Below are positions 1-64,000 of a stretch of DNA of 64,000 bases, in pieces; position 1 is the first letter of the stretch, and each line of letters begins with the position of its first letter. The notes beneath the pieces were generated by a model that saw only the letters and a list, made by a program, of their open reading frames with translations, did not search any database and was not told the origin of the DNA. The DNA comes from Hyphomicrobiales bacterium (GTDB lineage: Bacteria > Pseudomonadota > Alphaproteobacteria > Rhizobiales > Rhizobiaceae). Location: the NCBI GenBank assembly GCA_900473175.1, contig UCKM01000015.1, positions 186,001 through 250,000 of the forward strand, in the 5' to 3' direction. The position numbers and the translations under genes were made by a program.

Positions 1-656
1 GCCGCCAGCGCCGCTGCGTGCTCGATCGTCGCCGAGGCGTAGGGCGAAAAACTGATGGCGATGGCTGCATCGCGCGACCCGGCAAAGGAAATGATCTCAG
101 GGTCGATCCCAGCCGTCGATTCAATCAGCTGATTGCGAATTTTTAGCTTGCCGAAAGCGTAGGCCATATAGGCGGTGATCGGATAGGAGCGGCGGCGTGC
201 CAGGAGGTAGATTGTCTCGGCGCCTGCCAGTATATCGACCGCTCGTTCCAGCACATCCTCGTCGACATTGTGCGAAATCGTCTCGATGGAGTGGCTGGCC
301 GCAGCCAGAAATCCGTTCAGGATGACGCGATTCTTGGAAAGCCCATGCGTGTCGCCGCGCAGGGCCGACAGCCGCTCCTCATAGGAAACCTGGCGCTCGC
401 GCAGACGCTCGCGAAACACCGATTGCAAGCTGGTGAAGCCATCAAAGCCGAGATGCTGGGCAAAACGGATCAATGTCGAGGGTTGCACGCCCGCGGTCTG
501 GGCAATGCTTGCTGCCGTGCCAAAGGCAATCTCGTCAGGATTGCTGAGCGCATAGGCGGCAATCTGCGCCAGACGCTTCGGGAGCACCTCGCGGCGATCC
601 AGGATCATTGTGCGCAGTGCATCAAAATCCCGCGGTAGCGACGCTCCATTGTCCAT
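1..656 (-). CDS. RpiR/MurR-family transcriptional regulator (partial, IolR-like)
   Basis: The reading frame is open from an ATG at 656 to the left edge, so the C-terminus is missing (218 complete codons visible). Translating the minus strand gives an N-terminal RpiR-type helix-turn-helix (about residues 15-90, with the typical core IAQTAGVQPSTLIRFAQHLG) followed by the first half of a SIS sugar-phosphate-binding domain (segment AETIYLLARRRSYPITAYM). RpiR regulators sense sugar phosphates or related metabolites. In Sinorhizobium the inositol repressor IolR belongs to this family and heads the iol genes. Here the gene is divergent from an oxidoreductase at 786 and close to an inositol-type transporter, so an IolR role is a reasonable inference. 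The genes that would lie downstream of it are outside the window. Confidence 0.85.
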   Translation of the reverse strand, partial: MDNGASLPRDFDALRTMILDRREVLPKRLAQIAAYALSNPDEIAFGTAASIAQTAGVQPSTLIRFAQHLGFDGFTSLQSVFRERLRERQVSYEERLSALRGDTHGLSKNRVILNGFLAAASHSIETISHNVDEDVLERAVDILAGAETIYLLARRRSYPITAYMAYAFGKLKIRNQLIESTAGIDPEIISFAGSRDAAIAISFSPYASATIEHAAALA

Positions 657-785
657 GCTTTCCACCCAAACCCCTTGTGTGTCGATCATCCTGACAAAAT
701 ATTTATATCAAGGCGGATCAGTTATTCCATTTACTCCTCTTATAGATTATTTCAATCGAGAACTGCAAGCGAATGGGAGAGAGCA

Positions 786-1895
786 ATGCTGGGTGTCGGA
801 CTGATCGGAACGGGGTTCATGGGCAAGTGTCACGCTTTGGCGTGGAATTCGGTTCGCGCCGTCTTCGGCGATGTGCCGCCGGTGCGTCTGATCCACCTCG
901 GCGAGGCCAATGCTGAACTGGCCGTTCGCCGTGCCAGTGAGTTTGGCTTCCACAGAGGCTCAGGCGACTGGCGCGCGGTGATCGAAGACCCCGAAGTCGA
1001 CGTGGTTTCGATAACGACGCCAAACCAGTTCCATCCGGAAATGGCAGTTGCTGCGCTTCAAGCCGGCAAGCATGTCTGGTGCGAAAAGCCCATGGGCCCC
1101 GCCTTCGCCGATGCCGAGGCCATGCTTGCGGCAGCGAAGACGTCCGGCAAGGTCGCGGCCCTCGGCTACAACTACATCCAGGGTCCTGCCATACGCCACA
1201 TCCGCAGGCTCCTCGCCGAGAGGATCATCGGTAACGTCAACCATCTGCGCATCGAGATGGACGAGGACTTCATGGCCGATCCGGACGCGTTGTTCAACTG
1301 GAAGCATGCGGCGACCTCCGGCTACGGCGCCCTCGATGATTTCGCCGTTCACCCGCTCTCGCTTTTGTTCACGCTGTTCGGCCGCGTGTCACGCGTCATG
1401 TGCGACATGTCGAAACCCTATGCGACGCGCAAGACCGGGGATGGCAGCGACCGCACGGTTGAGACCTATGACAGCGCCAGCGTGCTCATGCACATGGAGA
1501 ACGGCGTCGGCGGCACGCTGCAGGTCAATCGCTCAGCCTGGGGCCGCAAGGGCCGGATAGCCTTGCAGATCTTTGGCTCCAAGGGCTCGATCCTGTTCGA
1601 TCAGGAGCGGGCCAACGAGTTCCAACTCTACGTCACATCGGACCGGGCGACCGAACAGGGTTACCGCACGATCCTTACCGCGCCACATCACGAGCCCTAT
1701 GACCGCTTCATCCCGGCACCCGGCCATGGGCTCGGCTTCAACGACCTCAAGATCATCGAGTGCCACGAACTGATCAAACGCATCCATGGTCAGCCCGCCC
1801 ATCTCATCGAGTTCGCCGACGGCCTCGAAATCGAGCGTACCGTGCATGCAATGGCGCGTTCTTACCAGGATCAGCGCTGGGTGGATGTGCGGTAA
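786..1895 (+). CDS. Gfo/Idh/MocA-family NAD(P)-dependent oxidoreductase
   Basis: A 369-residue protein with an N-terminal Rossmann fold (GLIGTGFMGKCHALAW near residue 5) and the family EKP motif (WCEKPMG near residue 100), which carries the catalytic lysine. The C-terminal alpha/beta substrate domain is complete. I chose the ATG at 786 over upstream in-frame starts because a GGGAGAG Shine-Dalgarno lies just before it and the Rossmann strand begins at once. The family oxidises inositols, scyllo-inosamine and aldoses. The gene is divergent from an RpiR regulator and lies in an inositol-type region, so an inositol or inosamine dehydrogenase (IolG- or MocA-like) is likely, but the exact substrate cannot be read from sequence. 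Confidence 0.85.
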   Translation: MLGVGLIGTGFMGKCHALAWNSVRAVFGDVPPVRLIHLGEANAELAVRRASEFGFHRGSGDWRAVIEDPEVDVVSITTPNQFHPEMAVAALQAGKHVWCEKPMGPAFADAEAMLAAAKTSGKVAALGYNYIQGPAIRHIRRLLAERIIGNVNHLRIEMDEDFMADPDALFNWKHAATSGYGALDDFAVHPLSLLFTLFGRVSRVMCDMSKPYATRKTGDGSDRTVETYDSASVLMHMENGVGGTLQVNRSAWGRKGRIALQIFGSKGSILFDQERANEFQLYVTSDRATEQGYRTILTAPHHEPYDRFIPAPGHGLGFNDLKIIECHELIKRIHGQPAHLIEFADGLEIERTVHAMARSYQDQRWVDVR

Positions 1896-1974
1896 ACAAC
1901 CTTACGTTCGGGTTGCAGGAGCTTCGTGCGTGGTTCGACGCGTTTGCCATGAAATGATTAACAACGCCAATTCT

Positions 1975-2168
1975 CTCCGTCATCCTCGGGCTTGACCCGA
2001 GGACCCACGGCTGGGGAGCGTTGGTCCCAAAACTTGGTGGGCTAATTCCAGTAGCTGCAACTGTCGAAGGGGCACCATGCCTTGGCATACACTGGATTCA
2101 GCGGCATTCGCGGGATGGTATCCGCTGCTTTGCCATGGGTCCTCGGGTCAAGCCCGAGGATGACGGAG
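1975..2168. repeat. Palindrome-ended intergenic repeat, copy 1 (RIME-like)
   Basis: The 340-bp gene-free stretch after the oxidoreductase holds an element with inverted termini. The left end reads CGTCATCCTCGGGCTTGACC (from 1979) and the right end carries its reverse complement (CGGGTCAAGCCCGAGGATGACG, ending near 2166). About 120 bp lie between the termini. A second copy with the same termini lies at 3284-3478. Short non-coding mosaic elements of this kind are common between genes in Rhizobiales. I see no coding potential. Confidence 0.75.
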
Positions 2169-2235
2169 AGGTGGGTGTCTTGCGGCAACGGAGAGGTGGG
2201 TGTCAGTGGAACCGCAGACTGACTTTCATTTCCGG

Positions 2236-3225
2236 TCAAACCCTTATCGTCTTGCCTTCCTTGACTGAACGCAGCGCGGCATCGGCGAGCGCCAGCGCGA
2301 TCAGCCCGTCCTCGCCGCCTGGAGCAGCTTTCGCTCCCATTGCGATCGCGTTGATGAAGGCCGCGATCTCGTTGGCATAGGCTTCGGTGTAGCGCGTCAT
2401 GAAGAAGTCGTGCAGCGGCGGGCGCGTATAGCCGGCAGCACTGGCAACCTCAATTGAAACCGGGCGCTGGTTCTCAGCCGAAACCATTCCCTTCGAGCCA
2501 TGCACTTCGATGCGCTGGTCGTAGCCATAGGTCGCGCGGCGCGAATTGGAGATGACGCACTGCTTGCCCGATTCTGTCGAAAGAATAACGCTGACACTGT
2601 CATAGTCGCCAAGTTCGCCGATCTTCTTGTCGACGAGGACCGAGGCATGCGCAGTCACGGCAACCGGCTCCTCACCAAGCAGGAAACGGGCCATGTCGAA
2701 ATCATGGATGGTCATGTCGCGGAAGATACCGCCGGAGCGGGTGATATATTCGGCCGGTGGCGCGCCGGGATCGCGCGAGGTGATCGTGACCATTTCAACA
2801 TCGCCAATGGCGCCATCGTTGATTGCCTTGCGCACGGCGGCGAAATGCGGATCGAAGCGGCGGTTGAAGCCGACCATCAGCGTTGCACCGGTCTCCTTGA
2901 CCACCGCGAGGCACTGCCTGACGCGCTCCACATCGAGATCAATTGGCTTCTCGCAGAAGATCGCCTTGCCGACGCGAGAAAAGCGCTCGATCAGATCCGC
3001 GTGGGTGTCGGTCGGCGTGCAGATGATGACGGCGTCGATATCCGATGCTTTTTCAATGTCATCGATCGTGCGGATCTCGCAGCCATGCGCTGCGGAAAGA
3101 TCCTTTGCGGCCTGTTCGAAAGCATCGGCGACGGCGACGAGTTTCGCCTGCGGGTTCGATGTCACAGCTTTCGCGTGAACCTTGCCGATGCGACCCGCGC
3201 CGAGCAGGCCAAAGCGTACAGTCAT
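2236..3225 (-). CDS. iolG: Gfo/Idh/MocA-family dehydrogenase, probable inositol 2-dehydrogenase
   Basis: A 329-residue protein starting MTVRFGLLGAGRIGKVHAKA, a Rossmann nucleotide-binding motif, with the EKPIDLD motif near residue 95 and HDFDMARFLLG near residue 175, which holds the active-site Asp and His positions of the inositol dehydrogenase group. The product of such enzymes is 2-keto-myo-inositol (or scyllo-inosose) plus NADH. The start at 3225 is preceded by AGAGGTAATGAA; longer in-frame starts would run into the intergenic repeat at 3284-3478. It is downstream of, and on the same strand as, the inositol-type ABC transporter, separated from it by that repeat. The iolG assignment rests on family resemblance plus context. 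Related aldose dehydrogenases remain possible. Confidence 0.75.
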   Translation of the reverse strand: MTVRFGLLGAGRIGKVHAKAVTSNPQAKLVAVADAFEQAAKDLSAAHGCEIRTIDDIEKASDIDAVIICTPTDTHADLIERFSRVGKAIFCEKPIDLDVERVRQCLAVVKETGATLMVGFNRRFDPHFAAVRKAINDGAIGDVEMVTITSRDPGAPPAEYITRSGGIFRDMTIHDFDMARFLLGEEPVAVTAHASVLVDKKIGELGDYDSVSVILSTESGKQCVISNSRRATYGYDQRIEVHGSKGMVSAENQRPVSIEVASAAGYTRPPLHDFFMTRYTEAYANEIAAFINAIAMGAKAAPGGEDGLIALALADAALRSVKEGKTIRV

Positions 3226-3283
3226 TTCATTACCTCTTGAAAAGAAGCCCGGAATGGATCCGGGCGTTAATGACGACCCACTT

Positions 3284-3478
3284 CCCGTCATCCTCGGGCT
3301 TAACCCGAGGATCCACGGCAAAGAGGGAATTGCGTTGTCCCCCGTTTCGACGCGATCGAGTAGGCTGGTCCGGGAATGCAGGCTTGCCAGCCCACAAAAC
3401 TAACTGGAATGCGTCGTGACTGCGAGACTGTTGCGCTACTCAGCCGTGGGTCCTCGGGTCAAGCCCGAGGATGACGGA
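3284..3478. repeat. Palindrome-ended intergenic repeat, copy 2 (RIME-like)
   Basis: Left end CCCGTCATCCTCGGGCTTAA and right end GGTCCTCGGGTCAAGCCCGA at 3448-3467, the same inverted termini as copy 1 at 1975-2168 and about the same total length. The interior has diverged from copy 1. It occupies most of the 325-bp gap between the ABC permease and the dehydrogenase and could form a long stem at the 3' end of the transporter mRNA. Confidence 0.75.
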
Positions 3479-3550
3479 AAGGGTAGTGCGTTGCAGGTTG
3501 AAGGAGTTGTCGCAAAACAAATTCAACCTTGCTGATTTTCTTGCTCCCTC

Positions 3551-4579
3551 TCAAACCTTGCGCTTTTTCTGGCGATACACGTCCACCACCACAGCGGCAA
3601 CGATGATGATGCCTTTGATGATTTCCTGGTAGTAGGCATCGACACGCAGGAACGTGAAACCGGAGATCATGACGCCGAGAATGATGGCGCCGATGACCGT
3701 GCCGGTGATGCGGCCGATACCACCGGTCAGCGAGGTTCCGCCAATGACGGCAGCGGCGATGGCATCAAGTTCGTAGGTGACGCCCATGCCGGCCTGTGCG
3801 GTCTGCGCCCGGGCGGCGCTGACGATTCCCGCGAGACCCGCCAGGAGACCGGCAATCGCATAGACCTTGATCAGGTGCCGCTCGATATTTATGCCGGACA
3901 CCCGTGCCGCCTGCACATTGGCACCGATCGCGTAGGTGAACTTGCCGTAACGCGTATAGCGGAGTGCAATGTGGAAAATCAGGGCGACGATCAGGAACAC
4001 CACCACCGGCCAGATGCTTGTACCGATGAAATTGAACTGATCGGTAAGGCCGGAAACCGGGGAGCCCTTCGTGTACCACTTTGCCACGCCGCGCGCCGAA
4101 ACCATCATGCCGAGCGTCGCGATAAAGGGCGGTATCTTGGTGAACGCGATCAGCCAGCCATTGACGATGCCGGCGAGCAGCCCGATACCGAGCCCGATGC
4201 CGATGGGGATGAAAAACGGCAGATCCGTCAATGCGGGATAGACCGGCCGGGCCCAGGTGGAGGACTGGGCGAAACTTGCGGCAATCATCGCCGTCATGCC
4301 GACGACGGAGCCGGAGGAAAGATCGATGCCGCCGGTGATGATCACCTGGGTGACCCCCACCGCGATGATGCCGATCACGGAGACCTGGAGGATGATGATC
4401 CGCAGGCGCTGGACATTCATCAGGAAGCTCTGTCCGGCAAAAATCCAGCCCAGAATTTCGAAGATCAGCGCAATGCCGATGAGCACCAGCAGGATATTGA
4501 CCTCCGGCGGCAGCCGGCGGCGACTCCTCGGTGTAAGGGCGGGTGATGTTACCTTGGCGGTTACGGGTTCGCTTGTCAT
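3551..4579 (-). CDS. Sugar ABC transporter permease (RbsC/inositol type)
   Basis: A 342-residue polytopic inner-membrane protein of the RbsC/AraH family (BPD_transp_2), with a short cytoplasmic N-terminus and about eight to ten hydrophobic segments. Typical motifs include [20 protein letters not shown] near residue 85 and [20 protein letters not shown] near residue 280, the conserved EAA-like coupling region of CUT2 importers. A strong GGAGGAA site precedes the ATG. It is the third gene of a binding protein-ATPase-permease operon (7163 to 3551). The layout matches inositol importers such as Caulobacter IbpA-IatA-IatP. Substrate assignment to inositol or a methylated inositol is inferred from the neighbouring dehydrogenases and isomerase. 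Confidence 0.9.
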
Positions 4580-4601
4580 TATTCGTTCCTCCCCGGGGCG
4601 C

Positions 4602-6143
4602 TCACTTGGAAGCGAGTTCCATTACTTTTACCTGGGTTGCTTCTGCTCGATCGAGAAATCCGGTTACGCGGCCTTCATGCATCACCATGATCCGGTCACT
4701 CATGCCGAGCACTTCCGGCATTTCCGACGAGATCATGATCACGGCGACGCCTTGCTTGGCGAGTTGCGATACCAGGCGGTGGATTTCCGCCTTGGCGCCG
4801 ACATCGATGCCGCGCGTTGGCTCGTCGAGAATGAGAATCTTTGGATTTGTCAAAAGCCAGCGGCCAATCAGCACCTTTTGCTGGTTGCCGCCGGAGAGGT
4901 TTTCCACCCTCTCCTGCATGTTTGGCGTCTTGACCCGCAGCGTGTCGCTCATGGTCTTGCATGCCTTGGTGACCTGATTCTCCGCGACAAAACCGTACTT
5001 GACGAAACGATCCTGCAGCACGGCGATCTGCATGTTCTCCAGAACGTCAAGGATGAGCAGGCAGCCGGTTTCCTTGCGGTCCTCAGTGATGAACGCCATG
5101 CCGTGGCCGATCGCCTGATTGGGAGAATCGATTTTCACTGGCTTCCCGTTGATAGTGATTGTGCCGGTCGTTGCCGGCGTCACGCCGAAAATCGTCTCCG
5201 CCACGTTCGAGCGGCCCGAGCCAACCAGCCCGGCAATGCCGAGGATTTCGCCGGCACGGACATCGAAGGTGACGTCGCGGAAGACTTTCTTCAGCGACAG
5301 ATCCTTCACCGAAAGCACCACATCGCCGATCGGCACGGTTTCCTTCGGGAACATCTGGGTGATCTCGCGCCCGACCATCATCTTGATGATGTCGTCGCGC
5401 GTCACGTCTGTCGACGCATGCGTGCCGATATAGCGGCCATCGCGGAACACCGAGAACTCGTCGGCAATCTCGAAAAGCTCGTTCATCTTGTGGGTGATAT
5501 AGACGATGCCGATACCCTGGGCGCGCAGGTCGCGAATGATCTCGAACAGATGGTCGACTTCGCGCTCGGTCAAGGCCGAAGTCGGCTCATCCATGATCAG
5601 CACGTCGGATTCATAGGAAACGGCCTTGGCGATCTCCACCATCTGCCGGTTGGCAACGCTAAGATCGCGTACCTGGCTTTCGGGGTCGAGGGCGATGTTC
5701 AAGCGTTTGAACAGTTCGGCAGTCATGTCATGCATCTTGCCGTGATCGACAAAACCAAAGCCGTTCTTCGGCTCGCGCCGGATCCAGATATTCTCCGCTA
5801 CCGTCATGAACGGCATCAGGTTGAGCTCCTGATGGATCATGGCGATGCCATTCTCCAGGGCGTCGAGTGGTGACTTGAGCCGGATGGGAACGCCTTTAAG
5901 ATAAACTTCGCCCTGATCTGGAATATATATTCCAGCGAGAATCTTCATCAGCGTGGATTTGCCAGCGCCATTCTCGCCCATCAGCGCGTGTACCGTGCCG
6001 CGCTTCAGCCGGAACTGCACATTATCCAGTGCAAGCACGCCGGGAAACTCCTTGCGGACGTTTTCCGCGTTCAGAAGGTATTCCGACTGCGGTATGGCGC
6101 CACTGGCGCGCACCGCGGCCATGGTCGAGGGACTGACTGCCAT
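4602..6143 (-). CDS. Sugar ABC transporter ATP-binding protein (RbsA/MglA type)
   Basis: A 513-residue CUT2 ATPase with two nucleotide-binding domains. The first has a Walker [10 protein letters not shown] near residue 56, and the second has the usual degenerate P-loop ([12 protein letters not shown]) and an intact signature LSGGNQQKV. Both halves carry a Walker B ([10 protein letters not shown] and [10 protein letters not shown]). I chose the ATG at 6143 rather than the one two codons upstream because the GGGAGGAG site is then about 8 nt away. It would energise uptake through the permease at 3551. Cluster context suggests inositol or an O-methyl derivative as substrate. An 18-bp perfect palindrome inside the gene is listed separately. 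Confidence 0.92.
5918..5935. promoter_or_regulatory. Perfect GGAA-N6-TTCC palindrome (candidate IolR-type site)
   Basis: CTGGAATATATATTCCAG is an 18-bp perfect palindrome inside the ATPase gene. From general knowledge, the rhizobial inositol repressor IolR has been linked to a GGAA-N6-TTCC motif, and this fits exactly. Its position in a coding region makes function uncertain: it could be a roadblock or auxiliary site, or chance. Confidence 0.35.
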
Positions 6144-6176
6144 GATCATCTCCTCCCAGAGAGGCTCTATTATATA

Positions 6177-6205
6177 CCGGAACGCACCGGATTGATGCGT
6201 TCCGG
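6177..6205 (-). terminator. Stem-loop between binding protein and ATPase genes
   Basis: CCGGAACGCA and TGCGTTCCGG form a perfect 10-bp stem with a 9-nt loop just after the binding-protein stop. On the minus strand it is followed by an A/T-rich TATATAATAG rather than a long U run. This is the usual place for a partial terminator or mRNA-stabilising hairpin that gives more binding protein than ATPase and permease. Confidence 0.6.
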
Positions 6206-6233
6206 GTCGTCAAAATGCGCTAGGCCATATGGC

Positions 6234-7163
6234 CTAGTTCGCCTTTTGGTACTTCGACAGATTCTCCGGCGTTACCAGTTCGAACGGCACATACACCTTG
6301 GTATCGACCTTTTCGCCTTTGGCGATCTTCAACGCCGTATCGACGGCACCACGGCCCTGGCCCGCTGCATTCTGGAAAACCGTGACATCGAGGTCACCGG
6401 CTGCCATGGCGGCAAGCGCGTCCTGCGTGGCGTCCACACCGCCAATGACGACCGAGTCCATCGAGCGCCCGGCAGCCTTGAGGGCCTGAATCGCGCCGAT
6501 AGCCATTTCGTCATTGTTGGAAACGACCGCATCGAATTTGAGGCCTGCCGAGAGCCAGTTCGTCATCAGGTCGGCACCCTGCGTGCGGGACCAGTTGGCG
6601 GTCTGTTCCTCAACGATTTTAAGGCCTTTGCACTCATCCGTGGCGATCACGTCATGGACATCCTTGGTGCGCTGGCGGGCTGCCTGGTTGGACAATTCGC
6701 CCATCATGACAACGATGTCGCCCTTGCCCTTCAGGAGGCGGCAGACTTCCTTGGTCTCCAGCGTTCCGGACTCGACCTCGTTCGAAGCAACGAAGGCCTG
6801 CTTTTCTGGCAGTTCGTTGACGTTCACTGGCTCGCGGTTGACGTAAACCAGCGGAATGCCTGCCTCGGCGGCAATCTTCGACATGGCCGCGGTGGCGTCC
6901 GTATCAACCGGATTGACGATGATGGCATCCACCTTGGAAGCAATGAAGTTCTGGATCTGGCTTTGCTGCTTGGCGACGTCGTTCTGTGCGTCTTCGACCT
7001 GCAGCGTTACACCGTCGAGCGTCTTGGCATAGTCCTGCATGCCGTTGCGCAGTACAGTCAGGAAGTTATCATCGAACAGCGCCATGGAGACGCCGATATT
7101 CGCGGCAAAGGCCGAACTGCTCATCAGGGCTGATACAGCCACAGTCATCAGTAACTTTTTCAT
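6234..7163 (-). CDS. Sugar ABC transporter periplasmic binding protein (inositol/rhizopine type)
   Basis: A 309-residue protein of the peripla_BP_4 (RbsB-like) family with a clear signal peptide (MKKLLMTVAVSALMSSSAFA, then ANIGVSMAL). The mature protein has the two-lobed fold signatures: VDAIIVNPVDTDA near residue 85, SNNDEMAIGAIQAL near residue 215 and VIGGVDATQDALAAM near residue 240. The start at 7163 follows GGAGGAGATGAA. Family members include IbpA (inositol) and MocB (rhizopine). It heads the operon that continues to the ATPase and permease. The adjacent dehydrogenases, isomerase and MocDEF-like genes point to a cyclitol ligand, but ribose-type ligands cannot be excluded by sequence alone. 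Confidence 0.9.
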   Translation of the reverse strand: MKKLLMTVAVSALMSSSAFAANIGVSMALFDDNFLTVLRNGMQDYAKTLDGVTLQVEDAQNDVAKQQSQIQNFIASKVDAIIVNPVDTDATAAMSKIAAEAGIPLVYVNREPVNVNELPEKQAFVASNEVESGTLETKEVCRLLKGKGDIVVMMGELSNQAARQRTKDVHDVIATDECKGLKIVEEQTANWSRTQGADLMTNWLSAGLKFDAVVSNNDEMAIGAIQALKAAGRSMDSVVIGGVDATQDALAAMAAGDLDVTVFQNAAGQGRGAVDTALKIAKGEKVDTKVYVPFELVTPENLSKYQKAN

Positions 7164-7773
7164 TTCATCTCCTCCACAAATGGTGCCCGGCCACACCGCT
7201 TTAAATCCGGAATCCCCTCACACCCTCATCTGCGCAACCAACCTACCCCTGGTTGCGAAAATGCCGGCACAAAGAGTGCGCGAAGTTTCGCGCAAACTTG
7301 ATTCTGAACGTCCATTTCGGAATATACAGACCGTTGCGCTCAGTTTCTGAAATATTTATTCCATTTTCTGCTCGCAGCGTCAAGCGTGATTCAGTGACCG
7401 CCGGTCAATTTATGCGTGCGGGTATTTGCACAGCTGTGCGGTTTCTTGAACGGGCAGAACCCAATTCGCCGAATTAGGATTGCGATCTTCAGCCGCCCTG
7501 TAATCCCGCAAGCTGACGGATTTCATTCCACAAATTCTGGTGCGCTGCGCGGATTATCTGCGACCAAAGGATAATTGCACTTCCGACCAAGTTATGAAAC
7601 TTATTTACATATCGATCATAATTGACCTACCTCAATGTTGCTTTCTTTCAATGATCGCTGATGCGCCATTTTCTTGCTGGTTTAGCCGGTGGAATAGAAA
7701 TCAGCTCAATCAAAATCGGCGTCGCCAAATATTGAAAAACTAATTCTGAACAAAATAATTAAGGGTAATATAT
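7164..7773. other. Divergent intergenic region (610 bp) between transporter operon and GH20 gene
   Basis: No convincing gene is seen here. The side near the binding protein has ordinary composition. From about 7480 to 7773 the DNA becomes clearly A/T-rich compared with the surrounding genes, continuing up to the GH20 start, which suggests that the GH20 gene arrived with its own leader. The region must hold both promoters. The only distinct site is the palindrome-like sequence at 7348-7363. Confidence 0.6.
7348..7363. promoter_or_regulatory. Imperfect palindrome upstream of the importer (candidate IolR-type operator)
   Basis: TGAAATATTTATTCCA is one base off the GGAA-N6-TTCC form seen perfectly at 5918-5935, and lies about 185 bp upstream of the binding-protein start. 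A related string, AAATATTTATATCA, occurs near 696 between the RpiR gene and the divergent dehydrogenase. Repressor binding is inferred only from this resemblance. Confidence 0.3.
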
Positions 7774-10143
7774 ATGAGAAAGATATTACTTACGACATTG
7801 GCACTCACTGCAGGCTCTGGACTTATCGTTGGCTGCGATAAACATGAGAACAATGCAAACGTACAGTCTACGCCGACATTCTCCCAGCCCGACACTCAAG
7901 CCACTAAACAAGAAGACATTGCATCGGCGACAAAACCTGACAGCTCCGATAGTTCTACGTCGAAGACGGATGGCACCAACACTGGCGGCAAAGATTCAAT
8001 CCAACTACCGGTCGGGTCAACGAAAATTGCTTGTAACGTCGACGAGTTGAGCGACATTATTGCGACGCCGACAACCTTGCTCGATAGGAATCCTGCGCCT
8101 GCAATAGTTCCGGGATTGGCAAAGTGGCAAGGTGGCGTCGACAATCTGGTACTGACGGCAAAGAGCCGGATCGTGCTCGAACCGGCCAGCGCGGCGTCTC
8201 TTGCCTCAGTTTCCAAGCGTCTCCAGAATGACCTTGCCGAAATCACCGGAATTCAACTTCCTGTAGTTACCAATGCAACGTTGAACGATGGCGATATCGG
8301 GATGAGCCTGACACCCTGTAACGATACGGTGAAAACCCGTATCGGTGACGAGGGCTACACCATGTCGATCGGCAAGACGGCAATGCTGCGTGGCAATCTT
8401 GCAAAGGATGCCGGTAACAATACGAACAGCATTTTTTATGCGACCCGCTCCCTGCTCCAGATGCTCAGTCTCGATGGAAAAGGGGCCGGAAAGCACAATA
8501 CTTTGAAGCAAGGCTATGCCATTGACTATCCACTCTACGCAGAACGGACGTTCATGGTGGACACCGGCCGAGGCTTTACCGACAAGGAATCGCTCAAGGC
8601 CTATATGAAGCTTCTTGGCTGGTATAAGATCAATACGCTTCATCTGCATCTCACTGACGATTTGTTAAATCGGACGCCAGGCAATAGCGGATTGGCAAAG
8701 GAAGGCTTCCGTCTCTATAGCAACAATCCGGCATTCCAAAACAAGCAGCCCCTTTCTGCTGATGGGTTGTACTACTCGAAAGACGACTGGAATGAACTGG
8801 AAGATGCAGCCGCCGAAAATGGAATTGCTCTCGTCCCGGAAATCGACTCTCCCGGACATGCGACCGCACTCGTCAAGGCGTTGAAACGGCTCTATCCCAA
8901 CAATCCATCGAGCGGCAATGAACTCGCCGTCACTCATCCCGATACGCTCGCCTACATCAAAGACGTTTGGAACGAGTTCCTACCCTGGTTCCGTTCGAAA
9001 CGGGTACATGTTGGTGCAGACGAGTCCTCGTCGTCGAGTCAGATAGCATTCATCAACGATATGGCGACGTTCTTCAAATCCAAGGGCAAGACTCTCCAGA
9101 TATGGAATGATGCGGTTACCAGCGTGAGCCTCCTTGATCCTGACGTCGTCGTCCAATACTGGTCTGAGGGCAGCACAGTGCAGTCCAACAAGAACAAATG
9201 GATCAACTCAAGTATAGCTTTCTACGTGAACCCGCAAAACGGTGGAGCCTATGCCGAATCGCTCGGCTTTGCCGGCGACAGCTTCTATGCCGATGATAGC
9301 GGTCTCGGAATCGACCACCAGAATGCTTATGGTGGCCCAAATTGGGATTGGTTCGGCAATACCAAGGCGTTGACCAGCTCAGTCAAGGATTTGCCGCCTC
9401 TGGGCGGACAATTATCGCTGTGGAATGACCTTTTATACCACAATCCCTACACGTTTGAGGATGCTGCACACTATTTGATGTCCGATGCGTTCCCTGCGGC
9501 TGGACAGATTTGGTGGAACGGGCAAAAGCGTGATGCATCAGGAACGCTTGTGCCCTATTCCGAACTGCGCAAAAGCGTTGCAAAGCTGCAGTATGGTCCC
9601 GGCACAAGCAGTGTCCCGATGTTTGTCAAATACCCGCTCTCAGCAACGATACCGACATTCAACAACTTACCCAAGTATAAGATAACGCCCGCCTACCCGG
9701 CTCAAAACGGCGTTCTTGAAGGCTCTGCTGAAAAATATGACTGCAAGAGTTGTGGCGGCGGCGAAGTCGGCTATTTGGGTACCTATCCCAGCCAAGGCAA
9801 GGCCGGTGCGGTAACTCTAACCGTTCCAGTAACCAAGTCGGGCAAATATCTTTTGCCTATTTATTACGTTATGGGCGGCACGTCGGCACAGCCGGGCCAA
9901 TTGAACATCAACGGTTCGCAAACCCCGGTCAAGATTAGCTTTCTACCGACTGGTGGTGGTGCATCGGGCTCCGTCCCGAAGGCTAATCAGCCGTTCCAGC
10001 TCAGTGAAATTGACCAGGAAGTGATCCAAGGGGTATTCGTCAATCTGCAAGCTGGTGATAACACCATCAAGTTTAACAACCCCACCGGCGGAATGCCGAA
10101 TATTGGCGGCGTCGGCACACCACTGTTGCAGCCCGAAGATTGA
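7774..10143 (+). CDS. Lipoprotein GH20-family beta-N-acetylhexosaminidase-like protein with C-terminal binding domain
   Basis: A 789-residue lipoprotein: lipobox LIVGC (Cys near residue 23) after a short basic N-terminus, then a Ser/Thr/Asp-rich linker to about residue 75. A GH20b-like alpha/beta domain follows (about 110-240), then a GH20 barrel with HLHLTDD near 290, VPEIDSPGHA near 350 and the catalytic Asp-Glu pair at 416-417 in HVGADES. The consensus there is HIGGDE, so the site is slightly divergent but keeps D and E. The last roughly 150 residues, with CKSCGGG and many Gly and Asn, look like a CBM35/CBM6-type beta-sandwich. GH20 enzymes remove terminal GlcNAc or GalNAc; membrane-anchored exposure is expected. 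A/T-rich upstream DNA suggests transfer. Substrate unknown. Confidence 0.82.
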   Translation: MRKILLTTLALTAGSGLIVGCDKHENNANVQSTPTFSQPDTQATKQEDIASATKPDSSDSSTSKTDGTNTGGKDSIQLPVGSTKIACNVDELSDIIATPTTLLDRNPAPAIVPGLAKWQGGVDNLVLTAKSRIVLEPASAASLASVSKRLQNDLAEITGIQLPVVTNATLNDGDIGMSLTPCNDTVKTRIGDEGYTMSIGKTAMLRGNLAKDAGNNTNSIFYATRSLLQMLSLDGKGAGKHNTLKQGYAIDYPLYAERTFMVDTGRGFTDKESLKAYMKLLGWYKINTLHLHLTDDLLNRTPGNSGLAKEGFRLYSNNPAFQNKQPLSADGLYYSKDDWNELEDAAAENGIALVPEIDSPGHATALVKALKRLYPNNPSSGNELAVTHPDTLAYIKDVWNEFLPWFRSKRVHVGADESSSSSQIAFINDMATFFKSKGKTLQIWNDAVTSVSLLDPDVVVQYWSEGSTVQSNKNKWINSSIAFYVNPQNGGAYAESLGFAGDSFYADDSGLGIDHQNAYGGPNWDWFGNTKALTSSVKDLPPLGGQLSLWNDLLYHNPYTFEDAAHYLMSDAFPAAGQIWWNGQKRDASGTLVPYSELRKSVAKLQYGPGTSSVPMFVKYPLSATIPTFNNLPKYKITPAYPAQNGVLEGSAEKYDCKSCGGGEVGYLGTYPSQGKAGAVTLTVPVTKSGKYLLPIYYVMGGTSAQPGQLNINGSQTPVKISFLPTGGGASGSVPKANQPFQLSEIDQEVIQGVFVNLQAGDNTIKFNNPTGGMPNIGGVGTPLLQPED

Positions 10144-10162
10144 AACCCATATTGCGTTAACT

Positions 10163-10188
10163 GAGGCCGCAGACTTGACTGCGGCCTC
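10163..10188 (+). terminator. Stem-loop after GH20 gene
   Basis: GAGGCCGCAG and CTGCGGCCTC form a perfect 10-bp stem with a 6-nt loop 20 bp after the GH20 stop, followed by TCACGTTT. Likely intrinsic terminator with a weak U tract. Confidence 0.65.
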
Positions 10189-10221
10189 TCACGTTTGGCC
10201 AGCAAATTGCAGCCTTTGATT

Positions 10222-10499
10222 TCACACCAATCCCGCCTTTATCCCGTCCATACTGTCCTTGAGCGCCGCGCCCGGATCTTCGAGCTGCTGGACTTCCGCC
10301 GCAAAAGGCTCGAACGAGAACATGCCCTCATAGCCCTGATCGATCAGCGCGCGCATCTGCTCGACATTGCCGAGCCGGTCGTCCGCATCGACCAGAACCC
10401 GGTGCGGATCGCGCATGGCGCTGATTGTCACGTCCGGATCGGTGACGCCGGAAATATGCACGAGCCCGGTCATTGCCGGAAAAAGCTCGGGCTCGCCGG
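10222..10499 (-). pseudogene. Duplicated 3' fragment of the TIM-barrel isomerase gene
   Basis: These 278 bp match 13144-13421, the 3' end of the intact isomerase gene, with one difference (a synonymous change in the last Val codon, at 10225). The match begins exactly at the stop codon and ends abruptly at 10499/13421. It encodes the last 91 residues (ending MDGIKAGLV) without a 5' end, so it is a gene fragment. The near-identity implies a recent event. Together with the intact copy it brackets the GH3 gene. Confidence 0.93.
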
Positions 10500-10670
10500 A
10501 GCTTTGGTGAACTTTTCTTCGCCTAAAGGCTAATTGACAGCCGTCGCCCTTGAAAGGAATTTGCGCGGCTATTCAATCGTTTTAATCGCCTTGGGAGGAG
10601 CGATTTCCGCATCAGATGAAGCAAATTTTCAACTCAAATATTGCAACGAACCGTCAATTTGGAGGAACCA
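10500..10670 (+). other. Leader of GH3 gene
   Basis: 171 bp between the end of the duplicated fragment and the GH3 start, with no gene. It presumably holds the GH3 promoter. The ribosome-binding site is TTTGGAGGAACCA just before the ATG at 10671. Confidence 0.5.
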
Positions 10671-13085
10671 ATGATATTGAAGAGACTATTTGTGGCCGGG
10701 CTTCTCGGCTGTACAGTGCTGTCCGGTTGCAATAGCTCCGACACCAGCACGGATGATGCATCAGCCACACTTAAGGTTCAGAACCCCGAGGTTGCGGCGG
10801 CTGCCAACCCGGCTGTGCAGACAGAGCCGGAGACTTTGACCAACACCATGCCCACCGAACTGCCGCAAAACTCTACCGACGATCTCGCTGATCTCAAGGC
10901 TCGGGATCTCGTTGCCCACCTAACCGCTGACGAGAAATTGCAGTTCATTCGCACCGACCGCCCCATGAACGCCGTTCCGGGTGGTGGCGCCGGATATATT
11001 CCGGCTCTGCTGAGACTAAACATTCCGGCGATTAACATGTCCGATTCGTCGACGGGCGTGGGCGGCTCCAAGCAGAAGAGCACCTCTTTTCCCGCTACGT
11101 TGGCATTGGCCGCCAGCTGGGATGGCAGTCTTTCCCATTATTATGGCGTGGAGGTCGCAAAGCAGCTGCGCGAGCAAGGGTTTAATATGGGACTAGGCGG
11201 CGGCGCCAACATGGTCCGCGATCCGCGTGGCGGGCGCATGTTCGAATATCTGGGCGAGGATCCCTTGCTGGCCGGCAAAATGTTGGCGGCGCGCACCAAG
11301 GGCACGCAGAGTCAAAACGTCATTGCGACCATCAAACACATGGTCGGCAACGAGCAGGAATCGTCGCGCAAAAGCGGCAGCAGCATCATTGATGAACGCA
11401 CGTTGCGGGAAATTTACATGCTGCCGTTCGAGATTGCCGTGCGCGAGAGCGAACCCGGCAGCGTGATGTGCAGCTACAACATGCTCACGCTCGATGGCCA
11501 ACCGCCCAAAACCTATGCGTGTGAAAACAAGCATATTCTAACCGATATTCTCAAAGGAGAATGGCGTTTCAAGGGGCAGGTGCAGTCCGATTGGGATGCT
11601 ACCCATTCGATAGCGCCAGCGATCAATGCCGGTTTGGACGAAGAGGAATACGTAGGCACCGCGCCTTATGTACCGTTCTTCACGGCAGACAAGGTGAAGC
11701 CCCTCATTGGCGGGGAGATATCGGAAGCGCGCCTCGACGATATGGTCCAGCGCAAATTGCGCACGATGATCAAGGTGGGGCTGATGGATCATCCCGTTCC
11801 AGACAACAGCGTCGAGGGTTTTACCCCTGCGACCGACTTTGCTGCTGCCACGGCCGCAGCTCAGAAAGTGGCTGAACAAACCACCGTTCTACTGAAGAAT
11901 AGTCAGGCTCAATCTCCACTTGATACAGCTGCCAAACTTCTGCCTCTGGATGCCGCCAAGGTGAAGAAAATCGCGGTCATTGGCGGGCACGCCGACGACG
12001 CCGTGATGACCGGCGGCGGTTCCGGCAACACGCGCATGCCGGCCTGGGGCAATTATCCAGCGTGTGACAAGAAAACGAATGTCGCCGTATATTCACCTTC
12101 TCCATCGCAGGCAGGATGCGGATGGTGGCGCAACCCATGGACATATGTCCCGACCCCTATCTTGCAGGCGATAAAGATCGCCGCGCCAGGAGCGATTGTC
12201 GACTATGTTGGCAACAAAGATCAAGGCAACCCGTTTCGTTCGTACACGGAGGACGAGATTAAAGATGCGGTCGACAAGGCGAAGGCTGCCGACGTAGCCA
12301 TAGTCGTTGTATATCAGATGTCAGGGGAAAGCGGGGATTTGAAAAGCCTGAGTCTGGCAAATCCTGGAATGACGTATCCGCCTTCGAAAGAGGTTGTGCC
12401 GAACAACCAGGATCAACTCGTCAGCCAAGTCGCGGCGGCGAACAGCAATACGATTGTCATCGTCGAGAACGGCAATCCGGTGCTGATGCCTTGGAAGGAC
12501 AATGTGGCGGCAATCCTTGAGGCTTGGTACCCCGGCGAAGGCGCCGGGCCGGCGCTTGCCAACATATTGTTCGGCAAGGTCAATCCGTCGGCGAAGCTTC
12601 CCATAACTTTTCCAAACACCGATGCAGACACGCCGACCGGGGGTAAGGCCTTCGCTACCGATCCGGCCTATTCCGAAAAGCTGAATGTCGGATATCGTTG
12701 GTATGACGCGAACAAGGTCGAGCCTCTGTTCGAATTCGGCTTTGGGCTTTCCTATACTGACTTCGCCTATTCCGACCTGAGGGTGGATACAGCGGGCGAC
12801 GGCACGAAAACGGTCAATTTCTCATTGATGAATACAGGCAAGGTTGCGGGTAAGGAGATACCACAGGTCTATATCGAGTTTCCGACCAGCGCCGGTGAAC
12901 CGCCACGCCGCCTTGCCGGATGGGACAAGGTTGCATTGCAGCCGGGTGAGAAGAAGAGCGTCTCCATCACCATCCCACCGCAAGTACAGAGCATATGGGA
13001 CGTTGAAAGTTCCAAGTGGAAACTGGTTCCGCCCAGCAAAGTTCTTGTCGGCGCATCATCCCGCCAGATGAAGCTCGAACTGTAA
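10671..13085 (+). CDS. Lipoprotein GH3-family glycoside hydrolase (beta-glucosidase-like)
   Basis: An 804-residue protein with a lipoprotein signal (MILKRLFVAGLLGCTVLSGC, lipobox LSGC near residue 20) and a low-complexity linker to about residue 80. The GH3 N-terminal barrel follows, with GANMVRDPRGGR near 180, the KH motif (IKHMVGNEQE near 225) and the nucleophile Asp in VQSDWDATHS near 305. The GH3 C-terminal domain and a fibronectin-like tail (VALQPGEKKSVSI) complete it. The start at 10671 has a GGAGGAA site. GH3 enzymes release beta-linked glucose, xylose or GlcNAc; this domain order is that of the beta-glucosidase type. The gene, its leader and a terminator are bracketed by 278-bp direct repeats. 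It probably cooperates with the two lipoprotein GH20 enzymes in the window. Confidence 0.88.
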   Translation: MILKRLFVAGLLGCTVLSGCNSSDTSTDDASATLKVQNPEVAAAANPAVQTEPETLTNTMPTELPQNSTDDLADLKARDLVAHLTADEKLQFIRTDRPMNAVPGGGAGYIPALLRLNIPAINMSDSSTGVGGSKQKSTSFPATLALAASWDGSLSHYYGVEVAKQLREQGFNMGLGGGANMVRDPRGGRMFEYLGEDPLLAGKMLAARTKGTQSQNVIATIKHMVGNEQESSRKSGSSIIDERTLREIYMLPFEIAVRESEPGSVMCSYNMLTLDGQPPKTYACENKHILTDILKGEWRFKGQVQSDWDATHSIAPAINAGLDEEEYVGTAPYVPFFTADKVKPLIGGEISEARLDDMVQRKLRTMIKVGLMDHPVPDNSVEGFTPATDFAAATAAAQKVAEQTTVLLKNSQAQSPLDTAAKLLPLDAAKVKKIAVIGGHADDAVMTGGGSGNTRMPAWGNYPACDKKTNVAVYSPSPSQAGCGWWRNPWTYVPTPILQAIKIAAPGAIVDYVGNKDQGNPFRSYTEDEIKDAVDKAKAADVAIVVVYQMSGESGDLKSLSLANPGMTYPPSKEVVPNNQDQLVSQVAAANSNTIVIVENGNPVLMPWKDNVAAILEAWYPGEGAGPALANILFGKVNPSAKLPITFPNTDADTPTGGKAFATDPAYSEKLNVGYRWYDANKVEPLFEFGFGLSYTDFAYSDLRVDTAGDGTKTVNFSLMNTGKVAGKEIPQVYIEFPTSAGEPPRRLAGWDKVALQPGEKKSVSITIPPQVQSIWDVESSKWKLVPPSKVLVGASSRQMKLEL

Positions 13086-13091
13086 AAAAAG

Positions 13092-13121
13092 GCACGGTCG
13101 CGACCTTGATCGCGGCCGTGC
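13092..13121. terminator. Bidirectional-looking terminator between GH3 and isomerase genes
   Basis: GCACGGTCGCGA pairs with TCGCGGCCGTGC around a short loop. On the minus strand the stem is followed by TTTTTTT (the A7 run at 13084-13090 on the plus strand), a good intrinsic terminator for the isomerase gene ending at 13144. It also lies just after the GH3 stop. The A run partly overlaps the GH3 stop codon. Confidence 0.75.
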
Positions 13122-13143
13122 TTCACTTGGCTTCGCTATTCCC

Positions 13144-13421
13144 TCAGACCAATCCCGCCTTTATCCCGTCCATACTGTCCTTGAGCGCCGCGCCCGGATC
13201 TTCGAGCTGCTGGACTTCCGCCGCAAAAGGCTCGAACGAGAACATGCCCTCATAGCCCTGATCGATCAGCGCGCGCATCTGCTCGACATTGCCGAGCCGG
13301 TCGTCCGCATCGACCAGAACCCGGTGCGGATCGCGCATGGCGCTGATTGTCACGTCCGGATCGGTGACGCCGGAAATATGCACGAGCCCGGTCATTGCCG
13401 GAAAAAGCTCGGGCTCGCCGG
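13144..13421. repeat. Right copy of the 278-bp direct repeat flanking GH3
   Basis: Same sequence as 10222-10499 except one base. This copy is the genuine 3' end of the isomerase gene. Recombination between the copies would delete 2,922 bp, including the whole GH3 gene, and leave an intact isomerase. Confidence 0.93.
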
Positions 13422-13971
13422 CAAGGTGGTGATGGAAAGTGTCATGGACGAGCTTGAACCGGCCCTGCCCGCCGATCGCCTCAATTGCTTCCACCGCCTC
13501 GCGCTTGGAACGCAGCGAGCAGATCTCGAAACCGAGCGGCTCGACATAGCCGATGAGCCCGCGCGCTTCGAGGATCGGCTTCAGGCCCTTGAGGGCCGTT
13601 CGCAAGTTCGCCTGGCGCTCGCCGTCGCGCTGGCCGGTACCGTCATTCACCGGAACGAGCACCAGCGCCGTCGCGCCGACATCCCTGGCGTAGTCGGCAA
13701 GCTCGATCGCCTCTTTCTCGCGCTCCGGCGTCCAGTCATTGAACCGCTGCAGCGCGTTGATCGTGGCGATGCGAACCCCGGCCTCCTCGGCCAGCGCCTT
13801 CACCTCTGCCGCCGCCGTCCCGTCGACGATGGCATTGCCGCCAAGGTCATTGCGTATCTCGACATCGTTGAGGCCCAGCGACTTTGCCAGCTTGAAGAAT
13901 TCCCGTGGTGAATGGTTCGGCGCCACCATGTGGTTGATCGCAAAAACTGGGTGTGAAATTTTATCAGTCAT
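13144..13971 (-). CDS. TIM-barrel sugar isomerase/epimerase (IolI/MocC-like)
   Basis: A 275-residue AP-endonuclease-2-fold protein. Putative metal ligands fall where expected for 2-keto-inositol isomerase IolI: Glu in YVEPLGF near 140, Asp in LVHDTFHHH near 175, His in LVHISG near 197 and Glu in FSFEPFA near 246. The start at 13971 follows GGGAGGTATACGG; a longer frame runs upstream but lacks a site and crosses the operator at 14087. Family members interconvert inosose isomers or similar keto-sugars, and MocC of the rhizopine system is a relative. It is downstream of a LacI regulator on the same strand, with its own promoter. Its last 278 bp are duplicated at 10222-10499. Confidence 0.82.
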   Translation of the reverse strand: MTDKISHPVFAINHMVAPNHSPREFFKLAKSLGLNDVEIRNDLGGNAIVDGTAAAEVKALAEEAGVRIATINALQRFNDWTPEREKEAIELADYARDVGATALVLVPVNDGTGQRDGERQANLRTALKGLKPILEARGLIGYVEPLGFEICSLRSKREAVEAIEAIGGQGRFKLVHDTFHHHLAGEPELFPAMTGLVHISGVTDPDVTISAMRDPHRVLVDADDRLGNVEQMRALIDQGYEGMFSFEPFAAEVQQLEDPGAALKDSMDGIKAGLV

Positions 13972-14086
13972 CCGTATACCTCCCGGCGGTGCTTGCAGCG
14001 GCTTTTTTCGGGGAAATGGGCCGCTGATCTTGGCGCAAACATCTGTCGCCGCTGCAACTCCGTCAATCGCCATTCTGACTGAAAAA

Positions 14087-14102
14087 CTATCATTTCTGAT
14101 AG
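14087..14102. promoter_or_regulatory. Candidate LacI-family operator upstream of isomerase
   Basis: CTATCATTTCTGATAG, with perfect 6-bp arms (CTATCA/TGATAG) around four bases, lies about 115 bp upstream of the isomerase start in the 306-bp gap after the LacI gene. The half-site CTATCATT recurs twice, in opposite orientations, upstream of the LacI gene (15332 and 15364). Confidence 0.55.
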
Positions 14103-14277
14103 ATTCTGCTGCATACGGCAAACGCTTCCAGAAATGCCGCAAGGTGAATGCGTTTTGCCGAAGATCGGATGGATTTGGCTCAGGAAACTCGAAAAATGGC
14201 GCAAGAATTGGCGATTCCGGTGTGGAATTTTCAATCAAAACGGGCAAAACAGTTGTAGTGGCTTGTAAAATGCGGCG

Positions 14278-15309
14278 TCAGATGTTTTCCGGCAGATAGA
14301 TGTCGAAGGGCAGGAAGGTCTGGCCGGGCGCATTGGCCGCGCCGCGCTCGATGGCATGGCCCATCAGTTCCACCACCTCCCGGCACAAGCGCGGCAATGG
14401 CGTCGCGATAACCATCGTGACGATATTGTCGGCGAGTGCGGCGCGCGATTCCGGCGTGATCTCGTTGACGATCATCACCGGCGGCGGATCCATGCCGATT
14501 TCGCGGAGGGCCGCGATTGCGCCTTCCATGCCGCCGCCCGCAACATAGCAGCCGGCGAGATCCGGATGGCGGCGTATCAGGTCGAGCATCGCCTCCTGCG
14601 TGATCTGCCGCGTCTCGAGATTGACCATCGTATCAAGCACGGTGAATTCCGGGGCCTGTTCGCGAAAGAAGGCGCGAAAGCCGATTTCGCGCAGTTCATG
14701 TCCGTGAAAGCGGTGGCTTCCGACGAAAATCGCGACTTTTCCGGGCCTTCGAGCAGCTTTCGCGATCATCCACGCGGCGGTGCGCCCGGCCTTGCGATTA
14801 TTGACGCCGACATAGCCTTCGCGTACCCCTGCGGCAAAGTCGGTCAACAGTGAAAAGACCGGGATGTCCCTCGCCTTGAGCTCTTCCACGGCCGCCGTGA
14901 TTGCCGGATGGTCGGGCGCGACCAGACCGATGGAATGGCAGCGGCCAGCCAGCGATTTGAGTTTGGTGATAATGTCGTCCGGCGCCTGCGACGCACAGAA
15001 TTCGACGATCGGAACGCCGCGGAAATGCGTGGCCTGGATGACCGCGCTTTCGATCTCCCGGGCGAACTCCTGGTAGAAATGATGCCCGGACTTTTGCAGG
15101 AGAAATCCAAGCCTGTATTCCGGCAGTTCCTGCCGCATGCGCTGGCGTATCAGCCCGGCCGCATGATAGCCGATATTGTTTGCCGCTTCGTAGACCCGCC
15201 GCGCCGTCTCCTCGCGCACTGGCAACCGGTTGTTCAAAACCCGGTCGACTGTCGCGACGCTCACCCCGGATTCGCGCGCCAGATCGGCGATTGTCGGCCT
15301 GTTTGCCAC
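14278..15309 (-). CDS. LacI-family transcriptional regulator
   Basis: A 343-residue protein with an N-terminal LacI helix-turn-helix (PTIADLARESGVSVATVDRV and hinge helix region to about residue 60) and a peripla_BP-like effector domain (VGVNNRKAGRTAAWMIAKA near 175). The start codon is GTG at 15309, next to the helix-turn-helix; no good ATG exists upstream. It is divergent from the MocDEF-like operon and upstream of the isomerase gene. CTATCATT half-sites occur at both control regions, so it probably controls both units and itself. The effector is likely a cyclitol, judged only by the neighbours. Confidence 0.9.
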   Translation of the reverse strand: MANRPTIADLARESGVSVATVDRVLNNRLPVREETARRVYEAANNIGYHAAGLIRQRMRQELPEYRLGFLLQKSGHHFYQEFAREIESAVIQATHFRGVPIVEFCASQAPDDIITKLKSLAGRCHSIGLVAPDHPAITAAVEELKARDIPVFSLLTDFAAGVREGYVGVNNRKAGRTAAWMIAKAARRPGKVAIFVGSHRFHGHELREIGFRAFFREQAPEFTVLDTMVNLETRQITQEAMLDLIRRHPDLAGCYVAGGGMEGAIAALREIGMDPPPVMIVNEITPESRAALADNIVTMVIATPLPRLCREVVELMGHAIERGAANAPGQTFLPFDIYLPENI

Positions 15310-15331
15310 CTAATCTATCCCATGATGTAAT

Positions 15332-15371
15332 CTATCATTCTTTTATATCAGCTGCTGATGGAAAATGATAG
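15332..15371. promoter_or_regulatory. Candidate LacI-family operator pair between LacI gene and mocD-like gene
   Basis: CTATCATT (15332-15339) and its exact complement AATGATAG (15364-15371) face each other across 24 bp. A smaller palindrome ATCAGCTGCTGAT lies between them at 15347-15359. The region is the only control region for the divergent LacI and mocD-like genes. Confidence 0.5.
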
Positions 15372-15474
15372 AATTTTGTCATCCTTGATTGAGGCTGGTT
15401 GCGCCGGGGCGTACTATCCGGCCAATCACCGGAAGGGATTACCCAGCCGTTGCACGATCAGGGAGGTCTCGTGA

Positions 15475-16578
15475 ATGAACATAGTGTCGCTCGCTGCACC
15501 GACGAAGAGGGATTACAGCCTTATTGGCCGGGATTCGCGTTTGGCCGTCGAGACCGGCCTGTCGGCGGCTGAGTGGTATCACACCGACATTGCGCGCAAA
15601 CAGATGAAAGAGCTGATGAAACGCTCGGATGGCCCGGCCATTCGCGATACGGCAATCTGGCTCGGCAGCATGGTGATCCTGGCCGGTTTCGGCATCTATT
15701 TCTGGGGGTCCTGGCTGTGTGTACCCTTCTTCATCGCCTACGGCGTCCTTTATGGCTCGGCATCGGACAGCCGCTGGCACGAATGCGGCCATGGCACCGC
15801 GTTCAAGACGCGCTGGATGAACGATGCGGTTTACGAGATCGCCTGCTTCATGATCATGCGCAATCCCATTACTTGGCGCTGGAGCCATACGCGCCATCAC
15901 ACAGATACTGTCATCGTCGGTCGTGACCCCGAAATCACCGTGATGCGCCCACCGGATCTGGTGCGCCTTGTGCTGAATTTCTTCGGCATTCTCGACGTCT
16001 GGCATGCGATGAACGATCTTGTCCGCAATACACTTGGTATTGTCAGCGCGGAGGAAAAGACCTTCATTCCCGAACAGGAACAGCCGAAGGTCGTGCTGAT
16101 TGCCCGCATCTGGGCCGCAATCTACCTCGCAACCATCGCCCTTGCGATTTACATGGGCTCGATCCTGCCGCTCGTGCTCGTCGGCCTGCCGCGCCTCTAT
16201 GGCGCCTGGCACCACGTCATGACCGGCCTGTTGCAGCATGGTGGCCTTGCGGACAACGTAACCGATCACCGGCTCAACAGCCGCACCGTCCATATGAACC
16301 CGGTGAGTCGCTTTATCTACTGGAACATGAACTACCACGTGGAGCATCACATGTTCCCGATGGTGCCCTATCACGCGCTGCCGCAGCTACATGCGATGAT
16401 CAAGCATGACCTGCCACAGGCGAACCCGTCCATTTTGGATGGATACCGCGAAATGATCCCTGCGTTCATTCGCCAGTTGCGCAACGAGGATTATTACCTC
16501 AAGCGCGAATTGCCGCCAACAGCCAAGCCTTACCGCGAGGAATTTCACAGCGAACGCCTCGCCGCCGCAGCACAATAA
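15475..16578 (+). CDS. mocD: MocD-like membrane di-iron oxygenase (fatty-acid desaturase superfamily)
   Basis: A 367-residue membrane protein with the three histidine boxes of the desaturase/hydroxylase superfamily: HECGHG (near residue 102), HTRHH (near 138) and HVEHH (near 288). Hydrophobic segments lie near 55-95 and 200-225. The boxes bind a di-iron centre. In the rhizopine system MocD with MocE and MocF is the oxygenase for O-demethylation of 3-O-methyl-scyllo-inosamine. A GGGAGG site precedes the start. It is followed at 31 bp by a MocE-type Rieske ferredoxin and then a reductase, the same order as mocDEF. The substrate could be another O-methyl inositol; a simple fatty-acid desaturase is less likely given the operon. 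Confidence 0.8.
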   Translation: MNIVSLAAPTKRDYSLIGRDSRLAVETGLSAAEWYHTDIARKQMKELMKRSDGPAIRDTAIWLGSMVILAGFGIYFWGSWLCVPFFIAYGVLYGSASDSRWHECGHGTAFKTRWMNDAVYEIACFMIMRNPITWRWSHTRHHTDTVIVGRDPEITVMRPPDLVRLVLNFFGILDVWHAMNDLVRNTLGIVSAEEKTFIPEQEQPKVVLIARIWAAIYLATIALAIYMGSILPLVLVGLPRLYGAWHHVMTGLLQHGGLADNVTDHRLNSRTVHMNPVSRFIYWNMNYHVEHHMFPMVPYHALPQLHAMIKHDLPQANPSILDGYREMIPAFIRQLRNEDYYLKRELPPTAKPYREEFHSERLAAAAQ

Positions 16579-16609
16579 AATCAAAAGAACCAATCGGGAG
16601 GATTGAATC

Positions 16610-16924
16610 ATGAGCAACTGGATAGAGGCCTGCACCTCCGATGACATTGATGAAGAGGACGTCATGCGCTTTGATCACGCCGGACGCACCTTCGCGATCT
16701 ATCGCAGCCCGGATGACGAATTCTTCGCTACGGATGGCCTTTGCACCCATGAACATATTCACCTCGCCGATGGGCTGGTCATGGATGAAATTATCGAATG
16801 CCCCAAGCATAATGGCCGGTTCAACTACAGAACCGGTGAGGCCAAGGGTGCACCCGTCTGCGTCAATCTCAAGACCTATCCGGTCAAGGTCGAGGCCGGC
16901 AAAGTCCTCATCCAGCTCGGTTGA
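16610..16924 (+). CDS. mocE: MocE-family Rieske [2Fe-2S] ferredoxin
   Basis: A 104-residue single-domain Rieske protein. The cluster ligands are Cys-x-His in CTHEHIHLADG (near residue 44) and Cys-x2-His in ECPKHNGRF (near 64). Size and spacing match MocE-type ferredoxins, which pass electrons to the membrane oxygenase. The GGGAGGA site and start at 16610 are good. The stop codon abuts the reductase gene, so the two are probably translationally coupled. Confidence 0.9.
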   Translation: MSNWIEACTSDDIDEEDVMRFDHAGRTFAIYRSPDDEFFATDGLCTHEHIHLADGLVMDEIIECPKHNGRFNYRTGEAKGAPVCVNLKTYPVKVEAGKVLIQLG

Positions 16925-16929
16925 CTGCG

Positions 16930-18162
16930 ATGGCGAGCGGTATGGTCATCATTGGAGCTGGCGAATGCGGGGCACGCGCGGCCCTTGCCCTGCGTGAGAA
17001 TGGCTATCAGGGAACGGTCACGCTGATCGGCACGGAGCAGCACCTGCCCTATGAACGCCCACCCTTGTCGAAGGAGGCCATGGTTTCGGACGAACATCCG
17101 TTGCCACGGACGATCGCGGGCAGCGAGCAGTTCACTGAGAAACAAATTGATTTCATCGGCAGTTCAACAGTTGTGGCGATCGATCGGCCTGCGAAAGGCC
17201 TGATCCTCGAGGATAGCAGCCGGGTCTCCTACGATCGGCTGCTGATCGCGACCGGCGCGCTTCCACGCGCACTTCCGCTTGCATCCGGCAGCAGGCATTG
17301 CGTCACGCTGCGCAGTTATGATGATGCGCTGGCCATTCGCGCCCGCTTTCGTCCAGGCGCACGCGTTGTCATCGTCGGCGGCGGCTTCATCGGCTTGGAA
17401 CTCGCGGCAAGCGCGCGCAAACGCGGTGCTTCGGTAACTGTAATTGAAGCGCAACCCCGCATCATGATGCGCGGCGTCCCGGAGGAAATTGCCGAAGTCA
17501 TCGCGGAGAGACACCGGCAAGAGGGCGTGGTGCTGCAATGCGGCACTGGAATCTCGTCTATCGAAGACACTTCTGGCCATGTCACGATCGCGCTGGCAAA
17601 CGGCGAAGCCATCGAAGCTGATCTTGCGGTCATCGGCATTGGCGCCGTACCCGTCACGGCATTGGCGGAAGCAGCCGGTCTCGACACCGCCAATGGCATT
17701 GTCGTCAATGCGTGGTTGCAGACCAGTGATCCCGATATCTTTGCCGCAGGCGACTGTTGCGCCTTTCCGCTGGCCATCTATGGCGGGCGGCGGGTGCGGC
17801 TCGAAGCCTGGCGCAATGCGCAGGAACAGGGAGCGCTTGCGGCGCGAAACATGCTGGGAGCGCAAGAACCGCACGAGGCAGTCCCATGGTTCTGGTCGGA
17901 TCAGTACGAGCTCGGCCTGCAGGTGGCAGGTCTTGCCGACGAAGCTGCGCACACGATACGCCGCGATCTTGGGAACCGAGCCTTCATCCTCTTCCACCTC
18001 GCGGCTGACGGAAGGCTCGTTGCGGCCAGCGGCATCGGCCCGGGCAACGCTGTTGCCAAGGATATTCGGCTTGCGGAGATGCTGATTGCACGTAGTGCCA
18101 GGCCGGACCCGATCCAACTGGCGGCATCCGACGTCAAACTCAAATCGCTCCTCGCAGCCTGA
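16930..18162 (+). CDS. mocF: MocF-like FAD/NAD(P)H ferredoxin reductase
   Basis: A 410-residue pyridine nucleotide-disulphide oxidoreductase family protein with two dinucleotide-binding motifs (VIIGAGECGARAALAL near residue 6 for FAD; VVIVGGGFIGLELAAS near 146 for NAD(P)H), the family segment YERPPLSK near 42 and the FAD-contact DPDIFAAGDCCAFP near 265. The C-terminal reductase domain is present. Start is taken as the ATG at 16930, 5 nt after the mocE stop; a second ATG at 16942 is possible. It would reduce the MocE ferredoxin with NAD(P)H, completing the MocD oxygenase chain. Confidence 0.85.
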   Translation: MASGMVIIGAGECGARAALALRENGYQGTVTLIGTEQHLPYERPPLSKEAMVSDEHPLPRTIAGSEQFTEKQIDFIGSSTVVAIDRPAKGLILEDSSRVSYDRLLIATGALPRALPLASGSRHCVTLRSYDDALAIRARFRPGARVVIVGGGFIGLELAASARKRGASVTVIEAQPRIMMRGVPEEIAEVIAERHRQEGVVLQCGTGISSIEDTSGHVTIALANGEAIEADLAVIGIGAVPVTALAEAAGLDTANGIVVNAWLQTSDPDIFAAGDCCAFPLAIYGGRRVRLEAWRNAQEQGALAARNMLGAQEPHEAVPWFWSDQYELGLQVAGLADEAAHTIRRDLGNRAFILFHLAADGRLVAASGIGPGNAVAKDIRLAEMLIARSARPDPIQLAASDVKLKSLLAA

Positions 18163-18174
18163 AAGGGACAGATC

Positions 18175-18972
18175 ATGCCCGGCCTGCGCCCCACCGTGGC
18201 GGATATCCTTGCACTCAAGGGCCGTCGCCAATTGACGATGCTGCGTGTCGAAACGCTGGACGAAGCCGAAGCGGCGGAACGGGCCCGTGTCGATATGCTT
18301 TCGGTGCCGCCTGGGCTGCTGACGCCTGAGTTCCGTGACGCGGCCCCCACGGCATTTACCGTGCCGGGCCTCGAATATGGTGATTTCATTACCGCTGAGG
18401 ACTATTTGCGGGCAGCATTCAAGGCACTGCGCGCCGGCGGCGATGCGGTCTATTGCGCCGCGAGCCTTGGTATCATACGGCGTATGCGCGACGAGGGCAT
18501 TCCCGTGTGCGGCCATGTTGGGCTCATACCGTCCAAGGCGACCTGGACGGGCGGCTTCAAGGCGGTTGGCAAGACCGCGCAGAGCGCACTGGAGATCTGG
18601 CGCCAGACCAAGGCGCTGGAAGAGGCAGGAGCCTTTGCCGCGGAGATTGAGGTGGTTCCCGCCGACGTCGCCTCGGCAATTTGTGAACGCACCTCCCTGT
18701 TCATGATTTCCATGGGCGCGGGCGCTGGTTGCGACGCGCAATATCTGTTTGCAACCGACGTTCTTGGTGCAAATCGCGGCCACTATCCGCGCCATGCCAA
18801 GGTCTATCGCAACTTCAACCTCGAATATGACCGCCTGCATCAGGAACGGATCGCGGCCTTTGCCGAGTTTGTCGCAGATGTGCACACGCAAAACTATCCG
18901 GGACCCGAACATAAAGTCGGAATCTCGCGTGAAGAACTCGATCGTTTCCTGAAAGAGCTTCCTGAAGTTTAG
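18175..18972 (+). CDS. Divergent PanB-superfamily protein (ketopantoate hydroxymethyltransferase-like)
   Basis: A 265-residue protein whose C-terminal two-thirds align by eye with PanB: CGHVGLIPSK (PanB GHLGLTP, keeping the His), LEEAGAFAAEIEVVP (keeping the catalytic-type Glu) and ISMGAGAGCDAQYL (PanB IGIGAG). The N-terminal half is different. The Mg-binding Asp of PanB VGDSLGM is replaced by the MLSVPPGLL segment, the second Asp of LADLPF by FTVPGLEY, and the KIEGG motif by YCAASLG. Normal ketopantoate synthesis is therefore unlikely. It starts 12 bp after mocF with an AAGGGA site, the last gene of the mocDEF-like operon. I infer a role in the C1 unit or product of O-demethylation. Products called 3-methyl-2-oxobutanoate hydroxymethyltransferase would be over-annotation. 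Confidence 0.75.
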   Translation: MPGLRPTVADILALKGRRQLTMLRVETLDEAEAAERARVDMLSVPPGLLTPEFRDAAPTAFTVPGLEYGDFITAEDYLRAAFKALRAGGDAVYCAASLGIIRRMRDEGIPVCGHVGLIPSKATWTGGFKAVGKTAQSALEIWRQTKALEEAGAFAAEIEVVPADVASAICERTSLFMISMGAGAGCDAQYLFATDVLGANRGHYPRHAKVYRNFNLEYDRLHQERIAAFAEFVADVHTQNYPGPEHKVGISREELDRFLKELPEV

Positions 18973-19265
18973 TGCCTTTGTTGCTCAGTTTGTTCTGACG
19001 GGCAGATTTGGTTCAAGCCCCAAGATCGATGTCGTGCCATCACCGGTGCGTTTCAAAACCTGCAACCCGCTACGAATGGCTAATTGCCAACTTGGTTCGA
19101 TGGTGTAGCTTAATTTCGCAATCGCACAAAACGTTGCGATAAGCATTGAAAATATGTTGCTTAATTTCAATACCGGCAGTGAGAAAGTGCGCGACCAAAA
19201 GCTAGGTGGGCGCACCCGACGGCCAAATAATTTTTCATATTATCAATTACTTAATGGAGCTCCGT

Positions 19266-21461
19266 GTGAAAAAGATACTTCTTGCTACGCTCGCACTATC
19301 GCTGGGTACCTCCATGCTTTCTGGCTGCGACGATTCTGATAAGGGCGGCGCAACCTCGACATTTTCCGATTTGCAAGATCAGATCAAAAGCTTGCAGGGG
19401 CAGTTGTACAAGCAGACGAACGACCGCAACGAACTGCAGGCAAGTATAGCTGCACTCGGACAAGCCGTGGACAGCAAACCCTCGGTAGACCCCCAGAGCA
19501 TCAAGGGCATCAGCGAGCGCCTAGCGTCCTTGGAAAAAACGCTAGAAACGAAGGCCGATAAGTCGGCGACCGGATCAGAAGTCGAAAACGTGAAATCCAA
19601 GCTTGCAGCGTTGACCCAGGAAGTTCAATCGAAACCTTCCATCGATCCGGCGCTGATCCAAAGTATCTCAGACCAGCTAACCATCCTCGAAAAACTCATC
19701 GATGCGAAGGCCGATAAACCAGTGGCCAGCCAATGCGACGATCCCGCCTTCGATGACAGCGATGCCATCAATACGGCGCTGACCGCTCCCTCGGTTCCGT
19801 CCAGCTTTCCACCGCTCGTGCCGGTGCCCACATATGGAACGGTATCGGCTGGGCAAACCATCAATCTGACACCCGACGCAATTATCTTGACCCGGGGCAA
19901 CGACATCAAGCTTCCTGTTGCTGCCAATTATTTGCAGACCCGGTTGAAGACAGCGACGAGCTTCCAACTACCGATTAACCCCTACAGCCCGACCAGTACG
20001 CCTTGTGTAAAACTCGAAATAAAGCCCCTTAAGAGTACCGATGGAAAGCAGGTCGGGCCTGAGGGATACTCGCTAGTTACCGCGAAGAACGGAGCCGTCA
20101 TCCGCTCATCAACTGCGAGCGGACTTTTCAACGGCATCCAGACACTCCTGCAGCTCATGCCCGCCACAGTCTATTCCAACACGATCCAGACGACCGCCTG
20201 GACCATTCCCGCAGTCAAGATCGTCGATTGGCCGCGTTTTGCCTATCGTGGCTCCATGCTCGACGTGGCCCGGCGTTTCTATGCGGTCGATGAAGTCAAA
20301 CGTTACATTGATGAAATCGCCCTGCTCAAGATCAACACATTGCATATGCACCTGACGGATGATCAGGGCTGGCGCATCGCCATCGACGAATTGCCGGAAT
20401 TGACCACTATCGGCGGGACAACCCAAAGCGGGTTCGCTTCAAAGCCAGAGAACCTTTGGTTCTATAGCCGGGCCCAATACAACGACATCGTTGCCTATGC
20501 CGCATCGCGATTCATTACCATCGTTCCGGAGATCGACGGTCCGGGTCATTCCCTCGCGGCGCAAGCGTCGATTGCGAACCTTAACTGCAACAACACGAAG
20601 CACTCATCCTATTCCGGTTTCGATGTAGGCAACCCGACCATATGTCTCGACGACCCGGCACATATAGACAACGCGAAAACCTACCTTAACACCGTACTAA
20701 CCAGTCTGGCGGCGCTGACACCCGGGCCATACATCCACATCGGCGGCGATGAAGCGCCGGGGATGACGCCGGCAAAAATGTCGGCCTACGTCGATGCGGC
20801 AGCAGCGCCTGCTGCGAAAGCAAAGAAGCTGCTCATGGGCTGGCATCAGATTGCGCAGGGCACCTTGCCCGCCGGGTCCGTGCTCCAATACTGGGGCGAC
20901 GAAAGCTATAGCCAAACCATTGGCACTACATCCGAAGACAAAAACATTGGTGAGGTTCGAAGCGGTCTGGCACAGGGAGCGAAGTTCGTCATGTCGCCCG
21001 CCGACCATGCCTATCTCGATATGAAATACGACACGACAACTACCTACGGCCTGACGTGGGAAGGTACGGTGAGCGTTGCGAAGTCGTATGATTGGGATCC
21101 GACGACGAAACTCGCGTCCGTTGATGGCAACACAAGACTGCTGACGGACAACAACGTGCTCGGCGTCGAAGCGCCACTTTGGACCGACCGCGCTTTCACC
21201 AACAGCCTGAGCTCCTCACTGCCAAGCGGACCCAACCCACGCTTCGTAGCACCAACGCTTTACACCGATTATATGGCATTCCCGCGCCTGGCATCAGTGG
21301 CCGAGATCGGCTGGTCGCCCTATGCGTCGCACTCCTGGGATGATTTCAAGATACGGCTTGGCTATCAGGGGGCGCGTTGGGACGCCTTTGGCACCGGATA
21401 TTTCAGGGCGCCGGGGATCGATTGGAAAACGCCCTCGGATCTGTTTGTAGTAAACGAATAG
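19266..21461 (+). CDS. Lipoprotein GH20-family beta-N-acetylhexosaminidase with tandem coiled-coil stalk
   Basis: A 731-residue lipoprotein: signal ending LSGC (Cys 21), then a heptad-rich stalk from about residue 33 to 150 containing two copies of a 39-residue unit (61-99 and 113-151; each ends in KADK). A GH20b domain (about 195-320) and a canonical GH20 barrel follow, with MHLTDDQGWRI near 360, IVPEIDGPGHS near 420 and the catalytic pair D495-E496 in HIGGDEAPG. I chose the GTG at 19266 because GGAG lies 6 nt upstream and the lipoprotein signal starts there. The stalk probably lifts the enzyme from the membrane. The signal sequence resembles that of the GH20 at 7774. It sits between the mocDEF-like operon and a convergent Rieske operon. 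Substrate: terminal beta-HexNAc. Confidence 0.9.
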   Translation: MKKILLATLALSLGTSMLSGCDDSDKGGATSTFSDLQDQIKSLQGQLYKQTNDRNELQASIAALGQAVDSKPSVDPQSIKGISERLASLEKTLETKADKSATGSEVENVKSKLAALTQEVQSKPSIDPALIQSISDQLTILEKLIDAKADKPVASQCDDPAFDDSDAINTALTAPSVPSSFPPLVPVPTYGTVSAGQTINLTPDAIILTRGNDIKLPVAANYLQTRLKTATSFQLPINPYSPTSTPCVKLEIKPLKSTDGKQVGPEGYSLVTAKNGAVIRSSTASGLFNGIQTLLQLMPATVYSNTIQTTAWTIPAVKIVDWPRFAYRGSMLDVARRFYAVDEVKRYIDEIALLKINTLHMHLTDDQGWRIAIDELPELTTIGGTTQSGFASKPENLWFYSRAQYNDIVAYAASRFITIVPEIDGPGHSLAAQASIANLNCNNTKHSSYSGFDVGNPTICLDDPAHIDNAKTYLNTVLTSLAALTPGPYIHIGGDEAPGMTPAKMSAYVDAAAAPAAKAKKLLMGWHQIAQGTLPAGSVLQYWGDESYSQTIGTTSEDKNIGEVRSGLAQGAKFVMSPADHAYLDMKYDTTTTYGLTWEGTVSVAKSYDWDPTTKLASVDGNTRLLTDNNVLGVEAPLWTDRAFTNSLSSSLPSGPNPRFVAPTLYTDYMAFPRLASVAEIGWSPYASHSWDDFKIRLGYQGARWDAFGTGYFRAPGIDWKTPSDLFVVNE
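19446..19718 (+). repeat. Tandem 39-codon repeat encoding coiled-coil stalk
   Basis: Two units (19446-19562 and 19602-19718) encode similar 39-residue segments; both contain SKPS(V/I)DP, a leucine heptad stretch and a terminal KADK. They are separated by 13 codons. The pattern indicates an internal duplication within the stalk of the GH20 lipoprotein. Confidence 0.75.
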
Positions 21462-21569
21462 AAATACGTGGCGCCAAGAGGCCGCAGGGGTGCGGTGAGG
21501 ATTTGTTTGAGGCGACTGTGTTACTGCGGGCCGCCCCCCGGTTGGCCCGCCCTCGGTCATAGCAAGCAG

Positions 21570-22661
21570 CTAAGCTTCCACCTCGACATTGCCGAGCGGC
21601 TTGGAGCAACAGGCCAGGATATAGCCCTCGTCGATCTCTTCGTCGAGGATGCCGCCATTGTGGTTCATGTCGACCTCTCCGGCAATTTTCATGACCTTGC
21701 AGGTGCCGCAAAGCCCCGATTCGCACGCGGCGGCAATGCGGATGCCGGCGCCACGGGCAGCCTTCAGGATCGTTTCGCCCGCGCCGCAAGGTACATCCTT
21801 GCCCGACATCGAAAATATGACCGTCGAACCCGCTTCAGCGATATCCACCGAGATGACATCCATCATCGGCAGGACCGGCTCTGCGGCGGGACCGAAGCTT
21901 TCCTGATGGTAGTGCGCCATATCGAAACCCGAGGCTTCGAGCATGGTGCGGACATCGCCCATGAAACCTTCCGGGCCACAACAGAAAATCGTCCTGTCCT
22001 TGAAGTCGGGCGCGAGCAGCGACAGCTTCGGCGCTTCTAGCCGGCCGCGAATGCCGGTCCAGACCTGTCCCATTTCGTGTTCCTTGATCAGGAAGGCGAG
22101 CTTGAGATTCGGCATGCAGCTGGTCAGATATTCGAGTTCCTTGCGGAAAATGATGTCGCTTGGACGCCGCGCACAGGTGACGAAATTGATGTCGCTCTGC
22201 GGCGCGCAATCATGCATCCACCGTGTCATCGACATCATCGGCGTGACGCCGGACCCGGCGGAAATGAAGAGATATTTTTCGCCAGGATGCTTGCGCATCG
22301 AAAATTCGCCGAGCGGGCCGAAAGCCTTGAGCCGCATGCCGGGCGTGAGGTGATCCAGCATCCAGCGGGTACCGATGCTGTCACTTTGCGCCTTGACCGT
22401 CACGGCGATGGTGAACGGCCGCGATGGGCTGGACGAAAGCGTATAGGTGCGCAAGACCGCTTCCGGCTGAACCGGCAGTTCGAAGGTCATGAACTGGCCC
22501 GGCTCGTAGCGGAACCAGTTATGATTGTCCGACCGGAAGGTGAAGGTCTTCACATCTGGCGCTTCCTCGACCATCGAGAGGCACTCCAACAGATGCAGCC
22601 GGTCGTTCCACGGCTGCATCTGGTCGAGGTGTGGGTAATTCTGAGGAACGCCCATATTCAT
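21570..22661 (-). CDS. gbcB: Rieske oxygenase reductase component (GbcB-like, FAD + [2Fe-2S])
   Basis: A 363-residue flavodoxin-reductase-type protein: FAD-binding barrel with RTYTLSSSPSRP near residue 90, NAD-binding domain with ISAGSGVTPMMSMTRW near 132, and a C-terminal plant-type [2Fe-2S] domain with Cys ligands in CESGLCGTC near 314 and a last Cys in YILACCSKP near 350. This architecture is that of GbcB, the electron-donor subunit of glycine betaine monooxygenase, and of related stachydrine/carnitine-type systems. It follows the Rieske alpha-subunit gene by 13 bp, so the two form an operon. The betaine assignment comes from family resemblance; other quaternary amines are possible. Confidence 0.8.
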   Translation of the reverse strand: MNMGVPQNYPHLDQMQPWNDRLHLLECLSMVEEAPDVKTFTFRSDNHNWFRYEPGQFMTFELPVQPEAVLRTYTLSSSPSRPFTIAVTVKAQSDSIGTRWMLDHLTPGMRLKAFGPLGEFSMRKHPGEKYLFISAGSGVTPMMSMTRWMHDCAPQSDINFVTCARRPSDIIFRKELEYLTSCMPNLKLAFLIKEHEMGQVWTGIRGRLEAPKLSLLAPDFKDRTIFCCGPEGFMGDVRTMLEASGFDMAHYHQESFGPAAEPVLPMMDVISVDIAEAGSTVIFSMSGKDVPCGAGETILKAARGAGIRIAAACESGLCGTCKVMKIAGEVDMNHNGGILDEEIDEGYILACCSKPLGNVEVEA

Positions 22662-22674
22662 TTAAGCTACCTTG

Positions 22675-23916
22675 TTAAGCTACCTTGCTGAGTTTCTTGT
22701 CGCCGGAGAGCCGCGTCTCCATTGCATTGCTGTACCATTCGAGGAACTGCAGCACGCCGCCTTCATGTTCGACCGAATAGGGGCCGGGTTCATAGGCGGG
22801 CGAGCGGATGCCGAATGCGTTTTCCTCGACAATGCGGCGATCCTGGTCATTGGTCTCAAGCCAGACATGGGTCAGTTCTTCGATATTGTAATCGACCCCT
22901 TCAACCGCATCCTTGTGGACCAGCCATTTGGTCGTGACCTGCGTCTCGTTCGGGCCGAGCGGCAGAACGCGGAAGGAAATGGCGTGATCGCCGAGAATGT
23001 GGTTCCAGGTCGTCGGATAGTGATAGAGCAGCAGCGAGCCGATATGCTTTTCATTCACCGTATCGCTGAGTTGCCGGCCGACGGCGCGCTTGCCGCTCAT
23101 CGTGTAGCTTTCCGCATCGCGCAGCAGCGGCACGCGCGTTGCCCGGTACTGACCGTCCTCGGCAATGCGGAAGACGCTTGGCAGGCCCGCAGCCTCGCAT
23201 TTGTCCCAGTGCGCAACGATTTCCGGATCATCCTTTGATCCCTGGATACCAGTGACGCTCGGCGCTTCCGGAAAGGTCTTGCAGAGTTCCGGATGATTGG
23301 CGACGCAGTGGTAACACTCGCGATTGTTTTCCCAGACGAGCTTCCAGTTGCCCTTCTCGACGATGGAGCTCTGGAACGCGACCTTCGTCTCCGTCAGGCG
23401 GTGCGGCGCAAGGTAAGGATCGAGCAGCGCGCGCGTCGGGCCGAAATCCGGAGCAACCTGTGCAAGGCAGATGAAAATATAGCCGCCTACGCTCTCGCAA
23501 TGCACCGTTTTCAAGCTGAATTGGGCGGGGTCGAAATCATCGCCCATCTGGCGTGCGAACAACAGCCGGCCGTCGAGTTCATAGGTCCATTGATGGTAGG
23601 GGCAGACGAGCTTTGCCGACGTACCCTTTTCGCCCGCACAGATGCGCGAGCCGCGATGGCGGCAGGAATTATGAAATGCGCGGATCTGGCCCTGACGGTC
23701 GCGGACGATGACGACGGGATAGTCGCCAACCTGGACGGTGAAATAATTGCCGGGCTTTGCCACTTCGCAGTCATGACCGATGAACAGCCAGTCGCGATAA
23801 TAGATGGTCTCCATCTCGAGACGGTAATAGTCCGGATCGGAATAGAAGGCCTGTTCCAGACCGTAGCCCGGTTTCCGGCCTTTGAGGTTCCGGAGAAGTT
23901 CGTTGCGAATATCCAT
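22675..23916 (-). CDS. gbcA: Rieske non-haem iron oxygenase alpha subunit (GbcA-like demethylase)
   Basis: A 413-residue ring-hydroxylating-dioxygenase-type alpha subunit. The Rieske ligands are Cys-x-His in NSCRHRGSR near residue 78 and Cys-x2-His in LVCPYHQWTY near 98. The catalytic domain has WENNRECYHCVANHPEL near 200, with the His-x4-His iron site and a Glu where aromatic dioxygenases have Asp, as in the GbcA/stachydrine demethylase group. Start is the ATG at 23916 behind GAGGACACGAC. It would remove a methyl group oxidatively (glycine betaine to dimethylglycine plus formaldehyde). A cobalamin riboswitch ends about 130 nt upstream, so the operon is probably repressed by B12. Confidence 0.82.
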   Translation of the reverse strand: MDIRNELLRNLKGRKPGYGLEQAFYSDPDYYRLEMETIYYRDWLFIGHDCEVAKPGNYFTVQVGDYPVVIVRDRQGQIRAFHNSCRHRGSRICAGEKGTSAKLVCPYHQWTYELDGRLLFARQMGDDFDPAQFSLKTVHCESVGGYIFICLAQVAPDFGPTRALLDPYLAPHRLTETKVAFQSSIVEKGNWKLVWENNRECYHCVANHPELCKTFPEAPSVTGIQGSKDDPEIVAHWDKCEAAGLPSVFRIAEDGQYRATRVPLLRDAESYTMSGKRAVGRQLSDTVNEKHIGSLLLYHYPTTWNHILGDHAISFRVLPLGPNETQVTTKWLVHKDAVEGVDYNIEELTHVWLETNDQDRRIVEENAFGIRSPAYEPGPYSVEHEGGVLQFLEWYSNAMETRLSGDKKLSKVA

Positions 23917-24017
23917 GTCGTGTCCTCGCCCTTGACGCTGCAAAGAACTGACTGGTGGTGACGGAGAAGAACGCCCGCACAGTCAACCTGCGTTGCCTGC
24001 ACAAAATCATGCTCCTT

Positions 24018-24034
24018 GATCGCCCACCGCGATC
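24018..24034 (-). other. Stem-loop downstream of cobalamin aptamer (possible expression platform)
   Basis: GATCGC and GCGATC pair across a 5-nt loop 12 nt after the end of the aptamer. AAGGAG and an ATG follow on the minus strand, with too little spacing for a normal start. The hairpin may be part of the switching structure between the aptamer and gbcA. Confidence 0.4.
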
Positions 24035-24046
24035 AGTCGGTGTTGT

Positions 24047-24227
24047 CACTTGGAGGCTGGTTTCCGGGCTCTGGAGTTGCCTTGCCGGGCTTCACGGCGC
24101 CTTCCCGGGGTGCACTCCCAGTGGCTATTTTGCCGCGTTTTACTCCACTACCGTTGCGGGGGCAGCGCCGGGTTTTTCGACCGGCTTCCCAATTCTCCGC
24201 TTCCCCTAGAAAGCGGCACCTCAAGTG
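24047..24227 (-). ncRNA. Cobalamin (B12) riboswitch aptamer
   Basis: Reading the minus strand from 24227 to 24047, the conserved blocks of the cobalamin aptamer occur in order: closing stem CACTTG, GAGGTGCC, ATTGGGAAGCCGGT, then the B12 box-like GCTGCCCCCGCAACGGTA, then CCACTGGG, GGGAAGGCGCCG, AGCCCGGAAACCAGCC, and the closing strand CAAGTG, which pairs with the first block. Length (181 nt) and order match the family. The next gene on this strand is the Rieske subunit at 23916, about 130 nt away, followed by its reductase. There is no B12 synthesis or transport gene nearby. The usual action is to turn expression off when adenosylcobalamin is plentiful. Confidence 0.93.
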
Positions 24228-24343
24228 TCCCGATAAAAGCATCCGGCTTGAAAAAAGGATAGGCGCGGAAACGACATCGCATTTACGCAAGGCGACACAA
24301 CGGCACCCGTTACATAACCCGCCCCGGGGACCTGCGGTGCGTC

Positions 24344-24361
24344 CCTCCCCAAAAGGGGAGG
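24344..24361 (-). terminator. Stem-loop after the fucose operon
   Basis: CCTCCCC and GGGGAGG with an AAAA loop lie 20 bp past the stop of the fuconate dehydratase gene. No long U tract follows, so termination strength is uncertain. It separates the fucose operon from the riboswitch-controlled operon. Confidence 0.45.
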
Positions 24362-24380
24362 AAAAGGGGCGGCCAGCACG

Positions 24381-25664
24381 TCAGGCCATGGGTCTGTGCA
24401 GATATTGTTTGATCGATTCCGGTTTCATTTCGATCGAAAAGCCGGGCAAGGACGGGGGCATATAGGCCGCATTCTGAATATTGCACGGATCGATGAAGTG
24501 CTCATGCAGGTGGTCCACATATTCGATCACCCTGCCGGCTTTGGTACCTGATACGGCAACATAGTCGATCATCGACAGATGCTGCACATATTCGCACAGG
24601 CCGACACCCCCCGCATGCGGCCATACGGGCAGATCGTATTTTGCCGCGATCAGCAGCACAGCAAGGACCTCATTGAGCCCGCCCATCCGGCAGGAATCGA
24701 TCTGCACGACGTCGATTGCGCCCTCAGCGATGAATTGCTTGAACATGATGCGGTTCTGGCACATTTCGCCGGTCGCCACTTTCACGGGGCTGATCGCCTG
24801 CCTGATCTTGCGGTGGCCGGCCACATCGTCCGGACTCGTCGGCTCCTCGATGAAGAACGGCTTGACGAAGGCAAGCTTGTTCACCCAGTCGATCGCTTCG
24901 TTGACTTCCCAGACCTGGTTGGCGTCGATCATCAGGATCCGATCGGGGCCAATGACGTCGCGGGCAATTGTCAGCCGGCGGATGTCGTCCTCAAGGTCGC
25001 GGCCAACCTTCATCTTTATGTGGTTGAAGCCAGCATCGATGGCTTCCTGGCAAAGACGCCGCAGCTTCTCGTCCGAGTAACCGAGCCAGCCGGCCGATGT
25101 CGTATAGCAGGGGTAACCTTCATCCTTCAGCTTGGCGATGCGCTCCTGCTTGCCCGTCTCGGCCCTGCGCAGGATTGCCAGCGCTTCGTCACGCGTCAAC
25201 ACATCTGTCAGGTAACGGAAATCGACTATGTTGACGATCTCCTCCGGCGTCATTTCACCGACCAGCTGCCAAACGGGTTTGCCCGCTTCCTTGGCCAAGA
25301 GATCCCATACCGCATTGACGACCGCGCCCGTTGCCAGATGCATCGCGCCCTTGTCGGGACCGATCCAGCGCAGCTGGCTGTCGCCGGTGATGAAGTGCCA
25401 GAACCGGCCCGGATTTTCTTTCACCCAATCAAGTTCGAGCCCGATGACCAGATGTTTCATCGCCTCGATGGCGAGGCAACAAATCTCGTTGCCGCGACCG
25501 ATCGTGAATGTGAGGCCATGACCCGACAGCCCATCGACGTTCGTGTCGAGCACGACATAGGCGGCCGAATAGTCCGGATCGGGGTTCATCGCATCCGACC
25601 CGTCCAGGCTTAGCGACGTGGGAAAACGAATATCGAAAACGCGAAGATCAGTGATACGGGTCAC
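24381..25664 (-). CDS. L-fuconate dehydratase (enolase superfamily)
   Basis: A 427-residue mandelate-racemase-fold protein. The catalytic pattern of fuconate dehydratases is visible: Lys-x-Lys in HIKMKVGRD near 215, metal ligands Asp in LMIDANQVW near 243, Glu in FIEEPTSPDD near 272, Glu in GEMCQNR near 300, and His in VWPHAGGVG near 350. Length and the N-terminal phrase DGSDAMNPDPDYSAAYVVL are typical of the family. The reaction is L-fuconate to 2-keto-3-deoxy-L-fuconate. It is the last gene of the fucose operon and is followed by a possible terminator. Confidence 0.9.
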   Translation of the reverse strand: MTRITDLRVFDIRFPTSLSLDGSDAMNPDPDYSAAYVVLDTNVDGLSGHGLTFTIGRGNEICCLAIEAMKHLVIGLELDWVKENPGRFWHFITGDSQLRWIGPDKGAMHLATGAVVNAVWDLLAKEAGKPVWQLVGEMTPEEIVNIVDFRYLTDVLTRDEALAILRRAETGKQERIAKLKDEGYPCYTTSAGWLGYSDEKLRRLCQEAIDAGFNHIKMKVGRDLEDDIRRLTIARDVIGPDRILMIDANQVWEVNEAIDWVNKLAFVKPFFIEEPTSPDDVAGHRKIRQAISPVKVATGEMCQNRIMFKQFIAEGAIDVVQIDSCRMGGLNEVLAVLLIAAKYDLPVWPHAGGVGLCEYVQHLSMIDYVAVSGTKAGRVIEYVDHLHEHFIDPCNIQNAAYMPPSLPGFSIEMKPESIKQYLHRPMA

Positions 25665-25704
25665 AATATGCCTCTCAAAATAATTGGGCGCGACGAAACG
25701 CTGC

Positions 25705-26550
25705 TCAAGCGTCCGCGCGCGTTACCTGCTTCTGGTTGCCAAGGCCTTCAATACCAAGCTCTACGACATCCCCCGCCTTCAAATAGCGCGGTGGCTTCAT
25801 GCCCATCCCGACGCCGGGCGGCGTGCCGGTCGAGATGATATCGCCGGGGTGCAGGCTCATGAACTGGCTCAGATACGAAACGAGGAAGGCGACGCCGTAG
25901 ACCATCGTGCGGGTCGAACCATTCTGCATGGTCTCGCCATTGACAGTCAGCCACATGCCTAGATTTTGCGGATCGGCAATCTCGTCCTTCGTCACCAGCC
26001 AGGGACCGGTCGGCCCGAAGGTGTCGCAGCTTTTGCCCTTGGTCCATTGGCCGGCGCGCTCGGTCTGGAACGCACGCTCGCTCACATCGTGAACCGTGCA
26101 ATAACCGGCGACATAGTTCAGCGCCTCGGCTTCGGTCACGTATTTGGCGGTCCGGCCGATGACGACGCCGAGTTCGACTTCCCAGTCGGTTTTCTCCGAA
26201 CCGCGCGGGATGATGAGGTCATCATTCGGGCCGACAATTGCCGAGGTTGCCTTCATGAAGATGACGGGTTCAGGCGGAACCGCCATGCCCGATTCGGCGG
26301 CATGATCGGCATAGTTGAGGCCAATGCAGATGAACTTGCCCGTCCCCGCGACACAGGGGCCTAGGCGCGGATCACCCGCTACGACGGGCAGGCTCTCAAT
26401 ATCAAGCGCGCCGATCTTGGCCAGCGCATCGGGATCAAGGACCGCGCCCGAAAGGTCGCCCACCTTCGCGGACAAATCGCGGATCTGACCCTTCGCATCG
26501 AGGACACCTGGCTTCTCCTGCCCCGGTTCGCCGTAACGTAAAAACTTCAT
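25705..26550 (-). CDS. Fumarylacetoacetate hydrolase-family protein, probable 2,4-diketo-3-deoxy-L-fuconate hydrolase
   Basis: A 281-residue FAH-family enzyme: FICIGLNYADHAAESG near residue 70, metal-binding Glu pair in DWEVELGVVIGR near 125 and DVSERAFQ near 155, and the C-terminal FAH signature ISTGTPPGVGMG near 245. In the non-phosphorylating fucose pathway such a hydrolase cleaves 2,4-diketo-3-deoxy-L-fuconate to pyruvate and lactate. Its place next to fuconate dehydratase and a KDF-type SDR dehydrogenase supports this. A general acylpyruvase role would be the alternative. Confidence 0.82.
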   Translation of the reverse strand: MKFLRYGEPGQEKPGVLDAKGQIRDLSAKVGDLSGAVLDPDALAKIGALDIESLPVVAGDPRLGPCVAGTGKFICIGLNYADHAAESGMAVPPEPVIFMKATSAIVGPNDDLIIPRGSEKTDWEVELGVVIGRTAKYVTEAEALNYVAGYCTVHDVSERAFQTERAGQWTKGKSCDTFGPTGPWLVTKDEIADPQNLGMWLTVNGETMQNGSTRTMVYGVAFLVSYLSQFMSLHPGDIISTGTPPGVGMGMKPPRYLKAGDVVELGIEGLGNQKQVTRADA

Positions 26551-26585
26551 CGTTCCATCCTTCCAAAAATTGCGGGGTGCGCCCC

Positions 26586-27320
26586 TTAGACGGTCCAGCC
26601 GCCATCGATGTTATAGGCCTGGCCCGTCGTGTATGTGGCACCAGCGAGATAGACGGCGAGATCGGCGATCTCCTCGGGCAGTCCGAGGCGGCCCATCGGC
26701 TGACGCGAGATGAACGCCGCCCGAGCTGCCTCATAGTCGCCGCCGGCACGCATACGCTGCTCAAGTGACGGGCTCTCGACGGTACCGGGGCAGATCGCAT
26801 TGCAGCGAATGCCTTGGGTAATGTAGTCGGCAGCGACAGCCTTGGTGAGACCGAGGACTGCCGCCTTTGTCACGCCATAAGCAAAGCGGTTCGGCACACC
26901 CTTCACGCTGCTGGCAACCGAAGACATGTTGACGATCGCGCCATCCTTGCGCTCGATCATTCCCGGCAGGACCGCCTTGATGGTTCGGATCATCGCCCGG
27001 ACATTGAGGTCGATGGCGAAGTCAAGATCGCTGTCTGGCATTTCGAGGATGGAGCCGCCGTGCACGAAGCCGGCGCAATTGAACAGTACATCCACGGCGC
27101 CAATTTCACCGATCACCGCGTTGACTTCATCCGCGTTCAACACGTCGAGCTTACGGGGCTTGATTGCTTCATCCTTGGGCAATGCGTCGAGCAGTTGCTG
27201 ATTGATGTCCGTCGCATGAACGATCGCACCTTCGCGGGCGAAAGCCAGCACGGAGGCGCGGCCAATGCCCTGCCCCGCAGCCGTAATGAGTACGCGCTTG
27301 CCCTCAAGCTTACCTGTCAT
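26586..27320 (-). CDS. SDR-family dehydrogenase, probable 2-keto-3-deoxy-L-fuconate dehydrogenase
   Basis: A 244-residue classical short-chain dehydrogenase: cofactor motif TAAGQGIGRA near residue 12 with an Asp at the end of the second strand (ATDINQQ, NAD preference), NCAG near 80, Ser in MSSVASS near 130 and the catalytic Tyr-x3-Lys in YGVTKAA near 145. The ATG at 27320 has a GGAG site 8 nt upstream; a TTG two codons earlier is less likely. Its sequence is of the BDH2/KDF-dehydrogenase type and it lies between the FAH hydrolase and the MaoC-like gene. Oxidation of 2-keto-3-deoxy-L-fuconate is the best inference. L-fucose dehydrogenase activity is the alternative. Confidence 0.82.
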   Translation of the reverse strand: MTGKLEGKRVLITAAGQGIGRASVLAFAREGAIVHATDINQQLLDALPKDEAIKPRKLDVLNADEVNAVIGEIGAVDVLFNCAGFVHGGSILEMPDSDLDFAIDLNVRAMIRTIKAVLPGMIERKDGAIVNMSSVASSVKGVPNRFAYGVTKAAVLGLTKAVAADYITQGIRCNAICPGTVESPSLEQRMRAGGDYEAARAAFISRQPMGRLGLPEEIADLAVYLAGATYTTGQAYNIDGGWTV

Positions 27321-27353
27321 GTTCAAATCTCCATCTGGTGCACTTGATTTTCG

Positions 27354-27809
27354 TCATGCACCTTTCACCTTGCGTTCGGCAAACAAAATATGGTCGGCGG
27401 CCAGCACCACTTCGTCGCGTTGATTGATGACTTCGCACCGTTCCACAACGCGCCCGCTGTCTGGCCGTTTCGGATCGTCTTCCTTGGCACTGATGGTGAC
27501 GCGCGTGCGGATGGTATCTCCAATGAAGACGGGTCTCACAAACCGCAGGCGGTCGTAACCATAGGAAAACGCGACGGGATTGATCAGGCTAGCGGTCAGC
27601 CCGACACCGATCGAGAAAACCATTGTGCCATGAGCGACGCGCTGGCCGAATGGCGTTGTCTTGGCAAACTCAGCATCCATGTGGTGCGGAAAGAAATCGC
27701 CCGTGTGGCCGGCGTGAACCACGAAATCGGTTTCCGTGATCGTGCGCCCCGTCGTGACACGCATGTGCCCGAGGTCATAGTCTTCGAAATAGATTGCCTG
27801 CTCAGCCAT
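27354..27809 (-). CDS. MaoC-like hot-dog fold dehydratase/hydratase
   Basis: A 151-residue MaoC-family protein with the hydratase motif (Asp in [20 protein letters not shown] and a nearby His, residues 32-50) and the following [20 protein letters not shown] segment near 57. The start at 27809 overlaps the 3' end of the upstream Gfo/Idh gene by 8 bp, so translation is coupled. MaoC enzymes hydrate enoyl-CoA or similar double bonds; no fixed step of known fucose pathways requires one. Its presence inside the fucose operon is unusual. It may handle a side product or a related sugar acid. Confidence 0.85.
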
Positions 27810-28884
27810 GCAAATTCTCCGCCATGTTGGCAAGCGGCGTCGCTGGCGCTGCGCTTGCTTGATAGGCGGCTTCGACGAGCGCCATCGTGTGCCAACCGTC
27901 TTCGACGGAACTCACCAATTCCTTATCCTCGCCGCTGGCAAAACGCTGGAGGTTGGCCATGCGGCCGATGAATGCGTCCGGAAACCAGCCGCCCTTGAGC
28001 GGCACATTCACCCAATCCGAACCGCCCTTCGGACAGATCATCAATTCGTCCGGTTCGCCGCGCGGATAGTCGAGGTTCACGCCAAGCTTCACATAGGCAG
28101 CACCCTTGGTGCCGCACAGTCTGAATTCGCAGGCCTGAAACTTGCGCCCATATTTGTGATCATGGTTGATCGACAGCGAACAACGTGTGGTGTCGCCATA
28201 ATCAAGGATCGCGCTTGTCCGCGTCTGCGCGACGCTGTGACCTGGATGGCCCAGCGTCTTGGCGTACACGCCAAGCGGATTGCCGAGGATTTGCCGGATG
28301 AGATCCAAATAATGGATTGAGTGCATGGCAATCTCGACGCGCGGCAATCCGGCAAGGAATGGCCACAGCGACCAGGGCGTATCGAGCGCCAGCCATGCAT
28401 CGAAGTCGATCACTTCGCCTAGCCAGCCTTTGGCTATCGCATCCTTGAGCGCCAGCATCATCGGCGCAAAGCGCAGCTGAAAATTGACGGCTGCAGTGAT
28501 ATTGCGCTCGCGGCAGACCCTGACGATTGCGCTGGCTTCATCAAGATCGCTGCCCATCGGCTTCTGGATCAGGGCGAACGATCCTTCAGGCAAGGCTCGC
28601 AGGACATCAACGTGCCGCGATGGCGGGGTCGCAAGATCGAAGATCGCATCTTCGACTGCCGCGGCTTCGGTGATCGATGCATAGGCGGCAGCGCCCCACC
28701 CATCGGCAAGCCTGCGGGCTTTGTCCATGTCGGGATCGAACAGTCCGGCAATTGGAAAGCCGCCCTTCCTATAGGCAGGGTAGTGCGCGTCGCCAACAAT
28801 GCTGCCGGCGCCGAAGGTCACGATTGGCCTCGGCCTCGCTGGCAAGGGCCAGCTTTGCTGCAGGGTTACGGGGTCAAAATTCAT
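27802..28884 (-). CDS. Gfo/Idh/MocA-family oxidoreductase, candidate L-fucose dehydrogenase
   Basis: A 360-residue protein with a slightly altered Rossmann motif ([16 protein letters not shown] near residue 23) and the catalytic-lysine motif written QKPMGSD rather than EKP (near 107). His residues in [12 protein letters not shown] near 185 match the C-terminal catalytic region. The cluster has no other obvious first-step sugar dehydrogenase unless the SDR fills that role, so this enzyme may oxidise the sugar at C1 to the lactone, which is the substrate of the lactonase at 35691. Its 3' end overlaps the MaoC-like gene. Confidence 0.8.
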
Positions 28885-28897
28885 TCCAAATTCCTTG

Positions 28898-29227
28898 TCA
28901 GTCGAGATGGAAGACTTCTTCCATCATCGCCCACCATTCGCCGTCACCACGGCTTTCGAGCGGCACCTGGCAGGGCATGCAGACTGCCCACCATTCCTGG
29001 TTCTTGGGGTTCGCCGCCATCTTCGCCATGTCGGCGGCAAAATCGGTGCCGTGATATTCCCAAGTGCCAAACAGGATGTTTTCCGGTTCCCGCAGAAAGA
29101 TCGTGTAGTTGCGGATGTTGCAGCTGGAAATGAGCTCAAGGACTTCCGGCCAGACGGCAGCATGCAGGCGCTTATATTCCGCCACCTTCTCGCCATTCAG
29201 CCCGATCATCATGCCCATGCGTTGCAT
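28898..29227 (-). CDS. L-rhamnose/L-fucose mutarotase family protein (RhaM-like)
   Basis: A 109-residue protein of the RhaM (DUF718) family: EYKRLHAAVWPEV near residue 17 with the active-site His, YTIFLREPENILFGTWEY near 41, and the Trp-rich WWAVCMPCQVP and WWAMMEEVFHLD C-terminus. These enzymes interconvert anomers of 6-deoxy sugars. The ATG at 29227 overlaps the end of the previous gene region by only a few bases, typical of tight packing in this operon. Anomer conversion of L-fucose before C1 oxidation fits the cluster. Confidence 0.88.
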   Translation of the reverse strand: MQRMGMMIGLNGEKVAEYKRLHAAVWPEVLELISSCNIRNYTIFLREPENILFGTWEYHGTDFAADMAKMAANPKNQEWWAVCMPCQVPLESRGDGEWWAMMEEVFHLD

Positions 29228-29231
29228 AGTG

Positions 29232-30344
29232 TCAGCACCTGATCTCGGTCGTGAACTCGTCGACGCTACGCGCCTTGACCGCGTCCCAATCCCAGTCAAT
29301 GCCGATGCCCGGCTCCGATGGTGCGACTGCATAGCCGTTTTCGATACGCATTTGCGTGTGCGTCAAATCATCGAGCTGCGGAATATACTCAACATATTTG
29401 CCGTTCTGCACCGCGCAGGTGAGACTGACATGCAGTTCCATGAGGAAATGCGGGCAGACCGGCATGTCGAACGCTTCGGCCGTATGCGCGACTTTCAACC
29501 AAGGCGTAATGCCGCCGATCCGCCCCACATCCACCTGCACGATCGAGCAGGCGCGCTTTTGCATGTATTCACGGAAATGACGGATCGAATAGAGCGACTC
29601 GCCAACCGCAACCGGCGTCTGCGTTGCAGACGAAAGCCGTACGTGGCCGTCAATATCATCGGCCGGCAAGGGCTCTTCCAGCCAGGCAAGGTCGATATCG
29701 CGCAGCACCTGCGAACGGCGGATTGCCTCGTCCAGCGTGAAGCCCTGATTGGCGTCGGTCATGATCTCAAAGCCTGAGCCAACTGCATCGCGGACCGCAG
29801 AGAGCCGGCTCAAGTCCTCGGATCCGTGCGGGCGGCCGATCTTGACCTTGGCACCCTTGAACCCCTTGGCCTGCGCCTGCAGCGCATCATCCACCAGAGC
29901 CTGCTTCTCGATGTGCAGCCATCCACCCTCGGTCGTATAGAGCGGGCAGCGGTCCTTGGCGCCGCCGGCGAGTTTCCACAGCGGCAGGTTCTGCTTTTTG
30001 GCGCGCAGGTCCCACAGGGCCGTATCGATTGCGGCAAGGGCAATGGCCGTGATTGCGCCGATCGTCGTCGCGTGCGTGGCGAATTCGAGCTCGCGCCAGA
30101 TGCCTTCGATCTGGTCCGCATCCTTGCCGAGCAGCCGGGGGGCCAGATGGTCGGAAAGCAGGCGCATCACCGATGAGCCGCCCGTCCCGATTGTATAGCT
30201 ATAGCCCGTACCAACGGCTCCATCGCTGTCGGTAATGGTGACGATCGGGGTCTCCTGACTGACGAAACTCTGGATGGCATCGGTGCGCAGTACCTTCGGA
30301 GGAAGGTCCACCATGCGCAATTCGACTCGTTCGATTGTTGCCAT
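29232..30344 (-). CDS. Mandelate racemase/muconate lactonizing enzyme-family protein
   Basis: A 370-residue second enolase-superfamily enzyme in the operon. Visible residues: Lys-x-Lys in AKVKIGRPHG near 165, metal ligands Asp in MTDANQGF near 195, Glu in WLEEPLPADD near 221 and Glu in AVGESLYS near 247, and His in VCPHFLMELH near 297. The KxK plus His pair places it in the MR subgroup, whose members are mostly acid-sugar dehydratases or epimerases. Function beyond that is unknown. It may act on a stereoisomer such as L-galactonate or on an alternative sugar taken up by the same importer. Confidence 0.85.
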   Translation of the reverse strand: MATIERVELRMVDLPPKVLRTDAIQSFVSQETPIVTITDSDGAVGTGYSYTIGTGGSSVMRLLSDHLAPRLLGKDADQIEGIWRELEFATHATTIGAITAIALAAIDTALWDLRAKKQNLPLWKLAGGAKDRCPLYTTEGGWLHIEKQALVDDALQAQAKGFKGAKVKIGRPHGSEDLSRLSAVRDAVGSGFEIMTDANQGFTLDEAIRRSQVLRDIDLAWLEEPLPADDIDGHVRLSSATQTPVAVGESLYSIRHFREYMQKRACSIVQVDVGRIGGITPWLKVAHTAEAFDMPVCPHFLMELHVSLTCAVQNGKYVEYIPQLDDLTHTQMRIENGYAVAPSEPGIGIDWDWDAVKARSVDEFTTEIRC

Positions 30345-30348
30345 CGTG

Positions 30349-31446
30349 TCAGCTCCGCAGGGTTTTGCCGGTTTCCGGCGAGAACAGATGCGCTTGGGAA
30401 AGGTCGAAACTGAACTTTACCACTTCGCCGCTGCCCATGGGGCGCGGATTGAGCATGCGCGAAACCCATTCGCGCTGTGCCATGGTTACGAAAAGCAGGG
30501 TTTCATTGCCGAGCGGTTCGGTGATCGACACCGGCAATTCCAGTTCGTGCACGTCCGTGGCTTCACCGGAGTTCAGCCCATGCCCGGTCGGATAGATGTC
30601 GTCGGGGCGCAGGCCGAAAATCACTTTGTCGCCGGCGGCGACCTTGTTGCGGAACTCGGCAGGCAGCGGCAGGCTTTGGCCGCCGGCGAAGACCAGCTTG
30701 CCATCGGCAACGCTGGCTTCATTGAGGTTCATCGGCGGCGAGCCGATAAACCCGGCGACGAAGCGTGTGGCCGGGCGCTTGAACACTTCCTCGGGCGTGC
30801 CCACCTGCTCGATGTACCCGTCCCGCATGATGACAATCCGGTCCGAAAGCGTCATCGCTTCCACCTGATCGTGCGTCACGTAGATCATCGTCGCCTGCAC
30901 CTTGTTGTGCAGGCGCTTGATCTCGGTTCGAACCTGCGTACGCAGCTTTGCGTCAAGGTTGGAGAGTGGTTCGTCGAACAGGAACACTTCCGGCTTGCGT
31001 ACGATCGCACGGCCCATCGCCACGCGCTGGCGCTGGCCGCCGGAAAGTTGTGACGGACGGCGGTCCATCAGTTTGTCGAGATCGAGAATCGCAGCCGCTT
31101 CATTGACCCGCGTGTCGATCTCGCTCTGGGCCACTTTACCAATCTTCAGCGAGAAGCCCATGTTCTCGCGCACAGTCATATGCGGATAGAGCGCATATGA
31201 CTGGAACACCATGGAAATATTGCGGGCGCGGGGCGGCAGGTCATTGACCGGCTTGCCGCCGATCTCGATCACGCCGCCGCTGATGTCCTCAAGCCCGGCA
31301 ATCATGCGCAGAGTCGTCGACTTGCCGCAGCCGGATGGGCCGACCAGTGCGATGAACTCGCGGTCCTTTACCTCAAGATCGATGCCGTGCACCACATCGA
31401 CATTGCCGTAGCGCTTGACCAGCTTTTTCAGTGTTACGGGAGCCAT
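30349..31446 (-). CDS. Carbohydrate ABC transporter ATP-binding protein (UgpC/MsmK type)
   Basis: A 365-residue CUT1 ATPase: Walker A VGPSGCGKST near residue 36, Q-loop FQSYALYPHM near 80, signature QLSGGQRQRVAMG near 134, Walker B VFLFDEPLSNLDAKLR near 154 and a His switch THDQVEA near 188. A C-terminal TOBE domain follows (IFGLRPDDIYP near 278). It lies 6 bp downstream of the MalG-type permease and would drive uptake of the operon's sugar, probably L-fucose. Confidence 0.92.
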   Translation of the reverse strand: MAPVTLKKLVKRYGNVDVVHGIDLEVKDREFIALVGPSGCGKSTTLRMIAGLEDISGGVIEIGGKPVNDLPPRARNISMVFQSYALYPHMTVRENMGFSLKIGKVAQSEIDTRVNEAAAILDLDKLMDRRPSQLSGGQRQRVAMGRAIVRKPEVFLFDEPLSNLDAKLRTQVRTEIKRLHNKVQATMIYVTHDQVEAMTLSDRIVIMRDGYIEQVGTPEEVFKRPATRFVAGFIGSPPMNLNEASVADGKLVFAGGQSLPLPAEFRNKVAAGDKVIFGLRPDDIYPTGHGLNSGEATDVHELELPVSITEPLGNETLLFVTMAQREWVSRMLNPRPMGSGEVVKFSFDLSQAHLFSPETGKTLRS

Positions 31447-31452
31447 CGCGAA

Positions 31453-32319
31453 CTAACCTTTCACCGCGCCGAAGGTCAATCCGGACACGAGATGCTTCTG
31501 AATGATGAACGTAAGGGTGAGCGCCGGAATGATCATGACCACGGCGAGAGCGCACATGCCGCGCCAGTCGATGGTGAACTCCGACGTATAATCGAGGAGG
31601 CCGACCGGCAGCGTCTTCGAATTCACCGAGCGGGTGATCTGCGACGCCAGCGCGTACTCATTCCACGAGGTGAGGAAGGCGAATATGCCGGCGGACGCGA
31701 TGCCGGGACCAGCGAGCGGAAACTCCACCTGCCAGAACGCCTGCCACGGCGTGCAGCCGTCAATCTGCGCGGCTTCCGCGAGATCCTTGGGTACCTGGCG
31801 GAAGAAACCGTCAATCAGCCAGATGGTGAAGGGTACGTTCAGCGCCACATAGATGAGGATCATCGCAAAGTGGGTGTCGATGATACCGACCCGGGCGAAG
31901 ATCATGAAGAGCGGCAGCGACAGCGCAATCCCCGGGACGGCACGGGTCAGCATCAGACCGAGGAATATGCCCGACTTGCCCTTGAATCTGTATCGCGCAA
32001 AGGCATAGCCGCCCGCTGTCCCGATGATCAGTGCGATCACGGTCGAGGTGATCGAGATGATCAGCGAGTTGCGGAAATAATCCCAGACCGGGATACCACC
32101 CTGCCCGGCGCCGCCAAACATGGCACGATACGCGTCGAGCGAGATATCCTGTGGTATCCAGACCGGGGGCTTGGCCATGATCTCGACTGTCGGGCGCAGT
32201 GAGCTCAGGACAATCCACAGGCCCGGCAGACAGATGATCATCATTGCGATGAAGAGGCCGGCGAGGTGCAGCAGCTTCAAACCGTGGCGCTTGTAGCGGT
32301 GGGAGGTGTTCAGGTCCAT
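31453..32319 (-). CDS. Carbohydrate ABC transporter permease (MalG type)
   Basis: A 288-residue CUT1 inner-membrane permease with about six transmembrane segments. The EAA loop is clear: DLAEAAQIDGCTPWQAFWQV near residue 190. The ATG at 32319 is one base past the stop of the MalF-type gene, so the two permeases are translationally coupled. Substrate as for the operon. Confidence 0.92.
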   Translation of the reverse strand: MDLNTSHRYKRHGLKLLHLAGLFIAMMIICLPGLWIVLSSLRPTVEIMAKPPVWIPQDISLDAYRAMFGGAGQGGIPVWDYFRNSLIISITSTVIALIIGTAGGYAFARYRFKGKSGIFLGLMLTRAVPGIALSLPLFMIFARVGIIDTHFAMILIYVALNVPFTIWLIDGFFRQVPKDLAEAAQIDGCTPWQAFWQVEFPLAGPGIASAGIFAFLTSWNEYALASQITRSVNSKTLPVGLLDYTSEFTIDWRGMCALAVVMIIPALTLTFIIQKHLVSGLTFGAVKG

Positions 32320-32320
32320 C

Positions 32321-33217
32321 TTACCACTCCGCTCCGATCTGCTGGCGCGCGGCCGCAAGTTTTCTGAAGAAATACACGGTGAAAACGATCGACAGCAGGA
32401 TCGAGATATAGGCCATCGCATTGGCGAGCCCCATGCGCGCGTCGCTATAGGCGGTGCGCCCGACAAGGGTCCACAGCAGTTCCGTACGCTTGGCAGGCCC
32501 GCCATCGGTCATGATCTTGACGATGTCATAGGCGCGCGCCACGTCCAGCGAACGGATTGTCATGGCGATAAAGGCGAACGGCATCAGATAGGGCCATGTC
32601 ACATAGCGGAAGGTTTGCCACGGCGTGCAGCCATCGACCCGCGCGGCTTCCACCGGCTCCTGCGGCATGGCAAGCAGGCCCGCAAGGATGAGGATGGCGA
32701 ACACCGCTGTGGACGACCAAACCTCGGCAATTATGATCGAGAACAGCGCAAGATTGCCGTCGATCAACCAGGGTATGGCATTGGTGGCGAGCCCCAGCGA
32801 CTGCAAGGCGTTGTTGACGAAGCCGATATTGTCGTTGAACAGGAACTTGAACTGGAAGCCGACGAGAACCGGCGAGAACATCATCGGAAACATCATCAGC
32901 GTGCGCAGGATACGCTGGCCGTGTGTCGCCTTGTTGACCAGCATGGCAAGCCCCAGCCCGAGGAACATTTCGGCATTGAGGGCGATGGTGAGCAGCAGCA
33001 CCGTCCGCCCGAAAGCTGCCCAGAATTCGATATTGGTCAGCACGCTGACATAGTTGCGGAAGCCGATGAATATCCAGATCGACTCCGGCTTGGTCAGGCG
33101 GAAGGGTGTGAAGCTTGAATAAAGTGAGAAAATCAGTGGCACCACGATCACGGCAGCAAGGACGATGATGGCAGGCAGCAGTAGAAGCGTTGGTGCTGAA
33201 AGTCTGGAGAATTTCAT
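32321..33217 (-). CDS. Carbohydrate ABC transporter permease (MalF type)
   Basis: A 298-residue CUT1 permease with six predicted membrane segments and the EAA loop PQEPVEAARVDGCTPWQTFR near residue 190. I chose the ATG at 33217 because AAGG lies 6 nt before it; an ATG at 33238 also has a nearby AGGTG but would leave almost no spacing. It follows the binding-protein gene after a 160-bp gap with a stem-loop. Confidence 0.9.
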   Translation of the reverse strand: MKFSRLSAPTLLLLPAIIVLAAVIVVPLIFSLYSSFTPFRLTKPESIWIFIGFRNYVSVLTNIEFWAAFGRTVLLLTIALNAEMFLGLGLAMLVNKATHGQRILRTLMMFPMMFSPVLVGFQFKFLFNDNIGFVNNALQSLGLATNAIPWLIDGNLALFSIIIAEVWSSTAVFAILILAGLLAMPQEPVEAARVDGCTPWQTFRYVTWPYLMPFAFIAMTIRSLDVARAYDIVKIMTDGGPAKRTELLWTLVGRTAYSDARMGLANAMAYISILLSIVFTVYFFRKLAAARQQIGAEW

Positions 33218-33336
33218 CTGTAGCCTTGTTGCTGACATCACCTGGTGAGCGAGCCAGCGCAATATTCACTGACTTCAAACAATTACCGCTCCGGCACAGT
33301 GCAGTTTCACCTGCGCCAGATCGGTCCTACGGGTCG

Positions 33337-33371
33337 TCCGGGACACAGTCGCAGGGCGACCGCATCCCGGA
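33337..33371 (-). terminator. Stem-loop between binding protein and permease genes
   Basis: TCCGGGA and TCCCGGA pair just after the binding-protein stop, in the longest gap of the transporter part of the operon. There is no U tract. It is likely a stabilising or partly terminating hairpin that sets excess binding protein, as also seen at 6177-6205 and 49369-49397. Confidence 0.45.
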
Positions 33372-33378
33372 TGCTGGA

Positions 33379-34695
33379 TCAAAGCTTGCCGGCGTCCTTG
33401 AGGATATCGGTTGCCTTCTGGGCGGCGGTGTCGAGCGCTTCCTTTGACGTCTTGTCGCCGAGAATGGCCGCCTGGAGTTCCGGATAGACCGCGTTGGAGA
33501 TTTCGATCCATTCCGCCAGCGGCGGAACCGGGAACGCGTTCTTGGCCTCTTCCTGGAAGGCGTTCAGAACCTCGGTCTTGTAGGGATCGCCCTTGGCCTG
33601 CTCGATATCCCACGCCCAGACCTTTGTGCGTGTCGGCAAGGGTCCGTTCTTGGCTTCGAGCTTCTGGCTGTCCTCGTTGGTGAGCCACCAGACCAGTGAG
33701 GCTGCGGCATCCTTGTGGGCGCAGGCCTCCGTCACAGAAAAGCCGTGATGACCAGACCAACCGGTCCGCTTGCCTGACGATCCCTTCGGGGCAACCTTGA
33801 CGCCGACATTGCCAGCAACCTTCGACGACTTCGGGTCGTTGAAGAAGCTTGCCCAGCCCGGCCAGTCCAGATTGAGAGCGATAGAACCCGACGCGAAGCC
33901 CTGTCCCAGATCATCCCAGAGGTAGTTCGTCGTACCCGCCGGCACCGCCTTGGCCTTGTAAAGGTTGACGAACCAGTCGAGCGCCTTGATGCCCGCTTCG
34001 GAGTTGAACGCAGGCTTGCCCTCGGCGTCGATGTACTGGCCACCTTCAGCGATGACCATTTCATAGAAACGGCCATTGATTGCTTCTTCCTTGCCGGCGA
34101 ACTGCGTTCCGTAGAAATCCGGCGCCTTGGTGAAGAACTTCGCCTGGTCGGAAACCTGCTGCCAGGTATCCGGCGGCGTCAGATCGTAGCCATATTTTTC
34201 CTTGAACGCCTTCTTGTTGGCGTCGTTCTCATAAAGGCTCTTCTGGTAGTAGAGCGCCGAAACGTCGAACTGTGCCCGCGGCAGCATGATGAGCTTGCCA
34301 TCGAGCGTCGAGGATTTGATGTTGGTCGGAACGAACTCGGCGATTTCTTCAGCCGGAAGCAATTTGTTCAGGTCCGTGTAGATGCCCGGATATTGCGGAG
34401 CGAACGACGAATGGTTCGAGCCAACGCACCAGTTCAAGCTACCTGAAGCGATGTCGGACTTGATCTCCTTGTCGAGTTCGAAGTGATTCTTCTTGGAGAG
34501 GATGTTGACCTTCGCGCCGGTCAGCTTTTCCCATTCGCCAATGCGCTCATAGAGCGGTTCGTACTGCTGGCCACCGATGAGCTTGGCGTCGATGGTAACG
34601 CCTACGAATTTCCCTGGCAGATCGGCCGCATTCGCTGCCTGAGCACCGAGCAATGCGATCACACCAGCGGAAACACTGGCCAATAAACGCTTCAT
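33379..34695 (-). CDS. Sugar ABC transporter extracellular solute-binding protein (family 1)
   Basis: A 438-residue CUT1 binding protein with a signal peptide (MKRLLASVSAGVIALLGAQA, cleavage probably after ANA). Mature motifs include DIASGSLNWCVGSNHSSFAP near 80 and LVWWLTNEDSQKLEAKNGPL near 350, the conserved hinge region. It is the first gene of the fucose operon, divergent from the IclR gene, and will set substrate specificity. L-fucose is inferred from the enzymes downstream; other 6-deoxy sugars or galactosides are possible. Confidence 0.9.
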   Translation of the reverse strand: MKRLLASVSAGVIALLGAQAANAADLPGKFVGVTIDAKLIGGQQYEPLYERIGEWEKLTGAKVNILSKKNHFELDKEIKSDIASGSLNWCVGSNHSSFAPQYPGIYTDLNKLLPAEEIAEFVPTNIKSSTLDGKLIMLPRAQFDVSALYYQKSLYENDANKKAFKEKYGYDLTPPDTWQQVSDQAKFFTKAPDFYGTQFAGKEEAINGRFYEMVIAEGGQYIDAEGKPAFNSEAGIKALDWFVNLYKAKAVPAGTTNYLWDDLGQGFASGSIALNLDWPGWASFFNDPKSSKVAGNVGVKVAPKGSSGKRTGWSGHHGFSVTEACAHKDAAASLVWWLTNEDSQKLEAKNGPLPTRTKVWAWDIEQAKGDPYKTEVLNAFQEEAKNAFPVPPLAEWIEISNAVYPELQAAILGDKTSKEALDTAAQKATDILKDAGKL

Positions 34696-34748
34696 AAAAA
34701 AACCCTCCCGTAGTGAGAAGCCGCTCCCCGACTCCCTGCCATTGAATA

Positions 34749-34760
34749 CCCATATATGGG
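34749..34760. promoter_or_regulatory. 12-bp palindrome in fucose control region
   Basis: CCCATATATGGG is a perfect palindrome about 55 bp upstream of the binding-protein start in the divergent region shared with the IclR gene. Possible operator. Confidence 0.35.
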
Positions 34761-34819
34761 CGCTTCATTTATATACAAACACTTATATCCTTGCTGGTCA
34801 AGCAAGGAATGTGCTTTCC

Positions 34820-34838
34820 TACGAATATAATCTTCGTA
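34820..34838. promoter_or_regulatory. Candidate IclR operator
   Basis: TACGAATATAATCTTCGTA has perfect 6-bp arms around 7 bp, 32 bp upstream of the IclR-family start. IclR regulators usually bind such short palindromes next to their own gene and the divergent operon. Confidence 0.45.
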
Positions 34839-34869
34839 TATGCATTACCTTATGAGGGGAGACATCGAT

Positions 34870-35673
34870 ATGACAGAAGAAGACGACAGCGAGCGGTATC
34901 GCGCGCCTGCGCTTGACAAGGGGCTGGACATTCTGGAGCTCCTTTCTGGGATCGATGGGGGTTTGACCCAGGCCGAAATTGCCAAGTTTCTTGGCCGCAG
35001 TCCGAATGAGTTCTACCGGATGCTCGATCGGCTTGTGCGCCGCGGCTACGTCACGCGTCTGGAAGGCGACCGTTACTCGCTCACGCTCAAGCTGTTCGGC
35101 CTCGCCCAACTCCACGCCCCCGTCCGGCGCCTCGTTTCATACGCGACACCGTTAATGCGTGAACTTGCCGTGAATACGAAACAGGCAAACCAGCTCAGCG
35201 TGTTCGATCGTGGTGCCGCGGTTGTCATCGCCCAGCAGGAAGCCCCGGACTATTGGGGTATTTCGATAAGGGTCGGTTCGCACATCAGCCTGTTTAACAC
35301 TGGCTCCGGCCATGTCCTCCTGGCATTCCGTTCCGATGAAGAGCGGGCATTGATGATCGCCGAATACGAAAAGCATGCTGACGACATCGCGCAGCCGTCG
35401 GATTTCCTCGAGCGCCTCAATCAGATCCGAGTGCGCGGCTACGAGATCATGCCGAGCGCGCAGACGGCCGGCGTCTTCAACGTTTCCGCCCCGGTCCTTG
35501 GACCTGACGGCAGGGCGATCGCGGCGCTCACCTGCCCCTATATCCAACTGCTCAATATTCCGAATGCCCCGGCCGTCGACGACGCCCGCAAAATGCTCGT
35601 CGCAACGGCACAGAAGCTTTCGGAGCTTGCCGGCGCGGACGTCATTCATTCCAGTGTTCTGCGCCAGGACTGA
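34870..35673 (+). CDS. IclR-family transcriptional regulator
   Basis: A 267-residue protein: winged helix-turn-helix at about 15-75 (ALDKGLDILELLSGIDGGLT, then TQAEIAKFLGRSPNEFYRML) and an IclR effector domain to the end (ISLFNTGSGHVLLAF near 135, VFNVSAPVLGPDG near 205). Start chosen at 34870 behind GAGGGGAGAC; an upstream in-frame ATG lacks a site. It is divergent from the ABC operon and directly upstream of the lactonase, so it most likely controls the fucose genes, with a pathway sugar or acid as effector. Confidence 0.9.
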   Translation: MTEEDDSERYRAPALDKGLDILELLSGIDGGLTQAEIAKFLGRSPNEFYRMLDRLVRRGYVTRLEGDRYSLTLKLFGLAQLHAPVRRLVSYATPLMRELAVNTKQANQLSVFDRGAAVVIAQQEAPDYWGISIRVGSHISLFNTGSGHVLLAFRSDEERALMIAEYEKHADDIAQPSDFLERLNQIRVRGYEIMPSAQTAGVFNVSAPVLGPDGRAIAALTCPYIQLLNIPNAPAVDDARKMLVATAQKLSELAGADVIHSSVLRQD

Positions 35674-35690
35674 GCGAAAGAGGACGACAC

Positions 35691-36542
35691 ATGCCATTCA
35701 TGCCGATGATAGACACCCATCTTCACCTGGTCGACCAGTCAGCACTGTCCTATCCATGGCTGGCGGGCGCTGGTTCCCTGAATCGCGATTTCCGCTACGA
35801 GGAATACGCCCTTCAAGCCCATCGCGCCGGCATCACACAGGCGCTGCATATGGAGGTCGATGTCGCGCCTTCCGATATCGAACAGGAAACCGCCTACATC
35901 ACTGGCCTCGCACAAAACGAGGATGGCCTGATTTCTGGCATCATCTCCTCCTGTCGACCTGAGGACGATGGATTTGCCGCCTTTCTGGAACGGCAGCGAT
36001 CCACCCCCCTGATCAAGGGCTTTCGCCGCGTGCTCCACGTCATGCCGGATGACCTTTCGGAAGGTGCGCTCTTTCGCGACAACATCAAACGGCTGGAGGG
36101 TACAGGCCTCACCTTTGATCTGTGCGTGCTGCCGCGCCAGATCGACAAGGCCATCGCCCTCGTCGATCTGGCGCCGGGCGTTCAGTTCATCCTCGACCAT
36201 TGCGGGGTTCCCGATATCAAGGGCGACGGATTGAAGGATTGGCGCGGCAAGATCACGGAGATCGCGAAACGGCCCAATGTCATCGCCAAGATTTCCGGTG
36301 TGGTTGCCTATGCCGATGCGCGGACATGGCGGGTAGAGACGCTGGAGCCTTACGTTCATCATGTCATCGGCAGTTTTGGTTGGGATCGCCTCATCTGGGG
36401 TAGTGACTGGCCCGTCTGTACGCTTGGCGGTGGCCTTGCTATCTGGGTAGCGGCAACCCACGCCCTTGTTGCCGGCTGTAGCGCTGAGGAAAAGACCAAG
36501 CTGTTTTCGGCCAATGCGAAACGCATCTGGAAATTGATTTAG
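35691..36542 (+). CDS. Amidohydrolase-2 family lactonase, probable L-fuconolactonase
   Basis: A 283-residue metal-dependent TIM-barrel hydrolase. Metal motifs: His-x-His in MIDTHLHLVD near residue 8, His in LDHCGVPDI near 167 and Asp in WGSDWPVC near 240. Fuconolactonases and related sugar lactonases have this size and pattern. It lies 17 bp after the IclR gene on the same strand. With fuconate dehydratase, mutarotase and a C1 dehydrogenase in the divergent operon, lactone opening to L-fuconate is the natural role. Confidence 0.85.
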   Translation: MPFMPMIDTHLHLVDQSALSYPWLAGAGSLNRDFRYEEYALQAHRAGITQALHMEVDVAPSDIEQETAYITGLAQNEDGLISGIISSCRPEDDGFAAFLERQRSTPLIKGFRRVLHVMPDDLSEGALFRDNIKRLEGTGLTFDLCVLPRQIDKAIALVDLAPGVQFILDHCGVPDIKGDGLKDWRGKITEIAKRPNVIAKISGVVAYADARTWRVETLEPYVHHVIGSFGWDRLIWGSDWPVCTLGGGLAIWVAATHALVAGCSAEEKTKLFSANAKRIWKLI

Positions 36543-36635
36543 TCTACCCAAACGTCTGAGCGACTTCGAATGGGCTTGCCTGCTGCTGCACACCGCTTTA
36601 CCTAGTCAGGCGAGCATATAGCGGCAGGAGCGACG

Positions 36636-38468
36636 ATGGCGGTAGAAACAAGCGGACCCGATCTTCTCAGCGTTGTCGTCCTGCTTGGCGCCGGTGTCGT
36701 CGCTGTACCTCTGTTCAAACGCCTTGGCCTCGGCTCGATATTGGGTTATCTCGCCGCGGGCGTCGTCATCGGCCCGTTCGGACTGAAGTTTTTCTCCGAC
36801 CCCGAAACGATCCTGCACGTCGCGGAACTTGGCGTCGTCATGTTCCTCTTCCTGATAGGGCTTGAAATGCAGCCCTCGCGGCTTTGGAGCCTGCGCAAGG
36901 ACATATTCGGGCTCGGCGCCCTGCAGGTCGGCTTCTGCGCGGTGCTCCTGACCGGCGTTGGCCTCGCCACCGGCTTTCCCGTGGCCCATTCCTTCGTGGC
37001 TGGCGCAGGCTTCGTCCTGACATCGACGGCGATCGTCATGCAATTGCTCGAAGAGCGCGGAGAGATTGCAGCCCCGCAAGGCCAGCGCATGGTATCGATC
37101 CTCCTTTTGGAAGACCTTGCCATCGTCCCGCTTCTGGCACTTGTTGCGTTCCTGGCTCCAATGAGCGGAGCGTCTGGCGGTTTGCATTGGGTGGACATGG
37201 GAATCGGCGTGGGCGCGATCGTGGGGCTCGTCGTTGCCGGCAAATATCTGCTCAATCCGCTCTTCGGGTTTCTCGCCCAATCGCGGGCGCGCGAGGTCAT
37301 GACAGCGGCCGCTCTTCTGGTCGTCCTTGGCGCGGCGCTGGTCATGCAGCTCAGCGGCCTCTCAATGGCGATGGGTGCATTCCTCGCCGGCGTGCTCCTT
37401 TCCGAATCGACCTTCCGCCATCAACTCGAAGCCGATGTCGAGCCGTTCCGCGGCATCCTGCTTGGGCTGTTTTTCCTTGCCGTCGGCATGTCGCTCGACC
37501 TGAGCGTCGTCGCCGCACACTGGCAGACCGTGCTGTTTTATGTCCTTGCCTTCAAGATCGTCAAAGGGACCGGCATCTATCTCGTTGCGCGTTTCCTGAA
37601 ATCCCCTCATCGTGAAGCGATAGAACGCGCTGTGATCATGGCACAGGGCGGCGAATTCGCCTTCGTGCTTTATGCAACGGCAACGGCGGTCGGCATACTT
37701 GACGGACAGGCCAATGCGATCCTGACCGCCGTCATCATTTTCTCGATGGTATTGACGCCCTTGTTCATCGTTGGGCTGCGCTTTCTCCTGCCGGAAGAAA
37801 AGCAGGCGCTGGACGATGTTGATGTTGCCGAGGGACTGTCGGGAAATGTCCTCATCATCGGGTTTGGCCGGTTCGGCCAGATTTCCTGCCAGCCTCTATT
37901 GTTGCGCGGCGTCGATATTTCGATCATCGACAATGATGTCGAGATGATCCAGGCCGCAGCGCAGTTCGGCTTCAAGGTTTATTACGGCGATGGAACACGG
38001 CTCGATATTCTGCATGCGGCCGGTGCGGGGCGCGCCCAGGCTGTTCTCGTCTGTGTCGACAAGGCAGAGACGATCCTGACGATCGCCAATCTGCTCAAGT
38101 CGGAGTTTCCACTGGTGCAGATTTTCGCCCGGTCTTTCGACCGCGGCAATACGATTGAACTTATCAAGATCGGCGTCGATTATCAGATGCGCGAGACGTT
38201 CGAGTCGGCCCTCATCTTCGGCGAGAACACCCTGATCGGTCTCGGCGTCGATAGGGCCGACGCCGCCGATATCATTGAAGACGTGCGAAAGCGCGATGCC
38301 GAGCGGCTCGATCTGCAGGTCGCTGGCGGCATTCGTGCCGGCATTGACCTGATGCGTGGCAATGCACCGGTGCCTGGACCGCTGATCAAGCCGCGCCGCG
38401 CCGGACAGGTCATGACACCCGAAGTCGCGGGCGTGACACCGCCTCAAGAAAACGCCGACGCCAGCTAA
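36636..38468 (+). CDS. CPA2-family cation:proton antiporter with RCK domain (Kef type)
   Basis: A 610-residue protein: about 12-13 transmembrane segments to residue 380 with the typical LFLIGLEMQPSRLW near 72 and FFLAVGMSLDL near 283. A TrkA-N/RCK nucleotide-binding domain follows (VLIIGFGRFGQISCQ near 405, with the usual GDGTR near 450), and a roughly 60-residue tail. These proteins export potassium in exchange for protons and respond to NAD(H) or glutathione adducts. An AGGAG site precedes the start. A downstream DUF924 gene follows at 16 bp and is probably co-transcribed. Confidence 0.9.
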   Translation: MAVETSGPDLLSVVVLLGAGVVAVPLFKRLGLGSILGYLAAGVVIGPFGLKFFSDPETILHVAELGVVMFLFLIGLEMQPSRLWSLRKDIFGLGALQVGFCAVLLTGVGLATGFPVAHSFVAGAGFVLTSTAIVMQLLEERGEIAAPQGQRMVSILLLEDLAIVPLLALVAFLAPMSGASGGLHWVDMGIGVGAIVGLVVAGKYLLNPLFGFLAQSRAREVMTAAALLVVLGAALVMQLSGLSMAMGAFLAGVLLSESTFRHQLEADVEPFRGILLGLFFLAVGMSLDLSVVAAHWQTVLFYVLAFKIVKGTGIYLVARFLKSPHREAIERAVIMAQGGEFAFVLYATATAVGILDGQANAILTAVIIFSMVLTPLFIVGLRFLLPEEKQALDDVDVAEGLSGNVLIIGFGRFGQISCQPLLLRGVDISIIDNDVEMIQAAAQFGFKVYYGDGTRLDILHAAGAGRAQAVLVCVDKAETILTIANLLKSEFPLVQIFARSFDRGNTIELIKIGVDYQMRETFESALIFGENTLIGLGVDRADAADIIEDVRKRDAERLDLQVAGGIRAGIDLMRGNAPVPGPLIKPRRAGQVMTPEVAGVTPPQENADAS

Positions 38469-38484
38469 AAAGGAAGAAGCGCCC

Positions 38485-39036
38485 ATGCCGGACGCAGACA
38501 GTTCCAAGATCGCTTCAATCGTTGAATTCTGGAGAGAGGCCGGCGAGGACAAATGGTTCGTGAAGGATGAAGCCTTTGACGAAATCTGCCGCCAGCGCTT
38601 CCTTGAAGATCATTTTGCCGCCGCACGCCGCGACTTCGAGCACTGGGTTGATACGCCTGACGGCGCCCTGGCGCTGATGATCCTGCTTGACCAGTTTCCG
38701 CGCAATTTTTTTCGCAAGACCGGCCACATGTATGCGACGGACTCGTTGGCCCGGATGTATGCGCACCGCGCGCTCGAGCAGGGGCACGACATATCCACCG
38801 ATGCGCGGCTGCGGGCCTTTTTCTACATGCCATTCATGCACTCCGAAGATCTTGACGACCAGCGCCGCTGCGTCGAGCTGTGCAGCGAGGGCTCGCCGTC
38901 CAATCTCGAATATGCCCACGATCATTTCGACATCGTCCAGCACTTCGGCCGGTTCCCGCATCGCAATGCCATTCTTGGGCGCAGATCCACCGAGGAAGAA
39001 CAGGCCTATCTGGACGCGGGCGGATTTGCCGGATAG
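38485..39036 (+). CDS. DUF924-family protein
   Basis: A 183-residue protein of the DUF924 family: IVEFWREAGEDKWFVKDEAFD near residue 10, ALMILLDQFPRNFFRKTG near 60 and the conserved HFGRFPHRNAILGR near 150. It is alpha-helical and tetratricopeptide-like, with no known enzymatic role. It follows the Kef-type antiporter by 16 bp with an AAAGGAAGAAG site. No more can be said of function. Confidence 0.88.
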   Translation: MPDADSSKIASIVEFWREAGEDKWFVKDEAFDEICRQRFLEDHFAAARRDFEHWVDTPDGALALMILLDQFPRNFFRKTGHMYATDSLARMYAHRALEQGHDISTDARLRAFFYMPFMHSEDLDDQRRCVELCSEGSPSNLEYAHDHFDIVQHFGRFPHRNAILGRRSTEEEQAYLDAGGFAG

Positions 39037-39359
39037 GCCAATTAGCGGGCGGCCACTTGAACTCGCGCCTTGCGGCTGCCATTATAAGCGGCATCTGGCA
39101 CCACGAAATTTCACAATGACAGCCAGTCAAACAGGGACTGACCGCGCATCGATGCCGGACGAACAATCGGAAGAGCCTCCAAGTCCGGACTTGCGAAGCA
39201 TGCTGACTCTGCGCGTGCAGCGTCAGCAATCAAGTCCCGTTATTTTCCCGTTTTCCCCATTTGCTCGCGCCGCGGGCGGAATTGCGCTGACTTTTGCACG
39301 CGCATCCGCCTGCGCTGTCGCACGCTAATCCAATTTTTTCGAAAGGACCCGACGTTCCA
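39037..39359 (+). other. 323-bp intergenic leader of the TerC-CBS gene
   Basis: No convincing gene. It contains a 14-bp palindrome (39180-39193) and a stem-loop (39201-39228). A roughly 70-codon frame from 39116 is not supported by a ribosome site or recognisable sequence. I looked for the manganese (yybP-ykoY) riboswitch often found before TerC genes and did not find its conserved blocks. Confidence 0.5.
39180..39228 (+). other. Palindrome plus stem-loop upstream of TerC-CBS gene
   Basis: CAAGTCCGGACTTG (39180-39193) is a perfect palindrome. Eight bases on, TGCTGAC and GTCAGCA (39201-39228) form a 7-bp stem whose loop contains an inner TGC/GCA pairing. T-rich DNA follows 12 bp later. It may be the terminator of the Kef-DUF924 unit or a leader structure of the TerC gene. 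Confidence 0.45.
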
Positions 39360-40934
39360 ATGGAATGGACCCTGGACTGGATCGCCGACCCCAACGCCTG
39401 GATAGGTCTGCTGACCCTTATCGTGCTGGAGATCGTTCTCGGCATCGACAATCTTGTTTTCATCGCAATCCTCGCCGATAAACTGCCGCCGCATCAGCGT
39501 AACCGCGCCCGTATTCTCGGCCTGTCACTGGCGCTGATCATGCGCCTTCTCCTCCTTGCGTCCATTTCCTGGGTGGTGAAGCTGACAACACCGCTCTTCA
39601 GCGTGGCGGGGTTCGATTTTGCCGGACGCGACATCATCCTCATTCTCGGCGGTGTGTTCCTCCTGTTCAAAGGCACTATGGAATTGCACGAGCGGCTCGA
39701 AGGACATCTCTCCGCGAGGGAATCCAATGCAGCTCATGCCGTTTTCTGGCAGGTCATCGCGCAGATCGTCGTTCTCGATGCGGTTTTTTCACTCGACAGC
39801 GTCATCACCGCGGTCGGCATGGTGAAATATCTTGAGGTGATGATGATCGCGGTGATTATCGCCGTCGGCGTCATGATGTTGGCGGCCAAGCCCCTGATGG
39901 TCTTCGTCAACCGCCATCCGACCGTCGTCATCCTCTGTCTGGGCTTCCTGATGATGATCGGTTTCAGCCTGATCGTCGAAGGTTTCGGCTTCCATATTCC
40001 AAAGGGCTATCTCTATGCGGCGATCGGCTTCTCGGTACTTGTCGAAGCCGCCAATCAGGTTGGACGCCACAATCGCGAGAAACACGTCACCACGATGGAC
40101 CTGCGCGACCGTACGGCCGGTGCCGTTCTGCGGCTGCTAGGTGGCGGACGCGGTGGCGACGCCCCGCACTCCGACACGCTCGATGTTATTGCCGAACAGA
40201 GCGCTGCTGGCGACGTGTTCCATCCGGAAGAGAAGGAAATGATTCGGGGTGTTCTCGATCTCGTGGAGCGTCCGGTCCGTTCGATCATGTCACCGCGCAA
40301 TGAGGTGGAGTGGCTGGATCTCGATGAAACCAATGAGGAATTGCTCGCCGAGATTCGCACGCTGAATCACAGCCGCGTCGTGCTCGCCCGAGGACGCGTC
40401 GACGAGTTCGTCGGTGTCGCCCTCACCAAGGACCTGCTCTTCGCCATTCTTGATGGCGGCAAGATCGACTGGGACAAGGTCACGCGTCAGCCATTGATCC
40501 TGCATGAGAATGCCAATGTACTCCGCGTCATGGAGCAGCTGCGCGGTACCTCCGTGCAGATGGGTGTCGTGCTCGATGAACACGGTTCGTTCGAGGGTAT
40601 CGTCACGCCGACCGACGTTCTCGAAGCCATCGCCGGCGACTTTCCCGAGGAAGGCGAAGAGAGCCCGATCCTGGAGCGCGCGGAAGACGGCAGCATGGTG
40701 GTGGACGCCTATATCGACATTCGCCGCCTCGGCGGATTGATCGATCGCGATCTGGTGGATGAAGGTGACCGCTACACCACACTTGCCGGCTACATATTGT
40801 GGAACCTCGGCCACATCCCGGCCGGGGGCGAGAAGTTGACTGTCGATGATCTCGAATATGAAATCGTGGAGATGGACGGCCGCAATATCGGCAAGGTTCG
40901 AATCTCGCCGACGCAGCCCGCCGCGTTCATTTAA
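39360..40934 (+). CDS. TerC-family membrane protein with CBS and CorC/HlyC domains
   Basis: A 524-residue protein: seven-helix TerC domain ([20 protein letters not shown] near residue 20, with the Asp-Asn pair; [18 protein letters not shown] near 140), then a CBS pair (about 300-420; [20 protein letters not shown] near 400) and a CorC/HlyC transporter-associated domain at the end. The start ATG at 39360 follows GAAAGGACC. TerC proteins are linked to metal export or metalation of secreted enzymes (manganese, tellurite response), and CBS domains usually sense nucleotides. Context gives no further clue; a zinc importer lies next to it in the opposite orientation. Confidence 0.88.
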
Positions 40935-40946
40935 GAACCGGAACGA

Positions 40947-40967
40947 AGGCGGAGACTCGCCCCGCCT
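40947..40967. terminator. Stem-loop between convergent genes
   Basis: AGGCGG and CCGCCT pair with a 9-nt loop between the convergent TerC-CBS and zinc-binding-protein genes. No strong U tract. Confidence 0.4.
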
Positions 40968-40974
40968 CTCCCGA

Positions 40975-41913
40975 TTAGCTGCCGAGGATCGCGTTTTTGA
41001 ACGTCTCGATATTGTGGTGCATCATGTCGATATATGTGCTTGCACCTTCGTCCGGTTTTGAGAGCGCATCGGAGTAGAGCGTCCCGCCGACTCGAAGGCC
41101 GGTTTCGGCTGCGATCTGTTCGATCAGGCGGGGGTTGGTAATGTTCTCGACAAAGATCGCCGAGGCCTTGTCTTCCTTGACCTGCTTGATCAGGGCGACA
41201 ATATCCGCCGCAGAGGCCTCGGAATCCGTCGAGATGCCTTCGGGAGCAAGGAATTTCAGGCCATATTCGTGCTGAAAGTAACCGAACGCGTCATGTGACG
41301 TAATGATGAGGCGCTTCGCTTCGGGGATTGAGGCGATTGCCGCCTTTACCTCTGCCTCCGTGGCGTCAAGCTTCTTGGTGTAGGCGTCGGCATTGGACTT
41401 ATAGGCATCGCAATTCGCCGCGTCGGCCCTGCAGAATGCATCGACAATATTGCGCACATAGATCTTTGCATTGCTGATCGATTGAAAGGCATGCGGATCA
41501 TAGGCGCCATGTTCCTCGTGCCGGACACCGCCAGCGGCATCATGGCCGTGGTCCTCTTCGGCGCTCTTGATCGGTTCGACGCCTTTGGTCAGTTCGACGA
41601 TTGGCGCTTTGGTGGCGCTTGCCTCGACAAGGCGCGGCAGAAATCCCTCGAAATGCAGTCCGTTGACCAGGACCACATCCGCCCCCGCCACTGCCGCTGC
41701 ATCAGCTGGCTTGGGCTCGTACACGTGTGCATCGCCATCGGGACCAACCAGCGTCGTCAGCGATATTTTGTCGCCGCCGACATTCATGGCGAAATCGGAA
41801 ATGACCGTGAAGCTCGATACAACCTTGAGTTTATCAGCCGACGCCGCTGAAAATCCCGCACCTAGTAATAGTATAACATTCAATGTCGCGGCGAATGTAA
41901 GGACCTTTTTCAT
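40975..41913 (-). CDS. znuA: Zinc (metal) ABC transporter substrate-binding protein (ZnuA-like)
   Basis: A 312-residue cluster A-I binding protein with a signal peptide (MKKVLTFAATLNVILLLGAG, cut near ASA). Metal-ligand His positions are seen in DAHVYEPKPAD near 65 (His-Val-Tyr-Glu-Pro), DPHAFQSI near 145 and ITSHDAFGYFQHEYG near 208, with a His/acidic loop (DHGHDAAGG, then HEEHG) near 130, typical of zinc binders. It is the third gene of a minus-strand ATPase-permease-binding protein operon, divergent from a Zur-like regulator. Manganese is the alternative metal. Confidence 0.85.
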   Translation of the reverse strand: MKKVLTFAATLNVILLLGAGFSAASADKLKVVSSFTVISDFAMNVGGDKISLTTLVGPDGDAHVYEPKPADAAAVAGADVVLVNGLHFEGFLPRLVEASATKAPIVELTKGVEPIKSAEEDHGHDAAGGVRHEEHGAYDPHAFQSISNAKIYVRNIVDAFCRADAANCDAYKSNADAYTKKLDATEAEVKAAIASIPEAKRLIITSHDAFGYFQHEYGLKFLAPEGISTDSEASAADIVALIKQVKEDKASAIFVENITNPRLIEQIAAETGLRVGGTLYSDALSKPDEGASTYIDMMHHNIETFKNAILGS

Positions 41914-41932
41914 GGCGATTTCCTTTTTGTTG

Positions 41933-42799
41933 CTAGGCTGTTCTGTGACGGTGTGGGCGCAGGCGGCTATGGAGAACGCCGCGTGAGCCAATGAAGATTG
42001 AGCAGAGATAGATTGCCCCGGCGGACAGGATGATGGCCGGACCCGAAGGCGCGGCGAAGTGATATGAGATCAGCAATCCGCCAATGCATGCGGCGCAGCC
42101 GATCAGGATGGCAACCAGGCACATCGGCCCGACCCGCGACGTCCAGAATCTCGCGGCGGCAGCCGGCAGCATCATCAGCCCGACCGCAAGCAGGGTGCCC
42201 AGCGCCTGAAATCCGCCTACGAGATTGATTACGACCAGCGCGAGAAAAATAAAGTGCACCGGCGTTCCGATCCGGCTGACCGAGCGCAGGAACAACGGGT
42301 CAAGGCATTCCGCTACCAGACCGCGCCAGAAGACTGCAAGGGTAACGACGCTGATCGCCGAAATCATGCCGATCAGGCTCAAGGCGTCGTTGTTGAGCGC
42401 GAGAACGGTTCCGAAAAGCACGTGCATCAGATCGACATTCGAGCCGCGCAACGACACAATGAGAACCCCAAGCGCAAGGGAAATAAGGTAGAAGGCTGCC
42501 ATCGAGGCATCTTCCTTCTGGATGGTGAAGCGCGACACCGCGCCGGCGCCCAGCGCCACGATGACGCCGGCAATCAGCCCTCCGACCGTCATCGGCACAA
42601 TCTGCAGTCCATAAAGGAGAAATCCGACCGCCGCGCCCGGCAAGATCGCGTGCGCCATGGCGTCGCCGGTCAGGCTCATGCGCCGCAGCATCAGGAACAC
42701 GCCAACAGGGCAGGAGCCGAGAGCCAGCGCCAGCGACCCTATCAAGGCACGCTGCATGAAGCTGTAGTCGACGAATGGCGCAATCAGGAAATCGTACAT
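41933..42799 (-). CDS. znuB: Zinc ABC transporter permease (ZnuB-like)
   Basis: A 288-residue ABC-3 family permease with about eight membrane segments; conserved GDAMAHAILPGAAVGFLL near residue 45 and a C-terminal GGLLISYHFAAPSGPAIIL region near 240. The start at 42799 lies 3 bp beyond the ATPase stop. The three genes form one operon. Confidence 0.88.
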   Translation of the reverse strand: MYDFLIAPFVDYSFMQRALIGSLALALGSCPVGVFLMLRRMSLTGDAMAHAILPGAAVGFLLYGLQIVPMTVGGLIAGVIVALGAGAVSRFTIQKEDASMAAFYLISLALGVLIVSLRGSNVDLMHVLFGTVLALNNDALSLIGMISAISVVTLAVFWRGLVAECLDPLFLRSVSRIGTPVHFIFLALVVINLVGGFQALGTLLAVGLMMLPAAAARFWTSRVGPMCLVAILIGCAACIGGLLISYHFAAPSGPAIILSAGAIYLCSIFIGSRGVLHSRLRPHRHRTA

Positions 42800-42802
42800 C
42801 CG

Positions 42803-43633
42803 TTACGCCGCCCTCGGCCCGTCATGGTCATGATCGCCATGATCGTGACCATGCGAATGCCCGTGGTGATGGCTGTGATCGTGCATGGCAGCATGCGCCG
42901 GATCGTCCTCGCACCAGGGTGCCCCCTCCTCCCATGCCTCATGAAATTGCCTTGCATGCAGGAGATTTTCCGGACGCAACGTCTCACGCGAGGCGCCCCA
43001 GGCAATCGGCTTGCGCGCCAGAAGCAGCGTTTCCGGGAAATGCTCACGCACCAGGTCGAGGTCGTGGACGACAACCATGATCGTGCGCCTTTCGCCGTGC
43101 CAGCGCTTGATCAGCGCGATCAGGTCGCTGACCGTCTTGGTATCGATGGCGTTGAACGGCTCATCGAGAAGGATCAGATCGGCATCCTGCAACAGGACCC
43201 TTGCGAACAGCGCCCGCTGCAACTGCCCACCGGAAAGTGTATCGATCGGGCGGTTTTCAAAGCCAGCAAGACCGACGCTCATCAGCGCCTTCGAAACAAC
43301 AGCGCGATCATCGGTGGTGAAGCGCCCCAACAGTCCATGCTTCGGCCACAGGCCAAGCGAGACGAGATCGACAACCCGCGCCGGAAACGACCGGTCAAGC
43401 TCGGATTGTTGCGGCAGATATGCGATACGGATGCCCTTTTCGACCACATAGGAGCCGGACATCGGCTTCAGCACACCGACAATGCCCTTCATGAGCGTCG
43501 ACTTACCCGATCCGTTCAGACCGACGACTGCTGTCAGCGATCCACGCCGGACACTGCCGCTCAGGTGGTGAACAGCGGGGTGGCGGTGATAGCCCAGGGT
43601 CAAATCACGAAAGGTCAGGCAGGGTTCGGTCAT
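42803..43633 (-). CDS. znuC: Zinc ABC transporter ATP-binding protein with His-rich tail (ZnuC-like)
   Basis: A 276-residue ATPase: Walker A GLNGSGKST near residue 38, signature LSGGQLQRALFA near 136, Walker B LILLDEPFNAIDTKT near 155. The C-terminal roughly 30 residues contain many His and Asp (HDHSHHHGHSHGHDHGDHD), likely a zinc-binding or sensing tail. Start is the ATG at 43633; a TTG two codons earlier is less likely. First gene of the operon, divergent from the Zur-like gene. Confidence 0.88.
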   Translation of the reverse strand: MTEPCLTFRDLTLGYHRHPAVHHLSGSVRRGSLTAVVGLNGSGKSTLMKGIVGVLKPMSGSYVVEKGIRIAYLPQQSELDRSFPARVVDLVSLGLWPKHGLLGRFTTDDRAVVSKALMSVGLAGFENRPIDTLSGGQLQRALFARVLLQDADLILLDEPFNAIDTKTVSDLIALIKRWHGERRTIMVVVHDLDLVREHFPETLLLARKPIAWGASRETLRPENLLHARQFHEAWEEGAPWCEDDPAHAAMHDHSHHHGHSHGHDHGDHDHDGPRAA

Positions 43634-43720
43634 TTTCAACTATCCGCGTTTCGCGATTCGCAATGACAGGGCCTGAACCCCGTTGCCTCTGTCGCACACA
43701 AGCGTACTTGCAATTTCGTT

Positions 43721-43737
43721 ATGTGATATTATTACAT
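43721..43737. promoter_or_regulatory. Candidate Zur box
   Basis: ATGTGATATTATTACAT has ATGT/ACAT outer arms and an A/T-rich centre, and the flanking GTT and TAG extend a Zur-like form (GTTATGT...ACATTA). It lies in the divergent region between znuC and the Fur-family gene, where zinc-dependent repression would be expected. Confidence 0.45.
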
Positions 43738-43841
43738 TAGTCAATAATGGCGAATTTGAGAATGGGCGAAATTGATGTACCCACTGGCGAAAAAGCCAAA
43801 TATTCCCTATCTCTAATCCTGACCAAGGAGCTTACAAGGCA

Positions 43842-44246
43842 ATGACACCGACGCAGGAGCTGACCAAAAACCAATCGCTGGTTTTCAATGCATTGTCGCG
43901 TGCCGATGGTCCGCTTAGCGCCTATACGATCCTCGACCAGTTGCGGGACGAAGGATTCCGCGCTCCGCTGCAAGTCTACCGTGCGCTCGACAAACTGCTC
44001 GACTACGGCATGATTCACCGACTCGAAAGCATCAACGCCTTCGTTGCCTGCGCGCATCCGCACAGCCATAGCCACAGCCATGGCATGATTGCCTTTGCCA
44101 TTTGTGAAAAATGCGGTCAGGTCTCGGAATTCTCGGATGATGTGATTACGGGTCGAGTCCGCGAGTGGACCACCAGCAACGGCTTCAAACAGTCAAAAAC
44201 CACGATCGAGATTCGTGGCGTTTGCGCCAATTGCGGCGCCGCCTGA
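43842..44246 (+). CDS. zur: Fur-family regulator, probable Zur
   Basis: A 134-residue Fur-superfamily protein: winged helix (LSAYTILDQLRDEGFRAPLQ then VYRALDKLLDYGMIHRLE, residues 25-65), a His-rich stretch (HPHSHSHSHG near 75) and two Cys-x2-Cys pairs (CEKC near 90, CANC near 130) for structural zinc. Divergent from the zinc importer operon with a Zur-like box between. Short length and His content favour Zur over Fur or Mur. Confidence 0.85.
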   Translation: MTPTQELTKNQSLVFNALSRADGPLSAYTILDQLRDEGFRAPLQVYRALDKLLDYGMIHRLESINAFVACAHPHSHSHSHGMIAFAICEKCGQVSEFSDDVITGRVREWTTSNGFKQSKTTIEIRGVCANCGAA

Positions 44247-44256
44247 AACCAGCGTT

Positions 44257-44949
44257 TTAGCGCTTGTATGCTTTGAGGAATACGTCAACTCCGGACGTGA
44301 CGGTCTTGCGGATCAGCTCTTGCGATGGCTGCGTCGCCATGCAGCCGAACAGACGCTTCTTGAACATCCCCGACATGAACAGGTCCGCCAGCTGGTAGGT
44401 CGCAAGCTCTGTGTCTTCAATGTCGAGCGTGCCCGCAGCCACATGTTTGTCAATGAGCGCTCGCATCAGCGCCTGACCGCGCCGCGGACCCCGTTCGTAG
44501 AATTCGCGGCTCATCGATGGCATGCGCTCGGCGACACCAATTACAACACGCTGAGCGCGAATGACGACGTCGGAGGTGACCACAGTCGCCAGGGCGGTGC
44601 CGAATTCGATCAACGCGTCGCGCAAATCTCCATCGCTTTCCAACGCATGGTAGATGTCGGCGAACAGGACTTCGCGATAGTGGTTGCAAAGCTCCATGAA
44701 GAGCTCTTCCTTGCTATCGAAATAGACGTAGATCGTACCCTTTGATACGCCCGCTTCACGCGTGATGTCATTCATGCTGGCTGCGTCAAAGCCCATCTGC
44801 GAAAAAACGCGGTTCGCCCCTTCGAGGATTTGCTGGCGCTTAACGGGATCCTGACCCGCCGCCAAACGGCTTGGGCGCTCGCCCTCGACCATGAAATCTC
44901 CATCCGATACATCGCGTGCCGACATATGGGACGCCTTCGTGGATGACAT
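44257..44949 (-). CDS. TetR-family transcriptional regulator
   Basis: A 230-residue TetR protein with an unusually long N-terminal extension (about 40 residues), then the helix-turn-helix (RQQILEGANRVFSQMGFDAA and the recognition part ITREAGVSKGTIYVYFDSKE, residues 38-85) and a TetR_C effector domain. Internal ATGs at 44925 and 44892 would shorten the extension. It is divergent from an EmrAB-type efflux pair and two matching operator sequences lie between, so it very likely represses the pump. Confidence 0.88.
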   Translation of the reverse strand: MSSTKASHMSARDVSDGDFMVEGERPSRLAAGQDPVKRQQILEGANRVFSQMGFDAASMNDITREAGVSKGTIYVYFDSKEELFMELCNHYREVLFADIYHALESDGDLRDALIEFGTALATVVTSDVVIRAQRVVIGVAERMPSMSREFYERGPRRGQALMRALIDKHVAAGTLDIEDTELATYQLADLFMSGMFKKRLFGCMATQPSQELIRKTVTSGVDVFLKAYKR

Positions 44950-44980
44950 TATACCCTAGCTTCCTCATTTCGATTCTTTT

Positions 44981-44998
44981 TCGAACCAATCGGTTCGA
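44981..44998. promoter_or_regulatory. TetR operator 1
   Basis: TCGAACCAATCGGTTCGA, an 18-bp near-perfect palindrome. Its core AACCAATCGGTT is the exact reverse complement of the core of operator 2. Confidence 0.7.
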
Positions 44999-45037
44999 TC
45001 CACTTGATATGCGCTCTCATTTGCGCTATGTCAATCA

Positions 45038-45055
45038 TCGAACCGATTGGTTTAA
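45038..45055. promoter_or_regulatory. TetR operator 2
   Basis: TCGAACCGATTGGTTTAA, with the core AACCGATTGGTT, 40 bp upstream of the HlyD-type start and 57 bp from operator 1. The spacing suggests two repressor dimers covering both divergent promoters. Confidence 0.7.
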
Positions 45056-45094
45056 TCACTTTTCTGAACGACTGCCTTTAGAAAGAGCCATCCC

Positions 45095-46273
45095 ATGCCC
45101 GCGTCGAAAGCAACGAATGAAGCTGAAATTCGTCAGTTTCCAGCACAGGCTCCTGCTTCAAAAGCTGAAGCACCGGCAAAAATAGAAGCACCGCAACCCG
45201 ATGTTGCGGTCAAGACGCCTGCGCCGCCCAAGCGCTCGATCAAGCGCTTCATCCTGCCTGTCGTCACCATCGCAGCAGTGAGCGCCGGTGCATGGTATGG
45301 ACACGAATGGTGGACGACGGGACGCTTCATGGTCTCGACCGACGATGCCTATATCCAGGGTGATATCACCGCAATTGCTCCCAAGGTTACCGGCTATATC
45401 GATACAATAAACGTGGTTGCCAACCAGCGCGTAAAAGCCGGCGATCCATTGATCACGCTTGACGATGGTGACTACACGATTGCCGAGAGGCAGGCCGAAG
45501 CGCAGATCGCGACGCAAAAGCTTTCGCTCGACCGCATCCTGGCGCAGACGGAAGCGGCCAAGGCTTCGCTGCAACAGGCGCAGGCCGGCAAGTTGGCCGC
45601 TGAAGCGATCCTCACCAATGCGCAGGCCTCGTCCGTCCGCGCCAAGCAATTGCATGCAACGAGTTTCGCCTCGCAGTCGCAGGTTGACGACGCAACGGCC
45701 ACACTTGATCAGGCCAAGGCCAATATTGCGTCATCAGACGCCCAGATCGCAACCGCTGTCGCCAATGTCGGCGTGCTGGAAGCCCAGTACAAGGAAGCTG
45801 AAAGCGCGATCGCCTCGCTGCAGCTTGCCAAGGACAAAGCGGCCCGCGATCTCGGGTTTACCGTCATCCGCGCCCCGGTTGATGGTGTTGTCGGCAATCT
45901 CTCGGCCAAGAAGGGCGATCTCGTCAGTTCTGGCCAGCGCCTTGCAGCGCTCGTTCCGGTAAATGCGCTTTATATCGACGCAAACTACAAGGAAACGCAG
46001 CTGCGCGAAATCGTCGTCGGCCAGAAAGTCAAGGTCAAGGTCGACGCCCTGTCCGGCGATACGTTCGAAGGCACCGTTGCTTCGGTCGCTCCGGCATCCG
46101 GCGCCGTCTTCTCGCTGCTGCCGCCGGAAAATGCGACGGGCAACTTCACCAAGGTTGTCCAGCGCGTGCCGGTCCGCATAGCTCTGCCAGCTGACGTGCT
46201 GGCAAGCGGCAAGCTCCAGGCCGGCCTGAGCGTGGTTGTTGACGTCGATACCCGCACTTCACCGACCAAGTAA
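45095..46273 (+). CDS. HlyD-family efflux periplasmic adaptor (EmrA type)
   Basis: A 392-residue membrane fusion protein: Pro/Ala-rich cytoplasmic start, one transmembrane helix (FILPVVTIAAVSAGAWYGHE near residue 55), then biotinyl-lipoyl half-motifs around a long alpha-helical hairpin (IAERQAEAQIATQKLSLDRI, about 110-260) and the beta-barrel with APVDGVVGNLSAKKGDLV near 275. The architecture is that of EmrA. It precedes a 14-TM MFS pump by 21 bp and lies opposite a TetR repressor. Confidence 0.9.
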   Translation: MPASKATNEAEIRQFPAQAPASKAEAPAKIEAPQPDVAVKTPAPPKRSIKRFILPVVTIAAVSAGAWYGHEWWTTGRFMVSTDDAYIQGDITAIAPKVTGYIDTINVVANQRVKAGDPLITLDDGDYTIAERQAEAQIATQKLSLDRILAQTEAAKASLQQAQAGKLAAEAILTNAQASSVRAKQLHATSFASQSQVDDATATLDQAKANIASSDAQIATAVANVGVLEAQYKEAESAIASLQLAKDKAARDLGFTVIRAPVDGVVGNLSAKKGDLVSSGQRLAALVPVNALYIDANYKETQLREIVVGQKVKVKVDALSGDTFEGTVASVAPASGAVFSLLPPENATGNFTKVVQRVPVRIALPADVLASGKLQAGLSVVVDVDTRTSPTK

Positions 46274-46294
46274 ACTCGGGACAGGTCCAAGATC

Positions 46295-47884
46295 ATGTCG
46301 AAAGCTGCTACAATCGGGGGTCCCGCAGCACCTGCGGTCCCGGACGAGCACATTGATCCGAAAAAGGCCATCGCCTTCCTGGCGATGGTGTTCGGCATGT
46401 TCATGGCTATTCTCGACATCCAGATCGTCTCGGCATCACTGGCCGAAATTCAGGCTGGATTGAGCGCAAGTTCGGACGAAATCTCCTGGGTTCAGACGTC
46501 TTATCTGATCGCCGAGGTCATCATGATCCCGCTGTCCGGCTTCCTTGGACGGCTGGTTTCAACCCGTATCCTCTTTTCCGTCTCAGCCGCGGGCTTTACC
46601 CTCGCAAGTATCCTCTGCGCCACGGCAACGAACATCGACCAGATGATCGTCTACCGCGCGATCCAGGGCTTTATCGGCGGTGGCATGATCCCGAGTGTGT
46701 TTGCAGCCGCCTTCACGATTTTTCCGCCGTCCAAACGGTCCATCGTTTCGCCGATGATCGGTCTCGTCGCGACGCTCGCGCCGACCATCGGACCAACTGT
46801 CGGTGGCTACCTCAGCAATGCCTTCTCCTGGCACTGGCTGTTCCTCGTCAATGTCATTCCGGGCATCATGGTCGCTGTTGCCACCTACAACCTCATCGAC
46901 TTCGACAAGGGCGACCGTTCGCTTCTCAACAAGTTCGACTGGTGGGGCCTTGCGGCCATGGCGGCGGTTCTCGGCTCGCTCGAATATGTGCTGGAGGAAG
47001 GTCCGCGCAATGACTGGCTGCAGGACACGACAATCTTCTATTGCAGCATTGTGCTCGTTATTGGCGCCGTCACCTTCTTCTACCGTGCTTTCACGGCGGA
47101 ACAGCCCATCGTCGATCTCTATGCGTTCAAGAACCTGAACTTTGCCTTCGGCTCGGCCTTTTCCTTCGTGCTCGGCATTGGGCTCTATGGCCTGACCTAT
47201 ATCTATCCGGTCTATCTCGGCCGTATCCGCGGCTATGACGCCCTGATGATCGGCGAGGCGTTGTTCGTCAGCGGTCTGTCGATGTTCCTGACCGCCCCCA
47301 TCGCCGGCTTCCTCTCCAACCGCATGGACCCCCGCATCATGATCATGATCGGCTTCCTCGGTTTTGCAGCAGGCACCTGGACGATGACGCACCTGACGGC
47401 CGATTGGGATTTCTATGAATTGCTGATCCCGCAAATCCTGCGCGGCTGCTCCTTGATGCTGTGCATGGTGCCGATCAACAATCTGGCGCTCGGAACATTG
47501 CCGCCGTCGCGGCTGAAGAACGCGTCGGGCCTCTTCAACCTGACGCGTAATCTTGGTGGCGCAGTGGGTCTTGCTGTCATCAACACGATCCTCACCGATC
47601 GCGGCGCACTTCATTATGCACAGCTTTCCGAAAACGTGCGTTGGGGCAATCCGGAAGCCGAAGACATGATATCGACGATGACGAAGAAGTTCGCATCCAA
47701 GGGTCTCGATGGTCCAACGACTGCGCTAAGCAAAGTTTCCGGCATGGTTCACCAGCAGGCGTCGCTCCTGTCGTTCATGGATGTGTTCTACATCCTGACC
47801 GTGCTTTTCGCTTCGCTGGCGGTCTTTGCCATCCTGATGCGCAAGCCAGGTGCGCCCGCGCCCGGCGGTGGTGGCGGCCATTGA
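46295..47884 (+). CDS. DHA2-family MFS multidrug efflux pump (EmrB type)
   Basis: A 529-residue protein with 14 predicted membrane helices; the DHA2 motifs are visible (LDIQIVSASLAEIQAGLSAS near residue 42, antiporter motif C-like LAPTIGPTVGGYLSNAFSWH near 155). Terminal tail is Gly-rich. Together with the HlyD-type adaptor it would form an inner-membrane/periplasmic efflux system for hydrophobic compounds. Confidence 0.92.
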   Translation: MSKAATIGGPAAPAVPDEHIDPKKAIAFLAMVFGMFMAILDIQIVSASLAEIQAGLSASSDEISWVQTSYLIAEVIMIPLSGFLGRLVSTRILFSVSAAGFTLASILCATATNIDQMIVYRAIQGFIGGGMIPSVFAAAFTIFPPSKRSIVSPMIGLVATLAPTIGPTVGGYLSNAFSWHWLFLVNVIPGIMVAVATYNLIDFDKGDRSLLNKFDWWGLAAMAAVLGSLEYVLEEGPRNDWLQDTTIFYCSIVLVIGAVTFFYRAFTAEQPIVDLYAFKNLNFAFGSAFSFVLGIGLYGLTYIYPVYLGRIRGYDALMIGEALFVSGLSMFLTAPIAGFLSNRMDPRIMIMIGFLGFAAGTWTMTHLTADWDFYELLIPQILRGCSLMLCMVPINNLALGTLPPSRLKNASGLFNLTRNLGGAVGLAVINTILTDRGALHYAQLSENVRWGNPEAEDMISTMTKKFASKGLDGPTTALSKVSGMVHQQASLLSFMDVFYILTVLFASLAVFAILMRKPGAPAPGGGGGH

Positions 47885-48150
47885 TCGATTGAAGCCCTGT
47901 CCCCGGGATCGATCCCGGAGTAGGCCACACTCTTAGCCCCCTAACTTAGGCTCGGCGCCGCCTGCACGGCGGTCGTGGCAAGTCCGTATTTCTTATCTGG
48001 CTAACTCAACCGCGTGCTTTTTTGCGTTGTATTCCTAGCAATTTGCACACCTATTCATCTCCCCGCCGATTTAACCTTTGGCTTAATTGCTAAGCCGCGA
48101 AAAAAGTGGTTCACTCCCGTGCACTGCTCAGGGAGTACGCGTTCACCTGC
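47885..48150 (+). other. Intergenic region upstream of the PHO-box promoter
   Basis: No gene is seen. A perfect 16-bp palindrome CCGGGATCGATCCCGG (47903-47918) follows the MFS stop; it could form a stem but has no loop of its own or U tract. The rest shows no clear feature. The ABC transporter's promoter elements lie just downstream. Confidence 0.4.
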
Positions 48151-48180
48151 TTGTCATCGGCCTGTCATCTGACTGACACG
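48151..48180 (+). promoter_or_regulatory. PHO-box-like direct repeats (candidate PhoB site)
   Basis: TGTCAT at 48152, TGTCAT at 48163 and TGACAC at 48174 repeat with exact 11-bp spacing, the hallmark of PhoB boxes (7-bp half-sites with 4-bp spacers). A possible -10 element TATATC follows at 48188. The element lies about 70-100 bp upstream of the ABC binding-protein start. Confidence 0.65.
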
Positions 48181-48248
48181 ACAGACCTATATCGGGTGGC
48201 TGAACGTCAACAAGAGCCAATGACGTGTCGCTTTAAAGGGGTGTTAAG

Positions 48249-49352
48249 ATGGTTGGTTACTCTAAACGATTGCTCGCATTGTCGACAGCTGTGCTGTTCG
48301 CGGGCACAACAGTTTCATTTGCCGAAGCGCCGGCCGAACTCGTTGCTGCGGCAAAGAAGGAAGGCACGCTGACGACGATCGCCCTGCCGCACGATTGGTG
48401 CGGATATGGCGATGTCATCGCAGGTTTCAAGGCCAAGTATGGCCTCGAGGTCAATGAGCTGAACCCCGATGCGGGTTCGAAGGATGAAGTTGAAGCCATC
48501 AAGGCCAACAAGGACAATAAGGGCCCGCAGGCTCCGGATGTCATCGATGTCGGCCTTTCTTTCGGCCCTGACGCCAAGAAAGACGGTCTGACGCTGCCTT
48601 ACAAGGTATCCACCTGGGCTTCAATTCCGGATAATGTCAAGGACGCAGACGGCCATTGGTACGGTGACTATTACGGCGTAATGGCGCTTGAGGTGAACAC
48701 CGATATCGTCAAGAACGTCCCAAAGGACTGGTCTGACCTGCTCAAGCCGGAATATTCCAATACAGTTGCGCTTGCCGGTGATCCGCGCGCTTCGAACCAG
48801 GCGATCCTTGCAGTGCAGGCTGCCGGCGCCTCGACCGGTGCCAAGCCTGGCGCCGCAGCTGCCGAAGCCGGCCTGAAGTATTTTGCCGAACTCAACAAAG
48901 CTGGCAATTTCGTTCCGGTTATCGGCAAGTCCGGCACGCTCGCACAGGGTGCAACGCCAATTATCATTACCTGGGATTACAATGCCCTGTCCGGTCGCGA
49001 TACGCTTAAGGGCAATCCGCCGGTTGAGGTCGTCGTCCCTGCCTCCAGCGTTCTCGCCGGCGTCTATGTGCAGGCTATCAGCGCCTATGCGCCGCATCCC
49101 AATGCAGCCAAGCTCTGGATGGAATATCTCTATTCTGACGAAGGCCAGATTGCCTATCTGAAAGGCTATTGCCATCCGGCCCGCTTCCAGGATTTGGTGA
49201 AGAACAACAAGGTGCCGAAAGAGGTTCTCGACAAGCTTCCGCCTGCGGCAGCTTACGAAAAGGCTTTCTTCCCGACGCTTGATGAACAGGCTGCTGCCAA
49301 GGAAGTCATCACCAAGGGCTGGGACAAGGTCGTTGGCGCCAACGTCAAGTAA
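48249..49352 (+). CDS. ABC transporter extracellular solute-binding protein (PotD/FbpA-like)
   Basis: A 367-residue binding protein with a signal peptide (LLALSTAVLFAGTTVSFAEA) and the mature phrases LVAAAKKEGTLTTIALPHDW and YYGVMALEVNTDIVK (near 140), typical of the family carrying iron, polyamine, thiamine or aminoethylphosphonate binders. Two permease genes and an ATPase follow. A PHO-box-like element upstream suggests expression under phosphate starvation, which favours a phosphonate or organophosphate ligand, but this is inference only. Confidence 0.88.
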   Translation: MVGYSKRLLALSTAVLFAGTTVSFAEAPAELVAAAKKEGTLTTIALPHDWCGYGDVIAGFKAKYGLEVNELNPDAGSKDEVEAIKANKDNKGPQAPDVIDVGLSFGPDAKKDGLTLPYKVSTWASIPDNVKDADGHWYGDYYGVMALEVNTDIVKNVPKDWSDLLKPEYSNTVALAGDPRASNQAILAVQAAGASTGAKPGAAAAEAGLKYFAELNKAGNFVPVIGKSGTLAQGATPIIITWDYNALSGRDTLKGNPPVEVVVPASSVLAGVYVQAISAYAPHPNAAKLWMEYLYSDEGQIAYLKGYCHPARFQDLVKNNKVPKEVLDKLPPAAAYEKAFFPTLDEQAAAKEVITKGWDKVVGANVK

Positions 49353-49368
49353 GGCTCTGACCCCTCTT

Positions 49369-49397
49369 ATCCCCGCGGACCTTTCCGCGGGGATTTT
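49369..49397 (+). terminator. Strong intrinsic terminator/attenuator after binding-protein gene
   Basis: ATCCCCGCGGA and TCCGCGGGGAT form an 11-bp GC-rich stem with a 4-nt loop followed by TTT. It lies 17 bp after the binding-protein stop and well before the permease start, so it should give the usual excess of binding protein over permease. Confidence 0.8.
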
Positions 49398-49521
49398 GTC
49401 CGAGGGCCATGGCGCCACCGGATGACATGGCGCAAATGAACAAATTGACGGTTGGTCTTGCTTGCTTCGCAAAACCCGGGGCAAAGGCTATACTGCATTT
49501 ACCAAAGCGGTCTTGACACCC

Positions 49522-50427
49522 ATGAGTGTGATTTCTGAGCCTGGCAACGCGCCTCCGGTACCCATACCGGCAACTGAACGCAAACGCCTGTCGTTGGACT
49601 GGCTCGGCGTCATGCCCTTCATCATCTTCGCCGTGCTGTTCCTGATCTGGCCGACGATCGGCCTCGTCGCTGGCGCATTTCAGGACGATGCCGGCAATCT
49701 CACCTTGACGAATATTATCAATCTGTTCCAGCCGTCGATCCTCGACGCCTATTGGATATCGATCAAGATTTCCCTTGCCTCCGCCCTCCTCGGCGCCTTT
49801 ATCGGCTTCTGCGTCGCGGCAGCGATTACCATCGGCGGATTGCCGGGCTGGCTCCGTTCGCCACTCATGACGTTCTCCGGTGTCGCTTCAAACTTCGCCG
49901 GCGTACCACTTGCCTTCGCATTTCTGGCCACACTCGGCCGCACCGGTTTGGTGACGGGCCTTCTGTTCAATATCTTCGGCTTCAATCTCTATGCCCACGG
50001 CTTCAACCTCCTGAGCTTTTGGGGATTGACCATCACCTATCTCTATTTCCAGATTCCCTTGATGATCCTGATCATCACGCCGGCGCTCGATGGATTAAAG
50101 CGTGAGTGGCGGGAAGCTGCCTTGAGCCTTGGCGCCACCGGACAGCAATATTGGCGCATGGTTGCCTTTCCCATTCTGTGGCCGGCGCTGCTTGGCACGA
50201 TCCTGTTGCTCTTCGCCAATTCCTTCGGCGCCATCGCGACGGCCTACGCGCTGACAGGCTCTTCGCTTAGCATCGTGCCAATCGTGCTGTTTGCGCAGAT
50301 CCGCGGTGACGTCCTTCAGGATCCTCATCTCGGCTATGCGCTCGCCTTCGGCATGATCGTCATTACCGGTGTCTCCAACGCAGTCTATATCTGGATGCGT
50401 GCTCGCAGCGAGAAGTGGCTCAAATGA
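49522..50427 (+). CDS. ABC transporter permease 1
   Basis: A 301-residue BPD_transp_1 permease with about six to seven membrane segments; EAA loop KREWREAALSLGATGQQYWR near residue 195. Start taken at 49522 (MSVISEPG); an in-frame ATG lies 60 bp upstream in unlikely sequence. The stop codon overlaps the start of permease 2 (ATGA). Forms a heterodimer channel with it. Confidence 0.88.
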   Translation: MSVISEPGNAPPVPIPATERKRLSLDWLGVMPFIIFAVLFLIWPTIGLVAGAFQDDAGNLTLTNIINLFQPSILDAYWISIKISLASALLGAFIGFCVAAAITIGGLPGWLRSPLMTFSGVASNFAGVPLAFAFLATLGRTGLVTGLLFNIFGFNLYAHGFNLLSFWGLTITYLYFQIPLMILIITPALDGLKREWREAALSLGATGQQYWRMVAFPILWPALLGTILLLFANSFGAIATAYALTGSSLSIVPIVLFAQIRGDVLQDPHLGYALAFGMIVITGVSNAVYIWMRARSEKWLK

Positions 50428-51215
50428 AAACCAATCGCTTCTGGTCATGGCTCGCGCTGGCATTCGGCATCCTCTACTTCATCGTGCCGCTCATCGGCAC
50501 CTTGGAGTTTTCCTTGCGCATGCGCCGCGGCACCTATTCGCTCGATGCCTATTGGGTGATCTTGAGCGATCCGCGCTTCCAGCAGACATTCGGCTATTCC
50601 GTCATCATGGCGGTAGTCACGATCATCATCGGCGTGGTGCTAGTTGTGCCAACCGCCTACTGGGTGCGCCTTCGTCTCCCGACATGGCGGCCGATCATTG
50701 AATTCATTACGCTGCTGCCACTCGTCATTCCGGCAATCGTCGTCGTGTTCGGCTATATCCGCCTTTACAACACCTCGTCGTTCTTGCCGCTGACGGGTTC
50801 GGCCATGGGCACGAACATCCTGCTCGCCTTTGGCTATACAATGCTGGCCATGCCCTACATGTATAGGGCGGTCGATACCGGCCTTGGCGCCATCGATATC
50901 CGTACGATGACGGAAGCGGCCGAGAGCCTTGGCGCCAGCCGCATCACCATCATGGCGCGCATCATTCTTCCCAATGTGCTTGTTGCGGTGCTATCCGGGG
51001 CTTTCCTGACATTTGCCATCGTCATCGGCGAATTCACCATGGCAGCACTGCTCAACAGGCCCGCATTCGGTCCGTTCCTGCAGCTCATCGGCGCGAACCG
51101 GGCCTACGAACCTGCGGCGCTCGCTGTCATATCATTTGCCATAACCTGGATATGCATGGGCCTGATCCAGATCGTCACCCGCCTCAACAAGTCCCTCGCT
51201 GCCACCAGGCGATAA
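50424..51215 (+). CDS. ABC transporter permease 2
   Basis: A 263-residue BPD_transp_1 permease with six membrane segments; EAA loop MTEAAESLGASRITIMARII near residue 160. The start overlaps the stop of permease 1 in an ATGA arrangement, which signals translational coupling. Third gene of the PHO-box-associated operon. Confidence 0.9.
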   Translation: MKTNRFWSWLALAFGILYFIVPLIGTLEFSLRMRRGTYSLDAYWVILSDPRFQQTFGYSVIMAVVTIIIGVVLVVPTAYWVRLRLPTWRPIIEFITLLPLVIPAIVVVFGYIRLYNTSSFLPLTGSAMGTNILLAFGYTMLAMPYMYRAVDTGLGAIDIRTMTEAAESLGASRITIMARIILPNVLVAVLSGAFLTFAIVIGEFTMAALLNRPAFGPFLQLIGANRAYEPAALAVISFAITWICMGLIQIVTRLNKSLAATRR

Positions 51216-51230
51216 CCCGGAAACAATGCC

Positions 51231-52295
51231 ATGTCGTTCCTTGCCATCAACCATTTGAAAAAGAGCTTCGGCCCCACCACCGTCGTCCACGACTTCAATC
51301 TGGAGATTGAGAAAGGCGAATTCGTCTCTTTCCTTGGACCAAGCGGCTGTGGCAAGACGACGGTGCTTCGGATGGTGGCCGGCTTCGAAACGCCGACGTC
51401 AGGCAACATCATCATCGGCGGCAAGGATGTGGTCAATCTCAAGCCAAACCAGCGCAACATCGGCATGGTGTTCCAGGCCTACGCTTTGTTTCCCAACATG
51501 ACGGTCGCCCAGAACGTTGCCTTCGGTCTGAAGGTTGCGAAGAAGCCGCAGGCGGAAATCAATGCGACGGTGCAAGAGATGCTGTCTCTGATCAAACTGG
51601 ATCATCTCGCCGAGCGCTTCCCCTATCAGCTTTCCGGCGGCCAGCAGCAGCGCGTCGCTCTCGCCCGCGCGCTTGCCACCAAGCCGCAGGTTCTACTGCT
51701 CGACGAGCCGCTCTCGGCGCTCGACGCCAAGATCCGCGTGTCGCTGCGCGAGGAAATCCGGGCGATCCAACGCAAGCTTGGCATCACCACCATCTTTGTC
51801 ACGCACGATCAGGAAGAGGCGCTGTCGATCTCCGATCGCATCGTCGTCATGTATGAAGGCAAAGCCGAACAGGTCGGCGCGCCTTTCGAGATTTACAATC
51901 AGCCGGCATCGCGGTTCGTGGCGTCCTTTGTCGGGACCCTCAATACGCTTGACGCCGTGGTCCGCGACGCGGCAACGGGTATCATCACCGTCGATGGCAA
52001 GGACGTCCAGATTGGCCCGCGCTTAAACGGCCACAAATCTGGTGACAGGATTTCGCTTGCGGTACGGCCGGAGGCGGTGAGCCTCGGCGACGCCACTGAG
52101 AAGCGCGAGACGACACTCGACGGCAAGATCAACAGCGTGCACTTTCTCGGCTCCGTGATCCGCATCCGCGCCTCGCTCGGCGAAAACATCGTGTCCTTCG
52201 ATACATTCAACAATCCGAGCGCCCCGCCGCCGGAGCCCGGCGAAAACGTCAAGGTCAGCCTTGCTGCAAAGGATTTGCTGGTGCTCGGGCATTAG
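51231..52295 (+). CDS. ABC transporter ATP-binding protein (PotA/FbpC type)
   Basis: A 354-residue ATPase: Walker A LGPSGCGKTT near residue 37, Q-loop FQAYALFPNM near 80, signature QLSGGQQQRVALA near 132, Walker B VLLLDEPLSALDAKIR near 153, His switch THDQEEA near 186, and a C-terminal TOBE domain. It would power uptake by the two permeases before it. Last gene of the operon. Confidence 0.92.
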   Translation: MSFLAINHLKKSFGPTTVVHDFNLEIEKGEFVSFLGPSGCGKTTVLRMVAGFETPTSGNIIIGGKDVVNLKPNQRNIGMVFQAYALFPNMTVAQNVAFGLKVAKKPQAEINATVQEMLSLIKLDHLAERFPYQLSGGQQQRVALARALATKPQVLLLDEPLSALDAKIRVSLREEIRAIQRKLGITTIFVTHDQEEALSISDRIVVMYEGKAEQVGAPFEIYNQPASRFVASFVGTLNTLDAVVRDAATGIITVDGKDVQIGPRLNGHKSGDRISLAVRPEAVSLGDATEKRETTLDGKINSVHFLGSVIRIRASLGENIVSFDTFNNPSAPPPEPGENVKVSLAAKDLLVLGH

Positions 52296-52318
52296 AGGGT
52301 CACGTCCCGGTTGATTTC

Positions 52319-52699
52319 TCAACTCTTGCCTTTCGCAATGAACGTGACGCCCGGCAGACCATGGAAATGGGCGTCGCAGGTAAGTAATTCAGCCCGATAT
52401 TCCGTTGCCGTCGCATAGACGATGGCATCGGCTGCTGCGAGCGTATGCTTTGCGCAAAGCTCCGCGCCTAGGAGGGCAATAGAAGTGTCCAATGGCGCAA
52501 CGATGCATGTCTGGATAAACGCCACGACCTCGTCGGCCTTGTCGCTTCCAACTTCGCGGGTAAGCCATTTTGCCAATTCCAGTTGGACGATTGTGGGCAC
52601 CAACCAATCGTCCCGGTCTGGCAGTATCCCGCCAAGAACTGTTCCGGTCGGCGATGCGATCAGCCACTCAATCCAGGCGGACGTGTCGATGACGATCAT
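52319..52699 (-). CDS. vapC: VapC-family PIN-domain toxin
   Basis: A 126-residue PIN-domain ribonuclease: first acidic residue in MIVIDTSAWIEWL, Glu in VPTIVQLELAKWL near 40, Asp in LAAADAIVYATA near 92 and Asp in LLTCDAHF near 108. All four acidic active-site positions appear kept. Its ATG shares one base with the antitoxin stop (TAATG). Toxin of a type II system, acting on RNA. Confidence 0.88.
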   Translation of the reverse strand: MIVIDTSAWIEWLIASPTGTVLGGILPDRDDWLVPTIVQLELAKWLTREVGSDKADEVVAFIQTCIVAPLDTSIALLGAELCAKHTLAAADAIVYATATEYRAELLTCDAHFHGLPGVTFIAKGKS

Positions 52700-52911
52700 T
52701 AGAAGCGGTCTTTGCGATCGCGATAATCCTGGATTTTGGCACCTTTCGCGATACCCGCGAGCTTTGCGGCACTGGGAACAGGAACGAGCAAGACGCCCGT
52801 TCCCTTGGGTATGAAGGCGAACTCCTGACCTGCCTTCCACTGATGTGCTACGCGCACAGCTTTGGGAATTGATATCTGGAACTTGGCCGAAAGCGTTGTT
52901 GTGTCCGACAT
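52699..52911 (-). CDS. vapB: VapB-type AbrB/MazE-fold antitoxin
   Basis: A 70-residue protein with a SpoVT/AbrB DNA-binding fold (LSAKFQISIPKAVRVAHQWK near residue 8) and a basic C-terminal toxin-binding tail (KIQDYRDRKDRF). It precedes and overlaps vapC. An 11-bp perfect inverted repeat spans its start codon and upstream DNA, the likely autoregulatory operator. Confidence 0.88.
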   Translation of the reverse strand: MSDTTTLSAKFQISIPKAVRVAHQWKAGQEFAFIPKGTGVLLVPVPSAAKLAGIAKGAKIQDYRDRKDRF

Positions 52912-52953
52912 TTTCTTACCCTTTACGTATCGACAACGAATTGGTAAGAAAAT
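52910..52953. promoter_or_regulatory. VapBC operator (inverted repeat)
   Basis: ATTTTCTTACC (52910-52920) and GGTAAGAAAAT (52943-52953) are perfect inverted 11-mers 22 bp apart. The left arm overlaps the vapB start codon and its ribosome site, so binding would block both transcription and translation initiation. Confidence 0.7.
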
Positions 52954-52987
52954 ATCACGAAACTCGACTCAGAGGAAGTGATGCCCC

Positions 52988-54154
52988 CTAACCCGCTATT
53001 GCCTCATCGAGAAGCTTGAGCGCTGCCTTCTTCGTCAGTTTCACCGGATTGCCGCCTGCTGTCGGGTCGACGATCGCCATATCGGCAATGAGTTCCTTCT
53101 GCTTCTTCGTCATATCGAGCCCTTTGATCAGGCCGGGCAGCGTGTGAGGCACTTTCAGTTCCTTGCGAAGCTTCAGCACCGCCTTGGCAAACCCGTCGAA
53201 CCCGCCCTTGATGCCGACGTAGTTTGCAAGCCGCGCAATGCGCTCTTCGACCGCGTCGCGATTAAAACCCAGCACATAGGGCATGAAGACGGCGTTGGTC
53301 ATGCCATGATGCGTGTCATAAAGCGCGCCGATCGGATGCGAGAGCGAATGGATTGCACCGAGCCCCTTCTGGAAGGCCGTTGCTCCCATGGCCGCCGCAC
53401 TCATCATATGGGCGCGCGCTGTCAGATCCTTGCCGTTGGCAAAGGCCTTCGGCAGGTTCTCGAAGACCAGCCGGATGCCCTCGACAGCGATGCCGTCCGC
53501 CATCGGGTGGTAACCCGGAGCACAATAGGCCTCGAGGCAATGCGCCAACGCGTCCATGCCGGTACCGGCGGTAATGAAAGCCGGCATGCCAACTGACAGC
53601 TCGGGATCGGCAATCACGATTGCCGGCAGCATTTTCGGATGGAAGATCACCTTCTTCGTATGGCTCTCCTCATGGGTGATGACCCCGGCGCGTCCCACTT
53701 CCGAACCCGTTCCGGCCGTCGTCGGCACCGCAATGATCGGCGCAATCGCATCGCTGTTGGCACGCGTCCACCAGTCGCCGATGTCCTCGAAATCCCAGAC
53801 GGGCTTCGTCTGTCCTGCCTGAAAGGCAATCAGCTTTCCAAGATCAAGGGCCGAGCCGCCGCCGAAAGCGATAACTCCGTCATGCTTGCCTTTTTTGTAT
53901 GCGGCGATGCCGGCCGTCAGGTTGGATTCGATGGGATTGGGCTTCACATCCGAAAATACGCCATACGGCACCTTGGCATCGTCGAGGATTTTCAGCGTGC
54001 TTGCCACGACCGGCAATTTGGCAAGACCTGGATCGGTGACGAACAAAGGCTTCCTGATACCCGTCGCCTCCAGAACCTCCGGCAATTCCTTGATGCGTCC
54101 TGCGCCGAAGCGGACCGTCGTTGGATAGTTCCACTTGGAAATGAGTTTGCTCAT
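52988..54154 (-). CDS. Iron-containing alcohol dehydrogenase
   Basis: A 388-residue group III (Fe-ADH) enzyme: NAD-binding GVIAFGGGSALDLGKLIAF near residue 90, TTAGTGSEVGR near 140, and metal ligands Asp/His in GMDALAHCLEAYC near 195 and His residues in AIHSLSHPIGALYDTHHGM near 265. The start at 54154 follows a GAAAGAGAC stretch; upstream frame is unlikely. It is the last gene of a cluster with an aldehyde dehydrogenase and a gamma-glutamylamide synthetase-like gene, so it probably oxidises a gamma-glutamyl amino alcohol to the aldehyde. Confidence 0.88.
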   Translation of the reverse strand: MSKLISKWNYPTTVRFGAGRIKELPEVLEATGIRKPLFVTDPGLAKLPVVASTLKILDDAKVPYGVFSDVKPNPIESNLTAGIAAYKKGKHDGVIAFGGGSALDLGKLIAFQAGQTKPVWDFEDIGDWWTRANSDAIAPIIAVPTTAGTGSEVGRAGVITHEESHTKKVIFHPKMLPAIVIADPELSVGMPAFITAGTGMDALAHCLEAYCAPGYHPMADGIAVEGIRLVFENLPKAFANGKDLTARAHMMSAAAMGATAFQKGLGAIHSLSHPIGALYDTHHGMTNAVFMPYVLGFNRDAVEERIARLANYVGIKGGFDGFAKAVLKLRKELKVPHTLPGLIKGLDMTKKQKELIADMAIVDPTAGGNPVKLTKKAALKLLDEAIAG

Positions 54155-54174
54155 GTGTGTCTCTTTCGGAAATG

Positions 54175-55560
54175 TCAGATCGCTTCGCGCAGGTGGTAGG
54201 ATTTCGGTCGGGTCAGATTGCCGTAGCCGATGGCTGACATGGCAGCGCCTTTGCCCGTTTCCTTGACGCCGGTCCAGACCAGCGCAGGGTCGATGTAGTC
54301 GCAACGGTTCATGAACACAGTGCCGGTTTCGATCCGATCACCGATGGTGGTGGCGCGATCCGTATCGGCCGTCCACAGTGAAGCAGTCAAACCGTACTGG
54401 CTGTCGTTCATCAAGGCCACGGCCTCTTCGTCATTGCGCACCTTCATGATGCCGACGATGGGTCCAAAACTTTCTTCCCGCATCACGCTCATCTGGTGAT
54501 CGACGCCAGTCAACACCTCCGGCGCAAGGTAGGGCGACCCCGCCTTATCATTGGCAATGCTCATATTGACATGGGCCTTTGCACCCTTGCGTAGTGCTTC
54601 GGCTTTCTGCTCGCGTACCAAATCGGCAAAACGCGTCTGCGCCATCGGCCCCATGGTCGTTGCGGCATCCAGCGGATTGCCGACGACATATTGCTTGGTG
54701 AGATCGATGAAGCCATCGACAAAGCGGTCATAAATATTTTCGTGCACGTAGATGCGCTCGATGCCGCAGCAGCATTGGCCAGAATTGAAGAAGGCACCGT
54801 CGACGAGATTGGCGACGGCATGATCGAGATTGACATCGGGCAGCACGTAAGCCGGATCCTTGCCCCCAAGCTCGAGGCCAAGCGTCATGAACGTGCCCGC
54901 TGCGGCCTTCTCGATGGCACGGCCGCCACCAACTGAGCCGGTAAAATTCACATGATCGATCCGGCCGGAACCCAGCAGTTTTTCCGTCTGCGCATGGCTG
55001 AGCACGATGTTTTGAAACACGCCCTTCGGCAGTCCAACCTTCTCGAAGGCCTGGGCAAAGCGTTCGCCGACAAGCAGCGTCTGAGCGGCATGCTTTAGGA
55101 TCACGCTGTTGCCCGCCATCAACGCGGGAATGATTGTATTGACGGCTGTCAGATATGGATAGTTCCACGGCGCAATGACCATGACGACGCCGAGCGGAAC
55201 GTGCCTTATATAGCGACGAAAACCCGGCTTGTCGTGTTCGACGACAGGTGCAAGCGCCTGCTCGGCAATGCGGACCATATAGCGCGTTCGCTCTTCAACG
55301 CCGCCCTTTTCGCCGCCGTAGCGCACCGGGCGGCCCATCTGCCAGGCGATCTCGGGCACGATCTCGTCATTCATCGCGAGCAGCGCATCGAGCGCCGCAA
55401 GGCACAGCCTGCCGCGTTCGGCAATACTCGTCTGCGCCCAGTCCAACTGCGCCTGCTTTGCCGATTCCACCGCGGCGTCTACCGCCTTGTCGGTTGCAGT
55501 AGGACGTTCCGCGTAGATGGAGCCGTCTATCGGGGTAATCAATTTGACCGTCTCGGCCAT
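54175..55560 (-). CDS. Aldehyde dehydrogenase
   Basis: A 461-residue NAD(P)-dependent aldehyde dehydrogenase: VIAPWNYPY near residue 128, NFTGSVGGG near 205, catalytic Glu 230 in LELGGKDP and catalytic Cys in NSGQCCCG (263-265). The site has three adjacent Cys. It lies 20 bp upstream of the Fe-ADH gene and 39 bp downstream of the GS-like gene, so the alcohol to aldehyde to acid steps would run in order. Confidence 0.9.
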   Translation of the reverse strand: MAETVKLITPIDGSIYAERPTATDKAVDAAVESAKQAQLDWAQTSIAERGRLCLAALDALLAMNDEIVPEIAWQMGRPVRYGGEKGGVEERTRYMVRIAEQALAPVVEHDKPGFRRYIRHVPLGVVMVIAPWNYPYLTAVNTIIPALMAGNSVILKHAAQTLLVGERFAQAFEKVGLPKGVFQNIVLSHAQTEKLLGSGRIDHVNFTGSVGGGRAIEKAAAGTFMTLGLELGGKDPAYVLPDVNLDHAVANLVDGAFFNSGQCCCGIERIYVHENIYDRFVDGFIDLTKQYVVGNPLDAATTMGPMAQTRFADLVREQKAEALRKGAKAHVNMSIANDKAGSPYLAPEVLTGVDHQMSVMREESFGPIVGIMKVRNDEEAVALMNDSQYGLTASLWTADTDRATTIGDRIETGTVFMNRCDYIDPALVWTGVKETGKGAAMSAIGYGNLTRPKSYHLREAI

Positions 55561-55599
55561 GAGCTCAACCTCTAGTCTTTGTTCTTGATATCCAGTTCT

Positions 55600-56970
55600 T
55601 CAATACCGTTCGAAGCCGCGATGCAACTCCCAGTCGGTCACCCGGCGATCATATTCGAACTGTTCCCATTTGGCGGTATGCACATAGTGGTCGATCACAT
55701 CTTCGCCCAATGCCTCCCTCAGCATCTTCGAGCGAGCGAGCGTATCTGTCGCCTCGCGCAAGGTCTTTGGAATTTCCCTCAGACCCGCACCGCCATAGGC
55801 ATCGCCCTTGAAAGGTGCGCCGAGTTCAAGCTTCTCATCTATGCCGGCGAGGCCGGAAGCGATAAGCCCTGCGAATGCGAGATAGGGATTGAGGTCGGCG
55901 CCTCCGATACGGCATTCGATACGGATGCCCTTCGTTCCTTCGCCGCAGAGGCGGAATCCCGCCGTGCGGTTGTCGAGGCTCCACACATTCTTCGTCGGCG
56001 CGAACGTGCCAGCCTGGAAACGCTTGTAAGAGTTGATGTAGGGCGCAAGGAAATAGGTGAAGTCGTCGGCATATTTCAGCTGTCCGGCCACCCACTGCCG
56101 CATCAGCGGTGACATGGTGTACTCGGCGTTCTTGTCATAGAACAGCGGTGTCTTTCCATCGGCGCTCCACAGCGAATTGTGCACGTGGCTGGAACTGCCG
56201 GCGAGGGAATAATCGTATTTCGCCATGAAGGTGATCGCCTTGCCCATCTGGGTGGCAATTTCCTTGCAACCGTTCTTCATGATCACATGCCGGTCGGCCA
56301 TTTCCAGCGCTTCGGCATAGCGCACATTGATCTCTTCCTGCCCCGGCCCCCACTCGCCCTTGGAGTTCTCAACCGGAATACCCGCATCGAACAGCCCGTT
56401 GCGAATGGCGCGCATCACCGCGTCTTCCTTTGTGGTCATCTGAATCACATAGTCCTGGATATAGGGCGAGGCTGTTGCCATTCCTTTCCAGTTCTTTGCC
56501 CGCGCTGTTTCGTAGGTTTCGTCAAAGAGATAGAACTCGAGTTCCGATGCGAAATAGGCGAGATAGCCGCGCTCCTTCAGCCGGGTGAGCTGGCGCTTGA
56601 GGATGCTGCGCGGCGAGTGCGCCAGGTCCTCGTGATGATGGTGATCGAGAATGTCGCACAGAACCAGCGCACATTTCTCCAGCCATGGAATGTGGCGGAT
56701 GGTCGAAAGGTCTGGCTTGATAATGAAATCGCCATAGCCCTGTTTCCAGCTGGCGGCCTTGTAGCCGGGCACCGGCTCCATATCGATGTCGTTGGCCAGC
56801 AGATAGTTGCAGCCATGGGTTTCGTCATGAGCTGAATCGACGAAATAGGAAGCGTGGAACCTTTTGCCGATCAACCGGCCCTGCATGTCGACGAAACAGG
56901 CCAGAACCGTATCAATCTCGCCATTGGTCACATGGCGCTTTAGTTCGTCGAAGTTCCAATGTCCGGGCAT
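55600..56970 (-). CDS. Glutamine synthetase-family protein (gamma-glutamylamide synthetase-like)
   Basis: A 456-residue GS-fold ligase without the GlnA adenylylation-type context. Motifs: glutamate/ATP site FASELEFYLFDE near residue 145, GPGQEEINVRYAEAL near 210 (where GlnA has PGQHE), SSSHVHNSLW near 265, and NSYKRFQAG near 315 with the following FRLCGEGTKGIRIECRIGGA. The family includes PuuA, IpuC and GlnA4-type gamma-glutamyl-ethanolamide synthetases. Neighbouring Fe-ADH and aldehyde dehydrogenase favour an amino alcohol such as ethanolamine over putrescine, which would need an amine oxidase (PuuB-like) that is absent here. Confidence 0.85.
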   Translation of the reverse strand: MPGHWNFDELKRHVTNGEIDTVLACFVDMQGRLIGKRFHASYFVDSAHDETHGCNYLLANDIDMEPVPGYKAASWKQGYGDFIIKPDLSTIRHIPWLEKCALVLCDILDHHHHEDLAHSPRSILKRQLTRLKERGYLAYFASELEFYLFDETYETARAKNWKGMATASPYIQDYVIQMTTKEDAVMRAIRNGLFDAGIPVENSKGEWGPGQEEINVRYAEALEMADRHVIMKNGCKEIATQMGKAITFMAKYDYSLAGSSSHVHNSLWSADGKTPLFYDKNAEYTMSPLMRQWVAGQLKYADDFTYFLAPYINSYKRFQAGTFAPTKNVWSLDNRTAGFRLCGEGTKGIRIECRIGGADLNPYLAFAGLIASGLAGIDEKLELGAPFKGDAYGGAGLREIPKTLREATDTLARSKMLREALGEDVIDHYVHTAKWEQFEYDRRVTDWELHRGFERY

Positions 56971-57007
56971 AGTCTTTCCTCAAGAAGAATGTTCAATCAG
57001 CCAAAAT

Positions 57008-57044
57008 AAAGGGGGGCGACCAGGCCGAGCCGGTCGCCCCCTTT
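57008..57044 (-). terminator. Terminator between permease and GS-like genes
   Basis: GGGGGCGACC and GGTCGCCCCC form a 10-bp stem, extended by AAA/TTT, in the 83-bp gap. On the minus strand it ends in TTTATTTTGG, a good U-rich tail. It would partly separate the permease message from the downstream catabolic genes. Confidence 0.75.
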
Positions 57045-57053
57045 GCTAAAATA

Positions 57054-58607
57054 TCAGCCTGTTTCGCCGACCGCCTTTTCCGCTGCCTTGATGGCCGCCT
57101 GGCGCGCAGCGATGATGTCGCCGAGCGGTGGTCCCTGGAACCGGCGCTTCTCGAAGCCGAACCATACGACCGCCGTGAGGATGAAGAAGCCGACGGTGAT
57201 ATACAGCGCCCAATCATTAGGCGGCTGGATGCCGATGACGAAGATCAGGATCATCGACAGGATCGACAGGATCGCAAACAGCGTGAATACGCCGCGTCCC
57301 AAATTCCACGGGCCCATCTTGTCCCATTTCGGCGTGCCCCAGGCGAGGAGGCCGAGCACGATCGGCACCGTGAACGAGAGAAAAAGGAAGATGACTGTGC
57401 AGGATACGACGATCGTATAGGCCGAGGTACCGGCAACCGATACCAGGGATGAACCCCAGACGAACAGGACCGACAGAACCGCTGATGTCCAGATGGCGGC
57501 GACCGGCGTGCGGTAGGTCGGGCTGACCTTGGCCAAAGCCGCCGACCCGGGCAATCCGCCGTCACGCGAGAAGGCAAAGATCATGCGCGATGCCGAGGTG
57601 ACCGTTGCTAGTCCGCACAGCAGCTGGGCCACGAACACGACGAGATAGACGAATTCCTTGAGGCCGGTGCCGACACGCTGGTCGAAGGCCCAGAAGAACA
57701 CGTTCCAGCCTTGCGCCGCGGCTTCGTCCATGTTCGGAATCATGAGGACGAATGCGGCGAGGAACAGGTAGCCGAAGACGGTCGACCAGATGACAGACAT
57801 CACCATGGCGCGCGGCACGGAACTCGCCGCTTTCAGCGTTTCTTCGGACGTATGGGCCGAGGCGTCATACCCTGTGATCGTATAGATCGGCAGCAAGAGG
57901 CCCAGGGCGACTACCCACCAGTTCGATACAGCCGGCCAGACATTGCCACCTGCTTCACCCGAATAGTTGTGGAAGGTGAAGAGACGGCTGAAATCCCAGG
58001 TTTCGGCTGCAAACAAACAGACGATTGCGATGAGAATCGAGCCGAAGAAGATCAGGTAGCCGGAGAAGTCGGTCAGTTTCGCCGTCAACTTGATGCCGAG
58101 ATGGTTGATCAAAGCTTGGGCACCGGTGATGAAGATCAGGAAGATGGTCTGCGTCGTAATATTGTTCTCGATGCCGAGCGATGCGCCGAAGGCGCCGACG
58201 AAGAACGTCCAGGTGCCGACATTGATGGCGCCAAGCACAGTGATAAGGCCGAGCAGGTTGAGCCAGGCTGTCACCCAGCCGGTGCCGCGATTGCCGAGAA
58301 TCGAACCCCAGTGATAGAGCCCGCCAGCCGTCGGATAAGCGGAACTGATCTGCGACATGGCGACAGCGAATGTCAGCGATACGAAGCAGCCGACCAGCCA
58401 GCCAATGCCGATGCCGATGCCGCCAGCGCCCGAGGTCGCCTGCGCCAGCGAATTGATGCCGCCGGAAAGGATGCAGATGATCGAGAAGGAGACGGCGAAA
58501 TTCGAAAAGCGGCTCAGTCGCCGCTCCAGTTCCTGGGCGTAGCCCATGCTGTGGAGGACCTTTATGTCCTCTGATTTGTCGATCTCAGTATAGTCTTGCT
58601 GTGTCAT
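57054..58607 (-). CDS. APC-family amino acid/amine permease
   Basis: A 517-residue permease with 12 predicted membrane segments; the conserved motif ISSAYPTAGGLYHWGSILGN near residue 88, and SAHTSEETLKAASSVPRAM near 245. This subgroup (GabP/UGA4/BAT-like) carries GABA, choline, amines and amino alcohols. The ATG at 58607 is 5 nt after GGGGA; the GTG just before it is too close. Its place in the cluster makes an amine or amino alcohol the likely substrate. Confidence 0.9.
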   Translation of the reverse strand: MTQQDYTEIDKSEDIKVLHSMGYAQELERRLSRFSNFAVSFSIICILSGGINSLAQATSGAGGIGIGIGWLVGCFVSLTFAVAMSQISSAYPTAGGLYHWGSILGNRGTGWVTAWLNLLGLITVLGAINVGTWTFFVGAFGASLGIENNITTQTIFLIFITGAQALINHLGIKLTAKLTDFSGYLIFFGSILIAIVCLFAAETWDFSRLFTFHNYSGEAGGNVWPAVSNWWVVALGLLLPIYTITGYDASAHTSEETLKAASSVPRAMVMSVIWSTVFGYLFLAAFVLMIPNMDEAAAQGWNVFFWAFDQRVGTGLKEFVYLVVFVAQLLCGLATVTSASRMIFAFSRDGGLPGSAALAKVSPTYRTPVAAIWTSAVLSVLFVWGSSLVSVAGTSAYTIVVSCTVIFLFLSFTVPIVLGLLAWGTPKWDKMGPWNLGRGVFTLFAILSILSMILIFVIGIQPPNDWALYITVGFFILTAVVWFGFEKRRFQGPPLGDIIAARQAAIKAAEKAVGETG

Positions 58608-58678
58608 CACGTTCCCCTATTATTCTTGATAAGTTGCAACGTCAGATACCCCGCGTGAGCGCTACTCCGTAAATTTTC

Positions 58679-59485
58679 CTATGCCGTCCCCCTCTTTGGT
58701 GCGCCCGCCTTTTTGGAAAGCGGCTGTTCCACAATCTCCCTGAGCAGGCTGGATAGCGTCTCGCCCCATACCCTTTCTTGTTGCGGCGCGGCGATGAGAT
58801 CATTGCGGATCTCGATCATCACGGCCGGTAATCCGAACGCGGATGCATGGCGTTCAAGCGTATAGTAGACGCGGTCCGCCGGCGAATAAGGTTGGTTGAT
58901 CCCCACATTGAACTGCTTCAGCGCCTTAAGGCCAGCGATCAACGGCGCGGCGACCCTATCGTCGGCGTCATGGATGATGCCAATGTGCCAAGGACGCGCC
59001 ACACCGCGATAAACGGGCGTATAGGAATGCACCGCGACATAGATCGGGTCCGGCAGACCTTTGCTTGCCCGTTCGTGCGCAAGTTCTTCGATGGCCGCGT
59101 GATAAGGAGTATGCGACAGCGCGATGCGTCGCGCTTTCTCGGCATCGCTGAGATTGACGTTCGCTGGAATCGTTGTCGCCTCGCTCAAGGACGGAACAAG
59201 ATCGGGCGCATCCAGCGGGCGATTGCAATCGATAACAAGGCGTGAGACGCGGGATTCGACGAGGGGGGCGTCGAGCAGCTCGGACATTCCCTGACTGACG
59301 CCGAGTGCGCCCGGATCCCAGGCGATGTGCCTGTTAAGATCAGCCCGCTCGAGTCCCAGCGTACCATGGGTTTCTGGAACGTGATTGGAAGCGTGATCGC
59401 AGAGGATGACAAACGGCCCGCACCCATCCGGATTCGATACCCGGACCGGATTAAAGCCTTGCACCACTGCCTGCGACAATCCCAT
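58679..59485 (-). CDS. N-formylglutamate amidohydrolase-family protein
   Basis: A 268-residue protein of the N-formylglutamate amidohydrolase (FGase) family: PFVILCDHASNHVPE near residue 25, a metal-site His, SRLVIDCNRPLDAPD near 80, YVAVHSYTPVYRGV near 147 and the carboxylate-binding VMIEIRNDLI near 223. Family members hydrolyse N-formyl-glutamate in histidine breakdown, but no hut genes are near. In this cluster it could instead release glutamate from a gamma-glutamyl amide or acid. It is the first gene of the minus-strand cluster, divergent from the RpiR regulator. Confidence 0.85.
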   Translation of the reverse strand: MGLSQAVVQGFNPVRVSNPDGCGPFVILCDHASNHVPETHGTLGLERADLNRHIAWDPGALGVSQGMSELLDAPLVESRVSRLVIDCNRPLDAPDLVPSLSEATTIPANVNLSDAEKARRIALSHTPYHAAIEELAHERASKGLPDPIYVAVHSYTPVYRGVARPWHIGIIHDADDRVAAPLIAGLKALKQFNVGINQPYSPADRVYYTLERHASAFGLPAVMIEIRNDLIAAPQQERVWGETLSSLLREIVEQPLSKKAGAPKRGTA

Positions 59486-59544
59486 TTCGCTCTCTTTGGC
59501 AAGCTGTACTTTACGTTACATTTTGTATTTTTATTTCCGCTCTC

Positions 59545-59558
59545 GTATGATTTGATAC
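59545..59558. promoter_or_regulatory. Palindrome in the divergent RpiR/FGase control region
   Basis: GTATGATTTGATAC has GTAT/ATAC arms around 6 bp, in the only control region shared by the RpiR gene and the amine cluster. Possible operator; no second copy found. Confidence 0.35.
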
Positions 59559-59630
59559 ACAACAGTTAAAATTGTCAAATGCGAAATTGCACTAACTGCC
59601 TTCGTCAAGGACAGAGATGGGGAAAGATCG

Positions 59631-60464
59631 ATGAGCACCAGCATTTCCGAGCTGATCGCCGAGAAAATCGATGCCATGTCCGCGTCGGAACGCAAGGCTG
59701 CACAAACATTGGTTGCCAACTACCCTTTGATCGGCTTGCGCACCGTCGCCGAATTTTCGACTCAGGCAGGTGTCAGTTCGCCAACGATTCTACGCTTTGT
59801 TTCAAGGCTCGGCTTTCAAAGTTACCCCGAGTTCCAGGGTGCGTTGCAAGAGGAGCTTGCAGCCCAACTGCAATCGCCATGGAACCGCGCGGCGGCAATC
59901 CAGACGACGAACGACGGACCTGTGTTTCCCCTGATGGAAGCCGCAATCGAGAATATTCGCGAAACCTTCCAGCATCTGTCGGCGCAGCAACTGGACGATG
60001 TAACGGACGCGATCAGCCGGACGCGGGCGCGAATCTATCTTTTGGGCGGGCGCTTTACTGACCCGATCGCCCGTTACATGGCGGCGCACTTGAAGATCAC
60101 CCGCCCGGGCGTCACCCACCTCACCGGACAGGAAAGCCATTGGCGAGACCAGTTGATCGACATGGGCAAGAAGGACGTCCTTGTTATCTTCGATATCCGC
60201 CGCTACCAGGACAGCCTGATCCGTTTCGCAGAAAAGGCGCAAATGCGCGGGGTCGAGATCGTTCTGATCACCGATCAATGGCTTTCACCCATCGCCCGCT
60301 TTGCCCGCCACGTGATCGCCGGACGCACGGCTGTCCCCTCGCCCTGGGATTCGTCCGCAACGCTCTTTCTCGTCGCTGAAACACTGATCGCGGAAGTCAC
60401 CCGCAAGCTGGAAAAAAGCAGCGCTGACCGTATCCGCGATATGGAACAGTTGCGTGATAATTAG
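59631..60464 (+). CDS. RpiR/MurR-family transcriptional regulator
   Basis: A 277-residue protein: RpiR helix-turn-helix (about 10-85; VAEFSTQAGVSSPTILRFVS) and a SIS domain (about 120-250; RARIYLLGGRFTDPIARYM, DVLVIFDIRRYQDSLI). It is divergent from the amine cluster and next to gnd. RpiR proteins usually sense sugar phosphates, but some control amino acid or amine genes. Control of the cluster at 52988-59485 is inferred from position. Confidence 0.88.
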   Translation: MSTSISELIAEKIDAMSASERKAAQTLVANYPLIGLRTVAEFSTQAGVSSPTILRFVSRLGFQSYPEFQGALQEELAAQLQSPWNRAAAIQTTNDGPVFPLMEAAIENIRETFQHLSAQQLDDVTDAISRTRARIYLLGGRFTDPIARYMAAHLKITRPGVTHLTGQESHWRDQLIDMGKKDVLVIFDIRRYQDSLIRFAEKAQMRGVEIVLITDQWLSPIARFARHVIAGRTAVPSPWDSSATLFLVAETLIAEVTRKLEKSSADRIRDMEQLRDN

Positions 60465-60580
60465 GTTGTATCCATTGCCGCCGGTGCGCATTGCTATACA
60501 AATGCTGTTCCCGACCCTGGAGGCCCGTCAGGGCAAGCCCTGCATCGAACTGAACATAGAAATTATCAAGGACCAAAATC

Positions 60581-61999
60581 ATGCAGCAAGCTGACATCGG
60601 ATTGATCGGCCTCGGCGTCATGGGTGCCAATCTGGCGCTCAATATCGCCGAGAACGGTTATCGCGTCGCAGTCTTCAACCGAACGGTCGCAAAGACGCAC
60701 GAGTTCTATCAGGAAGCCGGCAGCCTGAAAGACAAGATCATTCCTTGTGAGACATTGGAGGAACTGGCGAAGAATATCCGCGCGCCGCGGCCGATCATTC
60801 TGTTGGTCAAGGCTGGTGAAGCGGTGGACGAGCAGATCGCTGCCTTGAAGCCGTTCCTTGCCAAGGATGACATCATCATCGACGCTGGCAATGCCAATTT
60901 CCACGATACGGTTCGCCGCCTTGCCGAACTCGGTCCTGATGATCCGACTTTCGTCGGCATGGGGGTTTCCGGCGGCGAAGAGGGCGCGCGGCATGGTCCT
61001 TCCATCATGGTCGGCGGCACGCCCGAATCCTATGCGCGGATCGAGCCGGTCCTGACCGCCATCTCGGCGAAATATGAAGGCGAATCCTGTTCGGCACTGC
61101 TCGGGCCGGACGGCGCCGGTCATTTCGTCAAGACAATCCATAACGGCATCGAATATGCCGACATGCAGATGATCGCCGAGGTTTACGGCTTGTTGCGCGA
61201 TGGCCTCGGCCTCGCACCGGAGGCAATCGGCAAGATTTTCGAAAAATGGAACGAGGGCCCACTCAATTCCTATCTTATCGAAATCACTGCCAAGGTCCTG
61301 CTCGCCACCGACCAGATGACCGGCAAGCCTGCCGTCGACGTCATTCTCGACAGTGCCGGGCAAAAGGGAACCGGGCGCTGGGCTGCGATCGAGGCGCAAA
61401 TGCTCGGGATTCCGGCGACAGCCATCGAAGCAGCTGTCGCCGCCCGCTCGATCTCATCGCTCGTGAAAGAGCGCGGCCAAGCTTCGAAGGCCTATGCCGA
61501 TCTGAATGCCGGAAAGATTTCGGACGGCGGCGCTGCCTTTATCGACGCCTTGGAAGAAGGCCTGCTCGCGGGAAAGATCGCCGCCTATGCGCAGGGCTTT
61601 GACGTCATGGCGGGCGCATCTAAGGAGCATGGCTGGAACATTCCTCTGGCAACGACCGCCCGTATCTGGCGCGCCGGCTGCATCATCCGTTCGCAGTTCC
61701 TCGACCAGATCGCCGCCGCCTTCGAGAGCAGCGAAGGCAAGAACCTGCTACTGGCGCCGGCATTCGTCGAACGCATGAAGTCCGGATCGAAGTCGTTGCG
61801 CAAAGTCGTCGCCGAAGCGGCACTCGCCGGCTTGCCGACGCCGGCACTATCGGCAGCACTCAACTATTTCGATGGCTATCGTCAGGCACGCGGCACCGCC
61901 AATCTCATCCAGGCGCAGCGCGATTTCTTCGGCGCGCATGGCTTCAAGCGCCTCGATGCCGAGGGCGATTTCCATGGTCCCTGGTCGGATATGGGCTGA
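60581..61999 (+). CDS. gnd: 6-phosphogluconate dehydrogenase, decarboxylating
   Basis: A 472-residue protein of the full-length Gnd family: NADP-binding GLIGLGVMGANLALNIAENG near residue 8 and AVFNRTVAKT near 33. The substrate site has GMGVSGGEEGARHGPSIMVG near 127 and HFVKTIHNGIEYADMQM near 183, with the catalytic Lys and Asn. Converts 6-phosphogluconate to ribulose 5-phosphate, CO2 and NADPH in the pentose phosphate pathway. Length is standard and the gene seems intact. It follows the RpiR gene by 116 bp, with its own AAGGA site; a functional link to RpiR is uncertain. Confidence 0.95.
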   Translation: MQQADIGLIGLGVMGANLALNIAENGYRVAVFNRTVAKTHEFYQEAGSLKDKIIPCETLEELAKNIRAPRPIILLVKAGEAVDEQIAALKPFLAKDDIIIDAGNANFHDTVRRLAELGPDDPTFVGMGVSGGEEGARHGPSIMVGGTPESYARIEPVLTAISAKYEGESCSALLGPDGAGHFVKTIHNGIEYADMQMIAEVYGLLRDGLGLAPEAIGKIFEKWNEGPLNSYLIEITAKVLLATDQMTGKPAVDVILDSAGQKGTGRWAAIEAQMLGIPATAIEAAVAARSISSLVKERGQASKAYADLNAGKISDGGAAFIDALEEGLLAGKIAAYAQGFDVMAGASKEHGWNIPLATTARIWRAGCIIRSQFLDQIAAAFESSEGKNLLLAPAFVERMKSGSKSLRKVVAEAALAGLPTPALSAALNYFDGYRQARGTANLIQAQRDFFGAHGFKRLDAEGDFHGPWSDMG

Positions 62000-62057
62000 G
62001 CAATCGATACGTTAGTTTGCCACTGTCTACGCAGCGGCGACAATGCATCAAGCGCAG

Positions 62058-62078
62058 GCCGGGTTTAACGGACCCGGC
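62058..62078 (+). terminator. Terminator after gnd
   Basis: GCCGGGT and ACCCGGC form a perfect 7-bp stem with a 7-nt loop, followed by TT. It lies 58 bp past the gnd stop. Confidence 0.55.
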
Positions 62079-62151
62079 TTCCGCGACATATAGCCGGCAT
62101 GCAATTAACCCTTGAGAGTGCGCGTACCGCACCGTGACGGAGAGATTTGAT

Positions 62152-62766
62152 ATGTCGGTCAACAACTATCACCATCGCATTCACAAGGCCGCCGAGCCAG
62201 GCCATCCGTTGTTCTTCGTTTTCCACGGCACCGGCGGCGACGAGAACCAGTTCTTCGATTTTGGCCGCAGATTAATCCCGGACGCCACCATTACATCGCC
62301 CCGCGGCGATGTCTCCGAGCACGGTGCAGCACGGTTCTTTCGCCGCACCGGCGAAGGGGTCTATGACATGGATGATCTTGCTCGAAGGACCGACACGATG
62401 GCGGCGTTCATCAGGTCGCATAAGGCTGACGCGAAACCTTCGCGCGTGCTCGGCCTCGGCTATTCCAATGGCGCCAATATCCTCGCCTCGGTGCTTCTCG
62501 CGCAGCCAGATCTGTTCGATGATGCCATACTCATGCATCCGCTTATTCCGTGGACGCCGGCCCCGCAACCGGGCCTCGCCGGCAAGCGCGTGCTCATTAC
62601 CGCAGGCCAACGCGATCCGATTTGTCCGCCAGCCATGACACAGGCGCTTGCCGACTATCTTGTCGCGCAAGGGGTCGAAACCAATCTCGTGTGGCATCCG
62701 GGTGGCCACGAAATCCAGCAGGGCGAAGTGACGGCGATCGAGCAGTTGGTACGCGAAAGCGCATAG
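62152..62766 (+). CDS. Alpha/beta-hydrolase of the phospholipase/carboxylesterase family
   Basis: A 204-residue protein: oxyanion region FVFHGTGGDENQF near residue 20, nucleophile Ser in LGLGYSNGANI near 105, Asp in AGQRDPICPPA near 155 and His in HPGGHEIQQGE near 185, a complete catalytic triad. Close to the small carboxylesterase/YpfH group. The start at 62152 has GGAGAG 7 nt upstream. No clear functional link to neighbours. Confidence 0.88.
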   Translation: MSVNNYHHRIHKAAEPGHPLFFVFHGTGGDENQFFDFGRRLIPDATITSPRGDVSEHGAARFFRRTGEGVYDMDDLARRTDTMAAFIRSHKADAKPSRVLGLGYSNGANILASVLLAQPDLFDDAILMHPLIPWTPAPQPGLAGKRVLITAGQRDPICPPAMTQALADYLVAQGVETNLVWHPGGHEIQQGEVTAIEQLVRESA

Positions 62767-62770
62767 CGGC

Positions 62771-62795
62771 ATACCGGCCCCAAAAGGGCCGGTAT
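62771..62795. terminator. Bidirectional terminator between esterase and GNAT genes
   Basis: ATACCGGCCC and GGGCCGGTAT form a perfect 10-bp stem with loop CAAAA, placed between two convergent genes. Good GC stem; modest U tracts on both sides. Confidence 0.65.
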
Positions 62796-62800
62796 GGAAC

Positions 62801-63415
62801 CTAAGCGTAGAACCGCAGCGACACCGGAACGACTTTCATGGCTCGCGCGCTACGGCGGCCACGCGGCGACAGGACGCCATGCGCACCGGCAAGATGACCC
62901 TGCTTCAGTTCGAGCGAGAGGAACCGCCTGCGCTCGACCGGACCCGGCATGGCGAGTTTCGCCATGTGCGCGCTGGTGAAGCCGAAGCGTTCGTAATATT
63001 CCGGATCACCGACGAGAATGATCGCCCCGTGGCCAAGGCGCGTTGCCTCGCTGACCCCGTGGCGCATCAGCGCGACGCCAATGCCCTGGCCTTTCAGCGA
63101 GGGCTCGACCGCCAAAGGTCCAAGCAACAACGCACGAACGGGTTTGCCCGCCGCATCGTGACCGGTCTGGATGTCCCACAGCCGAACAGTTCCCAAAAGC
63201 GTGCCGTCCTCGCCGCGAGCGACAAAGGCCAGGCCTTCGGATGGAAGCCGACCGCGCCGCAGCTTTTCTGACGATTTGCGGCGACGGCCCTCGCCCATGG
63301 CGCGGTCGAGCAGAGCCTCGCGCGCTGCTTCGTCCTGCGCGGTCTCGTTGCGAATCGTGAAACCCCGGCCGCCTTCCGGATGCGGGTTGTCTTGCGTAAA
63401 ATCTCTTGCGTTCAT
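62801..63415 (-). CDS. GNAT-family N-acetyltransferase
   Basis: A 204-residue acetyltransferase with the acetyl-CoA site LGPLAVEPSLKGQGIGVALM near residue 105 (Q/GxGxG/A pattern) and a following IILVGDPEYYERFGF near 143, typical of the predicted N-acetyltransferase YhbS group. The ATG at 63415 was chosen; a TTG four codons upstream is possible. It lies downstream of the decarboxylase gene on the same strand, an arrangement also seen in other rhizobia, but acceptor substrate is unknown. Confidence 0.85.
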   Translation of the reverse strand: MNARDFTQDNPHPEGGRGFTIRNETAQDEAAREALLDRAMGEGRRRKSSEKLRRGRLPSEGLAFVARGEDGTLLGTVRLWDIQTGHDAAGKPVRALLLGPLAVEPSLKGQGIGVALMRHGVSEATRLGHGAIILVGDPEYYERFGFTSAHMAKLAMPGPVERRRFLSLELKQGHLAGAHGVLSPRGRRSARAMKVVPVSLRFYA

Positions 63416-63452
63416 TGTCTGGACCAATCTTCAATCATGGGTGCGCCATCAC

Positions 63453-63472
63453 GGCCGGCGAGACTGCCGGCC
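63453..63472 (-). terminator. Stem-loop after the decarboxylase gene
   Basis: GGCCGGC and GCCGGCC pair with a 6-nt loop 28 bp past the decarboxylase stop. No U tract, so it may only partly terminate. Confidence 0.4.
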
Positions 63473-63499
63473 AGAGTTCCATGATCGGGCGATGCCCGA

Positions 63500-64000
63500 T
63501 CAGATGACGTATGATCGGAGTGGTTCGAAGCCGTTGAAAGCAACTGCCGAGTAGGTTGTGGTGTAAGCACCGGTTCCCTCGATCAGCACCTCATCGCCAA
63601 TGGTCAGCGAAATCGGAAGCGGATAGGGGTTCTTCTCATACATCACATCGGCCGAATCGCAGGTCGGGCCGGCAAGAACGCAGGGCGCACTGTGATCGCC
63701 GTCACGCGGTGTGGTGATCTGGTAGCGGATTGCCTCATCCATCGTTTCGGCAAGTCCACCGAATTTGCCGATGTCGAGATAAACCCAGCGAACATTGTCA
63801 TTGTCGGCCTTTTTCGACACGAGAACGACTTCCGCCTTGATCACGCCGGCATTGCCGACCATGCCGCGGCCCGGCTCGATGATGGTTTCGGGCAAACGGT
63901 TGCCGAAATGCTTGCTCAGTGCCTGGAAGATCGCCTGGCCGTAAGCCTGCGCAGTCGGCACGTCCTTGAGGTAACGCGTCGGGAAACCGCCGCCCATATT
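63500..64000 (-). CDS. Ornithine/lysine (type III fold, group IV) decarboxylase, partial
   Basis: Only the C-terminal 166 codons lie in the window; the 5' end is beyond the right edge. The visible part has MGGGFPTRYL (Gly-rich phosphate-binding loop), EPGRGMVG near the PLP phosphate site, and the substrate motif CDSADVMYE with the catalytic Cys. These fit the alanine-racemase-fold ornithine/lysine decarboxylases that make putrescine or cadaverine in alphaproteobacteria. The frame reads through the edge with an upstream Asn, so the first visible Met is internal. Confidence 0.88.
   Translation of the reverse strand, partial: NMGGGFPTRYLKDVPTAQAYGQAIFQALSKHFGNRLPETIIEPGRGMVGNAGVIKAEVVLVSKKADNDNVRWVYLDIGKFGGLAETMDEAIRYQITTPRDGDHSAPCVLAGPTCDSADVMYEKNPYPLPISLTIGDEVLIEGTGAYTTTYSAVAFNGFEPLRSYVI

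Follow-up and report, generated by a model that had tools for sequence, protein, structure and literature searches.

Isozymes of B12-dependent enzymes are one category of the cobalamin regulon and an established class of its targets, as stated in passages of PMC3766115. In Sinorhizobium meliloti, betaine demethylation was first attributed to Bmt and later to the cobalamin enzyme MtgBCDE, a demethylase together with a methionine synthase, according to passages of PMC12478193. The main text of that paper uses the word "riboswitch" a single time, within a reference about a glycine riboswitch, and the passages on "gbcA" name no GbcAB homologue of S. meliloti. The RNA-element table for S. meliloti in PMC2573895, which covers the chromosome only, holds three cobalamin riboswitches; the leader described here lies on pSymB in this species. 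Among open-licence full texts, a scope outside which most subscription journals lie, no paper was found that links a B12 riboswitch to a Rieske betaine demethylase. B12 elements were reportedly placed by Rodionov et al. and Vitreschak et al. in 2003 before "ardX-frdX", a pair of a dioxygenase and a ferredoxin-type protein in alphaproteobacteria. We assume that this pair may be the gbcAB-like operon treated here, and the leader may thus have been noticed at that time. To our knowledge, the 2003 reports assigned neither a function nor a B12-dependent counterpart to "ardX-frdX".

The locus lies in a window of 64 kb, by which we mean the whole stretch of DNA that was analysed (Table 1). A sequence-only reading of this DNA had described a complete B12 aptamer on the minus strand upstream of an oxygenase-reductase pair and had proposed a covariance-model score as a check. 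Both points are borne out: cmscan against Rfam returned a single match to the cobalamin riboswitch family RF00174 in the window, with 103.5 bits (gathering score 31.5), an E-value of 8.3e-25 and coverage of the full model (1-189). With the leader model R1 the aptamer reaches 188.1 bits, the window being one of the 22 source sequences of that model. The aptamer contains the blocks CTGCCCCCGCAAC, GCCACTGG and AGCCCGGAAACC as well as the CACTTG/CAAGTG stem, and is located 5' of a GbcA-like gene on the same strand, with 120 nt between its 24037 edge and the ATG at 23916. The observation is confirmed; the span originally given, 22675-24227, misses the first 11 nt of the aptamer. We propose, with a probability of roughly 0.73, that through this leader B12 switches off a B12-independent, O2-dependent betaine demethylase, the counterpart of MtgB, where the substrate and the response to B12 are what we infer.

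Binding of the ligand by the leader aptamer is to be expected, and by analogy with known cases the response would be repression rather than activation. Directly 3' of the aptamer lies a hairpin that may serve as expression platform. A hairpin with a GGTGG or GGCGG loop is the best one after the aptamer in 81 of 116 leaders, and its stems vary on both sides among leaders (GATCGC/GCGATC, GGTTGC/GCAGCC, GGCTGC/GCGGCC); no hairpin of at least five pairs was found in 8 of the 116. An intrinsic terminator was considered as the expression platform and rejected, as the conserved hairpin in the window has no trailing U run. Translational control or Rho-dependent termination would therefore be likelier. 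Folding of the whole leader was no better than that of shuffled sequences (z 0.19) and is uninformative as evidence.

Table 1 Positions in the window of the leader and of the two genes behind it
Feature	Position	Strand	Basis
Cobalamin riboswitch aptamer RF00174	24037..24238	-	covariance model
Candidate expression-platform hairpin, stem TGATCGC/GCGATCA, loop GGTGG	24017..24036	-	folding; role inferred; directly 3' of aptamer
Probable ribosome-binding site GAGGA for the oxygenase	23923..23927	-	sequence, 6 nt before ATG 23916
GbcA-like Rieske oxygenase, 413 aa from ATG	22675..23916	-	PF00355, PF00848, NCBIfam GbcA
GbcB-like FAD/NAD/2Fe-2S reductase, 363 aa	21570..22661	-	PF00970, PF00175, PF00111, NCBIfam GbcB

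The reductase ORF begins 13 nt past the stop of the oxygenase ORF, and the two genes are presumably cotranscribed. Among the 55 family loci of set 1 (see below), gbcB follows directly after gbcA in 49 and lies 245 nt away in one; in 5 of the 55 it was not found within 8 kb of gbcA. The oxygenase ORF, earlier given as 22675-23943, is real; its likely start is the ATG at 23916 behind GAGGA, not the TTG at 23943 (422 aa). According to Pfam, the oxygenase contains a Rieske domain (PF00355, 67.8 bits) and a Ring_hydroxyl_A domain (PF00848, 114.3 bits), and the domains recognized in the pair are all of the iron-sulfur, catalytic-iron, flavin or nicotinamide kind. Its best NCBIfam model is the equivalog GbcA (NF058607) with 519.9 bits, the next model following at 117.4 bits, and the best model for the reductase is the equivalog GbcB (NF058606) with 383.1 bits. 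Both equivalog cut-offs, 670 for GbcA and 500 for GbcB, are missed, and we therefore use the names GbcA-like and GbcB-like. The cut-off of 670 is also failed by a relative from Paracoccus versutus (535.3) and by the S. meliloti protein (513.8). Filing of the oxygenase as GbcA was dropped due to the unmet cut-off. The oxygenase probably demethylates a betaine; because the GbcA and GbcB cut-offs are missed, glycine betaine is the presumed substrate rather than an assigned one.

The nearest solved structures to the oxygenase are 3n0q (561.9 bits) and the ring-hydroxylating demethylase 3vca/4qup (533 bits), which we take to be the stachydrine demethylase Stc2. A reading of the oxygenase as stachydrine demethylase was considered, and the score cannot separate it (3n0q 562 vs 3vca/4qup 533, these being PDB scores only). 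It is unlikely, though conceivable, that the same off-switch and B12-sparing logic serves another quaternary amine, such as proline betaine, carnitine, gamma-butyrobetaine or a similar compound, which is also used by an MttB-family methyltransferase. The missed cut-offs, the two structures hardly separable by score and the presence of four MttB-family proteins in the window's genome would fit this alternative. Against it, GbcA is the closest NCBIfam model by a wide margin (519.9 vs 117.4 bits), and the P. versutus relative is situated within a betaine catabolic cluster. This relative, 68% identical and without the leader, is encoded on pTAV3 near a GbdR-like regulator (188.3 bits, cut-off 480), a betaine BCCT transporter (626.1 bits, cut-off 650), an FAD/GcvT-like oxidoreductase, ETF, FolD, PurU and FdhA. 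This set of neighbours is what oxidative betaine breakdown requires.

In the window itself, neither a betaine transporter nor a regulator nor a dimethylglycine gene was found with NCBIfam and Pfam among the searched neighbours of the operon. The earlier statement that B12 genes are absent nearby agrees with these searches, which gave none among the ten proteins searched at 14278-30344, the operon pair aside. At 15475-18972 on the plus strand, the window encodes an FA_desaturase-family protein, a Rieske-type ferredoxin (recognized by eye), an HcaD-like ferredoxin reductase and a PanB-like protein (101.9 bits, cut-off 207.55). A cluster like this one is found near gbcAB in locus L093 and partly in locus L005, there together with PurU. 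A large protein with a coiled-coil-like N-terminus, resembling a beta-N-acetylhexosaminidase by eye, is encoded at 19206-21461 on the plus strand.

The genome to which the window belongs (4.88 Mb, 45 contigs) encodes four MttB-family proteins, which lie below the trimethylamine methyltransferase cut-off. In one cluster, an MttB-family protein is found together with a corrinoid protein, a pterin-binding methyltransferase as MtgD would be, a betaine-homocysteine methyltransferase, a DUF1638 protein and a protein with ferredoxin-type motifs that we take by eye as a RamA-like activase. The best models for the corrinoid protein are MtgC models, with 215.4 bits (cut-off 370) and 178 bits (cut-off 310), both cut-offs being missed. 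The betaine-homocysteine methyltransferase reaches 560.6 bits (cut-off 338) and corresponds to MtgE in the naming used in passages of PMC12478193. Since the MtgC and trimethylamine methyltransferase cut-offs are missed, the names MtgB and MtgC are based on the neighbourhood as given in passages of that paper. As both an MtgBCDE-like cluster and a GbcAB-like pair are encoded in one genome, betaine methyl groups have two candidate routes in this organism, of which one needs B12 and the other does not. Elsewhere in the genome (G000:C19:46688-47890, L090), a second GbcA-like oxygenase of 40% identity with an adjoining reductase, the latter seen by eye, is encoded about 14 kb from an MttB-family gene (C19:31585-33081, L086). 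These two are possibly another oxidative/corrinoid pair for a different betaine; contig C19 carries none of the genome's four RF00174 matches.

Among the 80 matches listed from related public genomes, the closest relative of the oxygenase is that of Phyllobacterium myrsinacearum DSM 5892 with 87% protein identity; a genome from the window's own genus reaches 95%. Conservation of the leader in homologous loci, proposed as a check by the sequence-only reading, proved positive: with covariance model R1 the leader was found upstream of the gene in 53 of the 80 loci, 16 of these loci being in R1 training, and an Rfam check independent of R1 confirmed it in 16/16 of one batch. In batches that lacked the full motif by motif scan, Rfam detected the leader in 0/16 and 1/12 loci. 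R1 was built from 22 leaders (window, L005-L010, L012-L020, L071, L098, L102, L106, L122 and L125), which match by construction. Motif scans missed or half matched L102, L106, L122 and L071, which Rfam recovered, and the counts therefore rest on R1. The leader is carried by Mesorhizobium, Shinella, Aminobacter, Sinorhizobium and several Rhizobium, including pSymB of Sinorhizobium meliloti Ak57 with 185.7 bits (R1) and 100.3 bits (Rfam), and according to R1 also by Inquilinus limosus and a MAG labelled Arenimonas. It is absent from the records named R. leguminosarum, R. phaseoli, Agrobacterium tumefaciens and Brucella tritici. Leaders of gbcA score 101-211 bits with R1 and other matches in the same loci 32-79 bits, with the exception of L139; the gbcA leader therefore seems to be a riboswitch type of its own that has moved together with the gene. 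In L139, a second leader of the gbcA type (10760-10968, minus strand, 158.7 bits with R1) lies on the opposite strand and points at the 3' end of gbcB. In a survey of the class, a match at E 1e-150 was found in just 3 of 212 genomes, own genome included, and the oxygenase clade is rare outside this family in this sample of 212 genomes. In G520, from another family of the class, the gene, the leader and MtgB are all present.

The co-occurrence of leader and MtgB was counted in two sets of genomes from the family. For set 1, 151 family genomes were drawn, of which 55 have an orthologue at ≥66% identity, that is, at least 66%; G087, G095 and G001 (55-58% identity) and matches at 44-47% were not counted as orthologues. 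Family genomes with an orthologue number 187 in all, and set 2 consists of the first 100 by E-value of a further 132, a choice that leans to closer relatives. MtgB was called in set 1 from an MttB-family search, which agrees with an MtgB protein search for all 55 genomes, and in set 2 from the protein search. By R1, the leader is present in 39 of 55 genomes of set 1 (the motif scan also recovers the window and 35 others, and Rfam the remaining three) and in 77 of 100 genomes of set 2. MtgB was found in 38/39 genomes with the leader vs 1/16 without it in set 1, and in 72/77 vs 3/23 in set 2. Across both sets, comprising 155 oxygenase-bearing family genomes, MtgB is present in 110 of 116 genomes with the leader vs 4 of 39 without it, counts that are inflated by shared ancestry. 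The four genomes with MtgB and the orthologue but no leader are G099, G335, G359 and G332; G483, from another family and with 59% identity, likewise has MtgB and the gene without the leader. Each of the 16 genomes of set 1 without the leader retains one or more RF00174 matches elsewhere, and loss of the leader is therefore not a general loss of B12 sensing.

A tree of 158 proteins provides 10 independent contrasts, all on well-supported branches, in which the state of the leader differs; MtgB follows the leader in 7 of them and runs counter to it in 0 or 1 (sign test, median p 0.016, range 0.016-0.070). Taking MtgB as the leading trait gave 8 contrasts (median p 0.070, range 0.016-0.125). Set 1 alone yields 5 contrasts, too few for significance, with 4.5 on average going the same way and none opposed. 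Corrected for ancestry, the support for the link between leader and MtgB is thus modest (p 0.016-0.125). In the set of 151 genomes, 111 have any MttB-family match, the same number as have an MtgB orthologue, and co-occurrence therefore cannot tell substrates apart.

The six genomes with the leader and without MtgB form one supported clade of the protein tree (L122, L236, L238, L239, L242 and L243). Their aptamers still score 36.1-61.7 bits, above the Rfam threshold, and all six miss the B12-box heptamer [AG]CCACTG, which is missing in only 4 of the 110 genomes with both leader and MtgB. We inspected the heptamer after the exceptions were known, so that this is an observation and no planned test. 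The apparent course of events in the L122 clade is decay of the riboswitch following loss of the B12-dependent enzyme. Overall, 106 of 116 leaders retain the heptamer, and each of these 106 lies in a genome with MtgB; the table of intact leader against MtgB reads 106, 0, 8, 41, with an intact leader in none of the 41 genomes without MtgB. The idea of a B12-sparing switch, put forward from the sequence at the outset, gains support from this distribution. Activating corrinoid riboswitches have been reported (PMC10653944), and 10 of the 116 leaders are without the heptamer, which could point to an on-switch or a relic, the gene being induced by B12 or no longer responsive. We consider this very improbable, as the intact heptamer in 106 of 116 leaders, always together with MtgB, argues for selection, and an on-switch gives no reason for the link between heptamer and MtgB.

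The genes next to gbcA in relatives bear on what the riboswitch may serve. The B12-independent enzymes NrdAB, MetE or MesXD are encoded within 8 kb of gbcA in 6 of the 55 loci of set 1, and all six have the leader. NrdA and NrdB are found near gbcA in L095, L120, L135, L140 and L141, MetE in L095, L141 and L142, and MesX with MesD in L140. Nine such units are present (five nrdA, three metE, one mesX), and every one of them is preceded by a cobalamin riboswitch of its own at a distance of 10-106 nt on the same strand. MesD together with MesX carries out an oxygen-requiring, cobalamin-free methionine synthesis, as passages of PMC7857596 report. A Peripla_BP_2-like protein is encoded between nrdAB and gbcA in L120, L135 and L140.

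The window's genome has four RF00174 matches in total. The other three are located upstream of a Peripla_BP_2 protein (about 1 kb off), a nitroreductase-family protein that we take as BluB and a gene row containing CobN. Because these three precede B12-related-looking genes, the gbcAB leader looks like the sole one of the four whose target is unlike B12 supply. The same three matches could be taken to mean that the oxygenase takes part in the synthesis or remodelling of cobalamin, or in a C1 reaction supplying it, and that the riboswitch provides end-product feedback as on cob genes; a CobF-like protein, recognized by eye between nrdAB and gbcA in L135, would also fit. However, 39 of 155 orthologue genomes lack the leader and the 16 checked keep B12 riboswitches elsewhere, the state of the leader tracks MtgB, and relatives of the gene adjoin NrdAB and MetE or a betaine cluster, so that we regard feedback as highly improbable.

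Returning to the off-switch on a betaine demethylase, the arrangement suggests, as far as can be read from the genomes, that this soil bacterium keeps the enzyme switched off as long as a B12-dependent enzyme is able to take its place. With ample adenosylcobalamin, the aptamer would fold around its ligand and expression of gbcA-gbcB would go down. Betaine methyl groups would under these conditions exit via the corrinoid methyltransferase MtgB-MtgC-MtgD to tetrahydrofolate. At low B12, the switch would open, and the Rieske oxygenase and its reductase would oxidise one betaine methyl group with O2 and NAD(P)H to formaldehyde. The GbcAB-like pair would accordingly relate to MtgB as MetE does to MetH and NrdAB to NrdJ. 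We lean, by a narrow balance of probability, towards a wider rhizobial B12-famine programme of three parts, in which NrdAB would provide DNA precursors, MetE or MesXD methionine, and the GbcAB-like oxygenase would deal with betaine methyl groups. In such a programme, the supply of B12 would decide between corrinoid transfer to folate and methionine without O2 and burning to formaldehyde with O2, and where MtgB was lost, the riboswitch of the oxygenase would have decayed or vanished.

If true, the off-switch would explain how these plant-associated bacteria continue to use betaine when cobalt or B12 is short, and it would tie the supply of a vitamin to the fate of betaine carbon, the formaldehyde load and oxygen use. 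The prediction is testable in S. meliloti, where strain Ak57 has the leader and where the MtgBCDE genes are reported for the species in passages of PMC12478193.

The switch logic is known for metE and nrdAB; the physiological pairing of gbcAB with MtgB was not found described in the open-licence literature. As with the cobalamin riboswitches of metE and nrdAB, an RF00174 leader precedes a seemingly B12-free enzyme while a B12-dependent counterpart is present in the genome, and in six relatives gbcAB shares a locus with genes of this kind, all of them led by cobalamin riboswitches of their own. In contrast to these systems, the presumed target here is an N-demethylase of the Rieske type from osmolyte catabolism; one branch would oxidise the methyl group and the other transfer it, so that the branches differ in products and oxygen use. 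With GbcAB of Pseudomonas and Chromohalobacter, a glycine betaine monooxygenase whose oxidative demethylation yields dimethylglycine and formaldehyde, the pair shares a Rieske/Ring_hydroxyl_A oxygenase adjoining an FAD/NAD/2Fe-2S reductase. Unlike GbcAB, it scores under both NCBIfam equivalog cut-offs, stands behind a B12 riboswitch leader and has no betaine regulator or transporter among the searched neighbours. MtgBCDE, as described in passages of PMC12478193, is proposed to act on the same substrate, and the matching families are clustered in the window's genome; there the methyl group is transferred via cobalamin to tetrahydrofolate, whereas here it would be oxidised.
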